From NCBI RefSeq assembly GCF_016653315.1, contig NZ_NHSH01000040.1:97143-161142 (forward strand): a stretch of 64,000 bases of DNA, in the 5' to 3' direction. The position numbers and the translations under genes are program-made. This stretch comes from Halochromatium roseum. Lineage in GTDB: Bacteria; Pseudomonadota; Gammaproteobacteria; Chromatiales; Chromatiaceae. Below are positions 1 to 64,000 of the stretch, in pieces. Positions within the stretch are counted from its first letter, which is position 1, and each line of letters opens with the position of its first letter. The notes under the pieces are model-generated. The model searched no databases. It was not told the origin of the DNA and saw only the letters and a list, made by a program, of their open reading frames with translations.

Positions 1-1
1 G

Positions 2-82
2 GTGGTGCGCCGGTTCCCAGAGACCACCGAGGCCCGGCTCGCCCAGGGTCGCCTTGATCGCATGCAGCGTGAGAGGCAATGA
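2..82 (+). CDS. Possible C-terminal end of an upstream gene (partial)
   Basis: One frame is open from the left edge to a TGA at 80-82 and reads as about 26 charged residues (Arg/Glu/Gln-rich, ending RMQRERQ). The composition looks protein-like, but a second frame is also open to about position 104, so the assignment is weak. Too little remains to name a family. It would lie 88 bases upstream of the mutarotase gene on the same strand. Confidence 0.3.
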   Translation: MVRRFPETTEARLAQGRLDRMQRERQ

Positions 83-170
83 CCCCTAGGTCGACTCCAG
101 CCTTGATGATTGATTTCGAACGCGATCCCCGCTGGGATCGCCTCACTCCGCCGATATCGAGGAGCTTCTG

Positions 171-1076
171 ATGGATATCGCTCAAGCCAATGACGAGCTC
201 GGTATCCCGGGCGCGCTTGCGATCTGCGAAGGCAGCGGTGGTCTGCCGCTGATCCATATCGACAATGCCCACGCTAGTGCGTCGATCTCGGTGCATGGGG
301 CGCAGGTGTTGTCGTACTGCCCAGTGACGGCGAAGGATGATCTGCTGTTCGTCAGCCGCCAGGCCTACTTTCAGCCAGACAAGGCGATCAAAGGCGGGAT
401 TCCGGTCTGCTGGCCCTGGTTTGGGCCTGATCCAGAGCAGCGAGGACGGCCCGACCACGGTTTCGTGCGCGACCGCAGTTGGCAGCTGTTAGCCACCGAG
501 GCGCGGGTTGACGGTGCCACGCGCGTTCTGCTCGGGCTGCGGGATGACGAGAGCAGTCAGGCCTTGTGGCCAGATCCCTTCTCGCTCGAGCTCGAGATCA
601 CTGTCGGCGAGACATTAGAGCTGGCGCTGGTGACGCATAACACGGGCGAGGCATCTTTCACGATCACCCAGGGGCTGCACGCCTATTTTGGCTTGGGTGA
701 TGTGCGTAAAGCGCAGGTGCTCGGCCTTGCCGGCCATGATTACATCGATAAGGTCGCGGATGGCACGCGCGCCACCCAGTCTGGGCCGATCAATATCGAT
801 GGGCCGGTCAATCGCATCTATCTGGACACCACGGATACCCTGGTCATCGATGATCCAAGCCTCGGACGGAGTATCCATATCGAGCGCGAGGGCAGTCACT
901 CCGCGGTGGTCTGGAATCCCTGGATCGAGCAGTCGCGTGCGATGGGTGACTTTGCTGATGACGAATACTTGCGCATGATCTGCGTCGAGACCACCAACGC
1001 CGCTGAGGATGCCGTGACCCTTGGTGCCGGCGAGCGTTATCGACTCAGTTCCAGCTATCGCATCCACCAAGCGTGA
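171..1076 (+). CDS. yeaD: D-hexose-6-phosphate mutarotase (YeaD-like aldose 1-epimerase family)
   Basis: This 301-residue cytosolic protein belongs to the galactose mutarotase-like fold and should interconvert the alpha and beta anomers of hexose 6-phosphates. Recognisable family segments are GGIPVCWPWFGP near residue 75, HGFVRDRSWQL near residue 97, TQGLHAYFGLGDV near 165 and VVWNPWIEQS near 245; the His and Asp/Glu residues in these segments form the usual active site. The ATG at 171 is preceded by GAGGAG at good spacing, which supports this start. The stop is one base before the likely glnE start, so the two genes are probably cotranscribed. Length is normal for the family. Confidence 0.9.
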   Translation: MDIAQANDELGIPGALAICEGSGGLPLIHIDNAHASASISVHGAQVLSYCPVTAKDDLLFVSRQAYFQPDKAIKGGIPVCWPWFGPDPEQRGRPDHGFVRDRSWQLLATEARVDGATRVLLGLRDDESSQALWPDPFSLELEITVGETLELALVTHNTGEASFTITQGLHAYFGLGDVRKAQVLGLAGHDYIDKVADGTRATQSGPINIDGPVNRIYLDTTDTLVIDDPSLGRSIHIEREGSHSAVVWNPWIEQSRAMGDFADDEYLRMICVETTNAAEDAVTLGAGERYRLSSSYRIHQA

Positions 1077-1077
1077 G

Positions 1078-3933
1078 ATGCTAGCGCCTCAACAGCGAGC
1101 CAACGAGGGTCATTGGCAGCAATGGCTAGACTGGTCCACGGAGCAGGGCATTGCCCTGCCTGCCGATCCGGCCTTCGCCGAGGCACGGGCGCGCGTTTGG
1201 GAGGGTAGCGAGTTTGTCGCGCTGACCTGTGCGCGTGATCCGGGCACCTTTGCCGGATTGCTCGAGACGGGTGATCTGAGGCGGTCATTCGGCGCCGGGC
1301 GCATCGCGGAACAGCTGCGAGCAGCCCTCGCCGATGTCACCGATGAGGAGACGTTACAGCCTGCGCTGCGCCGCTTCCGACGCCAGCAGATGCTGCGTAT
1401 TCTGTTCCGCGACCTGGCCGGCTGGGCCGCGCTTGACGAGACCCTCGAAGACCTGACCGCACTCGCTGACAGCTGCATCCGCGAGAGTCTGCGTCTGCTC
1501 GAGCAGTGGACCCGTGCCGAGCTCGGTGTGCCGCAGGATGGCCACGCCAGGCCGCAGTCGCTGCTGGTGCTGGGCATGGGCAAGCTGGGTGCGCGTGAGC
1601 TGAACCTGTCGTCGGATATCGACCTGATCTTCGCCTTTCCGAGCGCTGGCCGCGTCGAGGGTGGTCCGCGCGAACTGACGGCCGAGCAGTTTTTTAGTCG
1701 ACTCTGTCAGCGGTTGGTGAAATCGCTCAATGCCAAGACCGTGGATGGCTTCGTCTTCCGCGTCGACACGCGCTTGCGGCCATTCGGCGATGCCGGTCCG
1801 CTGGCGATGAGCTTCGATGCGATGGAGGGCTACTACCATTCACAGGCGCGTGAATGGGAACGCTATGCGATGACCAAGGCGCGGGTGGTCGCTGGTGAGC
1901 CCGAGGCACGTGCCGAACTCGAGGCCATGCTGAGGCCCTTCGTCTATCGCCGCTATCTCGACTTTGGCGCCATCGCCTCGCTGCGCAACCTCAAGGTGCT
2001 GATCGACCGTGAGTTACGGCGCAAAGGCATGGCCGACAACATCAAGCTCGGCCCTGGTGGTATCCGCGAGATCGAGTTTATCGGCCAATCCTTCCAGCTC
2101 ATTCGCGGTGGACGCGAGCCGGATCTGCAGATCCGGCCCATTCAGCAGGTGTTGGCGCTGCTCGGCCAAAAGGGCTTGCTCGACACCGAGACCGTCAGCG
2201 AGCTGACCGAGGCCTATCGTTTCTTGCGCTTGACCGAAAACCGTCTGCAGGCGTGGCGTGATGAGCAGACACATTCATTGCCATCGGCGCCGGCGGCTCG
2301 CGAGCGGCTGGCGCGCTCGATGGGCTACCAAGACTGGGACCGCTTTGAAGCGGTCCTGAACGCGCATCGAGCGCGCGTTCAGCAGCATTTTGATGCCGTC
2401 TTCGCCGATCCCGATGAGCCGGTCCACACCGCGACCTCAGTCTCCTCGCTATGGGAGCGAGCGCCGGAGCCGGCAGAGGCGATCGCCCTGTTGCAAGCGG
2501 CGGGCTTCGACGATGCCGAGGCGGCTTGGCAGCAGCTGCTGGATTTCCGCGATACCGCTGATCGCAAAGGGCTGTCGACCCGCGGCGTCGCTCGCTTGGG
2601 GCTGGTGATGCCGCGGCTGCTCGAAGAGGTCGCGACCTGCGGGGCGGCTGATCAGACGCTGAGCCGTGTGCTCAAGGTGCTAGAGGCCGTGCTTGGGCGG
2701 ACGGCCTACCTCGACCTGCTTGCCGAACATCCGGATGCGCTGCATCAGCTGGTCCGGCTCAGCGCCAAGAGTCCCTGGTTTGGCGAGCGCACCGCGCGCC
2801 AGCCGCTGCTGCTCGACGAGCTGCTCGACCCGCGCCGGCTGTTCGAGCCGCTTCGCCGCGCCAATCTGGAGCAGGAGCTTGATCAGCTGCTGTCCGGCGT
2901 CGATGCCAGCGACCTCGAGCAGCGTATGGAGCGTTTACGGCAGTTTGCCCAAGGTAACCGGCTACGGGTTGCCGCGGCCGACGTGACCGGCGCCATCCCG
3001 CTGATGGTGGTTAGCGATTACCTCACCGAGATCGCTGAGGTAACGACGTCGCGCAGCCTAGAGATCACCTGGCAAGACCTGGTCGAGCGGCACGGCTGTC
3101 CGCCTGGGACGGCTCAGGCCTCTTCCGGCTTCAGCGTGATTGGTTATGGCAAGGTCGGCGGTATCGAGCTCGGCTACAACTCCGATCTAGACCTTGTCTT
3201 CCTCTACGACGAGGCGACCGCCGGCAAGATGACGGATGGCCCGCGGCCGGTCGTCAGCGAGCAGTTCTATGTTCGGCTCGGCCAACGGCTGATCCACGTG
3301 ATGACCACGCCGACCTATTCTGGCGTGCTCTATGAGGTCGACATGCGCCTGCGTCCGGATGGCAATAAGGGCATGATTGCGCGCTCGCTGGCCTCATTTG
3401 CCGATTATCAGGCCGAGAGTGCCTGGACCTGGGAGCATCAGGCGCTGGTGCGTGCGCGGCCGATTGCGGGGGATCAGGCGCTCGCTGAGCGGTTTAGGCA
3501 GGTGCGCGCCGAAGTGCTACAGCGACGGCGTGATCCAGAGCAGTTGCGCGAAGAGGTCCGTTCCATGCGCGCCAAGATGCGGGCCAATTTGGATAAGACC
3601 CGGGCGGGCTGGTTCGATCTCAAACAAGGTGCTGGTGGTATTGCTGACATCGAATTTATGGTCCAATACGCGGTTCTCCGCTGGGCCTGCGATCATCCCG
3701 ACCTGACGACCTGGACCGATAATATCCGGCTGCTTGAAATGTTGATCAAACAGGGGCTGCTGGCAGCGTCGGTCGGCGCCAATCTGACCCTCGCCTATAA
3801 GGCCTTGCGTGCGGCCTATCACCGCCATGCCCTGCAAGATACTGCTGGACTGGTCGAAGATACTCAGCTCGGCCCGGAGCGGCAGTCTGTCATTGCTGCC
3901 TGGCAGCAGTTGATGGAGTCCAGCGCACGGTGA
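1078..3933 (+). CDS. glnE: Bifunctional glutamine synthetase adenylyltransferase/adenylyl-removing enzyme
   Basis: GlnE adds AMP to, or removes it from, the conserved tyrosine of glutamine synthetase in response to PII, tuning nitrogen assimilation. Two nucleotidyltransferase domains are visible: the N-terminal one with GMGKLGARELNLSSDIDLIF near residue 175 and the C-terminal one with GYGKVGGIELGYNSDLDLVF near residue 695, each with the G-x-G...S-D-x-D metal-binding signature. The reading frame is open from a TTG at 1021, but the ATG at 1078 gives 951 residues, close to the roughly 945 of Escherichia coli GlnE, and avoids overlapping the mutarotase gene. The Shine-Dalgarno sequence is weak, consistent with translational coupling. 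Confidence 0.95.
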   Translation: MLAPQQRANEGHWQQWLDWSTEQGIALPADPAFAEARARVWEGSEFVALTCARDPGTFAGLLETGDLRRSFGAGRIAEQLRAALADVTDEETLQPALRRFRRQQMLRILFRDLAGWAALDETLEDLTALADSCIRESLRLLEQWTRAELGVPQDGHARPQSLLVLGMGKLGARELNLSSDIDLIFAFPSAGRVEGGPRELTAEQFFSRLCQRLVKSLNAKTVDGFVFRVDTRLRPFGDAGPLAMSFDAMEGYYHSQAREWERYAMTKARVVAGEPEARAELEAMLRPFVYRRYLDFGAIASLRNLKVLIDRELRRKGMADNIKLGPGGIREIEFIGQSFQLIRGGREPDLQIRPIQQVLALLGQKGLLDTETVSELTEAYRFLRLTENRLQAWRDEQTHSLPSAPAARERLARSMGYQDWDRFEAVLNAHRARVQQHFDAVFADPDEPVHTATSVSSLWERAPEPAEAIALLQAAGFDDAEAAWQQLLDFRDTADRKGLSTRGVARLGLVMPRLLEEVATCGAADQTLSRVLKVLEAVLGRTAYLDLLAEHPDALHQLVRLSAKSPWFGERTARQPLLLDELLDPRRLFEPLRRANLEQELDQLLSGVDASDLEQRMERLRQFAQGNRLRVAAADVTGAIPLMVVSDYLTEIAEVTTSRSLEITWQDLVERHGCPPGTAQASSGFSVIGYGKVGGIELGYNSDLDLVFLYDEATAGKMTDGPRPVVSEQFYVRLGQRLIHVMTTPTYSGVLYEVDMRLRPDGNKGMIARSLASFADYQAESAWTWEHQALVRARPIAGDQALAERFRQVRAEVLQRRRDPEQLREEVRSMRAKMRANLDKTRAGWFDLKQGAGGIADIEFMVQYAVLRWACDHPDLTTWTDNIRLLEMLIKQGLLAASVGANLTLAYKALRAAYHRHALQDTAGLVEDTQLGPERQSVIAAWQQLMESSAR

Positions 3934-4059
3934 CGTTGGGCTCGGGCTGGATTGACCTAGGGTTGCACCAGCGTTGCACCAGGGTTGCAGTGCCTTCGGC
4001 CGATCGTACTCTCACAACGCCTGCGCTGCGCGGGCCTTCGGAACTGGAGTTTCATAACG

Positions 4060-4986
4060 ATGACGATGACGATGCACGATCGTGATGGTCTCATTTGGCA
4101 TAACGGCGAGGTAGTGCCCTGGCGTGAGGCTCAAGTGCATGTGCTGACCCACACGCTGCACTATGGCATGGGTGTGTTCGAAGGCGTTCGCGCCTATGCG
4201 ACCGCGCGCGGTCCTGCGATCTTTCGTCTGCGAGATCATACGCAGCGCCTATTCAACTCGGCGCATATCCTCGGCATGCGAATCCCCTATGACCGCGAGA
4301 CCATTGACGAAGCGCAATGTATTGCCGTGCGCGAGAATGGGCTGAGCTCGGCCTATATACGGCCGATGTGCTTCTACGGGTCTGAGGGCATGGGGCTGCG
4401 CGCCGACAATCTGCGTGTTCACTGCATCGTTGCTGCCTGGGATTGGGGCTCGTATCTGGGTGAAGAGAACATGACCAATGGCATCCGCGTGCGCGTCTCT
4501 TCCTTTACCCGACATCATGTCAATGCCACCATGTGCCGGGCCAAGGCCAATGGGAATTACATGAACTCGATGATGGCCTTGCAGGAGGCGATCCGCGACG
4601 GCTACGACGAAGCCCTGCTGCTCGATGCAGAAGGTTATGTCACCGAGGGCAGCGGCGAAAATGTATTCCTAGTGCGCGATGGCGTGCTCTATACGCCGGA
4701 GCTGACCTCGGCGCTGGATGGCATTACCCGGCGCACGATCATGACGTTCGCTGATCAGATCGGCCTGCAAGTGGTGACCAAGCGGATAACGCGCGACGAG
4801 GTCTATATCGCCGACGAGGCCTTCTTCACCGGCACCGCAGCCGAGGTCACGCCGATTCGCTCGGTCGACGGCCGTGAGATCGGTGCGGGCATGCGTGGTC
4901 CCGTGACTGAGCGCCTGCAGTCGATGTATTTCGATGTGGTGCAGGGCAATAGCGAAGCCCACGCCGACTGGCTCACCTATCTCTGA
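4060..4986 (+). CDS. ilvE: Branched-chain amino acid aminotransferase
   Basis: This PLP fold-type IV transaminase of 308 residues catalyses the last step in leucine, isoleucine and valine synthesis using glutamate. Family signatures include HYGMGVFEGVRAY near residue 35, the PLP-lysine segment CRAKANGNYMNS with Lys near 162, LLLDAEGYVTEGSGENVF near 190 and FFTGTAAEVTPI near 260. The frame is open upstream to 3985, but the ATG at 4060 fits homologue length and has GGAG about ten bases ahead. The order glnE-ilvE-zf-CHCC is common in gammaproteobacteria, where lipopolysaccharide genes often follow; here they do not. Confidence 0.95.
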   Translation: MTMTMHDRDGLIWHNGEVVPWREAQVHVLTHTLHYGMGVFEGVRAYATARGPAIFRLRDHTQRLFNSAHILGMRIPYDRETIDEAQCIAVRENGLSSAYIRPMCFYGSEGMGLRADNLRVHCIVAAWDWGSYLGEENMTNGIRVRVSSFTRHHVNATMCRAKANGNYMNSMMALQEAIRDGYDEALLLDAEGYVTEGSGENVFLVRDGVLYTPELTSALDGITRRTIMTFADQIGLQVVTKRITRDEVYIADEAFFTGTAAEVTPIRSVDGREIGAGMRGPVTERLQSMYFDVVQGNSEAHADWLTYL

Positions 4987-5014
4987 CGACAAGTTGTTAA
5001 GCGAGCAAGAACCT

Positions 5015-5245
5015 ATGGACGAGCAAATCGTCGATCCTGCACTCGATACTGCCGATGTCAAGCCGCCGCCACAGGATACCGAGGTGCGCTTGGTGACGCT
5101 AAAAGATCTTCCTCTCAGCTGTCCACTCCCCGGGGACGAGGTCTGGAACATGCACCCACGGGTCTATCTGCCGATCGATGACGAACCGAGCGGCGAGCTG
5201 ACGTGCCCCTATTGTGGAACGCGCTATCGGTTGCAGCGGAACTAA
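5015..5245 (+). CDS. Small zf-CHCC zinc-finger protein
   Basis: This 76-residue protein matches the zf-CHCC family, related to the NDUFS6 accessory subunit of mitochondrial complex I. The four expected metal ligands are present: a Cys in LSCPLPGDEVWN, a His in MHPRVYLP, and a CxxC pair in CPYCGTRYRLQ at the C-terminus. The chosen ATG at 5015 begins 29 bases after the ilvE stop and follows GAGCAAGA; an in-frame start at 4934 would overlap ilvE and add residues not seen in the family. The bacterial function is not established; zinc binding is the safe inference. Confidence 0.85.
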   Translation: MDEQIVDPALDTADVKPPPQDTEVRLVTLKDLPLSCPLPGDEVWNMHPRVYLPIDDEPSGELTCPYCGTRYRLQRN

Positions 5246-5251
5246 TCCCGG

Positions 5252-5680
5252 TCAATTTCCCCCGGCAACCATCAGTTTCTTCCCGATAAAATGGGCAGCA
5301 ATGCCCACGAGTGTGCATAGTGTTATTCCCCATAGGATATCGACGAGCACGATCTTTATCGGCCAGTCTGGCAGCGTTGCACGATTGGTAAACTCATAGG
5401 TTGCATAGGTAAAAAAGCCAAAACCGGCCGCTGCAACGGCTGTCTTTCGCACCGAATCGGCCGCCAGCCCAGGCAAAACGGCAAACAGCAGGATGCCGGC
5501 GATATAGATCAGGTAAAAGATGATTGCCGCTACCCAGTCCACCTGATCAGCGAGCAGATGGCTGAGGTTGCCGTGATAAAAGTCGCGCGCAACAACCCCG
5601 AGCCAGAGCATATCGAGCAGAAAAAACAGCGGCACGGTCAGTAGGTAAAGATTGATGTAGAACACAGCGGGCGACCTCAT
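5252..5680 (-). CDS. DUF2177 family integral membrane protein
   Basis: This 142-residue inner-membrane protein has four predicted helices: YINLYLLTVPLFFLLDMLWL near the N-terminus, AAIIFYLIYIAGILLFAVLP, an AAAGFGFFTYATYE segment, and ILWGITLCTLVGIAAHFIG near the end. The family pattern DMLWLG...FY and TYATYEFTNRATL followed by W..K(I/V)...D..WG is diagnostic of DUF2177. No enzymatic role is known. It converges on the zf-CHCC gene, six bases away, and diverges from the H-NS-like gene across a 411-base intergenic region. Confidence 0.85.
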   Translation of the reverse strand: MRSPAVFYINLYLLTVPLFFLLDMLWLGVVARDFYHGNLSHLLADQVDWVAAIIFYLIYIAGILLFAVLPGLAADSVRKTAVAAAGFGFFTYATYEFTNRATLPDWPIKIVLVDILWGITLCTLVGIAAHFIGKKLMVAGGN

Positions 5681-5764
5681 GGTGGATCAACATGGCGGAC
5701 CAAGAATAGGCAAGTGTTTACCGTCGATTGGTTAGCATAACGGATGCTCGCGCTGGGTTCTGGC

Positions 5765-5792
5765 TTGACTTTTCCTTATTTGCGTTTAAATT
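5765..5792 (+). promoter_or_regulatory. Candidate sigma70-type promoter
   Basis: TTGACT at 5765-5770 resembles a -35 box and TAAATT at 5787-5792 a -10 box, with 16 bases between them inside an AT-rich stretch that stands out locally. It would give a leader of about 290 bases before the H-NS-like start codon. This is visual assignment only. Confidence 0.45.
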
Positions 5793-5907
5793 AATATGGG
5801 TGACCAAGAGTAAGCCGCTGGAACAGCGTATCCGGCAGCACCAATAACGCCAATAGGCTTGATCAGTCGTCCTGCCATGCTGTTGCCTGACACAAATAGG
5901 GTAGTTC

Positions 5908-5943
5908 GCTGAGCGATCTGCTGAGCGATCTGCTGAGCGATCT
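5908..5943. repeat. Three tandem copies of a 12-base repeat
   Basis: The unit GCTGAGCGATCT occurs three times in perfect tandem at 5908-5919, 5920-5931 and 5932-5943. It is noncoding as far as I can tell. Perfect identity suggests recent expansion and potential copy-number variation between strains. Confidence 0.9.
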
Positions 5944-6025
5944 CAGGCTGCGCCAGCGCCTGTTTATACAAAAAAGACTTGGCAGCATTTGCCGCTGTTC
6001 GAGCTGATCAACAGGGTTACGAGCC

Positions 6026-6066
6026 GCCCAGCAAGTGTCATGCGCTTGCTGGGCGATGTGTTTTTT
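6026..6066 (+). terminator. Terminator-like hairpin in the leader of the H-NS-like gene
   Basis: The arms GCCCAGCAAG (6026-6035) and CTTGCTGGGC (6045-6054) are perfectly complementary with a nine-base loop, and a run of six T residues follows at 6061-6066, six bases after the stem. It lies 26 bases upstream of the start codon at 6092, so it is either an attenuator in the leader or the end of a separate short transcript. Confidence 0.6.
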
Positions 6067-6091
6067 GATTCATCCGCCCCGGAGGCGATTA

Positions 6092-6499
6092 GTGGAATAT
6101 CAACATCTTTCGGCCGAAGAGCTGAAAACTCAGATCGAGCAGACCAAACAACGAGAGGCCGAGTTACAGAAGGCACTCAACCAACGCTGGCAGGCCGAAA
6201 AGTCTGAGCTGGCTCAGGAGGTTCGCGACATCATTGAGTCTCGTGGACACGATGTCGAGGAGATTTTCAGCCATCTGATGCCATCTTCGCGACGCCGTCG
6301 CGCTGGCAGCGGAGTCAAGAAGGCGGGTAGCGGAAACTACACGCGCTATGTCGATCCGGAAAACCCGAACAATGTCTACTCCCGTGGTGTGCTACCGCGC
6401 TGGATGAAGGAAAAGATGGCAGCCTTGGGTCTGGATTCAGGTAAAAAAGACGACCGCGAGTCCTTCAAGACCAATCATCTTCAGCCTGTTCAGGATTGA
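6092..6499 (+). CDS. H-NS family nucleoid-associated protein
   Basis: This 135-residue cytoplasmic protein has the two-part plan of H-NS/histone-like proteins: an N-terminal coiled coil (about residues 5-65, LSAEELKTQIEQTKQREAE onward) for oligomerisation and a C-terminal DNA-binding domain containing YVDPENPNNVYSRG and PRWMKEKM, matching the usual YR.P.NP...W.GRG.RP.W pattern. The GTG at 6092 is chosen because a perfect GGAGG lies six bases upstream at 6081-6085; the upstream in-frame ATG at 6035 sits inside the leader hairpin. Such proteins bind AT-rich DNA and silence foreign genes. The hairpin and T-run just upstream suggest control by attenuation. Confidence 0.85.
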   Translation: MEYQHLSAEELKTQIEQTKQREAELQKALNQRWQAEKSELAQEVRDIIESRGHDVEEIFSHLMPSSRRRRAGSGVKKAGSGNYTRYVDPENPNNVYSRGVLPRWMKEKMAALGLDSGKKDDRESFKTNHLQPVQD

Positions 6500-6511
6500 G
6501 TACAGCGTCGC

Positions 6512-7387
6512 TTATGCGGCGGAGTGGGGTAGGGATACCCTGCTGCTTGAGTGCAGCGCCAGCTTGGCACGGTCGTACAAGATGTCGATCAACGCCTCAT
6601 CCTCGCCGACCAATCGGGAAATGCAAATCTCCAGGTTGGGAAATTGCCGCTGAGCCTCCTGACAGATTGAAGCCACATCGCCATGCCTTCCGGCATGGCG
6701 TCCTGGCCCAATGAATTGCATGCCAACCACGACTTGGGCCTCAGGCTCTGAGGCGCCAATCGTGGCCAGTGCCTCCTCGAGCAAGGCGCCGTTGAAGGCG
6801 TATTCAGGCCCAGGACGTCGCTCCATTGCCGCTTCGCCGAGTCGGTAATCCCCATCTGCTAAACCCTGAAGCTCGGCTGTCAGCCAGCGCCGGACCGCGG
6901 TGACCTCTGGAATGGGCGATCCGTGATCGACCACGAGTGCATGGGGTGGTTGCTTGTTCGCAGTTGCCTGGCTCAGCCCGTGGATTGCTGTGCGAATGGC
7001 GCGGTCAAGGATCATCGCGAGCCGCGGTTCGCCGTTTGGCAATGGACAGAGTTCGTCGGCGACTGCGACCTGCACCGGATATCCGGCTGCGCTGACCTGT
7101 GCGGCTGTTTCCGGGATCAGCTTGGTTAAGGCGCGACTCAGTCCAAAGAATAGCGGCACTGCAAGAAAATCTTTGTGGCCCTCAGCGGCCTTGCGCGTAA
7201 GAAAGGTTTCCAAAATATCAGCTGGACGGCCGCCGAGTTGATCTGCTGGCACCTTCGAGGAATGCAACAGTGAGACCGGGTGAACCGGGAATCCGAGCTT
7301 GTGTGCGAGCGCCGCGCTGAGGCGTCGCAGGGCGATTGTCGCCTCGGCGCGGCGGGAGCCGTTATCGACAAGCATGATGGTCGTCAT
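6512..7387 (-). CDS. CbiX/SirB-like sirohydrochlorin chelatase family protein
   Basis: The 291-residue protein resembles class II chelatases that insert cobalt, iron or nickel into tetrapyrroles. Two chelatase half-domains are suggested by MLVDNGSRRAEA near the N-terminus and LVVDHGSPIPEV near residue 155. FLAVPLFFGLSRALT and VVVGMQFIGPGRHAGRHGDV carry further family-like residues, including His. In the first half-domain Asn replaces the His expected in the (V/A)HGS motif, so metal or substrate may differ from SirB/CbiK. The ATG at 7387 has GGAG about ten bases ahead; the longer frame to 7480 lacks homology-like sequence. It ends 12 bases after the H-NS-like stop on the opposite strand. No cobalamin or siroheme genes lie nearby. 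Confidence 0.75.
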   Translation of the reverse strand: MTTIMLVDNGSRRAEATIALRRLSAALAHKLGFPVHPVSLLHSSKVPADQLGGRPADILETFLTRKAAEGHKDFLAVPLFFGLSRALTKLIPETAAQVSAAGYPVQVAVADELCPLPNGEPRLAMILDRAIRTAIHGLSQATANKQPPHALVVDHGSPIPEVTAVRRWLTAELQGLADGDYRLGEAAMERRPGPEYAFNGALLEEALATIGASEPEAQVVVGMQFIGPGRHAGRHGDVASICQEAQRQFPNLEICISRLVGEDEALIDILYDRAKLALHSSSRVSLPHSAA

Positions 7388-7593
7388 TCGGGGGCATTCT
7401 CCTGCGGCAGCGTGGATTCGCGGCAGCAGCGAGAGGCTGCCGCAGGCCAGGAAGGTCGCGGCACTCGGCGCGCTCTTCAATGGTGAGGCTGGAATGGAGG
7501 CGACAGCATCATGGCGCCAGCATGGTGACGCCGGTGCGCAGGCTCGTCTGACAGACTGGTTTGGGCTAATGTTCGAGGACCAACGCCTTGAGG

Positions 7594-7905
7594 CTAGGAC
7601 GCGCGGACGGCGTCGAAGCAGACCACCGGCTCGTCGCCGACGACCTCGGCGGTATGCATCATGTGCTTCGGTATGACGACAACATCACCAGCCTCTAAAA
7701 CGGCCTCTTGGCCTTGCATGGTGATCCGAAAGCATCCGGATAAGATGGCGTCGATCTTGTCATCGGCGTGATCGTGGGCGGGAAAGAACATGCCCGGCGA
7801 GTAGACGTAGCGGCTGACCTTATAGCCGCGCCGCTCGAGCTTATGGCGCAGTGCGAGTTCAGTGAGCGGCCCATCCTGATCAGAGTGCCAATGTTCGATC
7901 TGCAT
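7594..7905 (-). CDS. Small single-domain cupin protein
   Basis: This 103-residue protein is a minimal beta-barrel cupin. Motif 1 is visible as PGMFFPAHDHADDKIDAILSG (positions about 38-58), giving His, His and Asp/Glu candidate metal ligands, and motif 2 as GDVVVIPKHMMHTAEVV near residue 73 with its His ligand. The N-terminal segment (IEHWHSDQDGPLTE.ALR..LE..GY) is of a type common in cupins of Chromatiales and cyanobacteria. The substrate cannot be predicted. It is read leftward between the chelatase gene and the divergent quinone reductase gene. Confidence 0.8.
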   Translation of the reverse strand: MQIEHWHSDQDGPLTELALRHKLERRGYKVSRYVYSPGMFFPAHDHADDKIDAILSGCFRITMQGQEAVLEAGDVVVIPKHMMHTAEVVGDEPVVCFDAVRAS

Positions 7906-8049
7906 GCGATTCTCTCAGTCAGATACCGATGCGGTATCGGCCCAAAGGTTTAAGTGTAGTGTACGCAATAAGGATTGATGAAGGGCTTGATGAAAATCCT
8001 GATGAGGCTCGGTCTGAAATGTCTTTCGACGCAACCTTGAGGAGGTCTG

Positions 8050-9048
8050 ATGAAGGCGATCCAGATGCGTGAGCCCGGTGGGCCAGATGTGTTAACACTG
8101 GTGGAACTGCCGGCGCCGGAGATCCGCTCGGCAACTGAGGTCTTGGTCCGCCTTGAGGCGGCCGGGGTCAATCCCGTTGATACCAAGATACGCGCGCGCG
8201 GTACCCTGGTGCCCGAGACCCTGACGGCGGTGCTGGGTTGTGATGGTGCTGGCGTGGTCGAGGCCGTTGGCGAGGGCGTCACGCGCTTTCAGCCCGGCGA
8301 TGCGGTTTGGTTCTGTCATGGGGGACTAGGTGGACCGCACGGCAATTATGCCGAGTATATCGTTGTCGACGAGCGTATCGCTCAGCCTAAGCCGGCGTCA
8401 CTCGATTTCGTCCAAGCCGCTGCCGCCCCGCTCGTTCTGATCACGGCTTGGGAAGCGCTCTATGATCGCGCTGCACTCCATGCGGGACAACGCGTTCTGA
8501 TCCACGCCGGTGCTGGCGGTGTTGGCCATGTCGCGATTCAGCTCGCCTGCCTGGCTGGGGCTCGGGTTGCAACCACGGTGAGCAGCGCGGAAAAGGCGCG
8601 TTTTGTGCAGGATCTCGGCGCCGATTACACGATCAACTACCGGGAAGAGTCGCTCCGCGATGGCCTTGCCGACTGGACCGAGGGCCGCGGTGTAGATGTT
8701 GCGTTCGACACCGTTGGGCCGGCCGTCTTCCGCGAGACCATCCCGTTGATGGCGGTTTACGGAGACTTGGTGACGATCCTCGATCCCGGTCCTGATCTCG
8801 ATCTGAAAGAGGCGCGTAACCGCAACCTGCGCCTCAGCCTCGAGCTGATGTTGACCCCGCAGCTTGGTGGTTTGACGGATGCCCTCGACCATCAAGGCGA
8901 GATCCTGCGTCGCTGTGGTGAGCTGTTCGACGCTGGCAAGCTGCGCATTCAGGTTGCCGAGAGTTTCCCGCTCGAGCAAGCGGCCGCTGCACACCGTCGG
9001 CTCGAGGCCGGTGGCGCGATGGGCAAATATGTCCTACGCATGAGCTGA
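8050..9048 (+). CDS. Zinc-type alcohol dehydrogenase/quinone oxidoreductase (MDR superfamily)
   Basis: A 332-residue medium-chain reductase with the GroES-like N-terminal domain (ATEVLVRLEAAGVNPVDTKIR near 35, GCDGAGVVEAVGEGV near 65) and a Rossmann domain (VLIHAGAGGVGHVAIQLA near 150, the NADP(H)-binding AxxGGVG signature). The structural and catalytic zinc cysteines of true alcohol dehydrogenases are absent, pointing to the quinone oxidoreductase branch that reduces quinones or enones with NADPH. GAGGAGG seven bases before the ATG fixes the start. The next gene begins seven bases after its stop, so the two may be cotranscribed although no functional link is obvious. Confidence 0.85.
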   Translation: MKAIQMREPGGPDVLTLVELPAPEIRSATEVLVRLEAAGVNPVDTKIRARGTLVPETLTAVLGCDGAGVVEAVGEGVTRFQPGDAVWFCHGGLGGPHGNYAEYIVVDERIAQPKPASLDFVQAAAAPLVLITAWEALYDRAALHAGQRVLIHAGAGGVGHVAIQLACLAGARVATTVSSAEKARFVQDLGADYTINYREESLRDGLADWTEGRGVDVAFDTVGPAVFRETIPLMAVYGDLVTILDPGPDLDLKEARNRNLRLSLELMLTPQLGGLTDALDHQGEILRRCGELFDAGKLRIQVAESFPLEQAAAAHRRLEAGGAMGKYVLRMS

Positions 9049-9055
9049 GCGACCG

Positions 9056-9976
9056 ATGTCGGAGTCCACCGAGAAGTGGGAGCAAGCCGTGACAGAGCAA
9101 GCCGTGACAGAGCAAGCCGTTCTGGAACAAGCCGAGCGAGACCAAGGCCTGCTAGGGCAGTCCTTGCGAGATCAGGCGGTTCCCGAGCAAGCCTCGGCAG
9201 ACGATGTTTTGCTAAATCCGGCCGCGCGAGATCAGACCGGGCCAGCCCTGCCGCGCCCGCCCAAGTCGCTGCTGCGGCAGGTCGGTCGCGCAATTGCGGA
9301 CTTCGGCATGATCCGCGACGGCGACCGCATCCTGCTCGGGGTTTCGGGCGGTAAGGATTCGTTGTCTCTGCTTGAGGTGCTGCGGCATCTTCGCAGCTAC
9401 GCCCCGGTGCGCTTCGAGCTTGCGGTGTTGACCATCGACCCTGAGGTGCCTGGTTTTGATCCCGCGCCCCTCACCGACTGGTACCAGCAGCGCGGCTTGC
9501 CCTGGTACTACGAGCGGCAGCCGATCATGGAACAGGCACGCGCGCACATGGACGGCGATTCATTTTGCGCCTACTGCGCCCGGATGAAGCGCGGCATCAT
9601 GTATCGACTCTGCCGCGCTCACGGCTATAACGTCCTTGCGCTCGGGCAGCACCTCGACGACCTTGCCGAGAGCCTGATGTTGTCGATGTTTCATGGTGGC
9701 CAGTTGCGGACCATGAAGGCGCATTACCGCAACGACGCCGGCGACGTCCGGATCATCCGGCCGTTGGTCTATTGCCGCGAGCGGCAGATGCGTGACTTCG
9801 CCCTTCATGCCGGGCTGCCAGTGGTGCCCGACAGCTGCCCGGCCTGCTTTCAGATGCCGACCCGACGCGAGCACATGAAGGCGCTGTTGGCGCGCGAAGA
9901 AGCCGATCATCCACAGCTGTTTGCCAGCCTGCTTCGCGCCATGCGTCCGCTGCTGCGTGAGGGGCCGGTCGACTGA
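9056..9976 (+). CDS. ttcA: TtcA-like tRNA 2-thiolation ATPase with pentapeptide-repeat N-terminal extension
   Basis: The core (about residues 68-306) is an N-type ATP pyrophosphatase: PP-loop LLGVSGGKDSLSLLE near 100 and SFCAYCARMKRGIMYRLC near 170, whose CxxC matches the iron-sulfur cysteines of TtcA, the enzyme that thiolates cytidine 32 of certain tRNAs. GQHLDDLAESLML near 200 is another family block. The C-terminal Cys pair appears as DSCPACFQMPTRREH rather than the usual CxxC context, so a paralogue with a different tRNA substrate is possible. The first 60 or so residues are unusual: a period-five repeat (EQAVT EQAVT EQAVL EQAER then degenerate) encoded by 15-base tandem repeats. The start is uncertain, since no good Shine-Dalgarno sequence precedes 9056. 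Confidence 0.8.
   Translation: MSESTEKWEQAVTEQAVTEQAVLEQAERDQGLLGQSLRDQAVPEQASADDVLLNPAARDQTGPALPRPPKSLLRQVGRAIADFGMIRDGDRILLGVSGGKDSLSLLEVLRHLRSYAPVRFELAVLTIDPEVPGFDPAPLTDWYQQRGLPWYYERQPIMEQARAHMDGDSFCAYCARMKRGIMYRLCRAHGYNVLALGQHLDDLAESLMLSMFHGGQLRTMKAHYRNDAGDVRIIRPLVYCRERQMRDFALHAGLPVVPDSCPACFQMPTRREHMKALLAREEADHPQLFASLLRAMRPLLREGPVD
9080..9139 (+). repeat. 15-base tandem repeat encoding pentapeptides in the TtcA-like gene
   Basis: The unit GAGCAAGCCGTGACA is present twice identically (9080-9094, 9095-9109), then as two diverging copies (9110-9124, 9125-9139); a five-residue periodicity with acidic first residue persists to about 9240 in the protein. It lies entirely in the N-terminal extension that normal TtcA proteins lack. 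Confidence 0.9.
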
Positions 9977-10216
9977 GCCGGTTTGCCGCTTGCTGTCGCG
10001 GCCTCGATTTGCCCGGCTTGTCACAGAATCAGACGGGATGGCGCAGAAAAAAACGAAATTTCGACTAGGCTTAGCGTGAACCAAGCGCTCCATCGTCCTG
10101 AGTGGCGAGGCGCTATCTTGAGTCAGCAAATATGATACCGGGGCGCTTGAGTTGAAGCGCGGGCGGCCCGGTCATCAAAGATGGTTGGTCGGCCATCATG
10201 GCCCGGAGGCCCAGCA

Positions 10217-10834
10217 ATGATCACTGCCGAGCGTCGTGCGACGCCAATCTCCGAGCCGCCCCGCTTTGAGGTCGCTGAGGAGTGTGTGGTCTTCGCGCTC
10301 TGCGCTCAGACCTACGCCGTTGCCGCAGACCGGCTACTGAGCTGCTTGTCCCTGCCGCGCCTGACCGCGCTCGATGATACTCCGCCTTATCTGATGGGCG
10401 CCTTCGATCTTCGTGGTGTGCTCGCGCCGGTAGTGAGCCCGGCCGTGCTCGGAGGTGCGCCGTTGCAGCCTGCTGCCAGCAGTGATCTCCTGATCGTGCT
10501 TGAGGCAGATGGTGACCCACTCGCATTGCATGCGGATACCCTGCTTGGGATCGAGCCGCTTTGTGCTCAACCCTGGGACCGTCGACCGGTCTCGGCAGGC
10601 ACCTTGCAGATCAGGTTGAGTGGCGGTCGGGCGCAGTTTATCGATCCATCGCTGATCGAGCTGGTCGCTGACACACAAGGCTCGGCAGATCAGTCCGCCG
10701 ATGAACGCTTGCTGGATTTTGAGCGCGAGCTTGATGCCAGTGCCCTGGCCTTGCTGGAGAGGCGCGCCGAGCGTTATCGGAGCTTGGCGCGGGTCGTCAG
10801 TGGTCACCGCCGATGGGCTAAGCTGAATGCTTAG
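10217..10834 (+). CDS. CheW-like domain protein
   Basis: The protein (205 residues from this start) carries a CheW-like SH3-type fold: CVVFALCAQTYAVAADRLLSCL near residue 22, YLMGAFDLRGVLAPVVSPAVL near 58 (matching the G..N.RG...PV.DL core) and ALHADTLLGIEPL near 107. CheW proteins couple chemoreceptors to CheA; some act with type IV pili or second-messenger systems. The C-terminal 40 residues form a charged helix (DERLLDFERELDASALALLERRAERYRSL). The ATG at 10217 is chosen over 10181 because GGAGG sits seven bases before it. No cheA or receptor gene is adjacent. Its TAG stop (10832-10834) overlaps the first bases of a dispersed palindromic repeat. Confidence 0.75.
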   Translation: MITAERRATPISEPPRFEVAEECVVFALCAQTYAVAADRLLSCLSLPRLTALDDTPPYLMGAFDLRGVLAPVVSPAVLGGAPLQPAASSDLLIVLEADGDPLALHADTLLGIEPLCAQPWDRRPVSAGTLQIRLSGGRAQFIDPSLIELVADTQGSADQSADERLLDFERELDASALALLERRAERYRSLARVVSGHRRWAKLNA

Positions 10835-10915
10835 TGGCTGTCCACTTTCTACTTACCGATGATCGCTCAACACTGGCCATAAAAATCGGGAAGAAGTTGA
10901 TGGATACTTTCTTAG
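10833..10915. repeat. Dispersed ~82-base palindromic repeat, copy 1
   Basis: This intergenic element lies between convergent cheW-like and phosphohexomutase genes. Left arm CTGTCCACTTTCTACTT and right arm ATCGGGAAGAAGTTGATGG are imperfect inverted repeats around a central 30-odd bases. The same element recurs at 14051-14132 and 51973-52054. Both flanking stop codons fall within its terminal bases. It could be a bidirectional terminator, a REP/BIME-like sequence or a small non-autonomous transposon. Confidence 0.85.
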
Positions 10916-12399
10916 CTGCGCCAACCCTCTAGGATCGCCAGGCAACGCTGGTTGAGGTTCCGCGCCCGCTCGGGGCTGTCGGCCTCAGTGTAGGCCCGCA
11001 GCTCCGGCGCATTGCCGGACGGGCGCAGATGCAGGATATCTCCACTGGCTAGTGTCATACGGATGCCGTCGGTCTGATCGACCTCCACAACCGGCCCAAA
11101 CTCAGCGCTGAAGACCTGATCGAGGGCGGCACGATCGGCGGCTAGGTTGCCGGTCTGGAAGGCGGCAAAGCGCTCCGCGCTCAGCGTCGTCGGGAACTCT
11201 TTGAGGCGATCGCTGTAGGTAAAGCGCTGCGGGAGTGACTTGGCGAGCGCCGACAGCGGTTGCTGGTGAGCGCGCGCGGCGCCGATCAGCGTGACCGCGA
11301 CGATCACCGCATCCCGTGTTGGCAGCGCTGGCAAGACGCGGCCTTCGCGCTCAAGGTCGGAGTCGGTCAGGAAACCGCCGTTCGCCTCATAACCAACCAC
11401 CGGAGCGATCCCCCGCGCCGACAATGATTGCATGCCGGCGATCACATAGGGTGAGCCGATGCGGGTGCGCAGTGTCTCGCTGAACCAGCCGCTGGCTTCT
11501 AGTGCGGTATTGGAGCTGATCGGCGTTACCACCGCGGCGGCGCCTAGGGCCTGTGCGCAGAGCACTCCAGCGATATCGCCGCGTAGCCACGCGCCCTGCT
11601 CGTCGCCGACCAGGGGGCGGTCGCCGTCGCCATCGGTTGAGACCAGCGCCGCGAGCCGCCCGTCTGCGGCCCAGGCGCGGGCGAGGGCGATATCTTCGGC
11701 CCGGATCGCTTCGGTGTCGACCGGCAGGAAGGTCTCGGAGAAGCCGAGGCGCTCAACCTCGGCGCCGAGCCCGGTGAGAATCCGAAATAGGGCATCGCGA
11801 GCGACGCTGGAGTGTTCGTAGAGGCCAATGCGCAGGCCGGCGAGCCAGTCAGCCGGGAAGAAGTCGAGATAGCGTGCGATATAGTGCTCGAATGCGGCCG
11901 GATTCTCCGGCGGCAGGGCACTGTGCTGCGGGTCGGTGAAGGCGCCAGCCGCGTCGAATAGCCCATCGGGTAGCACGATCTGCTGCGCTCGAATGCCTTC
12001 CTCATCTGCCTTCAGGATCTCTCCGCTGCGCAGATTGAACTTGATGCCGTTGCGGTCATCGGGGATATGACTGCCGGTCACCATCATCGTCGGCCAACCC
12101 TGGGCGATGCCATAGGCCGTGACGGCTGGCGTTGGGATACGGCCGAGGTAATGGGCTTTGCAGCCGCAGTCGCTGACCGCCTTGGCGCAGGCGCCCAGGA
12201 TGCGCTCTGTGCTAGCGCGAAAATCGCCCGCAAGTCCGATATCGGCGCCTACCGATAAGGCTCCCGTGCCGAGCAGGTGGCGCAAGAAGCCTTGCGCATA
12301 GGCGTAACAGACCAGATCGGTCATGTCCTCGACGCGGCCCCGTGCGCCGCTCGTACCGAACTTAACGCCGGTTTCGGCCATCAAGTTGCCAATTTGCAT
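10912..12399 (-). CDS. Phosphohexomutase (phosphomannomutase/phosphoglucomutase family)
   Basis: A 495-residue alpha-D-phosphohexomutase expected to interconvert hexose 1- and 6-phosphates for sugar nucleotide synthesis. N-terminal FGTSGARG near residue 15, the phosphoserine loop MMVTGSHIPDDRNGIKF near residue 105 (the catalytic Ser is in TGSHIP, a variant of the common TASHNP), the metal loop STDGDGDRPLV near 255, and the substrate loop GYEANGGFL near 335 are all present, as is the phosphate-binding RPSGNAPELR near 465. ATG 12399 has GGGAGAG at good spacing. Whether glucose, mannose or glucosamine is the substrate cannot be decided. Its stop lies in the palindromic repeat downstream. Confidence 0.85.
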   Translation of the reverse strand: MQIGNLMAETGVKFGTSGARGRVEDMTDLVCYAYAQGFLRHLLGTGALSVGADIGLAGDFRASTERILGACAKAVSDCGCKAHYLGRIPTPAVTAYGIAQGWPTMMVTGSHIPDDRNGIKFNLRSGEILKADEEGIRAQQIVLPDGLFDAAGAFTDPQHSALPPENPAAFEHYIARYLDFFPADWLAGLRIGLYEHSSVARDALFRILTGLGAEVERLGFSETFLPVDTEAIRAEDIALARAWAADGRLAALVSTDGDGDRPLVGDEQGAWLRGDIAGVLCAQALGAAAVVTPISSNTALEASGWFSETLRTRIGSPYVIAGMQSLSARGIAPVVGYEANGGFLTDSDLEREGRVLPALPTRDAVIVAVTLIGAARAHQQPLSALAKSLPQRFTYSDRLKEFPTTLSAERFAAFQTGNLAADRAALDQVFSAEFGPVVEVDQTDGIRMTLASGDILHLRPSGNAPELRAYTEADSPERARNLNQRCLAILEGWRS

Positions 12400-12592
12400 G
12401 ATGCGCTCTCCCGCGTGCTTCTCTCGTCGCTCGAATTCCGCCATTCTATACGCTTGATGGCGATTGTCTCGGGTCTTCCGTGGTTACTGTGCCCGGCGGC
12501 CACTGACGTCGCTTTCTCGCTCCCGGCAACCGTGATATGGTCGCCGCGTCCTTCAATCCCTAAAGCAACCTAAGATGAGGAGTACCACCACG

Positions 12593-13279
12593 ATGTCTAA
12601 GAAATACTTTTTTCTGTCGGCCGTATCGGCCATGGCGCTGACCCTGAGTCTTGGCAGCGCTGCGCTGGCCCAAGAGGCTGCGGCCCCGGCGGCCCCAGCA
12701 GCGCCTGAGACCGCGCCCAGCGCTGAAACCGCGGCCCCCGAGCAGGCCGCCGCGTCGGAGGCGCCATCTGCCGATGCGATGGAAGCCATGCGTGCCGAGA
12801 TGCAGCAGCGCTACGAAGCGGCGATGGCGGAACGGGCAAAGCGCGTCGAGGAGATGCGTGCTAAGGCCGAGCAGCGTCGTAAAGAGATGCTCGAGCGCTA
12901 TGAGGCCTATCGCGAGACCATTGAGGCCATGAGCGAAGAGCAGAAGGAGGCGATTGCGGCCCTCTTTGGTGGTGCGGCTCAGCAGCCTGAGCGGCCGCCG
13001 ATGCCGCCGATGGGACCTGGCTACGGTCAGCCTCCTCATGGCGGTGGATACGGCTACGGACGCGGCTATCCTGGCCGGGGTTATCCGATGCACCCGCACT
13101 GTGGGGAGATGGGCGCTGACTGCCCGCGCATGCACCGGATGCCGCCGATGATGATGCGCGATATGCCTGAGATGCCGGAGATGCCCGCCATGCCGGACAT
13201 GCCGCCGATGCCAGAGCGTCCGGCCATGCCAGAGATGCCTGCTGCACCGGGCGTTGGTCCAGCAGCTTCGAGCAACTGA
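12593..13279 (+). CDS. Exported Met/Pro-rich protein with coiled-coil and Gly/Tyr segment
   Basis: I cannot name this 228-residue protein. It has a clear Sec signal peptide (KKYFFLSAVSAMALTLSLGS, cleavage near ALAQ-EA), an Ala/Pro linker, a charged helical stretch at about residues 60-120 (MRAEMQQRYEAAMAERAKR) ending in MSEEQKEAIAALFGG, a Gly/Tyr/Pro segment (GYGQPPHGGGYGYGRGYPG), and a tail with His, Cys and about ten MP dipeptides. The helical part with its SEEQ motif recalls Spy/CpxP/ZraP periplasmic metal or envelope-stress chaperones; the Gly/Tyr part recalls sulfur globule proteins of purple sulfur bacteria. Both are hypotheses. GAGGAG ten bases before ATG 12593 supports the start. Confidence 0.75.
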   Translation: MSKKYFFLSAVSAMALTLSLGSAALAQEAAAPAAPAAPETAPSAETAAPEQAAASEAPSADAMEAMRAEMQQRYEAAMAERAKRVEEMRAKAEQRRKEMLERYEAYRETIEAMSEEQKEAIAALFGGAAQQPERPPMPPMGPGYGQPPHGGGYGYGRGYPGRGYPMHPHCGEMGADCPRMHRMPPMMMRDMPEMPEMPAMPDMPPMPERPAMPEMPAAPGVGPAASSN

Positions 13280-13408
13280 TCAGCTACCGCTTGGCGGTTT
13301 CGAGACCCGACCGACCCAGTGGCGCCGCGGCGTTCTTGCCGAGGTGCGCTTGGGGCGGGTCTCGGGGCTGCCGTCGGTCCCTATCGTTGTCTTTTGTCGG
13401 AGTCCGGC

Positions 13409-13987
13409 ATGACCCTGATTCGCAATCTGCTCGCGTTGATCGGCGCGTTGACCTTGGTCGTTCTGCTCGCCGCCGCGATCTGGCTCGGTCCACGGCTCGC
13501 CAGTTTTGACCCGAAGTTCCTGCCGACCTACTCCACCTTCGCTGCAAATCTCCTCGCCACCGGCGACCCCGGCGGCGCTATGATGTGGTCGGTGCCGGTC
13601 GAAGATGGGCTGAGTGTCGATGAGGTGATCGATTCGCTTAAGAGCCTGGCGACCACGAATAATCTGCTCTTCGTTGGCGAATCGCCCTTTTATCAGCAGG
13701 TCGAGGCGGTGACGGGTGAGCCTTATCGCTACGTCAATTTCCTCTCGTTCTGCGATGCGCAAGTCGGCAAGCTGATGCTCGAGTACCGCAACCACTACAG
13801 TGGTTTCATGCCCTGTCGGATTGCATTGGTCGAAGACCGCGAGGGCCAGCTCTGGTTGTTCTCGATGAACCTCGATTTCATGATCTACGGCGGCAAGGAA
13901 CTTCCCGCCGAGCTGAAGCAGGAGGCTATCAGCGTTCGCGATACGTTACGTGGGATGATGGAAGGCGCTGCAGCTGGGGAGTTCTGA
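13409..13987 (+). CDS. Membrane-anchored DUF302 protein
   Basis: This 192-residue protein begins with a single hydrophobic helix (LLALIGALTLVVLLAAAIWL) that should anchor it to the inner membrane, with the DUF302 domain in the periplasm. The domain spans about residues 55-185 and includes DGLSVDEVIDSLKSLATTNNL, FLSFCDAQVGKLMLEY and MPCRIALVEDREGQLWLFSMNLDFMIYGG. DUF302 proteins are frequent in sulfur oxidisers, sometimes near sulfur-oxidation genes, but none are adjacent here. CGGAG six bases before ATG 13409 fixes the start; the longer frame from 13319 adds Arg-rich sequence of no recognisable kind. Confidence 0.85.
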   Translation: MTLIRNLLALIGALTLVVLLAAAIWLGPRLASFDPKFLPTYSTFAANLLATGDPGGAMMWSVPVEDGLSVDEVIDSLKSLATTNNLLFVGESPFYQQVEAVTGEPYRYVNFLSFCDAQVGKLMLEYRNHYSGFMPCRIALVEDREGQLWLFSMNLDFMIYGGKELPAELKQEAISVRDTLRGMMEGAAAGEF

Positions 13988-14050
13988 AGCCTTTTGCGCG
14001 TTCCTCGTAGACGACTGATACGGGCGCTCAAACAGGGTGAGATAGGCCTA

Positions 14051-14132
14051 AGTGGCTGCCCATGTTGTACTTCTCGAAAATCGCTCACCATGGGCCATCA
14101 AATCGGGAAGACGTTGATGGACAGTTACTAAG
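14051..14132. repeat. Dispersed ~82-base palindromic repeat, copy 2
   Basis: Located between the convergent DUF302 and engB genes. It begins AGTGGCTGCCCATGTTG and ends GATGGACAGTTACTAAG, with the conserved AATCGGGAAGACGTTGATGG right arm. The left arm is more diverged than in the other copies. Immediately downstream AGTGCAGTTCTA and AGTGCAGTCAC form a short direct repeat. Confidence 0.85.
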
Positions 14133-14166
14133 TGCAGTTCTAAGTGCAGTCACATGCGCTGGGCGG

Positions 14167-14835
14167 CTAAGTGTTCGGTGTGGTTGCTAGGTCAGCTTCT
14201 GCAACGGCTGCGGATGCCTGGGCTGGTAGGCCGAGCCAGTTCATGACCTGGTCTTGTGCTTGGTTTAGGCCAAGCCGGCTGACCGCGGAGAAGGCTATTA
14301 CCTGAACGGGCACTGGCGCGGCGGAGAGTGCCTTGCGGACCTCGTTGAGGTTGCGCGCAATCCCGCTACGCTTGAGCTTGTCGGCCTTGGTCAGCAGCAG
14401 CAGAAGTGGCAATCCGGCGGCGATGCCCCAGTCGATCATCTGCTGGTCGATAGCCGTCAATGGGTGGCGGATATCCATCACCACGACCAGTCCCTTAAGC
14501 GAGCTGCGGCGCTCGAGATAGCGCTCCATCAGCTGTTGCCAACGCCGTTTGATCGTGAGTGAGACCTTGGCGAAGCCGTAGCCGGGGAGGTCGACCAGCC
14601 GGCGCTCGTCGTCGAGCCGAAAGAACACCAACTGCTGTGTGCGCCCCGGCGTCTTACTCGTGCGCGCGAGGCCGTTTTGATGACAGATCGCGTTGATCGC
14701 GCTCGATTTTCCCGCATTCGAGCGGCCTGCGAAGGCGACCTCATAGCCACTGTCATCCGGGGTTGCAGCCAGGTCCGGCGCGGAGCTGAGGAAGACCGCG
14801 CGCTGGAAGAGCGGGTTGGTGATCGGCTCGTTCAT
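14167..14835 (-). CDS. engB: Ribosome biogenesis GTPase EngB (YihA/YsxC)
   Basis: A 222-residue TRAFAC-class GTPase required for large ribosomal subunit assembly. G1 [13 protein letters not shown] near residue 37, G2/switch region [11 protein letters not shown] near 63, G3 [10 protein letters not shown] near 80, G4 LTKADKLKR near 150 and G5-like AFSAVSRLG near 180 are all present. The ATG at 14835 overlaps the moaC stop in an ATGA arrangement, so translation is likely coupled; the longer frame is moaC sequence in a different phase. The C-terminus has a short Ala-rich extension. Confidence 0.95.
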
Positions 14836-15323
14836 GCGCTGCGTACCCAATGTCCGCTGCGCCCACCCTGCTTCTCGAGCAGTCGAACCTGATCGATGAC
14901 CATGCCGCGGTCGACAGCCTTGCACATGTCGTAGATCGTGAGCAGTGCGATCTGCACCGCGCACAGGGCTTCCATCTCAACCCCGGTGCGACCGCGCGTT
15001 GCGACCGTCACGCGGCAGAAGACGGCGGCGGTGGTGTTGGCTGTCGGCTGCTGCACTTCAAAGCTGCAATCGACCTTGGTCAAGGCCAATGGATGGCAGA
15101 GCGGGATCAGATCCGCGGTGCGCTTGGCGCCCATGATGCTGGCGATGCGGGCGATGCCGAGCACATCGCCCTTGGCATGACCGCCTTGCTCGATCAGACG
15201 CAGTGTCTCCGGCTGCATCCGGATGCAGCCCTCAGCTTGCGCGATGCGCTCAGTCTCCGGCTTGGCGCCGACATCGACCATCTGCGCCTCGCCGGCGCGG
15301 TTGAAATGCGTCAGTTCGTTCAC
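14832..15323 (-). CDS. moaC: Cyclic pyranopterin monophosphate synthase MoaC
   Basis: MoaC converts 3',8-cyclo-GTP to cyclic pyranopterin monophosphate, the first stable intermediate in molybdenum cofactor synthesis. Conserved blocks: [14 protein letters not shown] near residue 15, [19 protein letters not shown] near 50, [14 protein letters not shown] near 72, and [23 protein letters not shown] near 115 with DRGM following; the active-site Lys and His residues lie in these. I chose the GTG at 15323, which gives 163 residues as in homologues, over the ATG at 15371, which adds 16 residues of unlike sequence. It sits upstream of and overlaps engB. Confidence 0.95.
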
Positions 15324-15531
15324 GTCGCCTGCCAGTTTGATCAGAAGATGGCGAAACCATAGCACGGGCAACTAACGCGTTGGCGTTGATCGACTACTAT
15401 TAAGCGAGGTGGTCGACTTAGGCGAGGTGGTCGACCGCGTTGCATTGCACTGGCTGCCGATGCGCTGGTCAGCGCTGGTCAGCCCAGGTCCAGCTGCACC
15501 GATCTCGCTTTTTCGATCTCTGGAGTGCCGT

Positions 15532-16107
15532 ATGAGCCTGACGCTGATCATCGTCCTGGTTGTGGCCCTGATCATCGGGCTCTACGCGGGTGCCATCTAC
15601 AACAACTTGGTGCGATTGAAGCATCAGGTCGCCAAGGCCTGGTCGAATATCGATGTCGTGCTCAAGCAGCGTCACGATGAGCTGCCGAATCTGGTCGCGG
15701 TCTGCCGTGAGTACATGCGCTACGAGCAAGAGACCTTGCAGCGCGTTGTCGAGGCGCGCTCGGCGGTCTCGTCGGCGCGCCAGCGCGGCGATGTGCGCGG
15801 TGTCGGTCAGGCCGAGGATGCTTTGCGGAGTGGGCTCGGTCAGCTCTTCGCGCTGGCGGAGCACTATCCAGACCTCAAGGCCAACGCCAGCTTTCAGCAG
15901 CTCTCGCAGCGGATCTCTTATCTCGAAGACAGCATTGCCGACCGTCGCGAGCTCTATAACGATAGCGTCAACGTCAACAACATGCGTATCGAACAGCTTC
16001 CGGATCTGTTGATCGCCCGCCTGTTCGCCTTCAAGCCCGTCGAGTTGTTGCAGTTCGCCGAGGCGCGCGAGGCGGTTGATGTGCGAGGCCTGTTTGGACG
16101 CCACTGA
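15532..16107 (+). CDS. LemA family protein
   Basis: This 191-residue protein has one N-terminal transmembrane helix (LTLIIVLVVALIIGLYAGAI) followed by the LemA helical bundle: YNNLVRLKHQVAKAWSNIDV, LKQRHDELPNLVAVCREYM and FQQLSQRISYLEDSIADRREL, then YNDSVNVNN. These are strongly conserved family blocks. GGAG six bases before ATG 15532 supports the start. It stands immediately upstream of a GIDE-domain gene, a frequent pairing in proteobacteria thought to be related to membrane or envelope stress. The precise biochemical role of LemA is unknown. Confidence 0.9.
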   Translation: MSLTLIIVLVVALIIGLYAGAIYNNLVRLKHQVAKAWSNIDVVLKQRHDELPNLVAVCREYMRYEQETLQRVVEARSAVSSARQRGDVRGVGQAEDALRSGLGQLFALAEHYPDLKANASFQQLSQRISYLEDSIADRRELYNDSVNVNNMRIEQLPDLLIARLFAFKPVELLQFAEAREAVDVRGLFGRH

Positions 16108-16158
16108 GCTGGCCGGCTCGATGCGGACAGCTGAACCAGCGGGCTCGGGCGTGAATCG

Positions 16159-17085
16159 ATGCCAGACTGCTTGATCAACCTGGCTCAAAGTGCAGATTCG
16201 GGGGGCTTCTGGATAGCCGTTCTATTCGGCCTCGGCGTTGGCGGGCTGCTGCTACATCAAGGCCTCAGCGCCTTCTGGAGACTGCGTCTGATCCACGACA
16301 CACCCACCGCACGGGTGCGCTCGGCGGCGCAGGGCTACGTTGAGTTGAGTGGACATGCGCGGCCAGTGCGTGCGCTCGTCCCGGCGCACCTGACCGGTAT
16401 CCCTTGTTGCTGGTATCGCTGGCGGATCGAGCAGCAGCGCGGCAGCGGGCGCAGTCGCAAATGGGTCACCATTGAACAGGGTGAGGCCGAGCATGGCTTC
16501 CTGCTTGAGGATGATAGCGGCCGTTGCGTGGTTGAGCCCAAGGGTGCCAGCATCCGCTGTCGGTTGACTGAGCGGTGGTACAGCCGCATCAAAGGTGGCG
16601 GCCGCTCGGTAACGTTCGGTCTAGCCGAGGTCATCGGTCTCGGCGGGCGCTACCGGATGGTCGAGGAGCGCGTCGCCGAGGCCGATCCGGTCTATGTGCT
16701 CGGTCATCTGGAAACGCCGCGGCGTGGTGGGCGCGAGCGAGAGGCCCTGATCCGCCAGCTACTGCTGCGCTGGAAGCGGGACCCCGTCCGCCGAGCGCAG
16801 CTCGATCGCAATGGCGACGGCGAGATCGACATCTCTGAATGGGAGCAAGCACGAGCCTTTGCGGCCTGGCTCGCCAATCAAGCCGAGCGCCGCGTTGCCT
16901 TACAGCCGGTGCTGCCGCGCATTGGTGCAACCAAAGAGGCCCGCCAACCGTTCTTGATCTCGACCGCAGGCGAGGAGGCCCTTGTCGGCCATTCCCGCTG
17001 GCAGGCGATAGGCGGTACCCTCGGTAGCGCATTGATCGGCGTTGCTGCGTTTGCTGCGATCGCGGCCCGGCTTGGTGCGGAATGA
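16159..17085 (+). CDS. GIDE-domain membrane protein with an EF-hand-like loop
   Basis: A 308-residue membrane protein with N-terminal helix (IAVLFGLGVGGLLLHQGL) and C-terminal helix (IGGTLGSALIGVAAFAAIAA) flanking a soluble GIDE domain (YVELSGHARPVRALVPAHLTG, PCCWYRWRIEQQ). GIDE is the intermembrane domain of the mitochondrial E3 ligase MULAN; bacterial versions lack the RING finger, as here. Around residue 220, DRNGDGEIDISEWE fits a canonical calcium-binding EF-hand loop (D-x-N-x-D-G-x-I...E), unusual for this family. It follows lemA by 51 bases and is probably in the same operon. Confidence 0.8.
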   Translation: MPDCLINLAQSADSGGFWIAVLFGLGVGGLLLHQGLSAFWRLRLIHDTPTARVRSAAQGYVELSGHARPVRALVPAHLTGIPCCWYRWRIEQQRGSGRSRKWVTIEQGEAEHGFLLEDDSGRCVVEPKGASIRCRLTERWYSRIKGGGRSVTFGLAEVIGLGGRYRMVEERVAEADPVYVLGHLETPRRGGREREALIRQLLLRWKRDPVRRAQLDRNGDGEIDISEWEQARAFAAWLANQAERRVALQPVLPRIGATKEARQPFLISTAGEEALVGHSRWQAIGGTLGSALIGVAAFAAIAARLGAE

Positions 17086-17113
17086 CTCGTGGCACCGGAT
17101 GGCAGTCGGACAC

Positions 17114-17137
17114 AAAAAAGCCGGCGCGAGGCCGGCT
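17114..17137 (-). terminator. Rho-independent terminator of tRNA-Cys
   Basis: Read on the minus strand, AGCCGGC, a five-base loop and GCCGGCT are followed directly by a T run. The perfect seven-base stem lies 16 bases downstream of the tRNA 3' end. Confidence 0.9.
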
Positions 17138-17152
17138 AAGTGTTTGAAATCT

Positions 17153-17226
17153 TGGAGGCTGAGGTCGGAATCGAACCGGCGTCCACGGCTTTGCAGGCCG
17201 CTGCATAACCACTCTGCCACTCAGCC
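17153..17226 (-). tRNA. tRNA-Cys (anticodon GCA)
   Basis: On the minus strand the acceptor arms GGCTGAG and CTCAGCC pair perfectly, the anticodon loop reads CTGCAAA with GCA at the anticodon position, and the T arm contains GGTTCGATTCC. The discriminator T and 3' CCA are encoded. Length is 74 bases. It converges on the GIDE-domain gene. Confidence 0.97.
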
Positions 17227-17379
17227 AGACCGCCTAGTTTAAGAGGAATCGCCAAGCTTGTCACGCTGGAGATTCGCTTTCGGTTTGGCCGTTAGCCGCC
17301 GCTCGCGTTACCATGACGGGTGTCCGCTTTGGCTCTTTGGCTCCTTGAGCGAGCCGTTAAGCGTCCGCCTACCCTCTTC

Positions 17380-17456
17380 GCCCTCGTAGCTCAGCAGGAT
17401 AGAGCAACCGCCTCCTAAGCGGTAGGTCACAGGTTCGAATCCTGTCGAGGGCGCCA
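17380..17456 (+). tRNA. tRNA-Arg (anticodon CCT)
   Basis: Acceptor GCCCTCG pairs with CGAGGGC, the anticodon loop CTCCTAA carries CCT, and the T arm reads CAGGTTCGAATCCTG. The 3' CCA is encoded. Length is 77 bases. This isoacceptor reads the rare AGG codon. tRNA genes of this type are common phage and island integration sites, but no att-like duplication is evident in this window. Confidence 0.97.
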
Positions 17457-17614
17457 TATGGACTTCCTACCCTAACCACGATCGCCATCGAGCGCTGAGG
17501 TTGCTGCGTTTGAGCGGTCCGCGTAAAAGACGACGAAGCGCATCGCTCGCGGAATCACTGGCTAGGCAGCGATACTTTGGGCCGTATAGGTGAGACCGTT
17601 ACTTCGGTTTGAGC

Positions 17615-18880
17615 ATGAGCACTGTACCAGATCGTATTTCACTGACTGCTCAGGTTGATCGATTGCTGCTAGAGCAGGGCCGGCTAGAGCCGCTGGAGCT
17701 ATTGTTGGCACTCGACCTGCTGGCCTACGAAGACTACGAGGCGTGGCGCAGCGGTGGCCGTGCTGATCTGCAAGGCGCCTTGCTCGCCGACCCTGACGAG
17801 GTGGTCGCAATCCTGCAACTGGCTGCCAGCCACGCCAGCGGTCAGGGCTTGGTGCCTAGCCCGTTGGAGTATCGCGGCTGGAGTGGTCATAACAGCCGGC
17901 TGAACCTGGGCTCGAACCAACGGTTGATCCAAGCCTGTGCTGAGGCATTCGCGCCCGCGGAGGATCGCCTTCAACTCGACCTATTCCATGACTCGACTGG
18001 GCTGCTCATCGAAAACAGCCTTCGCAATGCGCTCGGTGCGCGGCGCATCGATGACGCGCGCGATCTTATCGGCGAATTGATCCGCCATGATCCCCGACAC
18101 GCCGGCCTGCAAGGTTATCTGCGGCTGATGCAGGCCGTCGACGATGACATCGATGACATCGATGATGGCGACAATGATGCGGTGCAGGCGGATTCGGCGA
18201 AGCTGCAGCCATCAGGCACCCTCGATGCCGCCGACCGGCTCGCGCAGCTCGACGCCTTGGAGTCAACCGCCCGCGATCTTCTTGGCCACCGAGCCCGCGA
18301 CTTCCTCACCGTCCTCTGGGCTGGGCTCGCGGAAAAGCTCGCTGGCATCGATTACAACCCCGCCTCACCGCGACTGCACGCCAGCCACGCCTGGCTGCGG
18401 GCGCAACGCTGGGACGCGGTCCGGAGCGCGATCGAGCAGGAGCCTAACTGGCGTTGGCACCCGGATCTGGTCACGCTGCATGCTGAGGCTGCCTGGCGTC
18501 GTCGCGACCCCGTCAGTGCGCGTCAAGACTGGGCCTGGCTCTGCTGGGAACATCCGCACCACGTGGAACCTCAGCTTGTGGCGGCGACGCTGCCGGATCG
18601 TCACCTGTGCGAACTCTGGAGCAGGTTCGAAGACATGGATACTGCGCTTGAGGTCGAGGAGTTTCCCGCCTGGCTGCTCCTGCACGATCGCAGCGCAGCC
18701 GTCGCCGTACCGCCGGACCGGGCCCCAGATGATGAACGTGGCGCGCTGTACAGCGTGCTGCACCGCCTGGTTAGCGGCGAGGACAACATCGAGCTGCGTC
18801 GCCAACTCGACGATATGCACCCCGCTATGTTGCGTCTGTTTCTCGCCAGTCGTCAGACGAGCCAGACGTTGTCAGCCTGA
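17615..18880 (+). CDS. Unrecognised helical-repeat protein
   Basis: I do not recognise this 421-residue protein. It lacks a signal peptide and transmembrane segments, so it is probably cytoplasmic. Composition is Leu/Ala/Asp/Arg-rich with repeated amphipathic helices; WLRAQRWDAVRSAIEQEPNW and TLHAEAAWRRRDPVSARQDW resemble TPR or similar helical hairpins. An acidic low-complexity stretch (DDDIDDIDDGDNDAV) lies near residue 174, encoded by GATGACATC repeats. Codon usage resembles the neighbours. ATG 17615 is two codons inside an open frame from a TTG at 17609. It converges on dsbA, 25 bases away. Confidence 0.7.
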   Translation: MSTVPDRISLTAQVDRLLLEQGRLEPLELLLALDLLAYEDYEAWRSGGRADLQGALLADPDEVVAILQLAASHASGQGLVPSPLEYRGWSGHNSRLNLGSNQRLIQACAEAFAPAEDRLQLDLFHDSTGLLIENSLRNALGARRIDDARDLIGELIRHDPRHAGLQGYLRLMQAVDDDIDDIDDGDNDAVQADSAKLQPSGTLDAADRLAQLDALESTARDLLGHRARDFLTVLWAGLAEKLAGIDYNPASPRLHASHAWLRAQRWDAVRSAIEQEPNWRWHPDLVTLHAEAAWRRRDPVSARQDWAWLCWEHPHHVEPQLVAATLPDRHLCELWSRFEDMDTALEVEEFPAWLLLHDRSAAVAVPPDRAPDDERGALYSVLHRLVSGEDNIELRRQLDDMHPAMLRLFLASRQTSQTLSA

Positions 18881-18905
18881 GCCACACTCTGACGCGGATT
18901 TGAGC

Positions 18906-19658
18906 CTAACTCGGCGGCGGCTGATCATGAGCCCATGGCCGCGGATCATGTGCCATGACCGATGACTGGCGCTGACCGCGACGACCGCGACGGGATTGAG
19001 GAGCCGTTGCGCCTTCGATCAGCGCGCGGGAGACTTCGACCATTGCCTCCTGAGTGCCCGCGAGCTGTAGGTCGGTCCGGTACTTGCCATCGATGATCAG
19101 GGCGGGGACGCCGACGATCTCGAAGCGTTCGGTTAACGCGGCCGCTTGCTGCACCTGATGTTTGACCTCGGGCGAATGGTAGGCCGCTCGAAAGGCGTCG
19201 GCATGGATGCCGATCTCGCGTGCAAAGTTGATTAAGTCGGCTTCGGTCATGATCGGGCGGTGCTCGTCCTGCATGGCCCTGGCGAGGGCCTGATGGAAAG
19301 GCTCCAGGGCTCCAAGTGACTCCGCAGCGTAGTACGCACGGGCATGGGGCTTCCAGCGCGGCGCCACCGCTGGCATGCGGCGGAAGCTCACCTGCCCATG
19401 CGTCTCGTCGATCAAAGGCTTGAGTTGATCCTCGAGCTGACCACAGCTTGGGCAGCCGTACCAGAAGACCTGAATCACCTCGACCGCGTTATCAGCCGCG
19501 TTATCAGCGCCCGTCGTCTGTGGGTCGCTCAGGGTCGCGTAACGCTGGCGTTGATCTTCGGAAGACGCAGCTGAGGCGGCAGTTAGGGTGAAGAACAGGG
19601 TGAAGAACGGGCCCAGGAACAGGGCCAGCACACGAAAGGCAGGAGGCGAGCGACGCAT
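18906..19658 (-). CDS. dsbA: Thiol:disulfide interchange protein DsbA-like
   Basis: A 250-residue periplasmic oxidoreductase: signal peptide (FRVLALFLGPFFTLFFTLT), then a thioredoxin fold with the active-site motif VFWYGCPSCGQLE (Cys69-Pro-Ser-Cys72) and the cis-Pro loop VGVPALIIDGKYR near residue 195. The helical insertion typical of DsbA lies between them. The dipeptide between the cysteines is PS rather than the PH of Escherichia coli DsbA, which is expected to make it a weaker oxidant. A basic, Gln/Arg-rich tail (SRRGRRGQRQSS) extends the C-terminus. I prefer the ATG at 19658 over a GTG two codons upstream. No dsbB is adjacent. Confidence 0.88.
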   Translation of the reverse strand: MRRSPPAFRVLALFLGPFFTLFFTLTAASAASSEDQRQRYATLSDPQTTGADNAADNAVEVIQVFWYGCPSCGQLEDQLKPLIDETHGQVSFRRMPAVAPRWKPHARAYYAAESLGALEPFHQALARAMQDEHRPIMTEADLINFAREIGIHADAFRAAYHSPEVKHQVQQAAALTERFEIVGVPALIIDGKYRTDLQLAGTQEAMVEVSRALIEGATAPQSRRGRRGQRQSSVMAHDPRPWAHDQPPPS

Positions 19659-19811
19659 GGGCACGAACCGTCTGTTTCGGGGAGCATCGCGCGAGTCTAA
19701 CGCGGTATCCTGACCCGCTGTTAGACCGATTCTCCCGTCCGTGCCGGTGCGCTCGTCTCCTGTTGAGTCGTCGAGAGTCCGGGATTCCTGCCGCAGAGGC
19801 CCTCCGTTCAG

Positions 19812-22169
19812 ATGTCTTACTGTGCGCCATCGATGCGAATCAATCGCATCCGACCCTACTGGCTGATGCCCGTCTCACTGTTGCTGCTGTGGGCGCTGCC
19901 AGGACTAGCAGGTCAAGCGTTGATGCTTGCGAAGGAGGCCGAGGTCATGCAGGCAGAGGCAGCCAGTCCTGAAAAGCACCGAATCCTAGTGCTAAATTCC
20001 TATAATCTAGGCTATTCCTGGACCGATAATGAGGTTGCGGCGATTCAGGACTTCTTTGCTGATGATCCTAGCATCATCTTGCAGATAGAATTCATGGATA
20101 CGAAAATGACCAATTCGCCTGAGCATTTTTCCAACCTGCTCACACTCTACCAGCACAAGTATCGTGATTCTACCTTCGACGTCATTATCGTGACTGACGA
20201 TGACGCCCTCGATTTTGTCCGCGATTATGGCGCGAGCTTATTTCCTGATGTGCCTGTTGTCTTTGCCGGCATCAATAATTTTGGGAGCGGCCAGATTGCC
20301 GGTATGCATGCGGTGACGGGCGTCAACGAGGAGGCGGACTTTATCGCTAATCTAGAGCTCATTACAAGGCTGCAACCGGATGTGGAAGACATCTATGTCA
20401 TTACTGATGAACTGACGGCAGGGCTGATGATTCGGCGAGAGTTCGAGGCCGCGGCTGCTGAATTTAAAGATCGTCTGCGGTTCCATTTCTTGAATGATTT
20501 AACCCTCGATGAAGTGCTTGCCAAGGTCGCGACCTTGGAGCCAACCGCGGCCGTGTTCTACCTCACCTTCTTCCAAGATGCGACTGGCAAGAGTTTTACC
20601 CCATGGGAGGTGCTGCCGCGGATCTCAAGCAGTTCAGCCGTGCCATTGTATGGTCAGGTCGACTATATGTTGGGTAAGGGGGTGCTTGGCGGCAAGGTCA
20701 AGACGTCCTATTACCAAGGCCAGGCTGCTGCGGCATTGGCGGCTCGGATCATCGCAGGGGAGCTTGCCGAATGCATCCCAATTGTGATGGAAAGTCCGAA
20801 CATGTATATGTTCGATTACGAGCAGATGCAGCGGTTCGGTATCCCAAAGCGGGCGCTGCCGAAAGAGCGCATTATCATCAACGAGCCGGAGACCTTTCTT
20901 TACCGATATCAAGGTCTTATCGCGATCGTTTCGCTGGTCTTTGTTGTGCTGTTAGGGTTTATCTTTATTCTGCTATTCAATATCCGTAGGCGCAAGCGCG
21001 CCCAAAAAGGCTTGCAGGATATCCTGGTCGCGATGTCGTCGGTGCTCGAGTTGGACTCGGCAGCAGAGATCAAAGAAGAACTCATCGAGATCATCAATCG
21101 CATCATCTTCCTGGATCACGCGGTCGATCAGGTGCGGATCTGCAACTACCATGGCAACCTGCGTGAGTATGACGCGAGTGCGTTACTCCCAGTTGGTGCC
21201 GAGGCGGCCCCGAGCATGTCCCAGCCCGGTGATGACCTGATTCGCACGGCGATTGAACAGGGCAGCAGTATCGTGCGCGGTCGTGAATGCGTGGCCCTGT
21301 TCAAAACACAAGGCCTCATGGGCAATGTCGTCTACCTCAAAGGCGACCGGTGCTTTGAGGATATCGATCAGGATCTGCTCGAGATCCTGACCAGCAACGT
21401 GTCAATGGCGATTGAAACGTTGGAGAAGAGCAAGATGCAGGAGGCGCTTGAGACCGCGCGCAAGATCCAGCTCAGCATGTTGCCGCATGCCTTCGAATCC
21501 GTCGCGGAGCCGTTTGGAGTGGATGTCCATGCGATGTTGCTGGCAGCCAAGGAGGTCGGCGGCGATCTCTACGATGTCTTCGCGATCGATGATGATCATC
21601 TGTGTATCGCCGTCGGCGATGTCGCCGATAAGGGTGTGCCAGCGGCCCTGTTCATGGCTGTAGCAAAGACCTTGATTCGCGCCAAGGCGGAACCTGGGTC
21701 AATGCCCGAGACCATCCTCGGCAAGGTTAACGCCGAGCTGCTGCGCGACAATGACCAGTGTCTGTTCGTGACCTTGTTCCTGGGGATCTACCAGCGCAGC
21801 ACGCGAACGCTGAATTACGCCAACGGCGGCCACAATCCGCCATACTTGATCGCCGCCGATGGCACGCCAAGCGAGCTGCCGCTGTTGCCCGGGGTCGCGC
21901 TTGGGGTCGTCGAGGGCGTGGTCTATCGGTCCCAGCAGCATCAGTTTGCGCCAGGCGAGGCACTGTTTGCGTACACGGATGGGGTGACAGAGGCGGTGAA
22001 TACGACCGGTGCCATGTATGGAGAGGAGCGTCTGAAGCATGTGCTCGCTGGTCTCGGTACGGCGGTTGCGACAACCATCGATAGCCGTGTGGTCGATGAC
22101 GTCGAGCGCTTCTCGCGGGGCGCCGGCCAGGCCGACGACATGACCGTGATGACCCTACGCGTGCAGTAG
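19812..22169 (+). CDS. Transmembrane sensor: periplasmic binding domain fused to SpoIIE-type PP2C phosphatase
   Basis: This 785-residue protein has an N-terminal signal/anchor, a periplasmic ABC substrate-binding-like domain at about 55-355 (ILVLNSYNLGYSWTDNEV, PVVFAGINNFGSG), one transmembrane helix near 375-395 (IAIVSLVFVVLLGFIFILLF), a cytoplasmic linker with GAF-like character, and a C-terminal PPM phosphatase at about 545-785. The phosphatase has AAKEVGGDLYDVF, AVGDVADKGVPAALFMA, NGGHNPPY, YTDGVTEAV and QADDMTVM, so all the usual metal-binding Asp residues appear intact. It should dephosphorylate a STAS protein upon ligand sensing; RsbW-like and STAS genes lie 3.5-4 kb downstream. An SLC13-like carrier gene follows eight bases later. 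Confidence 0.88.
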   Translation: MSYCAPSMRINRIRPYWLMPVSLLLLWALPGLAGQALMLAKEAEVMQAEAASPEKHRILVLNSYNLGYSWTDNEVAAIQDFFADDPSIILQIEFMDTKMTNSPEHFSNLLTLYQHKYRDSTFDVIIVTDDDALDFVRDYGASLFPDVPVVFAGINNFGSGQIAGMHAVTGVNEEADFIANLELITRLQPDVEDIYVITDELTAGLMIRREFEAAAAEFKDRLRFHFLNDLTLDEVLAKVATLEPTAAVFYLTFFQDATGKSFTPWEVLPRISSSSAVPLYGQVDYMLGKGVLGGKVKTSYYQGQAAAALAARIIAGELAECIPIVMESPNMYMFDYEQMQRFGIPKRALPKERIIINEPETFLYRYQGLIAIVSLVFVVLLGFIFILLFNIRRRKRAQKGLQDILVAMSSVLELDSAAEIKEELIEIINRIIFLDHAVDQVRICNYHGNLREYDASALLPVGAEAAPSMSQPGDDLIRTAIEQGSSIVRGRECVALFKTQGLMGNVVYLKGDRCFEDIDQDLLEILTSNVSMAIETLEKSKMQEALETARKIQLSMLPHAFESVAEPFGVDVHAMLLAAKEVGGDLYDVFAIDDDHLCIAVGDVADKGVPAALFMAVAKTLIRAKAEPGSMPETILGKVNAELLRDNDQCLFVTLFLGIYQRSTRTLNYANGGHNPPYLIAADGTPSELPLLPGVALGVVEGVVYRSQQHQFAPGEALFAYTDGVTEAVNTTGAMYGEERLKHVLAGLGTAVATTIDSRVVDDVERFSRGAGQADDMTVMTLRVQ

Positions 22170-22177
22170 GGACGGGC

Positions 22178-23575
22178 ATGAGATCACGCTGGGACTGGAT
22201 TCCGTGGCTGCTGGTGATCTTGATCCCAATCGCGACCTTTTTCCTGATGCAGGCGCAGGGCGTTGGTTGGCGGATCACGATGTTCACGGCGATTGTGCTC
22301 ACGGCGCTGCTGATGTGGTTTCTGTCCCTGCTGCCGGATTTCGTGCCGGCGCTGATCGCGATGTTGTCGTTCCTGATCTTCGGCTTGGCGCCGGAGTCGG
22401 TGGTGCTTTCAGGCTTCTCGTCAAACGCCTTCATGCTGACCCTGAGCATCCTCGGGCTGGGCGTGGTGGTGGTGGAGTCGGGCCTGACGCGGCGCTATAC
22501 GCTGATGCTGCTGCACCACCTGCCGGCGAATACCTTTGCCCACCAGCTGATGGTGTTCTCGACCGGACTCCTGTTCACGCCAACCGTGCCGACCATCGTC
22601 GGTCGGGCGGCGATCGTTGGGCCGGTGGTTGAGCATATCGCCCATGGCTGGGATGCGCGGGCACGGCGTCACTCCTCGACCATGCTGTATACAACGGGGC
22701 TGGATTCGATCCACTTCTTGGCGCCCTTGTTCCTGACCGCGGCACCAGGGAATCTGATGGTGTTCGCACTGTTGCCACCGCAGGATCAGCAAGCCTTCGA
22801 CTTCCTGTTTTGGTTTTTCGCGGCCTCGTTGACGGGCATCGTGCTGCTCTGGTCGTATCTGTTCTGCAGCGCGCTGTTCTTCCGCAGCGCCTATCGGCAT
22901 GTCGATATCTGCAAGGCCGAGATCGCCCAGGCGCTGGGAGACCTCGGGCCCATGCGAGCGACTGAATGGTGGGCGCTGATCGGTGTCATTCTGCTCGGTT
23001 TAGGCATCGCGACCATCAGTTGGCACCACATTGAGGTGCACCTGCTGGCACTGACGGTGCTCTGTTTGATGTTGTTCCTTGGCATGCTCTCGCGCAATGA
23101 TTTTATTGCCAGGATCGACTGGGCATTCTTATTCTTGCTTGGGAGTATGATCGGCATCGTCGCGACGATGAATCATCTGGGGATCGATCGCTTCATCATG
23201 GGCGAGCTGTCCTGGCTGGGTGAGTACATGCGCCAGGACTTTGGCTTATTCGTCTTGGCACTATCGACGGTGTTCCTGCTCGCGCGTCTGTTCATTCCAT
23301 TGAATCAGGCTATTATCGTCTTTGCCGCGGCGCTGATCCCGATTGCCAGCAATGCGGGCATCTCGCCCTGGGTAGTTGGCTTCGTGCTCCTGATCCTGGC
23401 GGAGACGGCGTTCTTTCCGCATCAGTCGCCCTATATCTTCCTTTTCGATCGGCTCACCAGCGAGGTTGATCGCGATATTCGACGGGTACAGTTGTTCCAT
23501 CTGCTGCTGATCCCCTTCAAGATTACTGCGATCCTGATCGCGATCCCGTTCTGGCACCGCATTGGTGTGTTATGA
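22178..23575 (+). CDS. SLC13/DASS-like anion transporter
   Basis: A 465-residue polytopic membrane protein with about eleven to twelve hydrophobic segments, including WLLVILIPIATFFLMQ at the start and a repeat organisation of the ion transporter (ArsB/NhaD, DASS) superfamily. TPTVPTIVGRAAIVGPVVEH near 130 and FIPLNQAIIVFAAALIPIAS near 375 occupy the places of the two substrate-binding loops (SNT-like motifs), though the Ser-Asn-Thr signature itself is not exact. Substrates of the superfamily include dicarboxylates and sulfate; none can be assigned. The last codon overlaps the next ATG (ATGA at 23572), implying coupled translation with a binding protein. Confidence 0.8.
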   Translation: MRSRWDWIPWLLVILIPIATFFLMQAQGVGWRITMFTAIVLTALLMWFLSLLPDFVPALIAMLSFLIFGLAPESVVLSGFSSNAFMLTLSILGLGVVVVESGLTRRYTLMLLHHLPANTFAHQLMVFSTGLLFTPTVPTIVGRAAIVGPVVEHIAHGWDARARRHSSTMLYTTGLDSIHFLAPLFLTAAPGNLMVFALLPPQDQQAFDFLFWFFAASLTGIVLLWSYLFCSALFFRSAYRHVDICKAEIAQALGDLGPMRATEWWALIGVILLGLGIATISWHHIEVHLLALTVLCLMLFLGMLSRNDFIARIDWAFLFLLGSMIGIVATMNHLGIDRFIMGELSWLGEYMRQDFGLFVLALSTVFLLARLFIPLNQAIIVFAAALIPIASNAGISPWVVGFVLLILAETAFFPHQSPYIFLFDRLTSEVDRDIRRVQLFHLLLIPFKITAILIAIPFWHRIGVL

Positions 23576-24639
23576 AGCAGAGTCCCGCAGCGTTGATCCT
23601 GAGTCTATTGTTCTTTGTGGGTGTTGCCGCCTTTGCGGTGGTCTTCAATGTGACCAAGCCGCGGGTGATGATCTTACAAAGTTACGACCCGGAATATGCC
23701 TGGACACGTGATATCAATGCCGGTATCCGCCGTGTCTCGGACAGCTGGACCAATTACAGTGTCAACTGGCACTACATGAATACCAAACGCTTTTCCGATC
23801 CTGACTCGCTGCGCTACGCGGGAATCGTCGCGCGCCGTGCGATCGAGCGTTTCAACCCCAATGTCCTGATTGCTGTCGATGATCTCGCGCAAGGGCTTGC
23901 GGCCAGTTTCTTTGTCGATCATCCGCGTATGGAGATCGTATTCACTGGCGTCAACGACACAGTCGAGCCCTATGGCTACGTCGGCGCTGAGAATGTGACC
24001 GGTGTTTTCGAACGTAAGCCGCTGCAAGCGGTCAAGGACTTGGTGCTGACCCTTGAGCAAGAGACTGAGCAGGAGGCTGGCGATGCGGCTGCGCCAGCAC
24101 CTGGAATTCATTATCTCATGGACCCCTCGGAATCGATGGCGCGGGATCGCGATCGGGTCGAGGCCTTTGATTGGTCGCCAGTCCGTTTCGAGGGGACCTT
24201 TGTCGCTGAGGATTATCCCTCTTGGCAAGCCTATGTGCGTGCACTGCCCAGTACCGATGGCGAGTATCTGTTGGTCGCCAATTACCGACAGCTGCAGCGC
24301 AGCGAGACCACGCCTGAGCCTGTGCCGCCCGATGAGGTGATGCGTTGGACAGAAGCCAACTCGCCCATTCCGATCATTGGGGTCAACGTCTTCAATGTCG
24401 AGGATGGGGCCGCCCTGGCGGTGGGTGCCTCGCCGTTCGAGCAAGGTGAGGTTGCGGCCCGATTAGCTGATCAGCTGCTTCGGCAGGATGTGCGAGGAGG
24501 TCAGGTTCCCATCGAGACTCCAGCGTACTACGTCGTCGCCATCAATGAGGCCGCCTTGGCGAAGCGTAACCTTGATCTGCCGCAGATCTATGAGGCCTTT
24601 GCGCGGACCACCTTTACCTACATCGATGCGGGGCAGTAA
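23572..24639 (+). CDS. Membrane-anchored periplasmic binding protein (ABC substrate-binding-like)
   Basis: This 355-residue protein has an N-terminal hydrophobic anchor (LILSLLFFVGVAAFAVVFNV) and a type I periplasmic-binding fold similar to that in the upstream sensor: VMILQSYDPEYAWTRDINAG matches ILVLNSYNLGYSWTDNEV, and MEIVFTGVNDTVEPYGYV matches PVVFAGINN. It has no ABC ATPase or permease partner here; instead it is translationally coupled to an SLC13-like carrier. A role in delivering ligand to the carrier or to the sensor is an inference. No lipobox is present. Confidence 0.75.
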   Translation: MKQSPAALILSLLFFVGVAAFAVVFNVTKPRVMILQSYDPEYAWTRDINAGIRRVSDSWTNYSVNWHYMNTKRFSDPDSLRYAGIVARRAIERFNPNVLIAVDDLAQGLAASFFVDHPRMEIVFTGVNDTVEPYGYVGAENVTGVFERKPLQAVKDLVLTLEQETEQEAGDAAAPAPGIHYLMDPSESMARDRDRVEAFDWSPVRFEGTFVAEDYPSWQAYVRALPSTDGEYLLVANYRQLQRSETTPEPVPPDEVMRWTEANSPIPIIGVNVFNVEDGAALAVGASPFEQGEVAARLADQLLRQDVRGGQVPIETPAYYVVAINEAALAKRNLDLPQIYEAFARTTFTYIDAGQ

Positions 24640-24653
24640 GGGGTTAAGAGGTC

Positions 24654-25523
24654 ATGGGGGTGCTCGCACTGAGACGTCGATCCATGGACAGCAGCAACGC
24701 GCTCACCAGTGCCAACATTCGATTCCATCTGTTCCGCACGCTGGTGCTGCCGATGTTGCCGGACGAGCCGGCTCAACAGGTTCGGCCGCCGGTGGTGATT
24801 GGCGCCCATGGCGGCTCGGGGACCCGCGTGCTGCCACCGGCGTTGCGGCTGGCGGGGTTCTGGATGGGTTCTTGGGTCAATCCCAGAACGGAAGATGCGA
24901 TGTCGACCCGCTTCTTCCTGCAGCGCTATTTTGAACCGGCGATGATCGATGAGCCGACTCAGCGCGTTGAGCTCGAGCGCCTGTTTCGTGCCCTGATCCG
25001 AGGCCACCGTGTCCGCATGCCCGACCCATCTTCGGCCTGGGGCTGGAAAAACCCGCGTTCCATGTGGGTGATTCCGTTCCTGGCTCGCCTCTATCCTGGG
25101 ATGCGATTCATCCACCTGGTGCGCGATGGTCGTGACGTTGCCCTCAGCAAGAATCTGAACTTGCTTCACAAACATGGGGCTTGGCTGCTGGGTGAGCAGA
25201 GCCCAGAGGCTGACCCCGTCAGGGCCCAGCTTCGGCTCTGGGCGCTCGGAAACGCGATCGCTGCCCGCGACGGCAAGCGGTTGCTTGGGGACAATTATCT
25301 GCATCTCTCCTATGAGGAGCTGTGCCGGGCGCCGCGCGAGACATTGGCGCGAATGTATGACCATGTCGGCCAGTCGGTGTCGTGCCGCATCCTCGACCGC
25401 GCTCAGCAGCTCGTGGTGCCACCGAGCAGCATCAACGCCTGGCGCCACAGCGAGCACGAGTGCCTGCACCGGCCGAACCGCGAGATCACTGATGTCCTGC
25501 ATCGGTTCGGCTACAGCAGCTAA
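24654..25523 (+). CDS. Sulfotransferase family protein
   Basis: A 289-residue protein with the two PAPS-binding signatures of the sulfotransferase superfamily: the 5'-phosphosulfate loop VVIGAHGGSGTRVLPPAL near residue 47 and the 3'-phosphate-binding segment FIHLVRDGRDVALSKN near 157. It would transfer sulfate from PAPS to a hydroxyl or amine of an unknown acceptor in the cytoplasm. The WGWKNPRSMWVIPFLARL stretch near 128 is typical of this bacterial branch. It begins 15 bases after the binding-protein gene and probably ends the operon. Its presence in a signalling/transport cluster is unusual. Confidence 0.82.
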   Translation: MGVLALRRRSMDSSNALTSANIRFHLFRTLVLPMLPDEPAQQVRPPVVIGAHGGSGTRVLPPALRLAGFWMGSWVNPRTEDAMSTRFFLQRYFEPAMIDEPTQRVELERLFRALIRGHRVRMPDPSSAWGWKNPRSMWVIPFLARLYPGMRFIHLVRDGRDVALSKNLNLLHKHGAWLLGEQSPEADPVRAQLRLWALGNAIAARDGKRLLGDNYLHLSYEELCRAPRETLARMYDHVGQSVSCRILDRAQQLVVPPSSINAWRHSEHECLHRPNREITDVLHRFGYSS

Positions 25524-25665
25524 TGCCCATGGCGCCGTGCGACCCCAGCAGATGAAGCGTGCGAGATGCACATGAAGCCGACGAGCTGGGCGAGCCATTG
25601 CCATGTGACCAAGATCAGGCGGTTGGTCAGCCAGCCGTTTCGCTCGGTAAACCGGAGGGATGCCC

Positions 25666-26094
25666 ATGAAGTTCAGACTCGATGATCAGGCCGACGCGGT
25701 CACACGGCTGGTGGAGCAGATAGAGATGGCGCTGATGGCAGAGGGCGTGCCGATGAAGATCATCTATGCGGTCAACCTGTGCGTCGAGGAGTTGGTGCTC
25801 AATAGTGTCAACCATGGCTATGGTGGGGCGGCCGCGGCCGATGTCGAGGTCGATATCGAGCGACAGGAGCAGCGCTTGATCATCGACATCAGCGATGGCG
25901 CCGCGGCCTTCGATCCGACGACCGAGGCTGCTGAGCCCGATACCGACGCCGAGATCGACGACCGCCCGATTGGCGGCTTGGGTATCCATCTCGTTAAGCG
26001 GCTAACCGACGAGATGAGCTATCGCCGGCTCGATGGACGCAATTACGTCCGCTTGGTCAAGGGGTTCGAGCCAGATGCCGAGGCCGCGGAGTAA
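25666..26094 (+). CDS. RsbW/SpoIIAB-like serine kinase (HATPase anti-sigma or anti-effector factor)
   Basis: The 142-residue protein has a GHKL ATPase fold: N-box CVEELVLNSVNHGYGG at about 39-54 (Glu and Asn ligands), G1 box IIDISDGAAAFDP near 78, and G2-like IGGLGIHLVKRLTDEMSY near 108. Such kinases phosphorylate a STAS antagonist and sequester a sigma factor or other target. ATG 25666 is preferred over 25660 because GGAGGG (25654-25659) abuts the upstream ATG but is correctly spaced from the second. Together with the upstream phosphatase and the facing STAS gene it completes a partner-switching set. No sigma factor is encoded nearby. Confidence 0.88.
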   Translation: MKFRLDDQADAVTRLVEQIEMALMAEGVPMKIIYAVNLCVEELVLNSVNHGYGGAAAADVEVDIERQEQRLIIDISDGAAAFDPTTEAAEPDTDAEIDDRPIGGLGIHLVKRLTDEMSYRRLDGRNYVRLVKGFEPDAEAAE

Positions 26095-26171
26095 TTGCCA
26101 TTTGCGCGACGATTGCGGCAAGTCGTTTGGCGTTATGCGGCTTGTGACCGGAGCTGTTTGCGGTGAGCGGG

Positions 26172-26504
26172 CTAGAGCATTTGGATGGTCTTACTGATCG
26201 TCTTGCCAGCCTTGAACAGGGATAAGAAACCGCACAGATCCAAGACCTCTCGCACATGGGCATTGGCGTGGCAGAGGCCAACACCGCCACCGAGCTTGGC
26301 GGTTGCCTTGACCGCCTTCATCATCACCCGTAAGCCCGCGCTCGAGACATAATCGGTGTCGTCGAAGTCGAAGACGATTTTCGATTCGCCGGTTTCGATG
26401 CGAGTCGTGAGCTCGCGATCGATCTCTGGCGAGGTCGTGGTGTCGAGTCGCTTGCCGGGCTTGACCACGAGGGCGTCGCCTTGTTTGTAGAATTCTGCGG
26501 CCAC
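26172..26504 (-). CDS. STAS-domain anti-sigma factor antagonist
   Basis: A 110-residue single STAS domain of the SpoIIAA/RsbV type. The segment KIVFDFDDTDYVSSAGLRVM contains the expected phosphorylatable serine (Ser55, in SSAGL), and the N-terminal strand GDALVVKPGKRLDT followed by SPEIDREL fits the fold. When dephosphorylated by a PP2C phosphatase it would bind the HATPase kinase and release that kinase's target. It is encoded on the opposite strand, convergent with the kinase gene (77 bases apart) and divergent from the Met-rich protein genes. Confidence 0.9.
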   Translation of the reverse strand: MAAEFYKQGDALVVKPGKRLDTTTSPEIDRELTTRIETGESKIVFDFDDTDYVSSAGLRVMMKAVKATAKLGGGVGLCHANAHVREVLDLCGFLSLFKAGKTISKTIQML

Positions 26505-26677
26505 GCTGGACTCCTCTGGTCGACTGGGTCATGCGCATGAGAGCGCATTGGAGTGACCGGCGAGCGGTCGCTGTGTGCGGTGGGCGTTCCCCCGCGGCTC
26601 GCGCGGATTCTGCGCTCCATTTTGAGCTATTCTTGCTCTGCTGCTCATCCATCAAGTCCACCGAGGGCCATCGTCTA

Positions 26678-27277
26678 GTGACCGACCAAACGACCACCGT
26701 GGCCCTCAAAGGCTCTCCGCAGCTTGAGGTGTTCCGAATCATCGACGAGCGGTTGCAGGATGCGGTTCGGCGTGAAGAAGACACCGATTATCGCAGTGCC
26801 AAGGCAAACCGTCGCACTCAGACCATCGGTCGCATCTCGGTCGTCACTGTGCTCTTACTCACCCCGCCGGTGTTCTACCTGATCTGGACCCTTGTTGGGG
26901 CCATGGGTGTGATCACCGATCGGATGGGCTCGATGCATGAACAAGTCGATCTGATGGAACAAGACTTTGATCAAGTGGCGGCTCGGATGTCCCGCATCAA
27001 CAGCGCGGTTGGCAACATGAGCAACAACATCGCGGTGATCGAGCCGATGGAGCAGAGGCTGCTCCGCATGCGCGACGATGTCGACCTGATCTCGACATCG
27101 ATGGGTGGAATTGCCCCGAACGTCCATTCGATTGACCAGGTCCTTGGGGGCATGGAGCAAAATCTCCTGCAGATGAATCACGTGTTTGGCTTTCTGAATC
27201 GCGATGTCTTCAGGATGCGCCAAAACGTGAATCAGATGAGCAGCCCGATGCGCATGGTCCCTTTCTTCGGCCAATAG
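26678..27277 (+). CDS. Met-rich single-span coiled-coil protein, first of a pair
   Basis: Not a family I recognise. From the GTG at 26678 (GAGGG ten bases upstream) it has 199 residues: a charged cytoplasmic N-terminus (IIDERLQDAVRREEDTDYRS), one transmembrane helix near 55-78 (ISVVTVLLLTPPVFYLIWTL), and a long helical domain with Met recurring at about seven-residue spacing. By my count 16 residues are Met. The C-terminus SSPMRMVPF resembles SRPMSILP at the end of the next protein, so they are likely paralogues. An upstream open frame to 26531 is rich in Arg and Cys and probably not translated. Diverges from the STAS gene. Confidence 0.75.
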   Translation: MTDQTTTVALKGSPQLEVFRIIDERLQDAVRREEDTDYRSAKANRRTQTIGRISVVTVLLLTPPVFYLIWTLVGAMGVITDRMGSMHEQVDLMEQDFDQVAARMSRINSAVGNMSNNIAVIEPMEQRLLRMRDDVDLISTSMGGIAPNVHSIDQVLGGMEQNLLQMNHVFGFLNRDVFRMRQNVNQMSSPMRMVPFFGQ

Positions 27278-27339
27278 TGCCGCAGTAAGAGCCGGAGTCG
27301 AAACCGGCTTCCCGAATCTTGACCAGAGTGGCCGTAGCG

Positions 27340-27906
27340 ATGACCCCAGAAGAACGTGACGAGGCGCAACAGGTTGCCAACCGCTTCATGGACCTGCATG
27401 AAGACTTGATGTTCATCTTCAAGCACAACATGGTCCGCAGTACCTCGCGCATCAACAGCATTATTCGCTACGCGATGGTCGGAATGGTGGTGATGATGCT
27501 GGCCATGCTGGCGTTGGTCGCGACCTTCACAACGCGCATGGATAGCATCACGAGTTATATGGTCGAGATGGCTGACGACATGCAGAGGATGCGCGATGAT
27601 TTTGACACCGTGAATGCCATCATGCGCTCCATGGAGCAGTCGGTAGTGGCCATGGATGGTTATGTCGCGCCGATGCCGTCGATCTTTTCGTCGGTCGATG
27701 CGATGTCGGTGAATATGTCCCGCATGCGCGAGTATCTCGGCAGCGTCGAAGGCGATATGGACCGCATCCAGGTCCGCATGGTCTCACTCGGCGGCGCGCT
27801 ACAGGCCATGGATCAAAAGATGATTGATATGAGTGGAGCGATCGGCGGCATTGGCCGTGACGTCAACATCATGTCGCGGCCAATGTCCATCCTGCCGAAT
27901 AACTGA
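27340..27906 (+). CDS. Met-rich single-span coiled-coil protein, second of a pair
   Basis: This 188-residue protein has the same plan as the previous one: soluble helical N-terminus (ERDEAQQVANRFMDLHEDLM), transmembrane helix near 47-68 (AMVGMVVMMLAMLALVATFT) and a helical domain ending SRPMSILPNN. Met is extraordinarily frequent, about 28 of 188 residues, occupying presumed core positions of a coiled coil. I chose the ATG at 27340; a TTG at 27319 and a GTG at 27328 are also in frame, and no strong Shine-Dalgarno sequence decides. The two proteins probably form a hetero-oligomer in the membrane; function unknown. Confidence 0.75.
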   Translation: MTPEERDEAQQVANRFMDLHEDLMFIFKHNMVRSTSRINSIIRYAMVGMVVMMLAMLALVATFTTRMDSITSYMVEMADDMQRMRDDFDTVNAIMRSMEQSVVAMDGYVAPMPSIFSSVDAMSVNMSRMREYLGSVEGDMDRIQVRMVSLGGALQAMDQKMIDMSGAIGGIGRDVNIMSRPMSILPNN

Positions 27907-27915
27907 TTCGGGTTG

Positions 27916-29427
27916 TTAGCCTTGGCCGCCGCTTGACGCTGCACCATCGGCGGAACGGATCTCTGGTGCCTTCGGCGCCACCCTGGCCGGCGGTGCTGAC
28001 TCCAGGGGTTGTGACGCTGGGCGGGGGATGGTCGCTTGCGGCGTTGCCACTGGTTGTTGGTTAACCGCTGGCGCGGACTCTTCAGCTACCGATGTCTGGC
28101 CTTGCACCTGGTCTGCTGGCGCTGCTGCCGGCTCCGGATCGGTGACCTGTCTAGGCGCAGACGCTGGCACTGATGCTGACGCCGGTGCTTGCTCTGGCTC
28201 TGACGTCGTTGACTGAGAGCTTTCCTGCACAGTGGTCTGGAGCGACTCTGAACCTGTTGCTTCGTTGCTGGTGCTTGCCGAGCTGGCCTGACTGGGTTGG
28301 GCCGGAGCCCTCGTTTGAGGGGCATTGGCCATCTCTGCAGCCGTGTCTTCGGTGCCGGCCTCGGTCCCGCTGGCCCCGGCTAGCGTGCTGCCACCCATGC
28401 TGCTGCTACCATTAACATTACCGGTAACATCAGCGGTAACCTCACCGGGGTTGCTGCCACCTTGACCAGAGCCTGTCGGTTCATTGCTTCCGGCTGATGT
28501 CACAGCCGCGTCAGCGTTTGCAGTCTTGGAGCCGGAGCTAGCGTTGGTCGCGGTTCGAGTCGGAGACCGTTCGCTCGCGGTTGAGGCGCGCTTGGATGCG
28601 CTTGACGCGCTTGTGGTGGACGCCGAACGGGTCCGAGTCGAGGAGCTGCGAGGTTCAGAACTGGCGGTGGCGATGCGGTTCTGCCTTTCTTGTTCGCGCT
28701 GACGGCGGATGCGTTCGGCATAGTTACCATAATCCGGTCCGCTCCCGATCACGGTAACCCGCGTGCCAATGTCAGTATGCGCAAACAGGCTCGATGCGAC
28801 CTCATCCGGAAGGCGGATGCAGCCATGCGAGGCGGGTTGGCCGGGCCTAGGGATGGCGCCTGCGTGCATGCCGATACCGTCATAGGTCATGCGCATGAAG
28901 TGGGGCATGCGGGCGCCGACGAACTTGCCCCCGGCAGGTATCGGGTCGCTCGAATGGGCGTTGCGCTTGTGTAAGCCACCGTTGGCGTTGTAGATACGGC
29001 CGTAGAGGTTGGAACGCTTCTTCGCCACCTTCTCCATCACCTGGAACTCACCGCTCGGGGTTGGATGCGATGAGACGCCTGATGCGATGGTCGTCCAGCC
29101 CACCTGTTCTTTGCCGTCGTAGAAGCGCGCGCGTTGCTCGTTGGTGTCGATCACCACATGCGAAATCTTGCGTCCAGTGCCGTTCCATTCGAAGAGTTGA
29201 TCCGGCTCTGGGTCTTCCTGCGGCTCGGGGATGGCCTGCGCCGATGCCTCTGCGGTCTCCGTCTCTGGCTCGGACTCGACGTTGACCTCCGCTGGAAGCT
29301 GGTCGCTGGAGGGCGTTGAGACGGGGATCTGGGCGCAGCCGCCGAGCAGCATGACGGCGCTGATGATCTGCAGCCAGATCGAGCCTATGGGGTGAATGTT
29401 GTTGTGTAGCTTATTCAGGATGCGCAT
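27916..29427 (-). CDS. Lipoprotein L,D-transpeptidase (YkuD) with long low-complexity tail
   Basis: A 503-residue protein with a lipoprotein signal (AVMLLGGC, lipidation at Cys31), a Glu/Pro-rich linker, a YkuD catalytic domain at about 85-225, and a 270-residue Ser/Thr/Ala/Gln/Pro-rich C-terminus. Active-site residues are intact: GIGMHAGAIP with His and SHGCIRLPDEV with the nucleophilic Cys. Such enzymes make 3-3 peptidoglycan cross-links or attach lipoproteins. The tail is probably disordered and may span or bind the cell wall. An RRQREQERQNR helix links the domain to the tail. It is read leftward and converges on the Met-rich pair. Confidence 0.87.
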   Translation of the reverse strand: MRILNKLHNNIHPIGSIWLQIISAVMLLGGCAQIPVSTPSSDQLPAEVNVESEPETETAEASAQAIPEPQEDPEPDQLFEWNGTGRKISHVVIDTNEQRARFYDGKEQVGWTTIASGVSSHPTPSGEFQVMEKVAKKRSNLYGRIYNANGGLHKRNAHSSDPIPAGGKFVGARMPHFMRMTYDGIGMHAGAIPRPGQPASHGCIRLPDEVASSLFAHTDIGTRVTVIGSGPDYGNYAERIRRQREQERQNRIATASSEPRSSSTRTRSASTTSASSASKRASTASERSPTRTATNASSGSKTANADAAVTSAGSNEPTGSGQGGSNPGEVTADVTGNVNGSSSMGGSTLAGASGTEAGTEDTAAEMANAPQTRAPAQPSQASSASTSNEATGSESLQTTVQESSQSTTSEPEQAPASASVPASAPRQVTDPEPAAAPADQVQGQTSVAEESAPAVNQQPVATPQATIPRPASQPLESAPPARVAPKAPEIRSADGAASSGGQG

Positions 29428-29532
29428 GACTCAGTTGAGGCTCATGGGGTCCGGCAGTTTCTCGTACCTGCATGTTAACGCATTGAGCCGCCTTGGCTCG
29501 AAGGGTGAGCGTAAATCTCTGCGCACGAGGGA

Positions 29533-29573
29533 GTATGCAGAAAGAGGTTGTATGCAAAAGAAATCGTATGCAA
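29533..29573. promoter_or_regulatory. Three phased GTATGCA direct repeats upstream of the DUF4198 gene
   Basis: GTATGCA occurs at 29533, 29550 and 29566, with 17- and 16-base spacing, in an AT-rich stretch about 75-115 bases before the DUF4198 start codon. Regular spacing suggests binding sites for a regulator acting cooperatively. The half-site is close to the GTATGA of NikR operators but the repeats are direct, not inverted. Regulator unknown. Confidence 0.4.
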
Positions 29574-29648
29574 AATCTGAAAAATATCTTACTTTGATGG
29601 GCCATTGATAGGCCATCTTGCCAAACCAATCGACCGAGGAGGTCTTCA

Positions 29649-30446
29649 ATGGCACCAAGCCATCCCTGTCCGGGCAACCCAGTGCGCGCTAGACGGCATT
29701 GGGTGGCCATGCTTGGGCTCATCATGCCATTTGCCGCAGAGGCGCATTTTCTCGAGCTGATTCCATCGACCGAGATTCTGACCGCAGAGACTGGCCCTGT
29801 TGTGCTGTTGGATCTGGCCTTCACCCATCCAATGGGACCTGGACCGGCGATGGCCATGGACAAGCCGGTTCGCTTCGGCGTGGTAACGCCCCAAGGTCGT
29901 GAGGATCTGACGCAAGGATTAGAGGTCGTTGAGCGGGACGGTAAGCCTGCTTACAAGGCCGAGTACCGGGTTCCGAGCCCGGCTGACTACCTGTTCTTCG
30001 TCGAGCCGGCGCCGTACTGGGAGCCGGCTGAGGGGGTGATGATTGTTCATTACACCAAGACAGTCGTTGACGCTTACGGCGCTGAGCAAGGCTGGGACCA
30101 ACGGGTCGGTTTCCCGGTTGAGATTGAGCCTTTGGTTCGTCCTTACGGGCTTTGGGCGGGCAACCTGTTTACCGGTGTCGTGACTCGGGCCGGCGCGCCG
30201 GTGCCGTTTGCCACTGTCGAGGTGGAATGGCGCAACGATGGCTCGGTCGAGCCGCCAGCGGCGCCGTTCGTGACCCAAGTGGTGAAGGCCGATGTCAATG
30301 GCGTGTTCAGCTATGCGATGCCACGCGCCGGTTGGTGGGGCTTCGCTGCCTTGCTCGAGGGCGAGGAGACCATGGCCAATCCGTCTGGCGAGCAGGTGCC
30401 GGTTGAACTCGGCGCACTGATCTGGGTGCGCACGCGGGAGATGTAA
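29649..30446 (+). CDS. Periplasmic DUF4198 protein (NikK-like)
   Basis: A 265-residue exported protein with signal peptide (MLGLIMPFAAEA then HFLELIPS). DUF4198 proteins include NikK, thought to bind nickel or cobalt in the periplasm for NikMQO-type uptake; the mature N-terminus beginning with His is typical and may ligate metal. Conserved stretches are VLLDLAFTHPMGPGPAMAMD, AEYRVPSPADYLFFVEPAPYWEP and the C-terminal NGVFSYAMPRAGWWGFAAL. GAGGAGG precedes the ATG at 29649. No NikM/Q/O genes adjoin, so a stand-alone metal-binding role is only inferred. Confidence 0.82.
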   Translation: MAPSHPCPGNPVRARRHWVAMLGLIMPFAAEAHFLELIPSTEILTAETGPVVLLDLAFTHPMGPGPAMAMDKPVRFGVVTPQGREDLTQGLEVVERDGKPAYKAEYRVPSPADYLFFVEPAPYWEPAEGVMIVHYTKTVVDAYGAEQGWDQRVGFPVEIEPLVRPYGLWAGNLFTGVVTRAGAPVPFATVEVEWRNDGSVEPPAAPFVTQVVKADVNGVFSYAMPRAGWWGFAALLEGEETMANPSGEQVPVELGALIWVRTREM

Positions 30447-30519
30447 GCGGCGGCTTTGCGAGCGATCGCTGGCGACGGCTGGCGATCGCTGGGCGAAACC
30501 CCACGCTGCTCGATGTTGA

Positions 30520-32334
30520 TCAGCGCCAGCTTGGTACCGCTTGCGGCGGTACACCTTGCGGTGGCCAGGCCTGTCCACTGGGTGGCGCATAGCGCTGATA
30601 GGGCCACTGAGGCGGTGCGCTGCGAGCGGGAACCGGACGTTGCTGCGGGCGGAAGTCGGGCTCTGGCTGTTCTGCGGGGTTGGCCTCAGCGGCTGATGAA
30701 TCACCGGCATCACCGGCCGCGCTCGTGTGTTCCTTTGCGCTTTCGGTGCCTAAGTCTAGGTCCGCTGACGGTGCGAGCGACGCAGAGATCGCCGCGCCAC
30801 CAAGTGCGTCAGTCTGGCGCTCGTCTGTTGGATCGATGTCGCCGTCGGATTCTATGCCTTCGATCGAATCCGTCTCATCGGTTGGATCTTTCTCAACGCC
30901 TGCCGCTGATCCGTTGTCCGCGTGCGACCGAATTTTGCCTGCGCTGTCCACTGGATTCAGTTGAGCGTCAGGCTCCAGTTGGTCGCCTGAAACGAGTTCG
31001 TCGCTTGGCGTCATCTCGTGGCTGGCTTCGTCTTGGCTCGACGCAGTCGCCTGTTTGGCGAGGAGCTGCTGTGGATCGAACCCGAGCAGCCCATCCAGAT
31101 CGTACTCTGATAGCTCATAGAGCCAGGGGTCTGTGCCGGTTTGGAGCAGATAGCTACCGTTGCCATCGGCGAATACCGTCCGACTGCGACGGCTGCCGTC
31201 ATCCAGCGTGATGTCGAGCCGAAGCATGGGCTCGGACGTCAATGCTGCAGCGGTTGCCGGCATCCGAACATCCTCATAGCTGAGGTTGGCGATGCGGCTC
31301 AACAGCGCCGCAACCTGAGATGGGTCCAGGTCAGATCGAGCCAGCTCGGGCGCGTTTGGCTTAGTTTGATCCAGACCCGTCGGTTCCAGCCCAGCGCCTT
31401 CCAGCGTCTTGTCTTCCCGCCCAGCGTCTTCACGTTCAGCGCCTTCTCGCACGGTGCCTTCTCGCACGGTGCCTTCTCGCACGATGCCTTCTCGCACGAT
31501 GCCTTCTCGCACGGTGCCTTCTCGCACGGTGCCTTCTTGCTCACGATGGTCCAGTTCCATGCGCTCTAGCTCGGGTGCTGGGGCAGAGGTCGGCGTGCCG
31601 GCCGTTTGGTCTGCCAATGCGGCCGTGAGCCGCCAGCTGCCATCCATGCGACTGAGCGTCCAGTTATCGCTGTGAACGCGCTCGATCGCCTCGGCGTCGA
31701 GGCGGAGCTGGTCGCGACGCAGCCAGTCGCGACGATCACTGGTCATCAGAACGTTGGCCAGCGGCAGGTCGTAGACCGTCTCTTCGTCGGCCAGACGCGC
31801 ATAGAGGCGGCGAAAGCCTGGGGAGTCGCCAGTCAAGAGCTGCGTTAGCTCGCCGACATCGCCGACATCGCCAGTATTTCCGGGTTTGCCGTACAGCGTG
31901 ATACGACACTCGGCGTTGTCGTCGGCGACCTTGAGTCGGTGTTGTGTCTCAGCGCTGGCGCCGACCGGCAACGGCCGCTGCAGGGCTGTCAGCGTGTTCA
32001 AGAGCCGATCAACCTTGTCCGCGTCGGCAGGGAAGTCGGCGAGCGCGGGCAGGACCCAGCCCTCGGCAGCGCGCGCGAGCACGACCTCCTCGTCGGCGCT
32101 ATCGATCTCGATGCGCCTGACCTGATCGCTCGAAAGATCGAGCAAGGGGGCATCGGTGGTGATGCTCGTTTGGATTGCGTTGCCGGCCAGGACCAGCGCC
32201 GCGACAAGCTGCGCCACCAGCAGCGCGATCAGGGCGCTGACGGCGGGCGTCTGCAGCGCGCGCCGCCAGCTCGGCTCAAGCCCGCTGAGTGGGTGACGGA
32301 AGTGCTGTGCCAGCCCATTCGATCGATCGCTCAT
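30520..32334 (-). CDS. DUF4340 protein of a Gld-type ABC operon, with pentapeptide repeats
   Basis: The 604-residue protein has one N-terminal transmembrane helix (VSALIALLVAQLVAALVLAG) and a periplasmic DUF4340 region in two parts: VRRIEIDSADEEVVLARAAEGWVLPAL near 60 and RRDQLRLDAEAIERVHSDNWTLSR near 205. Between them and the rest lies a tandem pentapeptide stretch (EGTVR, EGIVR units) around 265-310, encoded by 15-base repeats, and the C-terminal 180 residues are acidic then Pro/Gln-rich. DUF4340 proteins accompany GldG-type auxiliary transporter genes. The ATG overlaps the stop of the fused permease gene (ATGA). Confidence 0.78.
   Translation of the reverse strand: MSDRSNGLAQHFRHPLSGLEPSWRRALQTPAVSALIALLVAQLVAALVLAGNAIQTSITTDAPLLDLSSDQVRRIEIDSADEEVVLARAAEGWVLPALADFPADADKVDRLLNTLTALQRPLPVGASAETQHRLKVADDNAECRITLYGKPGNTGDVGDVGELTQLLTGDSPGFRRLYARLADEETVYDLPLANVLMTSDRRDWLRRDQLRLDAEAIERVHSDNWTLSRMDGSWRLTAALADQTAGTPTSAPAPELERMELDHREQEGTVREGTVREGIVREGIVREGTVREGTVREGAEREDAGREDKTLEGAGLEPTGLDQTKPNAPELARSDLDPSQVAALLSRIANLSYEDVRMPATAAALTSEPMLRLDITLDDGSRRSRTVFADGNGSYLLQTGTDPWLYELSEYDLDGLLGFDPQQLLAKQATASSQDEASHEMTPSDELVSGDQLEPDAQLNPVDSAGKIRSHADNGSAAGVEKDPTDETDSIEGIESDGDIDPTDERQTDALGGAAISASLAPSADLDLGTESAKEHTSAAGDAGDSSAAEANPAEQPEPDFRPQQRPVPARSAPPQWPYQRYAPPSGQAWPPQGVPPQAVPSWR
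31441..31530 (-). repeat. Six 15-base tandem repeats within the DUF4340 gene
   Basis: On the plus strand the unit GCCTTCTCGCACGGT (two copies with GAT in place of GGT) repeats six times without interruption, followed by a degenerate seventh copy to 31545. On the coding strand it gives the pentapeptide V/I-R-E-G-T. Length changes in multiples of 15 would leave the frame intact. Confidence 0.95.
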
Positions 32335-35249
32335 GACTTAGCCTCCAAGATCGCGGCCAGGGTCTGTTGGCGGCGGCGATGCAGCCGCTGATGCAGTGCA
32401 AAGACCAACGCCAGACCGCCAAGCGCGAGCAGATAGTTCAGCGTTTCGAGCAGGATGCGCTGCTCGCGTCCGATCGGCTCGAGGAGACGGTTGTACTGGC
32501 CGCGGCCGCGCAGCGTCAGCAGCCCAGGGTCTTCGAGCGACCAGTCGATGGCGTTCTGGATCAGGGTCAGCGGCGCTAGATAACGGCTCTGGGTGGCCTC
32601 GGTGGCGAGGCTGATGGCGGTGTCGGAGAGGAAGGTCGATGAGCCGAGCAGGATCAGTCTTGCCGAGCTCGGCGAGTGCTCGACGACGCTGGAGAGCCGC
32701 GGTGACTCAGGCGCGGGCGTCTCGTCGAGCGCGCTTGCAGCGTCCAGGGATGCGCTATCGCGCTGCTGGTCGCTGCGCAAAGGCGATGGCTGGTCGCTGA
32801 ACGCCGATTCGAAGCGGCCTTCGATCAAGACGCCAAGGAGCTTGCGCCCAGTGTCGTCACCGCGCTCGAAGCCGAGCTCGGGATAGGCCTCCAGATCGGG
32901 CTGCACATCGTTGTCGGTGCACGTCCAGGCCGCTGCGGAGGATTCGATCAGCGGTACGACCTGGCGCCCGGCGTTGGCCTCGGCATCGAGGCTGATCGGC
33001 GCCGCCCAGGTCATGGTCAGCTGGCCGAGACCAGCGGTGATGCCGGACGCATCGCTCAGCCCATCGTTACGCACATCCGGGAAGTAGGGATAGGGCAACA
33101 TCTGGATCTCCTCGATCAGGAAGCCGCCGAGCTGCCGCTGCACGGGGATCGGGAAGGGTGTGTTCTGCGGGTCCAGCACCAGTCCTGGCCCGAGCCGCAG
33201 ACCCAGCCCGGCGAGCCAGTCCTCCAGCCCGGTGGGTTGGTCGACGGCACGGATGCGGCCGCCGCCAAGGTCGACATTGAGCGGGGCGGCGGCCAGGATG
33301 ACGGTGCCGCCCTGCATCAGGAACTGGTCGATGGCGAAGCGTTGGCGCGCATCGAGATCCTTGGGCGCGATGACCAGGAGCAGATCGGCCTGCGTTGGAA
33401 CCTGGCCGTCGCGAAGATCAGTCGGGATCAGATTGAAGCTGGATTGCAGCACCTCCGCGAGCAGGCTGTCGTCGGTGTTGCTGCCACCAAAGCCGTCCAT
33501 TCCCAGCATGCCGGGGCTGGATTCCGGCCGATAAAGGGCGACGCTGCGCAGCACGCCGGGTGTGAAGCGCTTGATTGCCGCGCTCAAGCCGCGGCGCAGG
33601 CCGGCGGCATCGAGCGGCTCTGGTAGAGGGACGGCCTGTGCTTGCTCGCCCCGCTTGAGGACCAAGTCGAAGTAGAAGGGCTGCGGGTCGAGCAGGCTGA
33701 GCACCAGCGGCTGGAGTCCGTAGCGCTCGGCGATCGCTTGCTCCAGCGTCGGATCGCTGGCCGGATCGATGATCTCCCAGCTGAAGCGTCCCTCGGCGTC
33801 TGCCGCGAGCTCGTCGAGCAGGGATTCCAGCTCGGCGCGCAGCGCGGGGAGCGGCTCGGGCAGGACGCTGGGATCGGAGACGAACGCGCGCAGCCGCAGT
33901 GGCCGGTTGATGCCGGCAAACAGATCGCCGCCGGCCTGCCAGCCGTAGAGCACCTTCTTGATCGCGCGGGTCAGGTCGTATTCGGGGTTACGCAGGACCA
34001 CGTCGAGATCGGTCTCGCCTCGCACCTTCAGGTCGATCAGCTCCTGAAAGCCCAGTACCTCATGGCTGTCGCCGTACTTCACCAGGATGTCGAAGTAGGA
34101 GTTGACCACGCCGGCCTGGTACTTGCTGGCGGTCTGGAACGCGACCGGCTGGATGCCGTATTGCTCGCCGGCCTCACGCTCGCGCTCGGGGTCGTTGTGC
34201 GGATCGATCAGCTCGACGACGACGCGCCCGTTACCGGCGGCCTGATACTCGCGCAAGAGATCGCGCAGTTGCGGCACCAGGGGCGCGAGCAGCGGATGGG
34301 TCTCGGCGCTGAAATAGCCGCGGATCAGCAGCGGCTCTTGGAGCTGGTCGAGGTAGGTCCGGGTGGTCTCGGAGAGGCTGTAGATCGCGCCGCGGGTGAG
34401 ATCCGCGCGCACGTCATCGACTTGATGCAGCCAGAGGTTGGCGGCGAGTAGGTTGGCGACGGCAAGCCCAGTGAGCAGCGACCAGCGATGATGAGCGAGG
34501 CGGCGCGGGGGGTCGAGTGCCGGATCGTTGGCCCAGCGCAGGCGCTCCAGGGTGTCGACGCTGAGCAGCAGGAAGGCGCCAACCAGACTGAGGTAATAGT
34601 AGAGATCGCGTAGATCGATGACGCCACGGGTGATCGACTCGAAGCGTGAGCCGGAGCCGAGCAGCCGCAGCAGCTCGCCGCCGCCGTACCCGGCCAGGCT
34701 GGTCAGCGCCGGCGAGCCGATCAGGTAGAACAGCGCGGCGACGAGCGTCGTGCCGATCAGCGCGACGATCGGGTTATCGGTGCGCGCCGAGACGAACAGG
34801 CCGATGGCGATGTAGGCAGCCGCCAGGAGCAGTGTGGCCAGATAGGCGCCGACGACGGGTCCCCAGTCGAGCGGGCCGATCAGCGCGACGGTGAGCGGCA
34901 GCGGCAGGGTCAACGCCAAGGCGATGGCCACCAGCGCCCAAGCGGCGAGGAACTTGCCCAGCACCAGGCGCCAGGTCGCTACCGGCAGCGTCGCCAGCAG
35001 CTCCAGGGTGCCGGCGCGGCGTTCCTCGCTCCACAGGCGCATGGTCAGCGCGGCAGCGAGGAAGATCAGCAGCAGCGGCATCCAGTCGAACAGCGGCCGG
35101 GTGTCGGCGATGTTGCGCGAGAAGAAGGCCTCGACCCAGAAGAACACGAACAGGGTTGCGGCAAGGAAGGCACCGATGAAGAGATAAGCGACCGGCGAGC
35201 CGAAGAAGGAGGAGAGTTCTTTACGGGTGATGCGCAGGATGTTAGCCAT
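32331..35249 (-). CDS. Fused ABC-2 permease and GldG-type auxiliary protein
   Basis: A 972-residue fusion. Residues 1-245 are an ABC-2 permease with about six helices (PVAYLFIGAFLAATLFVFF, WMPLLLIFLAAALTMRLWS with the EE(R/K)RAGTLE signature immediately after). Residues 270-930 are a periplasmic GldG/ABC-auxiliary domain (LLREYQAAGNGRVVVELIDP, GTVILAAAPLNVDLGGG), closed by a C-terminal helix (YLLALGGLALVFALH). In Bacteroidetes gliding systems GldF and GldG are separate; fused or paired forms in proteobacteria belong to exporters of unknown cargo. ATG 35249 overlaps the end of the ATPase gene by eight bases. Confidence 0.87.
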   Translation of the reverse strand: MANILRITRKELSSFFGSPVAYLFIGAFLAATLFVFFWVEAFFSRNIADTRPLFDWMPLLLIFLAAALTMRLWSEERRAGTLELLATLPVATWRLVLGKFLAAWALVAIALALTLPLPLTVALIGPLDWGPVVGAYLATLLLAAAYIAIGLFVSARTDNPIVALIGTTLVAALFYLIGSPALTSLAGYGGGELLRLLGSGSRFESITRGVIDLRDLYYYLSLVGAFLLLSVDTLERLRWANDPALDPPRRLAHHRWSLLTGLAVANLLAANLWLHQVDDVRADLTRGAIYSLSETTRTYLDQLQEPLLIRGYFSAETHPLLAPLVPQLRDLLREYQAAGNGRVVVELIDPHNDPEREREAGEQYGIQPVAFQTASKYQAGVVNSYFDILVKYGDSHEVLGFQELIDLKVRGETDLDVVLRNPEYDLTRAIKKVLYGWQAGGDLFAGINRPLRLRAFVSDPSVLPEPLPALRAELESLLDELAADAEGRFSWEIIDPASDPTLEQAIAERYGLQPLVLSLLDPQPFYFDLVLKRGEQAQAVPLPEPLDAAGLRRGLSAAIKRFTPGVLRSVALYRPESSPGMLGMDGFGGSNTDDSLLAEVLQSSFNLIPTDLRDGQVPTQADLLLVIAPKDLDARQRFAIDQFLMQGGTVILAAAPLNVDLGGGRIRAVDQPTGLEDWLAGLGLRLGPGLVLDPQNTPFPIPVQRQLGGFLIEEIQMLPYPYFPDVRNDGLSDASGITAGLGQLTMTWAAPISLDAEANAGRQVVPLIESSAAAWTCTDNDVQPDLEAYPELGFERGDDTGRKLLGVLIEGRFESAFSDQPSPLRSDQQRDSASLDAASALDETPAPESPRLSSVVEHSPSSARLILLGSSTFLSDTAISLATEATQSRYLAPLTLIQNAIDWSLEDPGLLTLRGRGQYNRLLEPIGREQRILLETLNYLLALGGLALVFALHQRLHRRRQQTLAAILEAKS

Positions 35250-36615
35250 GGGTTGGGTCCTCTTTGGCCGAGGTCTTCGCCGTTGGCTGTGGCTCCGGGT
35301 TGGCCTTTAGCTCCGTTTTTGGCTCCGCTTTTGGCTCGGTTTGTGGAGTAGGTTTCGCCTTTACTTTCGGCCTTGGCGCCGGCTCGGCGTTTGGCGCTGT
35401 CTTGGCCCTTGACTCCGACTTGGCTTTTGGCGTCGGTTTGGCCTTTGGCGTCGGTTTAGCCTTCGGTTCTGGTCTTGGCGTTGCTTTTGCCGTTGCTTTT
35501 TTGGCCGTTGCCTTTGCCTTTGCCTTTGGTTTTGGGCTTGCTTGTGTTGTTGTTTTCCGCGTTGTCTTTGGCGTTGCGGCTGCCGAGCCTGAGCGCGAGC
35601 CTCGGCTCGAGCGTTTGCGAGAAGCCGGCTTTGGCGTGGAGCTTTCAGCAGAGCCCGCGGTCGTTGGGGTCGCAGCCGATGCGCTGGACTGGATCTGATC
35701 GCCGCTGGTAACCGCACCAAACAGCGCTTCGAGATCGCGCCGCTCGGGCGTGAGTGTATACAGCGCCCAGCCGCGCTCGGCCGCCATCCGCGCGATCCGC
35801 GGTGCGAGCCGCTTGGGATTATCGGTCTTCAGTGCAAAGCACCGATGCGCCCCCTCGTCACCGAGATGCGTCACCGCGCCAACGCCATCGAGCGCGCCCA
35901 AGGTCTCGGTGACCTCGGAAATCGGCCGATCGAGTGTGACCAGCAGGCGCGGGTCGGTGCTCAGCGCATCGAGACGGCTATCAACGGCGAGGCGCCCGGC
36001 GCGCATGATCAGCACCCGCGAGCAGATCGCCTCGACCTCTTGCAGGATGTGCGTCGAGATGATCACGGTCGCCTGGCGCGCTAACTCGCGGATCAGCGCT
36101 CGCATGTGTTGGATCTGGGAGGGGTCGAGGCCGTTGGTCGGCTCGTCGAGAATCAGGATCGGCGGCTCATGCAGGATCGCTTGCGCGACGCCCAGCCGCT
36201 GCCGGTAGCCGCGCGAGAGGGTCGCGACCGTTGCCTGCGCCTTGGTGCCGAGCTCGGTGCGATTGATCGCGCGGCGGATGGCCTCGGCGCGATGGCGCCG
36301 CGGGATGCCGTGCAAGTTAGCCTGGTATTCGAGGTGCTCGAGCACGCTCAGGTCTGGGTAGAGCGGGCAGTTCTCGGGCAGGTAGCCGATGCGTCGCTGC
36401 GCCTCGCGCCGGCGGTTGGCTAAGTCGAGCTGGTCGATGGCGATCTGGCCGGCGCTCGGCTCTAGGAAACCGGTGAGCATCTTCATGATGGTGGTCTTGC
36501 CGGCGCCGTTGTGGCCGAGCAGGCCGACGATCTCGCGGCGGCCGATTGTGAACGACACCTGGTCTACCGCCTTCAGGGTGCCGTAACTGCGGCTGATCTC
36601 ATAAGCCTCAATCAT
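35242..36615 (-). CDS. ABC transporter ATPase (GldA-like) with basic H1-like tail
   Basis: Residues 1-305 are a complete ABC ATPase: Walker A GLLGHNGAGKTT near 38, Q-loop GYLPENCPLYPDL near 82, signature LSRGYRQRLGVA near 138, Walker B ILILDEPTNGLDP near 157 and the H-loop STHILQEVEAI near 192. The remaining 150 residues are low-complexity, Lys/Ala/Pro/Thr-rich (KAKPTP and KAKATAKK units), resembling histone H1 or AlgP tails and not typical of ABC ATPases. ATG 36615 has GGAG about eight bases ahead; the extended frame to 36684 is not supported. First gene of a three-gene operon. Confidence 0.88.
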   Translation of the reverse strand: MIEAYEISRSYGTLKAVDQVSFTIGRREIVGLLGHNGAGKTTIMKMLTGFLEPSAGQIAIDQLDLANRRREAQRRIGYLPENCPLYPDLSVLEHLEYQANLHGIPRRHRAEAIRRAINRTELGTKAQATVATLSRGYRQRLGVAQAILHEPPILILDEPTNGLDPSQIQHMRALIRELARQATVIISTHILQEVEAICSRVLIMRAGRLAVDSRLDALSTDPRLLVTLDRPISEVTETLGALDGVGAVTHLGDEGAHRCFALKTDNPKRLAPRIARMAAERGWALYTLTPERRDLEALFGAVTSGDQIQSSASAATPTTAGSAESSTPKPASRKRSSRGSRSGSAAATPKTTRKTTTQASPKPKAKAKATAKKATAKATPRPEPKAKPTPKAKPTPKAKSESRAKTAPNAEPAPRPKVKAKPTPQTEPKAEPKTELKANPEPQPTAKTSAKEDPTHG

Positions 36616-36973
36616 CCGGATACTCCGCTGCGGGTGTTGGCGATGACGAGAATGGGCAACTTTGTAATAACGTGAATCTCGCACGATTCAGCTGCCAGGG
36701 TGGTGCGACGCCATGCGAGTGAGGTTGCCGGGCGCAAGCCGCGAGCGCAGAGAGGCGCGGCCGTAGCAGCCAGAAAGCGCACTGTATTGCACTGCACTGG
36801 GCGGTTAGGTGCAAGCGGGGGCAGGCTGTGTTGGCAACGGCTGAAGGCAGCTAGCGCAGCCTGAGCGTTCGTCCCGGTGCACGGTGGTCCTGGTCCTGAT
36901 CATGGTCGGTCGAACCTGGCTGCGTGGTCGCTGTAGGATAGGGTGTTTTATAGCCCGCGTTGAGCTTGCGTGA
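36616..36973. other. 358-base divergent intergenic region, no gene seen
   Basis: Between gldA-like and rarA, which read outward. I find no protein gene or structured RNA that I can support. TTTTATAG near 36946 could serve as a -10 element for rarA but has no clear partner. Confidence 0.5.
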
Positions 36974-38797
36974 ATGAGCCGACTCGCCAACAAGTCACCG
37001 ATCTCGCATGTGCCTCTAGCGGAGCGCATGCGTCCGCGGAGCCTCGATGAGGTCGTCGGCCAGTCGCATTTGCTCGCGCCGGGGCGGCCACTGCGCGAAG
37101 CGATCACCGCCGATCGCCCGCATTCGGCGATCTTTTGGGGCCCACCCGGTACCGGTAAGACCACCTTGGCGCGGTTGATTGCGGCGGCATCGAACAGCCG
37201 ATTCTTGAATTTGTCAGCGGTGCTGGCTGGCGTTAAAGACATCCGTGCTGCGGTCGACGAGGCGCGCCTTGTGCGTACGACTGAGCAGCGCGGCACCATC
37301 CTGTTCATCGACGAGGTGCACCGGTTCAACAAGGCGCAGCAGGATGCCTTCTTGCCTCACGTTGAGGATGGCACGCTGGTCTTCATCGGTGCCACGACTG
37401 AGAACCCTTCATTCGCGCTCAATAATGCGCTGCTGTCGCGGGCGCGTGTCTATTTGCTCAAGCCGTTGGAGCTGGTTGATCTAGAGCAGTTGGTGGATCG
37501 TGCCCTCAGTGACCCTAAGCGTGGTTTGGCCGATCCCGAACGCGCTCTCGACAGCGTTCCTGCCCCCGTTTCCACCTCCGCTCTCGCGTGCTCTGCCGCT
37601 AGTAGCGTCGCTGGAGGCACAAGCCAACAAAGGAGGATCGGGCCAGAGGATGCTGAAGGGGCAGAAGCGACAAAAAGGGCTGATGGGGCTGATGGGGCTG
37701 ATGGGACTGATGGGACTGATACTGCTGATAGGGTTGAGGGGGCTGCAGCGGCTGACAGGGCTGACGGGGCTGCAGCGGCTGAGGTTGCGGTATTTGGCAG
37801 CAGCGCTCCGGGACGTCTTCTGATCGATGACGAGGCGCGGCGCCTGCTCGCCGAGGCTGCCGATGGCGATGCGCGCCGGCTGCTGAACCTTCTCGAGTTG
37901 GCCGCTGATTTGGCCACTCCGGTCGTCGCTGAGCACCAAGCTGAGCCGATCTCGCAATCAGAGCCGAAACCAGAGGTGAAGATGGGGCCAGGGTCAGGGT
38001 CAGGGTCAGATTCAGATTCAGATCCAGATCCAGATCTATCTCTCGCATCAAAGCCTCAGCCTGGCCTAAAGCCAGCGACAGCACCTGATGCACCACTAAC
38101 AGGGCAGTCAGTGCAAGCGTCAGCAGCAGCGCTCGGTCCTTGCCGCCGTATCAGCCTTGAGACCCTGCGCCAGGTCATCGAGGGCAGCGTCCGCCGCTTC
38201 GACAAGGGCGGCGACGCCTTTTATGATCAGATCTCCGCGTTGCATAAATCGGTGCGTGGCTCGGCGCCGGATGCCGCGCTCTACTGGCTGGCGCGGATGA
38301 TCGATGGCGGCTGCGATCCGCTCTACATTGCGCGACGCTTGGTGCGGATGGCCAGCGAGGATATCGGCAATGCCGATCCGCGTGCGCTCACCATTGCCAT
38401 GGATGCCTGGGACGCGCAGCAGCGTCTCGGCAGCCCAGAGGGTGAGCTGGCGCTAGCGCAGGCGACGGTCTATCTGGCCAGCGCGGCGAAGAGCAATGCC
38501 GTCTATCGGGCCTGGAACAGCACGCTTGAAGACGTGCGCAAGCAAGGCTCGCTGGAGGTGCCGGTGCATCTGCGCAACGCGCCGACTCGGCTGATGAAGG
38601 AACTTGGTTATGGACATGCCTACCGCTATGCCCATGATGAGCCGGATGCTTACGCCGCCGGCGAGCAGTATTTTCCAGACGCCATGGCGCCGCGGCGCTA
38701 CTATCAGCCGGTCGACCGCGGCCTCGAGATCCGCATCAAAGAGAAGCTCGAGCGCCTTGCAGCACTGGATCGCGCCGCAGCCGCGAAGCCTCGATAA
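36974..38797 (+). CDS. rarA: Replication-associated recombination ATPase RarA (MgsA) with two low-complexity insertions
   Basis: RarA is an AAA+ ATPase acting at stalled forks. Walker [17 protein letters not shown] near residue 55, Walker [21 protein letters not shown] near 113, sensor 1 [11 protein letters not shown] near 140, and the C-terminal tetramerisation block ([40 protein letters not shown]) are intact. The protein is 607 residues against about 447 in Escherichia coli because of two insertions: about 70 residues near 180-265 with ADG/TDG repeats, and about 70 near 325-390 with [13 protein letters not shown]. Both flank the lid helices at sites where the family has short loops. A weak Shine-Dalgarno sequence precedes ATG 36974. 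Confidence 0.93.
37676..37790 (+). repeat. Short tandem repeats in rarA insertion 1
   Basis: Nine-base units of the type GATGGGGCT and GATGGGACT, followed by CTGCAGCGGCTGA-type units, encode [11 protein letters not shown] and [16 protein letters not shown]. All copies preserve the frame. Confidence 0.85.
37984..38036 (+). repeat. Six-base tandem repeats in rarA insertion 2
   Basis: TCAGGG, TCAGAT and CCAGAT hexamers run in tandem, encoding [15 protein letters not shown]. The gradual change of unit along the array is typical of slippage followed by point mutation. Confidence 0.85.
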
Positions 38798-38889
38798 TAG
38801 CGGGATCATTGATTCCTATCGGTTTTGCCCCGTTCGCCCGATTCATCGAGCGGCGCTTTGCATTAGCACCTGAGACCACCTCCTCTCCT

Positions 38890-41391
38890 ATGCTCTTACA
38901 AGAACATGATGTACCTGCGCTGATCTGGAACGATCAACGCGTTGACTATCGCACGCTGCTGGCGCGTATCGATGCGCTTTCGCGGTCTTTTCCCGGCGTC
39001 CCCCGCGACCTTGCCCCCTGCGACGACGCCCATTGTGACAAGGTAGCGATCTTCTCCGAGAATCGGCTGGAGTGGGTCTATGCCTTCTATGCGGGCTTGA
39101 AACAGGGCTGCACCCTGGTGCCGATCGACTTCATGAGTTCGGCGGAGGATGTCGCCTATATCCTGCGTGACTGCACGCCGTCGTTGGTGTTCTGCTCTAA
39201 CAACACGCGTGAGCTCTTGGCTCAGGCCATCGCCGCCTGCGATCAGCAACCATGGGTCTTGGTGCTGGACGATCTGGATTTAGCGGCTGCTGATGATGGT
39301 CAGGCCGAACCCGTGCCCGCACCCGCGCCCGACAAGACCTTGCTGCTGATCTACACCTCGGGGACGACCGGCAGCCCCAAGGGGGTGATGCTGAGCTGGG
39401 ACAACCTGCTCGCCAACATCGAGTCGATCTCCGAGGACGTGCCCATCTACACACCAGGGCAACGGGTGCTCGCGCTCCTGCCGCTGCATCACATCTTTCC
39501 ATTGCTCGGCGCGCTCGTCACGCCACTGTATACCGGCGGTACCTGTGTGTTTTCTCCCTCCATGGCCGCGGAGGATATGCTGCGGGCGCTGAACGACCAT
39601 CAGGTCACGATCATCATCGGCGTGCCGCGGCTGTATCGGCTGATCGCCAAGTCGATCAAGGACAAGATCAACGCCAGCCGTTTGACCCGGCTGCTGTTCC
39701 AGTTGGCGGCCAAGATCAACTCGCCAGCCTTCTCGAAGCGCCTGTTCGCCAAGGTGCATGCACGTTTCGGTGGCCATGTGCGCTTTCTGGTCAGCGGCGG
39801 TGCCAAGCTCGATGAAGAGGTGTTCCGGGATCTGACCACCCTCGGCTTCGAGGTGTTGGAGGGCTTCGGTATGACCGAGGCGGCACCGATGATCACCTTC
39901 ACCCGCCCCGGCGAGGCCAGGCTCGGTGCTGCCGGTCGCCCGATGCCTTGCAACGAGGTGCGCATTCTCGACGGCGAGATCCTCAACCGCGGTCGCAATG
40001 TCATGCAGGGCTATTTCAAGCGCCCGGAAGAAACCGCAGCCGTGGTCAAAGATGGCTGGCTGCATACCGGTGATCTCGGCTATCTCGACGACTCTGGCGC
40101 CTTGCACATTACCGGTCGCAAGAAGGAGATCATCGTCTTGCCCAGCGGCAAGAATATCAATCCGGTCGAGATCGAGGATAAGCTGTCTGCGGAAACCGAT
40201 CTCATCGGTGAGGTCGCTGTGTTCCAACATCAGGACAGTCTGGAGGCGGCGGTGGTGCCGGACTTCCGCAAGGCGCGGGAGCAGGGCATCGCTGACCTGC
40301 AGAAAACCCTGAATGAGCAGGTGCTGGCGCCCTATAACCACGGGGTCACACCGTACAAAAAGGTGATGAAGCTGCACCTGCTCACCGAAGAACTCCCCAA
40401 GACCCGGCTCGGCAAGCTGAAGCGCTTCTTGCTGCCCGAGATGGTCGCGTCAACGGCGACCCGCAAAGCGGTGCAGGCGGAGCCGGATGATCCTGAATAC
40501 AAGACGATCCAGCAATTCCTTCAGCAACAGAAGGAATGCGAGGTCTTCGCCGGCGATCACCTGGAGCTGGATTTAGGGCTCGACTCCCTCGACCGCGTCG
40601 GACTCCAATCCTTCCTGCAGGCTACCTTCGGTGTCGGCGTGACGGATGAGACCCTGATGGAGCATCCGACGGTAGGTCGTATCGCTGCGTTGATCCGCGA
40701 CAAGAAGACCAAGATGGCGGTCTCGGTGGTGGACTGGGCGGAGATCCTGAAACAGCGCAGCGAGATCCAGTTGCCGCGCAGCTGGGCCGCACACAATCCA
40801 CTCCGCCACGGCATGGCCGCGCTGGCGCGTGGTTACTTCCGCTTGAGTGGCTCCGGGATGGAGCATCTACCGTCTGGCCCCTGTATCCTGGCACCGAATC
40901 ACCAGAGCTTCCTGGATGGTCTGTTTGTCGCTGCCTTCCTGGATAATGCGATGATGAAGCGGACCTATTTCTTCGCCAAGGCGAAGCACGTCAACAGGCC
41001 CTGGCTGCGCTTTTTGGCGGCGCGCAACAACGTCATCGTGCTAGATCTGGAACGCGATCTGAAACATGCGTTACAGAACCTCTCGGAGGTGCTGCGCCAA
41101 GGCTGTAACCTCATTATCTTCCCGGAGGGCACCCGCAGCAAAGACGGCGTCGTGGGGGCGTTTCGCAAGACCTACGCGATCTTGAGCCGTGAATTGGGCG
41201 TGCCGGTGATACCGGTGGCGATCAGCGGCGCCTGGCGAGCATTGCCGAGCGGCTCCTGGCTACCGAAGATCTCGGCACCGATCAGCGTCAGCTTTCTGCC
41301 CGCCGTCGTGCCTGGCGAGCGCAGCTATGAGGATTTGAATCAGGCCGTGATGGATCAGGTCGTGGCAGTCGTTAGCGGGTCCGCGAGCTGA
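38890..41391 (+). CDS. Acyl-activating enzyme, acyl carrier and acyltransferase three-domain fusion
   Basis: An 833-residue protein with three domains in order. An ANL adenylation domain (about 1-520) has LLLIYTSGTTGSPKGVML near 155, EGFGMTEAAPMITF near 325 and HTGDLGYLDDSG and ITGRKKEIIVLPSGKNI near 400. A carrier domain near 550-625 has the phosphopantetheine site DLGLDSLDRVGLQ. A PlsC-type acyltransferase (about 650-833) has ILAPNHQSFLDGLFV (NHxxxxD) and IIFPEGTRSKDG. It would activate a fatty acid, tether it and transfer it to a lipid acceptor; the order is the reverse of Escherichia coli Aas. ATG 38890 fits homologues; an upstream TTG at 38809 is less likely. Confidence 0.87.
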   Translation: MLLQEHDVPALIWNDQRVDYRTLLARIDALSRSFPGVPRDLAPCDDAHCDKVAIFSENRLEWVYAFYAGLKQGCTLVPIDFMSSAEDVAYILRDCTPSLVFCSNNTRELLAQAIAACDQQPWVLVLDDLDLAAADDGQAEPVPAPAPDKTLLLIYTSGTTGSPKGVMLSWDNLLANIESISEDVPIYTPGQRVLALLPLHHIFPLLGALVTPLYTGGTCVFSPSMAAEDMLRALNDHQVTIIIGVPRLYRLIAKSIKDKINASRLTRLLFQLAAKINSPAFSKRLFAKVHARFGGHVRFLVSGGAKLDEEVFRDLTTLGFEVLEGFGMTEAAPMITFTRPGEARLGAAGRPMPCNEVRILDGEILNRGRNVMQGYFKRPEETAAVVKDGWLHTGDLGYLDDSGALHITGRKKEIIVLPSGKNINPVEIEDKLSAETDLIGEVAVFQHQDSLEAAVVPDFRKAREQGIADLQKTLNEQVLAPYNHGVTPYKKVMKLHLLTEELPKTRLGKLKRFLLPEMVASTATRKAVQAEPDDPEYKTIQQFLQQQKECEVFAGDHLELDLGLDSLDRVGLQSFLQATFGVGVTDETLMEHPTVGRIAALIRDKKTKMAVSVVDWAEILKQRSEIQLPRSWAAHNPLRHGMAALARGYFRLSGSGMEHLPSGPCILAPNHQSFLDGLFVAAFLDNAMMKRTYFFAKAKHVNRPWLRFLAARNNVIVLDLERDLKHALQNLSEVLRQGCNLIIFPEGTRSKDGVVGAFRKTYAILSRELGVPVIPVAISGAWRALPSGSWLPKISAPISVSFLPAVVPGERSYEDLNQAVMDQVVAVVSGSAS

Positions 41392-41675
41392 ACGCTTTGA
41401 GCGCCTGCGATCGCCGCCAGCGCATGTCGGCTGTGGCCGCGCTCCAGTTGAGATCTCGATCTAACGCGTAGGGCGCTGCGCTACCCCGGCAGATCAAGCA
41501 TGAGGGATTCAGGTTAATGCTCGGGCGTTCAGCGTTTCGCGGTTGGCTATTGCATCGGCCATCCGCTATCCCGGCGTCTGATTCGACGACAGGCGCTTCT
41601 CGGTTAACCTGATTTTTCGCTTGCACTAGATTTTCACTTCCACGAGTTTTCGCTCCTATTAGGTTGTCAGCCAAC

Positions 41676-43472
41676 ATGCAGAATCACGACTGGTCGACTG
41701 TTTCGCGCTTTGCTATCGCCGCCTCCCTCCTGCTTTTTGTCCTGTCCTGGGTCGCCGTGCCTAGGGTCTCGGTCGCTGTGGCGACTTCGCCTGACCCCAA
41801 TCTCGCCGAGGCCTTAGTCATGCAAGGCGATCCGCAGCGCGGCATCGAGCCCTGCGCCAAGTGCCATCAGGCTGATGGCGGCGGCAGCGAGGAGGTGGGC
41901 GCGCCGCGCTTGGCGGCTCTGGGGGCAGACTATTTGGCCAATCAGATCCAAAACTTTCGTGATGGCAATCGTCAGCACCCAATCATGGCGCCCTGGGCGA
42001 AGTTGCTGACTGAGCAGGAGATCACCGCGCTGAGTGCCTACTTCGCTGCGCTGCCGCCGGCGAGCAACGCACAGGTACCTAAGCATCTGAACCCCAGAGA
42101 CGGTGCTTGGCTCGCCCTGTATGGCAATTGGGACGGTCGACGGCTGCCGGCCTGCCAGCAGTGCCATGGCCCGCTCGGTATTGGTGTTGGCGAGCATTTT
42201 CCGGCGTTGGCGGGGCAGCCCTACAACTACCTGGTCGGTCAGCTTGCGGCCTGGGGCACGGGCGAGCGTCGCGGCGACCACGACGGCATGATGGCGGCGG
42301 TTGCGCACCGGTTGACCCTGGCCGAGGCGCAGCATGTCGCGGCCTTCTATGCCGCCTTGCCGGCCGTGCAGGCGGTGGAGACTGCGCGCGAGCTTGATAC
42401 TGGCACCTGGATGCCGAGCGCTGCCGGGCTGAAGCCGCCCGCCCTTGTCGTTGCCCCGGCAACGGCGCCTCAAGCGCAGACTGAGTCAGAGGCTCAGCCG
42501 CCGGCCAAGCCACATTGGTGGTCGTCGATCATGCCGAAGGTGCACAAGGAGGCCTTGTCTCATCAAGGCCGGGTCGCACCCGGTCGCATGCTCACCGATG
42601 AGCGCCCTTTCCAGCCGCCGTCGCGCAGCGAGCGGCCAACCGATGAGTTCGGCGAGATGGTCGCGCTGGGCGAGTCTATCTTCAGCCATACCTATAGCCA
42701 TCAGATCTCGGGCCAGTACGTCGGTAACGATCAGGTCTGCGAGGGCTGCCATCTGGACGGCGGGCGTCTCGCCAATGCGGCGCCGATGTGGGCCGCCTGG
42801 GTCGCCTATCCGGCTTATCGCGCCAAGAACAACAAGGTCAATACGCTGACTGAGCGGATTCAAGGCTGTTTTGCCTACTCGATGAATGCGCAGGCGTCCG
42901 AGGTCGGCCATCCACCCGCCGCCGATAGCACCACGGTGCTTGCACTGACCAGCTATCTCTACTGGCTGGCCCAGGATGCACCGACCGGTGATCGGCAGAT
43001 GCCTGGGCGCGGTTTTCCGGCGCTTGCTCAGACCGAGCAAGGCTTTGATCCAGACCGAGGGGAGGTGGTTTACGCCAAGCACTGCGCGGTCTGCCATGGG
43101 GAGGAGGGCGAGGGTGGCTACGCTGGCACCGAGATGGTGTTTCCGCCACTCTGGGGTGAGCGCTCCTATAATTGGGGCGCTGGTATGCACCGGATCGACA
43201 CCGCCGCCGCCTTCATCAAGACCAATATGCCGCTCGGCAATTACCTGGAGCTGAGCGACCAACAGGCCTGGGATGTCGCGGCCTACATCAACAGTCAGGA
43301 ACGCCCGCAAGATCCGCGTTTTAACGGCGATCTCGCTGAGACCACGGAGCGCTTCCACGGCGGTGAGTTCGACTACTATGGTGTCAGGAAGGCGCGCGAT
43401 GGCCGTCTGCTTGGATCGAGAGCGATGTCTCCGCCAGCGTCAGCCGCCCAAACCGAGGTTGGCACCGACTGA
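41676..43472 (+). CDS. tsdBA: Fused thiosulfate dehydrogenase TsdB-TsdA, tetrahaem cytochrome c
   Basis: A 598-residue exported protein (signal helix IAASLLLFVLSWVAVPRV) with four CxxCH sites. CAKCH (60-64) and CQQCH (160-164) belong to a dihaem c4-like TsdB domain; CEGCH (355-359) and CAVCH (470-474) belong to TsdA. In the TsdA half, KVNTLTERIQGCF supplies Cys398, the expected axial ligand of the active-site haem, and RSYNWGAGMHRIDTAAAFIK is a hallmark. TsdA oxidises thiosulfate to tetrathionate in the periplasm; TsdB receives electrons. The TsdB-first fusion is known from purple sulfur bacteria such as Marichromatium. I prefer ATG 41676 over TTG 41664. Confidence 0.93.
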   Translation: MQNHDWSTVSRFAIAASLLLFVLSWVAVPRVSVAVATSPDPNLAEALVMQGDPQRGIEPCAKCHQADGGGSEEVGAPRLAALGADYLANQIQNFRDGNRQHPIMAPWAKLLTEQEITALSAYFAALPPASNAQVPKHLNPRDGAWLALYGNWDGRRLPACQQCHGPLGIGVGEHFPALAGQPYNYLVGQLAAWGTGERRGDHDGMMAAVAHRLTLAEAQHVAAFYAALPAVQAVETARELDTGTWMPSAAGLKPPALVVAPATAPQAQTESEAQPPAKPHWWSSIMPKVHKEALSHQGRVAPGRMLTDERPFQPPSRSERPTDEFGEMVALGESIFSHTYSHQISGQYVGNDQVCEGCHLDGGRLANAAPMWAAWVAYPAYRAKNNKVNTLTERIQGCFAYSMNAQASEVGHPPAADSTTVLALTSYLYWLAQDAPTGDRQMPGRGFPALAQTEQGFDPDRGEVVYAKHCAVCHGEEGEGGYAGTEMVFPPLWGERSYNWGAGMHRIDTAAAFIKTNMPLGNYLELSDQQAWDVAAYINSQERPQDPRFNGDLAETTERFHGGEFDYYGVRKARDGRLLGSRAMSPPASAAQTEVGTD

Positions 43473-43523
43473 TCCTGCCGATTAGTTCGCAGGTCAAATG
43501 AAAGGACGAGCACAGCAAGGCGA

Positions 43524-43901
43524 ATGATGTTGCAGATCTTAGCGATCGCCGGTGGTGGGGCGCTTGGTGCAGTAGCGCGGTTTGGCGTCTCAACCGGCGT
43601 CTATCGGCTGTTTGGGCGCGACTTTCCCTGGGGAACCCTGGCCGTGAATGGCCTTGGCTCCTATGCCATGGGTCTGCTGTTTGTGCTCTTCTTGGAGCGC
43701 GGCCTGGTGGCACCTGAGCTACGCGCAGCGGTGCTGGTTGGCTTTCTGGGCTCGTTCACCACCTTCTCGACCTTTTCGCTGGAGACGCTGACGCTGGTGG
43801 AGCAGGGCGAGACGGTTCGAGCCTTGCTGAACGTTTCCGGTAGCATACTGCTCTGTCTCGGGGCCTGTTGGACCGGTATCATGAGCGCGAGGTTGCTATG
43901 A
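43524..43901 (+). CDS. crcB: Fluoride channel CrcB/Fluc
   Basis: A 125-residue four-helix membrane protein that dimerises to export fluoride. Family signatures are present: GGGALGAVARFGV near residue 10, TLAVNGLGSYAMG near 39 (the pore Asn), and VGFLGSFTTFSTFSLE near 72 with the phenylalanine box and the sodium-site TTFST. ATGs at 43524 and 43527 are both possible; AAGG spacing slightly favours the second. The stop overlaps the DUF190 start (ATGA). I see no fluoride riboswitch in the short upstream gap. Confidence 0.95.
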   Translation: MMLQILAIAGGGALGAVARFGVSTGVYRLFGRDFPWGTLAVNGLGSYAMGLLFVLFLERGLVAPELRAAVLVGFLGSFTTFSTFSLETLTLVEQGETVRALLNVSGSILLCLGACWTGIMSARLL

Positions 43902-44257
43902 CCAAGTTTGACCCAGAGTCTGGGCATGGCCTGATCTTGGCGACCATGGTCCGGGTCTATCTGACGGAATCGGATCACGGCCTGAAGCCGTTGTTGAAAT
44001 GCCTGCATGATGAGCTTGGCGTGCTGGGTGCGACCGTGACGCGCGGCGTTGCCGGCTTTGGCGCCTCCGGCGTGGTGCACAGTGCGGGCTTGGTCGATCT
44101 ATCGACCGATCTGCCGCTCGTACTGGAGTTTTTCGATCGGCCAGAGCGCGCACGCATCGCGATCGAGCGCATCAAAGATTTCGTCGATCCCGGTCATGTG
44201 GTGTCTTGGAGCGTGCACGTCGAATGTGACGAGGATGTCCAGGTATTACCCGGCTGA
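43898..44257 (+). CDS. DUF190 (UPF0166) protein
   Basis: This 119-residue soluble protein has the ferredoxin-like DUF190 fold: VRVYLTESDHGLKPLLKCL near residue 18, GATVTRGVAGFGASGVVHSA near 44 and the strand LPLVLEFFDRPERARIAIERI near 70. DUF190 proteins are very often encoded with CrcB and may modulate fluoride export; the mechanism is not established. The ATG overlaps the crcB stop, so expression is coupled. Confidence 0.9.
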   Translation: MTKFDPESGHGLILATMVRVYLTESDHGLKPLLKCLHDELGVLGATVTRGVAGFGASGVVHSAGLVDLSTDLPLVLEFFDRPERARIAIERIKDFVDPGHVVSWSVHVECDEDVQVLPG

Positions 44258-44338
44258 CGCGACAACGAGCAGAGGCGTTTTGATCTGCTGCCTCATCATT
44301 CACTGAGCGTGCATTCGATACCAACGCGCACGCCCTGA

Positions 44339-45640
<1,302 letters not shown>

Positions 45641-45796
45641 TGCTCTGGCCTCTGCTGCTGATCCAGCATGTGCGGCCGGTGTTGGCGAATCGCGCTGCCT
45701 GCCGTGCCAGATCCTTCACCCTAATGATGCTGGAGCCGAAAGCGCGGGCTGAAGGCCGGCGCTGAATAGGTCCTCATAGTTCACCGGAGTGGCGCC

Positions 45797-46180
45797 ATGA
45801 AAGATCCCATCCCACCCTTGCCATCGACATCTCAGTCATCAAACCCTAATCCGTCGACCTCCAACGCCCAGATCATCTACATCCTGTATCTGGTCAGCCT
45901 GGTGGTTGGCGTCACCGGCATTGTTGGCGTGATCATGGCCTATGTGTATCGGGACACGGCGCCAGATTGGCTGCGCAGCCATTATCGCTTCCAGATCCGC
46001 ACCTTCTGGATCGGGCTGCTCTATGTCGTCTCAGGCATGCTGCTCAGTGTGGTGCTGGTCGGTTTCTTGCTGCTCTTGTTCTGGCTGATCTGGCTCATCA
46101 TCCGTTGCGTCAAGGGCCTGCAGCGGCTCGAGCGTCGTGAGCCGGTGACCGACGTCGAGACTTGGCTGTGGCCGAAATAG
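45797..46180 (+). CDS. Small DUF4870-like membrane protein
   Basis: The 127-residue protein has a short Pro/Ser-rich cytoplasmic N-terminus and three hydrophobic helices: IIYILYLVSLVVGVTGIVGVI, FWIGLLYVVSGMLLSVVLV and LLLLFWLIWLIIRCV. WLRSHYRFQIRTFWIG between helices one and two matches the H..FQ......... pattern of the Tic20/DUF4870 family. No function is known. It lies four bases before the decayed ATPase gene. Confidence 0.8.
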   Translation: MKDPIPPLPSTSQSSNPNPSTSNAQIIYILYLVSLVVGVTGIVGVIMAYVYRDTAPDWLRSHYRFQIRTFWIGLLYVVSGMLLSVVLVGFLLLLFWLIWLIIRCVKGLQRLERREPVTDVETWLWPK

Positions 46181-46183
46181 TGC

Positions 46184-46629
46184 TTGTCCGGCAAACAACT
46201 GCCCATCGGCATCCAAACCTTCAGCGAGATCCGCGAAGGCGATGGCGACTATGTCGACAAGACCGGTTTCGCGCTGCGGCTGATCGAAGCGGGCAAATAC
46301 TACTTCCTCTCCCGCCCGCGCCGCTTCGGTAAGACCCTGTTTCTGGATACGTTGGCGGAGCCGCGCTCGGCCTCGACCTGGCCGCCGAAGATGCCACGAG
46401 TCACGGCCAGCTCGACCTGCGCCTGCGCTTCAATGGCCAGCTCTGGCTGTTCGAATTCAAGGTCGTCGAGCTCGAGCCGGAAGGCCACGCCCTGCAACAG
46501 CTCAAAGACCGCGGCTATGCCGACAAATACCGCGCCGAGGGCCTGCCGATCCTGCGCATCGGCATCGAATTCAGCCGCGAGCGGCGCACGCTGGTCGGGT
46601 TTGAGACCGAGATCATCGCCCAACCCTGA
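46184..46629 (+). pseudogene. Remnant of an AAA-ATPase-like/PD-(D/E)XK nuclease family gene
   Basis: The 5' part (46184 to about 46360, TTG start) encodes [20 protein letters not shown] and [19 protein letters not shown], the N-terminal AAA-ATPase-like domain with its Walker A. The 3' part, in another frame from about 46358, encodes the C-terminus typical of the same proteins: [20 protein letters not shown] (PD-(D/E)XK core) and [20 protein letters not shown] up to the TGA at 46627-46629. The roughly 350-residue centre is missing, so this is an internal deletion with a frameshift. Intact members of the family are common, multi-copy and often unstable in bacteria. Confidence 0.85.
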
Positions 46630-46739
46630 ATGCTGCACGGCGATGAACAGGATGAACAACCGCGCGAGTCTGTGAGATCGGCGGGCAGCATGAGCGCGTC
46701 GATGCGACGTTCCCCAAGCCGCCGAGAAAGCTAGGCAAT

Positions 46740-47063
46740 TCAGATCAGCGCATCCAAGCCCTTTCGCTCGAGTAGATTCAGTAGCTTTTGTGAAGGCCCG
46801 CTCGGGTGTTTGTCGCCCTGCTCCCACTGGCGCACGGCAGAGGCGCTGGTATTCAGCAGCGAGGCAAGCACCGTTTGGCTTAACCGATAACGCTCGCGTA
46901 ACCCTCGGATGCGCTCGGCGTCGTAATCAGGGATCGCCTTGAGGCATAACGCATCGTACTCGCGCATGCGGCGCTGATCGATGAACCCGAGTTGGTGAAG
47001 GTCGGCTGCGCTTTCATGCACAGCATTCAGAATGGAGTGATCTTCCTGGGTTTTAGTGCTCAC
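46740..47063 (-). CDS. Helix-turn-helix antitoxin (HigA-like)
   Basis: A 107-residue protein with a C-terminal XRE-type helix-turn-helix: IRGLRERYRLSQTVLASLLN and TSASAVRQWEQGDKHPSGPS near residues 60-92. The N-terminal half (EDHSILNAVHESAADLHQLG) probably neutralises the toxin. I chose the GTG at 47063, which overlaps the toxin stop by eleven bases, as usual for such pairs; the longer open frame is toxin sequence read in another phase. It should repress the operon through the palindrome at 47441-47455. Confidence 0.87.
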   Translation of the reverse strand: MSTKTQEDHSILNAVHESAADLHQLGFIDQRRMREYDALCLKAIPDYDAERIRGLRERYRLSQTVLASLLNTSASAVRQWEQGDKHPSGPSQKLLNLLERKGLDALI

Positions 47064-47430
47064 GGCAAATCTCCTCGAGTGCTCCGGTTGCAAGGGCTTG
47101 GTCAAGCTCCGCGTTGCTGCGCGCGAGCCAATCCTGAGCGAGCGCCTGTAGCGCCTCTTTTTCCTCTGCACGGATATTGGCGCGCGCCTTTTTCTCGAAA
47201 CCGAACAGGAACAACCATCGAGTGTCCTTGTTCGTGGCGACCAGGGTTCTGGTGCCTCCGCGCTTACCACGTCCAGGAACGGCGACCCGTTTCTTGAGGA
47301 CGCCAGCGCCCAGGTCAGCATCAATCAGTCCCTTTTGCATCTCTTGCACCGCCAGACAGAGCAACTCGTCGGTCAAGGCTGTTTTGCGCATCCAGCGACA
47401 AAAAAAGCGTGTTTTGAAGACGCGTTGCAT
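47053..47430 (-). CDS. RelE/HigB-type toxin (type II toxin-antitoxin)
   Basis: The 125-residue basic protein resembles RelE-superfamily toxins of the DUF1044 group: VFKTRFFCRWMRKTALTDEL at the N-terminus, LGAGVLKKRVAVPGRGKRGG near 45 and TRTLVATNKDTRWLFLFGFE near 65, then KKARANIRAEEKEAL. Members cleave mRNA on the ribosome. It precedes the antitoxin gene, the HigBA order. ATG 47430 is eleven bases from the operator palindrome; an upstream frame to 47523 would start within the promoter region. Confidence 0.87.
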   Translation of the reverse strand: MQRVFKTRFFCRWMRKTALTDELLCLAVQEMQKGLIDADLGAGVLKKRVAVPGRGKRGGTRTLVATNKDTRWLFLFGFEKKARANIRAEEKEALQALAQDWLARSNAELDQALATGALEEICREH

Positions 47431-47440
47431 CCTGTGAGTG

Positions 47441-47455
47441 TACCACTTTGTGGTA
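47441..47455. promoter_or_regulatory. Palindromic operator of the toxin-antitoxin operon
   Basis: TACCAC and GTGGTA form a perfect inverted repeat separated by TTT, eleven bases upstream of the toxin ATG on the minus strand. Position and symmetry fit autoregulation by the HTH antitoxin. It also lies 59 bases before the divergent aminotransferase start, which could therefore be affected. Confidence 0.7.
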
Positions 47456-47513
47456 GGGTTTTCGAGGTATTCAACTGGTGTCTCATGTGAGTAGATCTGT
47501 TCCCGGAGTCGCA

Positions 47514-48686
47514 ATGATGACAAGCCGCCTCGCCGAGCGCATGACGCTGATCCAGCCGTTTCATGTGATGGAGGTGCTGGCCAAGGCGCAGGCGCTGGAG
47601 CAGGCTGGGCGGGATGTGATCCACCTTGAGATCGGCGAGCCGGATTTTCCGACCCCGGCGCCGATCGTTGCGCGCGCTCAGGCGGCGCTTGAGGCCGGCG
47701 AGACCCGCTATACCGCCGCGCTCGGTCTGCCGGAACTGCGCGCGCGGATCGCGGCTCAGTATCCCGCCGCGGCGCAGCCTAGCCTGGAGCGTGTGGCGTT
47801 GCTGCCAGGCTCCTCGGCGGCGTTACTGGTGACCTTCGCGTTGCTGCTCAATCCTGGCGATGAGGTACTGCTGGCCGATCCGGGCTATCCGTGCAATGCC
47901 AACTTCATCCAGCTCTTCGGCGGAGTGCCGGTGCGGATTCCCTGTGGTCCGCAGACCGGCTATCAGCTCACGCCCGAGCTGATCCGCGCCCATTGGACTG
48001 AGTGCACCCGTGCGGTGCTGCTCGGCTCGCCAGCGAATCCGACCGGTGCGGTGATCGCGCCCAAGCCGATGAGCGCGATTGCGGCGACTGTCCGCAAGCT
48101 TGGCGGAACCCTGGTCGTGGATGAGATCTACCAAGGGCTGGTCTACGACGGAGCCATGGTCCGCAGTGCGCTGCACGACGGCGATGACCTGTTCGTGATC
48201 AACAGCTTCTCGAAGTTCTTCGGCATGACCGGCTGGCGTCTCGGTTGGCTGGTGGCACCGGCGGCCTATGGCGATGCGGTCACCCGGCTGTGTCAGAACC
48301 TGTTCATCTCCGCGCCGACCCTCTCGCAGCATGCCGCGCTTGCGGCCTTCGAGCCTGAGACCTTGGCCGAGTTGGAGGGGCGCCGGCAGGCGTTTCAGCA
48401 GCGCCGAGACTTCCTCGTCCCAGCGCTGCGCCAGCTTGGCTTTCAGGTGCCGCTGGTGCCGGCCGGCGCCTTCTATGTCTATGCCGATGCGAGCGACCTC
48501 GCCGACGACAGCCAGCGGTTCGCCGACCAGGTGCTGGAGCAGACCGGCGTCGCGCTCACCCCCGGACGGGATTTCGGCGACTACCGCCAGCGTGAGCATC
48601 TGCGTTTTTCCTACGCAGCGCCGCTAGCGCGGTTGGAAGAGGCGGTGGAGCGCCTGCGCCGATGGCTCGCGTATGGGCAACGCTAA
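47514..48686 (+). CDS. PLP-dependent class I/II aminotransferase
   Basis: A 390-residue fold-type I transaminase of the aspartate aminotransferase subgroup. Visible blocks are VIHLEIGEPDFPTPAPI near residue 35, LLPGSSAALLVTFALLL near 97, LGSPANPTGAVI near 175 (substrate Asn), VVDEIYQGLVYDG near 205, and the PLP-lysine segment INSFSKFFGMTGWRLGWLV near 235. The amino acid substrate is not predictable. GGAG just before ATG 47514 supports the start. Its 3' end overlaps the convergent diguanylate cyclase gene by four bases. Confidence 0.9.
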   Translation: MMTSRLAERMTLIQPFHVMEVLAKAQALEQAGRDVIHLEIGEPDFPTPAPIVARAQAALEAGETRYTAALGLPELRARIAAQYPAAAQPSLERVALLPGSSAALLVTFALLLNPGDEVLLADPGYPCNANFIQLFGGVPVRIPCGPQTGYQLTPELIRAHWTECTRAVLLGSPANPTGAVIAPKPMSAIAATVRKLGGTLVVDEIYQGLVYDGAMVRSALHDGDDLFVINSFSKFFGMTGWRLGWLVAPAAYGDAVTRLCQNLFISAPTLSQHAALAAFEPETLAELEGRRQAFQQRRDFLVPALRQLGFQVPLVPAGAFYVYADASDLADDSQRFADQVLEQTGVALTPGRDFGDYRQREHLRFSYAAPLARLEEAVERLRRWLAYGQR

Positions 48687-50269
48687 CCTAAATCTCGCGC
48701 AAGGCTAATCCGATTCTTGCCCTCGCGCTTAGCCCGATACATGGCGTCATCGGCCAGGCGCATCAGCGTCTCTGGATCATCGGCGTCGTCCGGCCAGAGG
48801 GCGAGACCGATGCTGGCGCCAACCTGCATCTGGTTCCAGGACAGGGCCGCGATGTGCGTGCGCAGCTTTTCGGCCGCCTTCTCGGCCGCGGCCAGATCCT
48901 CAATCTCGGCGAGTAAGACGACAAACTCATCGCCACCCTGGCGGGCGGCAAGATCGGTGGCACGGCAATGGGAGGTCAGCACCTGGGCCACATCGATCAG
49001 CACCTGATCGCCGGTCTTGTGGCCATGGCGGTCGTTGATCGCCTTGAAGCCGTCGAGGTCCATGAACAGTAGGGCGAAGCGGCGATCATGGCGCGTTGCG
49101 CGTTGCACCTCCTGCAGCAGTCGCTCTTCAAAGGTGGCGCGATTGGCCAGCCCGGTCAGCGGGTCGAAGCGCGCCATGGCCTCGAGATGCGCCCGGTAGC
49201 GGCGTCGCTCGGTGGCGATGACCAGCCAAGCCCAGGTGCCGATGGCGAGCAGGACCAGGACGACTACGCCGATGATCACTGCCTGTAAGATCACTTTACC
49301 GCGCCAGCTTTTGATGAGCGCCTGCGGCACCTGGGATATCAGCACCCAGCGATATCCCTTGTCGGATAGGCTCTCGGCCCGGAGACCGCGCCGATCGAGG
49401 CAGCCTTTGAGGCCATCCAGGGGATAATAATTCTCGAAGGTGAACAGGCCTTCAGGAACGGCGACGGTGCCGCTCGGTTGCTGATTGATCTGAGCCCAGA
49501 CTGCGGGATAGTGGTGCGCCATGCGATCCTCGGCGTGCTCGGGAAACATAAAGCCCCAGCCCAGCGGCGGGTTCGGCGTTACCAGCCAGTAGCCCTCGTT
49601 GTTGACCATCATCGGCTGGCCGACGCTGAGTCCACCGGCGGCCTCGACCTGATCGAGCATCCGCTGCGCCATCAGATTGATCAGCACGATGCCGCGCTTG
49701 TCGCCGGCGGCGTCGACCACCGGGGTGCCGACCCGGATCATCGGCTTATAGGGCTGTTCGATCTCGCCGTGCTCAATGTTCAGGTCTAAGGGTGAGACGT
49801 AGATCTGTCCCGGCTCGAGCGCCATCGTCTCGCGGAAGTAGTAGCGGTTCGACTTATCTTGCAGCTCCGCGTCAGCAACGATGGCCGGGCGGCCGCCGTT
49901 GTGGTTGACCCTGACGATCTCCTGGCCCTGGTCGTTGAGGAAACGGATCTGGTCATAATCGTCGGCGTTGCGCGCGAGCGCGAGGTATTCCGCAGCCATC
50001 GCTAGGCGGGCTTGCTGCCGGTCTTCCAGCAACAGATGGCCCAGCTCATTCTGCTGCGCCAGCACGCAGAGGTCGGTCGCAACGGCCTGCAGCCCGGTCT
50101 TCACCGCCTCGCGTTGCAGATCGACGGCGAAACGCTCGCTGCGCTCAACCGCCTCCATGCGTGTGGCGATGGACCAGAGCGCGTAACCGCCGAGCACGCC
50201 GATCGGAAGCAGCGCTAACAGCGGGAAGATGAGCAGGAATGCGCGCCAGGGCGAGGTCTCTTGTTGCAT
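48683..50269 (-). CDS. Membrane diguanylate cyclase with Cache-type sensor
   Basis: A 528-residue protein with an N-terminal helix (AFLLIFPLLALLPIGVLGGYA), a periplasmic double-Cache-like sensor (about 40-310, with SNRYYFRETMALEPGQIYVS and KPMIRVGTPVVDAAGDKRG), a second helix near 325-350 and a C-terminal GGDEF domain. The catalytic motif is RQGGDEFVVLL at about 445, and RATD five residues ahead is an intact inhibitory I-site. It should make cyclic di-GMP in response to an external small ligand. No EAL domain is present. Confidence 0.93.
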   Translation of the reverse strand: MQQETSPWRAFLLIFPLLALLPIGVLGGYALWSIATRMEAVERSERFAVDLQREAVKTGLQAVATDLCVLAQQNELGHLLLEDRQQARLAMAAEYLALARNADDYDQIRFLNDQGQEIVRVNHNGGRPAIVADAELQDKSNRYYFRETMALEPGQIYVSPLDLNIEHGEIEQPYKPMIRVGTPVVDAAGDKRGIVLINLMAQRMLDQVEAAGGLSVGQPMMVNNEGYWLVTPNPPLGWGFMFPEHAEDRMAHHYPAVWAQINQQPSGTVAVPEGLFTFENYYPLDGLKGCLDRRGLRAESLSDKGYRWVLISQVPQALIKSWRGKVILQAVIIGVVVLVLLAIGTWAWLVIATERRRYRAHLEAMARFDPLTGLANRATFEERLLQEVQRATRHDRRFALLFMDLDGFKAINDRHGHKTGDQVLIDVAQVLTSHCRATDLAARQGGDEFVVLLAEIEDLAAAEKAAEKLRTHIAALSWNQMQVGASIGLALWPDDADDPETLMRLADDAMYRAKREGKNRISLARDLG

Positions 50270-50508
50270 CTGTGGATGCTAGCCGAAACCCCGCGCGAGC
50301 GCCTCTGCTTCAGCGCGCGGTTGAGACCGCACCTGTTACAACCGGATCAGGTGAGCAAGCGCTCTCAGGTTCGCGGTGAGTTGTGTGGCCGGTATCTGTG
50401 CCGCTCCCGTGCGCGTCTTATCCGTTGCGATGCGGTTCGGGACCTTGGGGGCGTCGGCATCGATCTTGTCCGGCCCCTCCAGTGCGCCAGGCAGGCGCAG
50501 CTGTTGCA

Positions 50509-51921
50509 TCAACGCCGCGCGAGCAGCAGCAGCTGGCCGTTGCGCAGCACCTGTGCGCTATAGAGTCCGTCGGCGGCGCGCAGGGCCTGTGCGACATCGC
50601 TAACCTGAGCGATCGCGCGCCCGTTGAGCTGGATGATCAGATCATCCTCGCGCAGCCCGTTCTGCCAGGCGGGGCTGCCGGGGCGGATCGGGCCGACCAC
50701 CACGACGCGGGTTTGACTGCGGTTGGAGCGCCGCGTCGCCTCGCCGATCAAGGCACCCTCGAGCGCTGGGCTGAGGCTCTCGCCGTGAACGAAATCGGCA
50801 TAGGGGTCATCGATCTGCGCCTTGAGCCGACGGGTCTTGCCGTCGCGCAGCACCTCCAGCTCGATGCGGGTGCCGGGCGGCAACAGGCCGACCCGGGAGC
50901 GCAAATCGTTAGCGCTGTTCACCGCGCGCCCATCGACCCCGGTGATGATGTCGCCTGGCTTGATGCCAGCCCGCAATGCCGGTGAGCCGGGCTCCAACGC
51001 GGCGACCACGGCTCCACGAAAACGATCGATCTCCAAGGCGCTGGCGATCTCCGGGGTCAGGTCTTGTACTCCGGCGCCGAACAGGCCGCGACGCACGCTG
51101 CCATGCTCGAGGATCTGCTCGACGACGATCTTCACCATGTTGGTCGGGATCGCAAAGCCGATGCCGACGTTGCCGCCGCCGGGGGCAAGGATGGCGGTGT
51201 TGATGCCGACCAGCTCACCGCGCAGGTTGACCAAGGGGCCGCCCGAGTTACCCGGATTGATCGAGGCATCGGTCTGGATGAAGCTCTCATAGCCCTCGAT
51301 GCCGAGCCCAGTGCGCCCGAGCGCGCTGACGATGCCGGAGGTGACCGTATGCGCGAGTCCGAACGGGCTGCCGATGGCGACCACGAAATCGCCGACCAGC
51401 AGCGCATCGGAGTCGGCGAGCGGGACCGCGGTCAGCGCATCGGCCTCGACCCGCAGCACGGCGATGTCGGTCTCCGGGTCCGAGCCGACCAGCTTGGCCT
51501 CAAGCCGGCGGCCGTCGTCGAAGGTGACGCGGATCGCATCGGCGGCGCGCACCACATGATGGTTGGTGAGGATGATGCCGCGTTTGGCGTCGATCACCAC
51601 GCCTGATCCCAGGCTCTGGCTCTCGCGATTGCGTTGATGGCCGGGGATGTCGAAGAAGCGCCGGAAGAACGGGTCGCGCAGCAGCGGATGCTCGGTGGCG
51701 GCGATCTCGGTGATGGTCGAGACGTTGACCACGCCGGGCACCGTCTTGGCGAGCATCGGCGCCAGTGACGGCAGCGGCTCGCCATCGACTGCGGCGGGCA
51801 GTACGGCGAGCGCTAGCGGTGTCGCCAGCGCCAGCCAGGCGGCGAGCAGTGCGGTGCTTAGCGTGCGAAAGAGAGGCTGGGCACTCTGCGAGGTGAATGC
51901 TTGAAGGTGAAACACAGGCAT
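50509..51921 (-). CDS. degQ: DegQ/DegP-like periplasmic serine endoprotease
   Basis: A 470-residue HtrA-family protease: signal peptide (FRTLSTALLAAWLALATPLA), trypsin-like domain with the triad His122 (LTNHHVV), Asp152 (ETDIAVLRV) and Ser226 (NPGNSGGPL), then two PDZ domains (FGAGVQDLTPEIASALEI near 285 and a C-terminal one ending GQLLLLARR). The Q-linker sequence FFRRFFDIPGHQRNRES is short, favouring DegQ over DegP. It degrades or refolds misfolded periplasmic proteins. A dispersed palindromic repeat lies upstream, and parC is on the same strand. Confidence 0.93.
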   Translation of the reverse strand: MPVFHLQAFTSQSAQPLFRTLSTALLAAWLALATPLALAVLPAAVDGEPLPSLAPMLAKTVPGVVNVSTITEIAATEHPLLRDPFFRRFFDIPGHQRNRESQSLGSGVVIDAKRGIILTNHHVVRAADAIRVTFDDGRRLEAKLVGSDPETDIAVLRVEADALTAVPLADSDALLVGDFVVAIGSPFGLAHTVTSGIVSALGRTGLGIEGYESFIQTDASINPGNSGGPLVNLRGELVGINTAILAPGGGNVGIGFAIPTNMVKIVVEQILEHGSVRRGLFGAGVQDLTPEIASALEIDRFRGAVVAALEPGSPALRAGIKPGDIITGVDGRAVNSANDLRSRVGLLPPGTRIELEVLRDGKTRRLKAQIDDPYADFVHGESLSPALEGALIGEATRRSNRSQTRVVVVGPIRPGSPAWQNGLREDDLIIQLNGRAIAQVSDVAQALRAADGLYSAQVLRNGQLLLLARR

Positions 51922-51972
51922 TGGTGCTAGCGACAGATTCTGCGGTTGGTCGATTCAATCAAGGCATAGCTG

Positions 51973-52054
51973 AGTGGCTGTCAATTTTCTACTTCCCGAT
52001 CATCACTCAACCATGGCTCTCAAATCGGAAAGAAGTTGGTGGACAGTTTCTAAG
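51973..52054. repeat. Dispersed ~82-base palindromic repeat, copy 3
   Basis: Located between degQ and parC, both read leftward. Left arm CTGTCAATTTTCTACTTCCC, right arm ATCGGAAAGAAGTTGGTGG and the terminal GGACAGTTTCTAAG match the other copies. The parC stop codon (minus-strand TAG at 52050-52052) falls in the terminal CTAAG, just as the phosphohexomutase stop falls in that of copy 1. Confidence 0.85.
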
Positions 52055-54320
52055 ATGACTCAATCCTTGCAGCAGGCAGCTCCATTCCCTCAACCCGCTG
52101 GAACCCGCGTGGTAACAAGGCCCCCCTGCGTCCGCGTTCGGCCTGATAACGTTCGATGTCGGCCGGTTTTAGCGTCAGTTGACGCTTACCGCTGAGGATG
52201 CAGAGGTTCGCTCCCGTCGGCAAGGTGCAAATCGCCGCGACTACCTCTTCTCGCGATTTCACGCGGGCACTTGGGATGCCGATCAGCTTGTTGCCTTTGC
52301 CGCGCGTCAGCTCTGGCAGCTCAGCGATCGGGAACACCAGTAGATGACCAGCGGTCGTGGCTACTGCGACCCGTGCATCCGCTTCGCTCGACACCAGTAC
52401 CGGCAGCAGAACCCGTGCCCCTTCGGGCAAGGTCAAGACTGCTTTGCCGCCGCGCGGCTTGGCGATCAAGGCCTCCAGCGGACAGATGAAGCCATAGCCA
52501 GCATCCGAGGCCATCAGCAGACGCTGTGTGGGATCGCCGCCAAGCACGCTGATGAAGCTTGCGCCCTTGGGCGGATCAAGTCGGCCCGTCAGGGGCTCGC
52601 CCTGTCCACGGGCCGATGGCAGCGAATGCGCTGGCAGCGAATAGCTGCGCCCGGTGCTATCTAAGAAGACGGCTGGCTGATTGCTGCGCAGTCGAGCCGC
52701 AGACAAGAACCGATCTCCAGCCTTATACGAGAGACTAGCGCCGTCGATCTCATGGCCTTTGCCCTGGCGTACCCAGCCCTTCTCCGAGATCACCACGGTG
52801 ACCGGCTCGCTGGGGGTCAGCTCGGTCTCATTCAGCGCGCTGGCCAGTGCCCGTTCGGTCAGCGGTGAGCGGCGCGCATCACCATGCTTCTGCACATCCT
52901 GCTCGATCTCGTCGATGATCAGGTCGCGCAGCTTGGTCTCGTCGCCGAGGGTCGCCTGGATGCCGTCGCGCTCTGCTGCCAGCGCATCCTGCTCGGCGCG
53001 GATCTTCATCTCTTCGAGCCGCGCCAGCTGCCGCAGCCGGGTATTCAACACATACTCGGCCTGCACCTCGGAGAGGCCGAAGCGTGCGATCAGCACTGGC
53101 TTCGGCTCGTCCTCGGTGCGGATGATGCGGATCACCTCATCGATGTTCAGAAAGGCGATCAGTAGGCCGTCCAATAGGTGCAGCCGCTCGAGCACCTTGT
53201 CGAGCCGATACTGCAGCCGGCGCCGCAGCGTGCTGCGCCGATAGGTCAGCCATTCGGACAGGATCTCGCGCAGGCTCATCACCCGCGGTCGGCCGTTGAG
53301 CGCGATCAGGTTCATGTTGACCCGATAGCTGCGCTCGAGATCGGTGGTGGCGAACAGATGCGACATCAGCCGCGCGACATCGATGCGGTTCGAGCGTGGA
53401 ACCAGCACTAGGCGCGTCGGGCACTCGTGGTCTGATTCATCACGCAGATCTTCGAGCATCGGCAGCTTCTTCGCCTGCATCTGCGCGGCGATCTGCTCCA
53501 TCACCCGACTGCCGGAGACTTGATAGGGCAGGGCGGTGATGATGATGTCGCCCTGCTCTAACTCGTAGCAGGCGCGCTGCTTGATCGAGCCGTGGCCGGT
53601 CTCGTACATCCGCCGGAGCTCGGCTGGCGGCGTAATGATCTCGGCCGCGGTGGGGAAGTCTGGCCCAGGGATATAGCGCATCAAGGCATCCAGCTCGGCG
53701 TTTGGATGCTTGAGCAGGTGGATGCAGGCCTTGGCGACCTCGCGCAGATTGTGCGATGGGATGTCGGTGGCCATGCCGACGGCGATGCCACTGGTCCCGT
53801 TCAAGAGCAGATTCGGCAGACGGGCTGGCAGTGTCTTTGGCTCTTCCAGGGTGCCATCGAAGTTCGGTTGCCAGTCGACAGTCCCTTGCGCGACCTCGGC
53901 GAGCAACACCTCAGCATAGGCTGTGAGGCGCGACTCGGTGTAGCGCATCGCCGCGAACGACTTGGGATCATCGGGCGAGCCCCAGTTGCCCTGGCCATCG
54001 ATCAGCGGATAGCGATAGCTGAACGATTGCGCCATCAGCACCATCGCCTCATAGCAGGCGCTGTCGCCATGCGGATGGAACTTACCGAGCACATCACCGA
54101 CGGTGCGCGCCGATTTTTTGAACTTGGCCGTCGCCGTGAGCCCGAGATCAGACATCGCATAGAGGATGCGACGCTGCACGGGCTTGAGCCCATCGCCGAC
54201 GTGCGGCAGTGCCCGATCCAGGATCACGTACATCGAGTAATCGAGGTAGGCCTTTTCGCTGAACAGATGCAGCGGCAGGCGTTCGAGGCCTTCGGGGCTA
54301 TAGATCGGGGTTTCGGTCAT
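52050..54320 (-). CDS. parC: DNA topoisomerase IV subunit A
   Basis: ParC is the breakage-reunion subunit that decatenates daughter chromosomes. The 756-residue protein opens with [20 protein letters not shown] and [20 protein letters not shown], has the quinolone-resistance region [13 protein letters not shown] near 80, the catalytic tyrosine in [12 protein letters not shown] near 120, and a C-terminal beta-pinwheel with GAVLLPRGFQ-like [19 protein letters not shown] near 640. Length matches ParC rather than the longer GyrA. ATG 54320 is chosen over 54395, which adds 25 residues lacking family character. No parE is in the window. Confidence 0.95.
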
Positions 54321-54524
54321 GCGGTGGCGGTTGGCCCAGATTGATCGGAGGTGAATGCGGCGAGCGGCAGCCGCTTGGGAGCCATCAGCGCTCAAGCTTG
54401 CAGCCTATCTTGTCTATCAAGGGCGCGCGCTGGGGGCATCGACGAGCGATGTGACCAGCGTGGCAAGGATTGAAGGCGGATCAAAAAGATCCGCCAGCCC
54501 GTATGAGATGGAGCAGAAGGCGCT

Positions 54525-55064
54525 TTAGTGTGCGATGGTCGCGACACCATGGCCGAGCGAGGCGCTGACGATCATCGCCATGAAGGTCAACACGACCCAG
54601 GTCATGGCACCGGCGACCAGATCATCGGCCATGATGCCGAGCCCGCCCTTGAAGCGCTTCTCGGCCCAGCTGACTGGCCAGGGCTTATAGATATCGAACA
54701 GGCGGAATAGCAAGAAGCCCATCAGAATCCAGGCCAGGCTGACCGCTGGGGCTGCGGCCATTGCGACCAGGAAGCCGACGACCTCGTCCCAGACGATGGA
54801 GGCTGGATCATCCTCGCCCATCTCAGTGGCGACCTTGTCACAGGCCCAGAGTCCGACGCCGATCAGCACCGCAAGGGCGACCAGGTAGGCTAAGCCGGGC
54901 AGATGGGAGAGCACCAGATAGATGGGGATCGCGACCAGGGTGCCCACAGTGCCTGGCGCCATCGGCGAGAGGCCGGCACCAAAGCCATAGGCGATGAGGT
55001 GGTCGGGGCGGGTGGGTTGAAAGCTAGGGCTGGCAATGGCGCCAGAGGTTGGGGTCGTGCTCAT
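54525..55064 (-). CDS. pgpA: Phosphatidylglycerophosphatase A
   Basis: PgpA dephosphorylates phosphatidylglycerol phosphate in the inner membrane. The 179-residue protein shows the family pattern AYGFGAGLSPMAPGTVGTL near residue 25, DDPASIVWDEVVGFLVAM near 85 with the catalytic Asp/Glu residues, FRLFDIYKPWPVSWAEKRF near 120 and GGLGIMADDLVAGAM near 140. Three to four hydrophobic helices are visible. It follows thiL on the same strand, a common gammaproteobacterial order (ribBA-ribH-nusB-thiL-pgpA). Confidence 0.95.
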   Translation of the reverse strand: MSTTPTSGAIASPSFQPTRPDHLIAYGFGAGLSPMAPGTVGTLVAIPIYLVLSHLPGLAYLVALAVLIGVGLWACDKVATEMGEDDPASIVWDEVVGFLVAMAAAPAVSLAWILMGFLLFRLFDIYKPWPVSWAEKRFKGGLGIMADDLVAGAMTWVVLTFMAMIVSASLGHGVATIAH

Positions 55065-55183
55065 CGGTTGTCTCCTGGAGCGTTTAAGTGGATATTGGGG
55101 TGTTGAGCGAGCGTCGATCAGCGGCTTTTAAAGTTAATTGATGTTTGGCTGATGTTTGGCGCGGCTGATCTGATTGTCCCTGA

Positions 55184-56137
55184 TCATGCTGCAAAATGAT
55201 CGTAACCAGTGCGCTCGCTGTGCCATTGGTGACCATCAGCGGTCATCCAGCGCAGGCCAGGGCGGGATTCGATCTCGCCGATCTGCGTCAGTGGACAGCC
55301 AGCAGCGGCGGCAAGTACTTTCAGTTCAGCAAGATGCGACTTGGGTATGGTAAAGCAGAGCTCATAGTCATCGCCGGCCATGAGTGGTAAAGCCCAATCG
55401 TTGCTGGCCGCGACTTCGCCGGCGACCTGGTCGGCGAGTGGCAAATGGTCGAGCTGGATGCGGGCGCCGTAGCCGGAGGCCGTCAGGATATGCCCTAGGT
55501 CTGAGGCGAGGCCATCTGACAGGTCAATCGCTGCAGTGGCCACCCCGCGCAGGACCTCACCCAAGGCGACCCGCGGGGTCGGCCGCTCGAGACGCTGGCG
55601 AAGATAATCGCCGAGCGGCTCACCGCGCTGCACATGCTGAAGTGCAAGCCCGGCGTCGCCGAGCGCGCCACTGACGCAGACAAGATCGCCGGGCTGTGCG
55701 CCCGAGCGGCGCAGCGCGTGGCCCCTGGGCACGAAACCATGCACCTGCACGGAGATGCACAGCGGGCCGCGGGTCAGGTCGCCGCCGACGAGGCGGACGT
55801 CTTCATGACGGGCCAGATCGGCAAAGCCGCGCGCAAAGGTCTGTAGCCAGGTCTCATCGGGCTCTGGCAGGCTCAGCGCCAGGGTCGCCCAGGCCGGCTC
55901 GGCGCCGACCGCGGCCAGGTCGCTGAGGCCCACCGCGAGTGACTTATGGCCTAGGCCCTCGGGATCGGTCTCCGGCAGGAAGTGAACGCCGGACACCAGG
56001 GTATCGATGCTCACCGCCAGCTCGCGATCGGCTGGCACCTGCAGCAGGGCGCAATCGTCGCCGACATCGACGATCACGTCGTTGCGCGCGCTCCCGAGAC
56101 CGGTCAGGTGGCGTTGGATCAGATCGAATTCAGACAT
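55184..56137 (-). CDS. thiL: Thiamine-monophosphate kinase
   Basis: ThiL phosphorylates thiamine monophosphate to thiamine diphosphate. The 317-residue protein starts MSEFDLIQRHL and carries VIVDVGDDCALL near 24, VSIDTLVSGVHFLPET near 48, AVGLSDLAAVGAEPAWATLA near 71, VGGDLTRGPLCISV near 116 and AIDLSDGLASDLGHIL near 208, the ATP- and magnesium-binding Asp-rich segments. ATG 56137 is chosen over 56152 from homologue starts. It lies between nusB and pgpA. Confidence 0.95.
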   Translation of the reverse strand: MSEFDLIQRHLTGLGSARNDVIVDVGDDCALLQVPADRELAVSIDTLVSGVHFLPETDPEGLGHKSLAVGLSDLAAVGAEPAWATLALSLPEPDETWLQTFARGFADLARHEDVRLVGGDLTRGPLCISVQVHGFVPRGHALRRSGAQPGDLVCVSGALGDAGLALQHVQRGEPLGDYLRQRLERPTPRVALGEVLRGVATAAIDLSDGLASDLGHILTASGYGARIQLDHLPLADQVAGEVAASNDWALPLMAGDDYELCFTIPKSHLAELKVLAAAAGCPLTQIGEIESRPGLRWMTADGHQWHSERTGYDHFAA

Positions 56138-56274
56138 CGCGATGACTCTCAACGGGCGCTGCTGTGTTCGGCTTAGTCACTGTTTAGTTACTGTCGATTG
56201 TCTGCTGACCGTTGACTGACGGACAGTGGCACTCGAGTCCGGAAGTCGTTTCTGGATGCTGTCTAACTGTGTGT

Positions 56275-56823
56275 CTAGGCGTGTGTCTTGCGGGCAAGCT
56301 CGTCGGTGCGGGCCGTGCGCGCGACCCGGTCCAGCACCGCGTTGACGTAGCGATGACCCTGCTCGGCGCCAAAGGCCTTGGCGAGTTCGACCGCCTCATT
56401 GATGACCACACGGACTGGCAATTCATGGCTGTACAGCAGCTCATAGGCACCAATGCGCAGGATGCTGCGCTCGACTGGGTCGAGGCTCTGCAGCGAGCGA
56501 TCGAGGTTGCCACGCAAGGCGTCGTCGATCTCATCGGCCTTCTCCGGGACCCCGCGCAGCAGGTTGCTGAAGAGCTGATGATCGTATGGCCGCGCACTCG
56601 GCGGTTGCTTGGCCGGCTTGGCGGTCAACTGACCGTTCTTGCCGCTCGACGCGGCAGCCTGCGTCTCGGCGCGATCTTCAGACATGCCCTCGGCAATCGC
56701 CTCCATCCAGGACGGGTCGTCGAAGAAATGGCTGGCGATCTCGGCCGGCGTTTGCCCGCTGACCTGCCATTGATAGAGCGCGAGCACGGCATAGCGACGG
56801 GCCTCGCTGCGGCGTCCGGCCAT
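56275..56823 (-). CDS. nusB: Transcription antitermination factor NusB
   Basis: NusB joins NusE at boxA to promote rRNA antitermination. The 182-residue protein begins AGRRSEARRYAVLALYQWQV, a strongly conserved start, and ends with the blocks LDPVERSILRIGAYELLY and VVINEAVELAKAFGAEQGHRYVNAVLD. Between helices two and three is an insertion of about 30 Ser/Ala/Lys-rich residues (ETQAAASSGKNGQLTAKPAK) absent from most NusB proteins. The ATG at 56823 is one base beyond the ribH stop, so the genes are coupled. Confidence 0.95.
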   Translation of the reverse strand: MAGRRSEARRYAVLALYQWQVSGQTPAEIASHFFDDPSWMEAIAEGMSEDRAETQAAASSGKNGQLTAKPAKQPPSARPYDHQLFSNLLRGVPEKADEIDDALRGNLDRSLQSLDPVERSILRIGAYELLYSHELPVRVVINEAVELAKAFGAEQGHRYVNAVLDRVARTARTDELARKTHA

Positions 56824-56824
56824 C

Positions 56825-57292
56825 TCAGGACAGCCCGCGCAAGAGGTCAACCATCTCGATCGCCGAGAGTGCGGCCTCAGCGCCCTTGTTGCCGGCCTTG
56901 GTTCCGGCCCGTTCAATGGCTTGCTCGATGGTATCGACGGTCAGCACGCCAAAGGTCACCGGCAGCCCATGCTTGAGGCTGACCTGCGCCATGCCCTTCA
57001 CGCACTCGCCGGCGACGTATTCGAAGTGTGGTGTACCGCCGCGGATCACCGCGCCGAGAGCGATGATGGCGTCGTAGCCGCCCTTGGCCGCGATGCGCTC
57101 GATCACGACTGGCATCTCGAAGGCGCCGGGCACCCGCACGATGCTGAGGTCGGCCTCTTCGGCGCCGTGACGCTTGAGGGTGTCGATGGCGCCCTTCTCC
57201 AGGCTCTCGACGATGAAGCTGTTCCAGCGCGACACGACTAGGCAGTATCTCGCGTTGCCGGCGCGCAGCGCGCCTTCATAGGTCTTGATCAT
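56825..57292 (-). CDS. ribH: 6,7-dimethyl-8-ribityllumazine synthase
   Basis: RibH condenses the pyrimidine intermediate with dihydroxybutanone phosphate in riboflavin synthesis. The 155-residue protein has [17 protein letters not shown] near 15, [17 protein letters not shown] near 52, [20 protein letters not shown] near 75 with the catalytic His in the last part, and [20 protein letters not shown] near 110. A 60-base gap separating it from ribBA is almost entirely 14-base tandem repeats. Confidence 0.97.
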
Positions 57293-57297
57293 CTCGG

Positions 57298-57353
57298 TAT
57301 GCCCTAATCGATATGCTCTAATGGATATGCTCTAATCGGTATGCTCTAAACGC
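57298..57353. repeat. Four tandem 14-base repeats between ribBA and ribH
   Basis: TATGCCCTAATCGA, TATGCTCTAATGGA, TATGCTCTAATCGG and TATGCTCTAAACGC fill 57298-57353 with no gaps. The array spans nearly the whole intercistronic region and sits directly upstream of the ribH start on the minus strand, where no strong Shine-Dalgarno sequence is evident. Confidence 0.95.
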
Positions 57354-58468
57354 TAGCCACCGAGGTATTCAACAACCTCGAGGTCGAATCCGGAAATGCC
57401 GTGCATGGCCTTCGGCGCGCTCATGACGCGCATCTTGTGCACACCGACATCGGCAAGAATTTGGGCGCCGATCCCATAGGTGCGAAGCTCATTGCGGGTG
57501 CTGTGGGTGGATGCTGGCACCGCTGTCTGGTCGCCAGGCTCGGTGATCGCGGCCAGCTTGGCGAGCACATCTTCGCCCTGATCGCGATTGCGAAGCACCA
57601 CAATGACGCCCTCGCCGGCATCGGCCATCTGCCGCATTACATCATCGAGCGGCCAGCCACAGGCCGGATGCTGGGCGCCGAACAGGTCGCAGACGGTATT
57701 TTGCAGATGCACCCGCACCAGGGTTGGTCGTTCGGCATTGATCTCGCCCATCACCAGTGCCAGGTGTATGTCATTGTCGATGGTGTCGCGATAGGCGGTG
57801 ACCTTGAAGGTTCCGACCGCAGTGGGCAGGCTGCCCTGAGCCTCGCGGATGACGGCCTTCTCATTCGCAACCCGGTAGTGGATGAGGTCGGCGATGGTGC
57901 CAATCTTCAGCCCATGCGTCTCGGCGAATGTCTCGAGGTCAGGCCGGCGTGCCATGGTGCCGTCTTCGTTCAAGATCTCGACGATGACGGCGGCTGGCTC
58001 GAAGCCGGCGAGCCGGGCCAGGTCACAGCCGGCCTCGGTATGCCCGGCGCGGACCAAGACACCGCCTGGCTGCGCCATGAGTGGGAAGACATGGCCGGGC
58101 TGGACCAGATCGCTCGGCTTGGCGTCGGCGGCAACCGCGGCCGCAACCGTGCGGGCGCGATCTGCAGCCGAGATGCCTGTGGTCACCCCGCGTGCAGCCT
58201 CGACTGAGACAGTAAATGCCGTCGAATGCGCGGCGGTATTGGCATTGACCATGAGCGGCAGCCGCAGCCGTTCGCAGCGCGCTTTGGTCAAGGTCAGGCA
58301 GATCAGGCCGCGGCCATACTTGGCCATGAAGTTGATCGCTTCCGGCGTCACGCTATCGGCAGCAAGCAGCAGATCGCCTTCGTTTTCGCGATCTTCGTCA
58401 TCCATCATGACGACCATGCGCCCAGCACGGAGTTCGTCGATGATCTCTTCGGTCGAATTCAGGGTCAT
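57353..58468 (-). CDS. ribBA: 3,4-dihydroxy-2-butanone-4-phosphate synthase with degenerate GTP cyclohydrolase II domain
   Basis: Residues 1-205 are an intact RibB domain: MDDEDRENEGDLLLAAD near 22 (catalytic acidic loop), RGLICLTLT near 53, HSTAFTVSVEAARGVTTGIS near 81 and GHTEAGCDLARLAG near 142. Residues 206-371 align with GTP cyclohydrolase II but lack the zinc ligands C-x2-GD-x-F-x-SxRCDC; the corresponding segment reads RVHLQNTVCDLFGAQHPACG. The second domain is therefore probably not a cyclohydrolase, as in other proteobacterial RibBA-like proteins that pair with a separate RibA. First gene of the rib-nusB-thiL-pgpA run. Confidence 0.92.
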   Translation of the reverse strand: MTLNSTEEIIDELRAGRMVVMMDDEDRENEGDLLLAADSVTPEAINFMAKYGRGLICLTLTKARCERLRLPLMVNANTAAHSTAFTVSVEAARGVTTGISAADRARTVAAAVAADAKPSDLVQPGHVFPLMAQPGGVLVRAGHTEAGCDLARLAGFEPAAVIVEILNEDGTMARRPDLETFAETHGLKIGTIADLIHYRVANEKAVIREAQGSLPTAVGTFKVTAYRDTIDNDIHLALVMGEINAERPTLVRVHLQNTVCDLFGAQHPACGWPLDDVMRQMADAGEGVIVVLRNRDQGEDVLAKLAAITEPGDQTAVPASTHSTRNELRTYGIGAQILADVGVHKMRVMSAPKAMHGISGFDLEVVEYLGG

Positions 58469-58618
58469 GGCACGGAAACGTCAGGGCGGGCGGCGCGAGG
58501 TCAAGCCGACTAGCATAACGCAGCGCCTGCTAAGCGTCACTCGGTGGCTGCTGCCGTGTCTGGTTCGGCCAATGTTAGACTGGACAGAATCGCTCCGCTG
58601 TCGAAGAGTTTCTCGTTA

Positions 58619-59614
58619 ATGCCAAACCCACTGGTAAACATCCCGAATAGCCTCACTGCTCCGTCTCGGTTGAGCCCGGATACGCATCAGCGCGGTCAAG
58701 ACAAGGTCTCGCGCATCCCCGTCAAGGTCGAGAGGCTGAGCGAGATCCCGCGCAAGCCGGCCTGGATTCGCGCCAAGGCGCCGGTTGGACCGGGCGTCGC
58801 GCGGATCAAACGGCTGCTGCGTGAGAATAAGCTCGCGACGGTCTGTGAAGAGGCACAATGTCCGAACCTGGGCGAGTGCTTCAACCATGGCACCGCGACC
58901 TTCATGATCCTTGGCGATGTCTGTACTCGGCGCTGTCCGTTCTGTGATGTTGCCCACGGTCGGCCGCAGCCGATCGACGCGGCGGAGCCCGAACTGCTGG
59001 CGGAGTCCATCGAACGCATGGGGCTTGGGTATGTTGTGATCACCTCGGTTGATCGGGACGATCTACGTGATGGTGGTGCCGGGCACTTCGCGGCCTGCCT
59101 GAAGGCGGTGCGCGCGCGCTGCCCCGCGACCAAGCTCGAGGTCTTGGTGCCGGATTTCCGCGGCCGCGAGGAGCAGGCGCTGGCCGCGTTTGCGGGTGCG
59201 GCGACGCCCGATGTGTTCAATCATAATCTGGAAACCGTCCCGGCGCTCTATCGTGAGGCGCGGCCTGGGGCTGACTATGTCGGCTCGCTGCGGCTGCTGG
59301 AGCGCTTTAAGGCGCTGCACCCACGCGTGCCGACCAAGTCCGGGCTGATGCTCGGCCTCGGCGAGACCTCGGAGCAGGTGCTGGCAGTGATGGCCGATCT
59401 GCGCGCACACGGCTGCGACATGCTCACACTGGGCCAGTATCTGCAGCCGAGCCGAGAGCATCTGCCGGTGCGTCGCTACTGGGCGCCGGCCGAGTTCGAG
59501 GCGCTGCGTGAGGCCGGTGAGCGAATGGGGTTCAGCAACGTCGCGAGTGGTCCGATGGTGCGCTCTTCCTATCATGCGGATCAGCAGGCGATTGGTGCGA
59601 TCGGCCAACCATGA
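58619..59614 (+). CDS. lipA: Lipoyl synthase
   Basis: LipA is a radical SAM enzyme that inserts two sulfurs into octanoyl groups on lipoyl domains. The 331-residue protein contains the auxiliary cluster motif [12 protein letters not shown] near 78 and the radical SAM motif CTRRCPFC near 103, then [19 protein letters not shown] near 135, [21 protein letters not shown] near 195, [11 protein letters not shown] near 235 and [16 protein letters not shown] near 262. The C-terminal RSSYHADQ carries the Ser that ligates the auxiliary cluster. ATG 58619 agrees with homologues. Confidence 0.97.
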
Positions 59615-59660
59615 TCGACCAAGCCATGATCGGGTGGTGCTTGCATCGACGAGGTAGCGG

Positions 59661-60041
59661 TTGTCGACGTTGATGTTGTTTCAGCTGGCGCTTGCATTCC
59701 TGCTGTTCATGGTGCTTGTCGGCTCCATACACGGCCTCAACCGTGTCGCCTTCGATCGCTATGGCTATGAGCCCTTCGCCCCGCCGAATGCCGCGTTGAT
59801 GTGCATCCCGAGCTTGCTGTTGCTGTCGGTTGTGTCCGCGCTGCCCTCGCTTGCGGCACTCGGAGCGCCTGACCCCGTGGTGGTCGTCAAGCTGCTCATC
59901 TGGGCGCTGTTTCTCGTCTCGATGTTTGTCTTGCTGAGCTGGCGGACAAACCGGTGGATCGCCGGGATTGCGTCACTGATCCTCGCCGTGGCGGCTCCGA
60001 TCGTGCTGTTGACGGTCCTGTTTCAGCGTTTGTCGCGCTGA
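59661..60041 (+). CDS. Small four-helix membrane protein of unknown function
   Basis: A hydrophobic protein of 126 residues (from TTG 59661) or 122 (from ATG 59673). GAGGT five bases before the TTG favours it. Four helices are evident: LFQLALAFLLFMVLVGSI, ALMCIPSLLLLSVVSALPSL, LLIWALFLVSMFVLLSW and IASLILAVAAPIVLLTVLF. I recognise no family. It follows lipA by 46 bases and could be cotranscribed. Confidence 0.65.
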   Translation: MSTLMLFQLALAFLLFMVLVGSIHGLNRVAFDRYGYEPFAPPNAALMCIPSLLLLSVVSALPSLAALGAPDPVVVVKLLIWALFLVSMFVLLSWRTNRWIAGIASLILAVAAPIVLLTVLFQRLSR

Positions 60042-60433
60042 ACATGCATCGATCAAAGGCAATGTCGAGCCCGAGTGTTAGGGAGTTGCCCACAAGTCGC
60101 GGCGCGGCTTGGCCAGTCGGGAACGCCACTGGCGAGCCTCAGCTCCGGATCAGTTGGACCTCAATAAGTTATTGTTCGAAAAGCGTAAATTTTTGGCGGT
60201 TAAGGTTTGACCGCTTTAACTCAAGCGTCAAGAAGTCATGCACTTAGCAAGGGTTTCGACAATGTATCCACCGACTTATCCACAGGTTCTGTGGATCACT
60301 GCCGAAATGCAAGTCGCGGTAATGGCTTGCATCTGTTTGTGGAATCGGCGGCGAGCTTTGTGGCCCAAATTTGAGACGCTCGCCAGCGCGATCGTTGCCC
60401 CAGTCGCAGCGCTCGAGCAGTCTGGAGGTGGCG
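60042..60433. other. 392-base intergenic region with DnaA-box palindrome
   Basis: No supported gene. It contains an AT-rich part (about 60160-60215, with AATAAGTTATTG and GTAAATTTTTGG) followed by a perfect DnaA box TTATCCACA at 60276-60284 and an inverted near-match TGTGGATCA at 60290-60298, together forming ATCCACAG-GTT-CTGTGGAT. I looked for an FMN riboswitch ahead of ribE and found none. Confidence 0.55.
60276..60298. promoter_or_regulatory. Inverted pair of DnaA-box-like sequences
   Basis: TTATCCACA matches the consensus DnaA box exactly, and the opposing TGATCCACA (minus strand) differs by one base from TTATCCACA. They form an eight-base perfect inverted repeat with a three-base spacer. 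Binding of DnaA here is an inference. Confidence 0.45.
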
Positions 60434-61090
60434 ATGTTCACTGGCATCATTGAGGCGATCGGTCGGGTCGAGGCACTCGAGGATCGCGGCGGCGATCAGC
60501 GTATTCGGATCGACGCCGGTGCGCTCGACCTGAGTCAGGTCTCGTTGGGCGATAGCATTGCCGTCAACGGCGTCTGCTTGACTACGGTCGAGCTGACGGC
60601 ACGCGGATTTGCGGCGGATGTCTCGCGCGAGAGCTTGTCGCTGACCACGCTGGGCAAGCTCAGCGCTGGGGCTCGGGTCAATCTGGAGCAGGCATTGCGA
60701 CTGTCGACGCCGCTCGGCGGCCATCTGGTGAGCGGCCATGTCGATGGCGTTGGTACCTTGCTCGAGGTCCGCGAGGATGCCCGCTCTTGGCGTCTACAGA
60801 TTCACGCGCCCGGAGAGCTGGCGCGCTATATCGCCGTCAAGGGCTCGATCTGCATCGACGGCACCAGCCTGACCATCAACAAGGTCAAGGGCGCCGTTTT
60901 CGAGCTGAATATCGTCCCTCACACCCTCAGCGCGACCATCATTGGCGATTATCGCGTCGGCACCCAGGTGAACCTTGAGGTCGATCTGATCGCGCGTTAC
61001 CTGGAGCGCTTGTTGCTCGGTGAGCAAGCGGCTGAGCACAGCGGCGCTGGGCTGACCGAGGAGTTTCTGCGCCGCCATGGGTTCGCTTGA
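60434..61090 (+). CDS. ribE: Riboflavin synthase alpha subunit
   Basis: Riboflavin synthase dismutates two lumazine molecules to riboflavin. The 218-residue protein has the two internal barrel repeats: MFTGIIEAIGRVEAL and GDSIAVNGVCLTTVEL in the first, HLVSGHVDGVGTLLE and KGSICIDGTSLTINKVKG in the second. GGAGGTG directly ahead of ATG 60434 defines the start. It is separate from the ribBA-ribH operon, about 3 kb away and on the other strand. Confidence 0.96.
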   Translation: MFTGIIEAIGRVEALEDRGGDQRIRIDAGALDLSQVSLGDSIAVNGVCLTTVELTARGFAADVSRESLSLTTLGKLSAGARVNLEQALRLSTPLGGHLVSGHVDGVGTLLEVREDARSWRLQIHAPGELARYIAVKGSICIDGTSLTINKVKGAVFELNIVPHTLSATIIGDYRVGTQVNLEVDLIARYLERLLLGEQAAEHSGAGLTEEFLRRHGFA

Positions 61091-61253
61091 GGTCGAGATG
61101 CTGGCGAGCCGCTCGAATTTGCCCACGTCGTTGCTGTGAGCGCGGGGCAGGTGGAGGTTGGACTGGGGCGAGCGCTCGGATTCGTGCTGGCGCAATGAAG
61201 GTGGCGGAAGCTGAGTACAGGTGTGCAGCTGGTGTTTTGCGGACTGTGCGAGG

Positions 61254-62654
61254 TCAGTCTGTAGAAGAGGTGGCTGCAGGTCTTGGGGGCGCGCCAAGAA
61301 GCCGCTCAAGGCGCCGTTGCAGTCGCGTGCAACGACGCAGATGCTCGGGCGTCATCGGCAGTTGCCGGGCATAGCGAAGAGCCAGGGTGAGATTGCCACA
61401 GACGTGTTCCTGGTATTTCGCCAGCTCAACTAGGGCGTTGATCACGCCTTCGGCAGCGAGCCGCTCCCAGATGCCGACGGCCTCGTTCCAGGCACCGCGT
61501 CGCCGCTTCAGTCGCGCGAGCGCCAAGGCTGCTGCGGGCTCAAGATCGCGCGAGGCGGCGTCCAATAACCGCTCTGCCTCTAGCGCTTGACCGCTGCGCT
61601 CGAGTTGCCGCGCCAGTGCCGAGAGATCGGCCCCATAGGCCAGCGGCTCGCGTTGGACCTGGCTCAGCGCTGGCAGCAAGGCCGCTAACGACAGCAGATC
61701 GAGCCGGTTGTGGCGCAGCACCGCCCCGAGCCGCGCCGGGTTGCCCTCGCGCAGCCAGTCCAGCCAGGCGGCCGGTGCTTCGGCGCCGGGCAGGTCGTCG
61801 GCGCGCTCGAAGCCAAGCAGACGTTGCTCGCAGCTCGCCAGGCGGCAGTTGGGCCAGCGCGTCGCGAAGGCACGTCGGATTGGATACAGCAGGTCGAGAT
61901 GCGGAATGGACTCCGGCAGACCGGGGAGGCCATTCAGGCGTAGCCGGGTCTCGAGCAGCGGGAGGTCAAAAGTCTTGCCGTTGTAGCTGATCAGTGGATT
62001 GGCCGCGGCAAGCTCCGGCTGAATGCAGGCCATCATGGCTGGCTCGGCATCCAGCTCGAGCAGCAGATACTGGCGCAGCCGGATCTCGCTGCCCTGAATG
62101 CGCCCGATGCCGACGACGAAGGCCCAGGTCCCGGTGCCCCCGGCGAGGCCGCTGGTCTCGGTGTCGATGAAGGTCCATCCGTCCGGCGCTGGAAGCGCCA
62201 GGCGGGTGAGGTTGGTCTCTGCCAAGTGGCACTCTAGCCCGTGCGCGGGTTGAAAGCGCCCATGGCGTTGAGTCAAGGGCTGGTGGCGCTCCAGCTGCAG
62301 CAGGCCCGGCGCGATGATCTCGGCACCGAGGCTTTCGGCCAGTGCCTCTGCCGTTGGCCGTTCGTAGACGCGCTTGGGACCAGTAGTGGAGAGACGGCGG
62401 ATGCGCTCGGCGAGGCTCAGTGGCCTTGCTTTGGCGGCGGTCGCGTCAGGCCCAAGCAGTTCGGTTTCAGCAGCTTTATCGACGGGCTGGCCAGGATCGC
62501 GGCTGTGTTGATCCTGCGGGTCTCGGTCCGGCTCTTGGCTTCGGGCGTCAGGCGAGATCTCGGCCAGACCGGATCGCGCCGACGGTTGCGGAGCTAGAGG
62601 CTGTGTGCCGGTACTCGCGCGCAATCGACGCAAGCGTTCTCGTAGGCTCGACAT
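61254..62654 (-). CDS. MrfB/YprB-like DEDD exonuclease with TPR-like C-terminus
   Basis: The 466-residue protein has a disordered N-terminus (about 1-90), a ribonuclease H-like exonuclease domain with the acidic motifs FIDTETSGLAGGTG near 165, ISYNGKTFDLPLLETRL near 225 and RHNRLDLLSLAALL near 315, and a helical C-terminus (YGADLSALARQLERSG, ALARLKRRRGAWNEAVGIWE) resembling TPRs. In Bacillus subtilis MrfB (YprB) works with helicase MrfA (YprA) to excise mitomycin C adducts. The next gene upstream encodes the MrfA-like partner, which supports the assignment. Confidence 0.87.
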   Translation of the reverse strand: MSSLRERLRRLRASTGTQPLAPQPSARSGLAEISPDARSQEPDRDPQDQHSRDPGQPVDKAAETELLGPDATAAKARPLSLAERIRRLSTTGPKRVYERPTAEALAESLGAEIIAPGLLQLERHQPLTQRHGRFQPAHGLECHLAETNLTRLALPAPDGWTFIDTETSGLAGGTGTWAFVVGIGRIQGSEIRLRQYLLLELDAEPAMMACIQPELAAANPLISYNGKTFDLPLLETRLRLNGLPGLPESIPHLDLLYPIRRAFATRWPNCRLASCEQRLLGFERADDLPGAEAPAAWLDWLREGNPARLGAVLRHNRLDLLSLAALLPALSQVQREPLAYGADLSALARQLERSGQALEAERLLDAASRDLEPAAALALARLKRRRGAWNEAVGIWERLAAEGVINALVELAKYQEHVCGNLTLALRYARQLPMTPEHLRRCTRLQRRLERLLGAPPRPAATSSTD

Positions 62655-62794
62655 GAGGAAATCCTAATCGATCACCATAGTTGCTGGCTGACAGAGATGG
62701 GGGGCGCTGGTGAATCGGTTGTGGCCAGTCCATGTGGCGCATCGGACGCCGCCCCGTAAACGACTCGGCCGGTTTCGGTTGGTCTCAGGCACGA

Positions 62795-64000
62795 TTACGC
62801 AACGCCCCCGTCGAGTAATGCGAGCACGTTGAGAGCGGCCTGCTTCGGCGTCAACGCGCGCGTCTCATCGCCAGCCAAGATCGGCCCGACGCAGGCCGGG
62901 CAGCCGGCGCGGCAGGCGCAGCCGCGCACCAAGCCGAGCGCATCCTGTATCAGCACCGTGGCATCATCGAACAACGGCGCCGACAGCCCGACACCGCCGG
63001 GGAAGTTGTCGTAGAGAAACAGCGTCGGCTCGAAGCGGTCGCCGGGCGGCTGCTCCAGCGGCTCGTTGCTCGGCCCACGCAACTGTCCGCGGCCGTCGTT
63101 CCCGAGCACCGCGGACCAGCTGCCCTGGCTGTCGCCGACCGCGCGTCCGAGATCTCTCACCTCGGCCATCGCCCGCAGCGCGGCGACGTGATGCAGTGCA
63201 TAGGCGGCGCCGAGGAAGCCCTCGATCGCATGCTCGCGCGCCGGTAACGCCTGCTCGAGCGCCGCGGGCTCGGCCTGCCACCAGACCGCAGTGGTGTGCA
63301 TCTCTTGGTCGGGCAGATCGATGTGGCCGTAGCCGATATTGTCGTGGCTGTAATAGCGGATCTTCTTGTAGCCGGGATAGCGCCGGACGATGTGGACCTC
63401 GCCGTGCGAGGCTGCTGCGAAAGGGCATTCAGCGGCCGTACTGGTGAACGCTGACGGAGAAATCGACGCGAAGTCCTGTGAAACCTTTGGTGTCGCAGTC
63501 GCAGGTTGCGCCGGCATCTCGGGCAGGGGCGTGGCGCCTGATGCGGCAGGCTCGGCGGATGCGTTGCCTGCTACCGAGGGGGCTGTGGTCGCGGCGGTTT
63601 CGGCCCAGTCCGTTGCGCCCGCGGTGCTCGGCGTTGCTCCTGTCGGCCGACCCAGTGCGCGGCTATCGAACCGATCGAGGATCTTCAGCCGGGTGTAATC
63701 GATCGCATCGGTGTAGTAGTCCGCCCGGGTCTGGCGCACGAAGGCCTTGCGCCCGGTCCAGTCGAGGCGCTCGACCTGATAGGGCTGCGACTGCACCATG
63801 TAGATCGCGCCCTCGTAGACGGTGCCCGGCGCACTGCTGTAATCGACCTCGGCGATGATGGTCTGCTTGCCGTCGCTGATGTCGATGACGACGAAGTTGC
63901 CCTCGGCCACCGAGCGCAAGGAGACGGCATTGGCCGGATAGCTGTCGGCGATCCAGTACCAGCGTCCGCCATTGGGGCCGACTTGGCGCTGCAGCACGCC
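62795..64000 (-). CDS. MrfA/YprA-like DEAD/DEAH helicase, C-terminal part (runs off right edge)
   Basis: About 400 C-terminal residues are visible; the start and the helicase motor lie beyond the window. The DUF1998 zinc-binding region is clear: LYDNFPGGVGLSAPLFD followed by GLVRGCACRAGCPACVGP with four Cys, as in YprA/MrfA-type helicases. EYDYSSAPGTVYEGAIYMV-like sequence upstream belongs to the same accessory domain. A Pro/Ala/Thr-rich stretch (about 120-175 in the visible part) looks like a low-complexity insertion between conserved blocks. Encoded upstream of the mrfB-like gene on the same strand, 140 bases apart. Confidence 0.88.
   Translation of the reverse strand, partial: GVLQRQVGPNGGRWYWIADSYPANAVSLRSVAEGNFVVIDISDGKQTIIAEVDYSSAPGTVYEGAIYMVQSQPYQVERLDWTGRKAFVRQTRADYYTDAIDYTRLKILDRFDSRALGRPTGATPSTAGATDWAETAATTAPSVAGNASAEPAASGATPLPEMPAQPATATPKVSQDFASISPSAFTSTAAECPFAAASHGEVHIVRRYPGYKKIRYYSHDNIGYGHIDLPDQEMHTTAVWWQAEPAALEQALPAREHAIEGFLGAAYALHHVAALRAMAEVRDLGRAVGDSQGSWSAVLGNDGRGQLRGPSNEPLEQPPGDRFEPTLFLYDNFPGGVGLSAPLFDDATVLIQDALGLVRGCACRAGCPACVGPILAGDETRALTPKQAALNVLALLDGGVA

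Follow-up and report, generated by a model that had tools for sequence, protein, structure and literature searches.

We identified an eight-gene cluster (A–H) in the Halochromatium roseum window, the 64,000-nt stretch of DNA that was analysed, from which two putative sub-modules emerge: a carrier pair (B–C) and an output module (E–F–G–H). We regard A–H as almost certainly a functional unit, and the cluster as a whole is best explained, tentatively, as a modular transport-and-signalling cassette. The parts, their motifs, their retained linkage, the B–C pairing and the replacement of the input set while E–F–G–H stays constant are what is legible in the sequence. The genes are as follows:

19812..22169, plus strand: A, sensor phosphatase with an N-terminal segment, a periplasmic-type binding domain (PF04392), a transmembrane segment, a DUF3369 region and a SpoIIE-type PP2C domain
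22178..23575, plus strand: B, SLC13/DASS-type carrier (PF00939; nearest solved chains are chloroplast dicarboxylate transporters)
23572..24639, plus strand: C, membrane-anchored binding protein, its start overlapping the stop of B (AlphaFold model, Foldseek)
24654..25523, plus strand: D, sulfotransferase (Sulfotransfer_3; Pfam and six aligned orthologues)
25660..26094, plus strand: E, RsbW-like kinase (HATPase_c_2; Pfam, alignment)
26172..26504, minus strand: F, single-domain STAS protein with Ser54-Ser55 (Pfam, alignment)
26678..27277, plus strand: G, single-pass membrane protein whose long C-terminal part is helical; divergently oriented relative to F (alignment, AlphaFold)
27319..27906, plus strand: H, Met-rich paralogue of G (tblastn, alignment, Met content)

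Pfam profiles and alignments verified all eight genes, with catalytic motifs intact. A matches ABC_sub_bind (PF04392; 29.4 bits, cut-off 25.9), DUF3369 (43.7 bits, cut-off 27.2) and SpoIIE (PF07228; 161.8 bits, cut-off 25), which bears out the originally predicted fusion of a periplasmic binding domain to a SpoIIE-type PP2C phosphatase; B matches Na_sulph_symp (PF00939; 91.8 bits, cut-off 27), D matches Sulfotransfer_3 (67.6 bits, cut-off 27), E matches HATPase_c_2 (88.4 bits, cut-off 27.4) and F matches STAS (61.5 bits, cut-off 22.6), in agreement with the SLC13-like carrier, sulfotransferase, RsbW-like kinase and STAS protein with intact Ser proposed before. The acidic PP2C residues of A are invariant in eight aligned orthologues, as are Glu43, Glu44, Asn48, Gly105, Gly106 and Gly108 of E (six rows), Ser54-Ser55-Ala-Gly of F (seven rows), and the GGSGTR and RDGRD stretches of D (six orthologues), which we take to be sulfotransferase motifs. 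G and H are distant paralogues (26–27% identity, E down to 2e-10 in tblastn). The description of both as Met-rich membrane proteins holds for H (28 Met in 195 residues, vs. 2.2% over 46 picked ORFs of the window), whereas G (15 in 198) is half as Met-rich. The GTG at 26678 is preferred over the ATG at 26531 as the start of G, because the proteins of its relatives begin there. The AlphaFold model of G is helical throughout and too poor (pLDDT 66.7, pTM 0.23) for a fold search, which was dropped.

The order and orientation of A–H are kept in Lamprobacter, Halochromatium and Rhabdochromatium, in four genomes including that of the window; the Rhabdochromatium proteins are 49–70% identical to those of the window. 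Full-length A occurs in 8 of 146 family genomes, and these eight matches were followed, with many partial matches left aside. The complete synteny supports the claim that the eight genes belong together, and the unusual composition ascribed to the set is supported as well. Accidental adjacency, named beforehand as the outcome that would overturn the original prediction, is not what the gene-neighbourhood comparison found: it is ruled out by the synteny in four genomes together with the two-way pairing of B and C. As relatives keep the unit, and one genome (G076) keeps the switch with another sensor and carrier, the grouping is probably functional rather than accidental.

Judged by gene order, B and C appear to be a pair in their own right. 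The stop of B and the start of C overlap in ATGA, confirming the predicted translational coupling, and among 18 visible loci spanning three phyla, C comes next after B in 17, the exception being the most distant B. In the Gammaproteobacteria sampled, C adjoins B in all eight loci found with the B profile (7 of 369 genomes), and B lies alongside C in all seven found with the C profile (6 of 338 genomes). In G353, a B relative (E 6e-68) has no C within the 11 kb examined. C scores just under the PF04392 cut-off (22.9 vs. 25.9 bits), and its AlphaFold model (mean pLDDT 85) comprises a helix at residues 5–28 and a binding-protein fold. The best PDB matches of this model (3lkv, 6hni and 3lft in Foldseek) fix no ligand, 3lft being with L-Trp by its title. 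No ABC permease or ATPase was found near C among the ten proteins scanned at 18906–29427. These observations make a binding-protein-coupled carrier a likely reading of B–C.

Alternatively, C could be a co-sensor that gives ligand to A or titrates it, with B transporting alone, because 24 distant C relatives in the phylum of Desulfobacter have no B within 2.7–4 kb, several of the listed loci lying beside sensor-like genes; moreover, the binding domains of A and C are related, as judged from cross-matches in the tblastn search. The A binding domain also occurs by itself in five more loci (L053–L057), with no B in the stretches examined. However, close relatives of C were seen only next to B (7/7), and six of the seven gammaproteobacterial B–C loci outside the window keep the adjacency with no A in the stretch examined, several of these loci retaining a stop/start overlap or near-overlap. 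We therefore consider the co-sensor role improbable and retain the coupled carrier.

Few secondary carriers are known to depend on a binding protein: TRAP, TTT and, more recently, TAXI-GltS; the literature searched showed no SLC13-type carrier equipped with a binding protein of its own. TAXI-GltS of Bordetella pertussis resembles B–C in that the gene of a membrane-tethered binding protein overlaps the gene of an elevator-type secondary carrier outside the TRAP family, and the case for coupling has so far been made from gene linkage and models rather than from transport (PMC12344293). TAXI-GltS consists of a lipid-anchored TAXI protein and a GltS carrier of the ESS family, whereas B–C consists of a PF04392-type protein with an N-terminal helix and an SLC13-type carrier, with a sensor phosphatase alongside (PMC12344293). 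B–C thus has the translational coupling of that class (ATGA; adjacency in 17/18 loci) and lies outside it by family, with C matching PF04392 (sub-threshold) and B matching PF00939. TRAP and TTT also combine a binding protein with a secondary carrier, and three of nine scanned B-family proteins (L052, L106 and L107) pass the Pfam cut-off for DctM, the TRAP membrane part; unlike these systems (PMC5812351, search listing), A–H lacks both a DctP/TctC-type protein and a small Q/B subunit, and window B and C match none of DctP, DctQ and DctM in Pfam.

B belongs to the PF00939 fold family together with DASS/SLC13 proteins such as the exchanger LaINDY and chloroplast DiT1 and DiT2 (PMC7553777). Its nearest solved chains are chloroplast dicarboxylate transporters 2.1 and 1 (E 7e-18 and 2e-16), and it scores below the cut-off of NCBIfam TIGR00785 "dass" (90.6 vs. 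198.6). Arg143 in the first hairpin of B is invariant in 11 rows and aligns with an Arg of the DiT proteins, matching the Arg that replaces sodium 1 in DASS exchangers (LaINDY lies outside this alignment, its Arg159 being placed by spacing). In the same 11 rows, the hairpin stretches of B lack the two Ser-Asn-Thr motifs of DASS sodium cotransporters, and the second hairpin has no His in place of sodium 2; B differs in both respects, and in its attached binding protein, from the DASS/SLC13 proteins (PMC7553777). B would probably work as an exchanger.

ComA and a histidine phosphatase accompany A–B–C in three loci outside Chromatiaceae (L047, L048 and L049), where D–H are absent within the stretches examined, and fumarase and malate/lactate dehydrogenase adjoin B–C in L105, L106 and L107. 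These neighbours, together with the chloroplast dicarboxylate transporters nearest to B and the invariant Arg143 that B shares with them, suggest a malate-like dianion as the ligand, a proposal we hold to be evenly balanced, and perhaps a sulfonated or sulfated analogue. It is somewhat likely that A and C bind a shared or related ligand. An apparent PEP carboxykinase next to B–C is, by Pfam, an acetyl-CoA-synthetase-type enzyme. ComA is not a general part of the cluster: it has matches in 5 of 146 family genomes, passing the cut-off in four, and none in the window genome. The ComA of G018 lies on a contig other than that of A–D, alongside 2-phosphosulfolactate phosphatase, Ldh_2 and two TPP-enzyme halves, a set that presumably serves coenzyme M synthesis. 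The solved chains nearest to D, a polyketide-synthase sulfotransferase domain and tyrosine sulfotransferases (E ~1e-6 to 1e-5), fix no substrate.

PP2C phosphatase, HATPase kinase and STAS protein occur together with intact catalytic and acceptor residues, and A–E–F is very likely a partner switch. The Chlamydia RsbU switch (PMC11619594) shares the sensor PP2C, reported as an alpha-ketoglutarate sensor, the RsbW-type kinase and the STAS substrate; it differs from the present set, in which A uses a PF04392 sensor domain and a carrier, a sulfotransferase and G/H are linked. The window genome contains three SpoIIE phosphatases, A and those at C66 and C72, the latter two each with their own STAS and kinase genes. 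At C66, STAS, kinase, NMT1-type binding protein and PP2C phosphatase are adjacent, resembling A–E–F; the STAS protein is 29% identical to F and the PP2C domain 43% identical to A (the kinase was read by eye and left out of the identity comparison with E), and no relatives of B, C, D, G or H were found in the 19.5 kb examined.

In G076, E, F, G and H (46, 60, 57 and 66% identical to the window proteins; 67, 78, 67 and 74% to those of Rhabdochromatium) lie beside another PP2C sensor, a double SBP_bac_3 protein, an SLC1-type carrier and an Asp/Glu racemase. The carrier, binding protein and enzyme are from families other than those of the window, and the PP2C domain is less similar to A (36%) than is the C66 paralogue. 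E–F–G–H is thus, on comparative grounds, a candidate output module; since it persists in G076 although sensor, carrier, binding protein and enzyme are all different there, neither the carrier nor the sulfotransferase is likely to be a direct target. Among the non-sigma targets proposed earlier, the pair G/H remains, alongside an unlinked target, and either seems likelier than carrier or sulfotransferase. That G/H is the direct target is possible, at somewhat less than even probability.

Carrying comparable weight is an ordinary partner switch with unlinked output (a sigma factor, an anti-sigma factor or a second-messenger enzyme), for which the carrier, binding protein, sulfotransferase and G/H would be a regulon or client operon kept nearby for co-expression only. 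Sigma66 is the target of a Gram-negative switch in Chlamydia (PMC11619594), as is sigmaS in Shewanella according to a title in the reference list of PMC8256260; G/H-like pairs occur in 75 of 146 family genomes (E 1e-10), mostly outside such a cluster where inspected; and E–F–G–H is split over the strands, with F on the minus and E, G and H on the plus strand, and is thus no single operon. In addition, G056 and G133 have G/H without F, and distant G/H pairs without F are widespread; G/H therefore do not need F. On the other hand, F lies at most one gene from G in seven of nine close G/H loci (E in six of nine) despite replaced inputs, including G049, in which E is missing, and no sigma or anti-sigma gene was found among the cluster proteins scanned with Pfam.

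That A–B–C–D and E–F–G–H are independent cassettes lying side by side by chance, with A not acting on F, would agree with A–B–C standing without D–H in the stretches examined of L047–L049 and with E–F–G–H standing without A–D in G076. We consider this very improbable: in G076 the E–F–G–H set likewise has a PP2C sensor for a neighbour, together with a binding protein and a secondary carrier, a phosphatase is what one would expect alongside a kinase and a STAS protein, and the other two SpoIIE phosphatases of the genome own separate STAS and kinase genes.

For the cassette as a single system, we infer the ligand class, exchange mode, transport direction, phosphorylation and target. Anchored C would supply B with a small dianionic acid, malate-like or, in this lineage, perhaps an analogue bearing sulfate or sulfonate, which D would produce or consume; the binding domain of A, a relative of C, would respond to this ligand or a related one outside the cell and thereby set the cytoplasmic PP2C domain, which would dephosphorylate F; kinase E would rephosphorylate F; and the state of E and F would be relayed to an output in the membrane, for which the helical pair G/H, encoded divergently from F, is the likeliest candidate. 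We consider it rather doubtful that both parts of a broader reading hold jointly: that B–C, an anchored PF04392-type protein with an SLC13-type exchanger, adds another class to the secondary transporters that depend on a binding protein and takes malate-like dianions, among them sulfonated or sulfated compounds, and that E–F–G–H is a portable membrane-output switch plugged onto different operons for a binding protein and a secondary carrier (SLC13 here, SLC1 in G076), signalling outside nutrients via STAS phosphorylation to a helical membrane pair and not to a sigma factor.

Human citrate and sulfate carriers belong to the SLC13 family; if true, the pairing of an SLC13-type carrier with a binding protein anchored in the membrane would add this family to the binding-protein-dependent secondary carriers. 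The swapping of the input set over a constant E–F–G–H set offers a natural experiment on the targets of Gram-negative STAS switches, and opens the uncharacterised G/H pair to direct tests as a switch target.

The eight genes of the original prediction are present in the window at the positions and with the families it claimed, as judged from window ORFs and Pfam/NCBIfam domain search:

19812-22169, +: A, sensor with a periplasmic-type binding domain and a SpoIIE-type PP2C phosphatase
22178-23575, +: B, SLC13/DASS-type carrier
23572-24639, +: C, membrane-anchored binding protein
24654-25523, +: D, sulfotransferase
25660-26094, +: E, RsbW-like kinase
26172-26504, −: F, STAS protein
26678-27277, +: G, membrane protein
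27319-27906, +: H, membrane protein

The A-B gap is 8 bases, and the B stop and C start overlap (ATGA). C scores just under the Pfam cut-off for its binding-protein family; its structure model predicts an N-terminal helix and a binding-protein fold (pLDDT 85; best structure matches 3lkv, 6hni and 3lft). The description of the membrane pair as Met-rich holds for H (28/195 Met), but G has only about half as many (15/198); the Met share across the 46 ORFs picked from the window is 2.2%. For G, the most likely start is GTG 26678, because its relatives begin there in the alignment. Another Met-rich (11.5%), Pro-rich protein with a signal-like start is encoded at 12575-13279 (+); the G/H homologue search found no G/H relative there. 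A tandem repeat (15-base unit, 6.5 copies) occupies 31441-31537 within the minus-strand frame 30520-32334.

Full-length A was found in 8 of 146 family genomes. Order and orientation of all eight genes are identical in the window, Lamprobacter modestohalophilus, a Halochromatium MAG and Rhabdochromatium marinum; the last is 49-70% identical to the window across the eight genes and carries a FadL-type porin gene between F and G. In the Chromatiaceae MAG G018 the set is split between two contig ends: A-B-C-D lie on one, and G/H, F and the final portion of an E on the other. In genome G133 it is spread over three contigs: one has A-B at its end; a second carries the terminal part of B together with C, a histidine phosphatase, D, an acetolactate-decarboxylase-type gene, an E-like gene (41%), a xanthine/uracil-type permease and a STAS stretch (37%); and a third has a G/H pair (42/47%). 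In G056, A adjoins H and G, and nothing matching B-F was found in the stretch examined around them; in G100 the sequence ends within B. A DsbA-type thioredoxin gene (18906-19664, −) is divergent from A; a relative occupies the corresponding position in Lamprobacter (87%) and in Rhabdochromatium (38%), which makes this gene a possible member of the cluster neighbourhood. G+C is 0.55-0.58 over most of the cluster (20001-24000, 26001-28000) versus about 0.60-0.67 in most of the window, which would fit lateral gain; 4001-8000 is likewise low.

B and C are paired in both directions. At E 1e-60, the B profile matched 8 loci, spread over 7 of 369 gammaproteobacterial genomes, and C adjoins B in every one (window counted); at E 1e-40, the C profile matched 7 loci, spread over 6 of 338 genomes, each beside B. 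C lies downstream of B in 17 of the 18 loci with a visible downstream side (window, L034-L037, L138, L047-L049, L052, L103-L109; L038 and L040, which end inside B, were left out). The lone exception, G353, has no C within the 11 kb examined, and its B is the most distant (25% to the window). Against a strict rule count 24 distant C relatives in the phylum of Desulfobacter, with no B within the 2.7-4 kb examined.

A scan of named genomes yielded 17 loci, with A-B-C also in Desulfobacter, Desulfobacula and Candidatus Thiodiazotropha. Two further loci have B-C close to a sensor of altered make-up: in a gammaproteobacterial symbiont (L051, taken to be the same locus as L103 of the B-profile set) the sensor's binding domain has no known output domain attached, and in Candidatus Magnetominusculus the sensor output is a histidine kinase. 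Loci L053-L057 have the A binding domain alone in common, with no B in the stretches examined, and the six B-profile loci other than the window and L103 have no A within the 10-20 kb examined. The A/B/C loci span Pseudomonadota, Thermodesulfobacteriota and Nitrospirota. B carries a fused cNMP-binding domain in L051/L103, L052, L105-L109 and L149 (L104 left out of the count); of these B proteins, those of L052, L106 and L107 exceed the Pfam DctM cut-off, and that of L105 falls just short. At L108:8506-11040, the fusion of B-type carrier and cNMP-binding domain also includes a four-helix-bundle sensory module (27.8 bits against a cut-off of 27).

The solved chains nearest the B profile are chloroplast dicarboxylate transporters 2.1 (E 7e-18) and 1 (2e-16); SLC13A1 (1e-5) and VcINDY (above 1) are farther. 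In DASS exchangers, Arg and His reportedly replace two sodium ions (PMC7553777). B has a first-hairpin Arg that is invariant in 11/11 rows and aligns with an Arg of the chloroplast carriers, but in these rows the second hairpin has no His and the hairpins lack the Ser-Asn-Thr motif. Our best guess is that B is an exchanger-like carrier of two-charged acids. Its neighbours agree with such a substrate: both fumarase parts, a malate/lactate dehydrogenase and an acetyl-CoA-synthetase-type enzyme beside B-C in L105, L106 and L107, and a ComA-family protein (phosphosulfolactate synthase family; 200-217 bits versus an equivalog cut-off of 280) with a histidine phosphatase alongside A-B-C in L047, L048 and L049. 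The sulfonate counterpart of malate is sulfolactate. Within the Chromatiaceae loci, D occupies the place taken elsewhere by ComA, and in G133 it accompanies the histidine phosphatase, suggesting a sulfated member of this acid class as product or substrate of D. A ComA search of the window genome gave no match. G018 groups ComA, 2-phosphosulfolactate phosphatase, Ldh_2 and two TPP-enzyme halves (L069:419-4431), a set that looks like a coenzyme M route. A ComA-family gene adjoins a Lyase_1 protein at L066:6066-8323, as in L067 and L068 of the same genus, judged by position and sequence reading.

The catalytic and acceptor residues of the switch proteins are invariant in the aligned rows. The window genome contains three SpoIIE phosphatases, twelve STAS matches and 18 HATPase_c_2 matches, many of the latter in long frames; elsewhere it carries another set of STAS, kinase, NMT1-type binding protein and PP2C sensor (C66) and an RsbR-type set (C72).

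E-F-G-H also occur with a different input set. Close G/H pairs (E 1e-30) were found in 9 of 210 genomes of the order, with F at most one gene from G in 7/9, followed by E in 6/9 (including G018, where E is an end at the contig edge). In genome G076, where the A search found no full-length A, E-F-G-H have other neighbours: a PP2C sensor whose dCache-like region scores below cut-off, a protein in which SBP_bac_3 matches two stretches, a carrier of the SDF (SLC1) type and an Asp/Glu racemase. Identity of the G076 E/F/G/H is 46/60/57/66% to the window and 67/78/67/74% to Rhabdochromatium; the G076 PP2C domain is 36% identical to A, versus 43% for the window genome's own C66 paralogue. The output set looks orthologous to that of the window, unlike the input set. 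In G049, F-G-H adjoin an sCache chemoreceptor, without E. This persistence of the output genes beside other inputs speaks against the proposal that E or F acts directly on the carrier or sulfotransferase, and would leave G/H or an unlinked protein as direct partner. The G076 genes for PP2C sensor, double SBP_bac_3 protein and SDF carrier overlap or abut (L130:6992-15533), making the latter two another candidate pair of binding protein and coupled secondary carrier outside the TRAP family.

G and H are distant paralogues. In our own reading (the structure model is poor), each begins with a short N-terminal segment, followed by one likely TM stretch and a long, helical C-terminal region. At E 1e-10, G/H matches occur in 75 of 146 family genomes; 19 distant loci inspected held a tandem pair in 18 and a single match in one. 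A Cache-domain gene adjoins in L134, L135 and L158, and other neighbours, domain-scanned in part of the loci, vary. The family therefore predates the switch and is more widespread.

Strongest of all the results are the pairing of B with C in both directions and the exchange of inputs around E-F-G-H; ligand and switch target are the two weakest points. Among the matches listed in the open PMC literature, there was neither an SLC13-type carrier with its own binding protein nor a partner switch tied to one. The nearest published idea is TAXI-GltS, whose coupling is argued (PMC12344293) from the same sort of gene linkage and overlap as B-C. The parts are of known kinds, and their combination was not found described in the searched literature; the cluster is a real, conserved and modular system.
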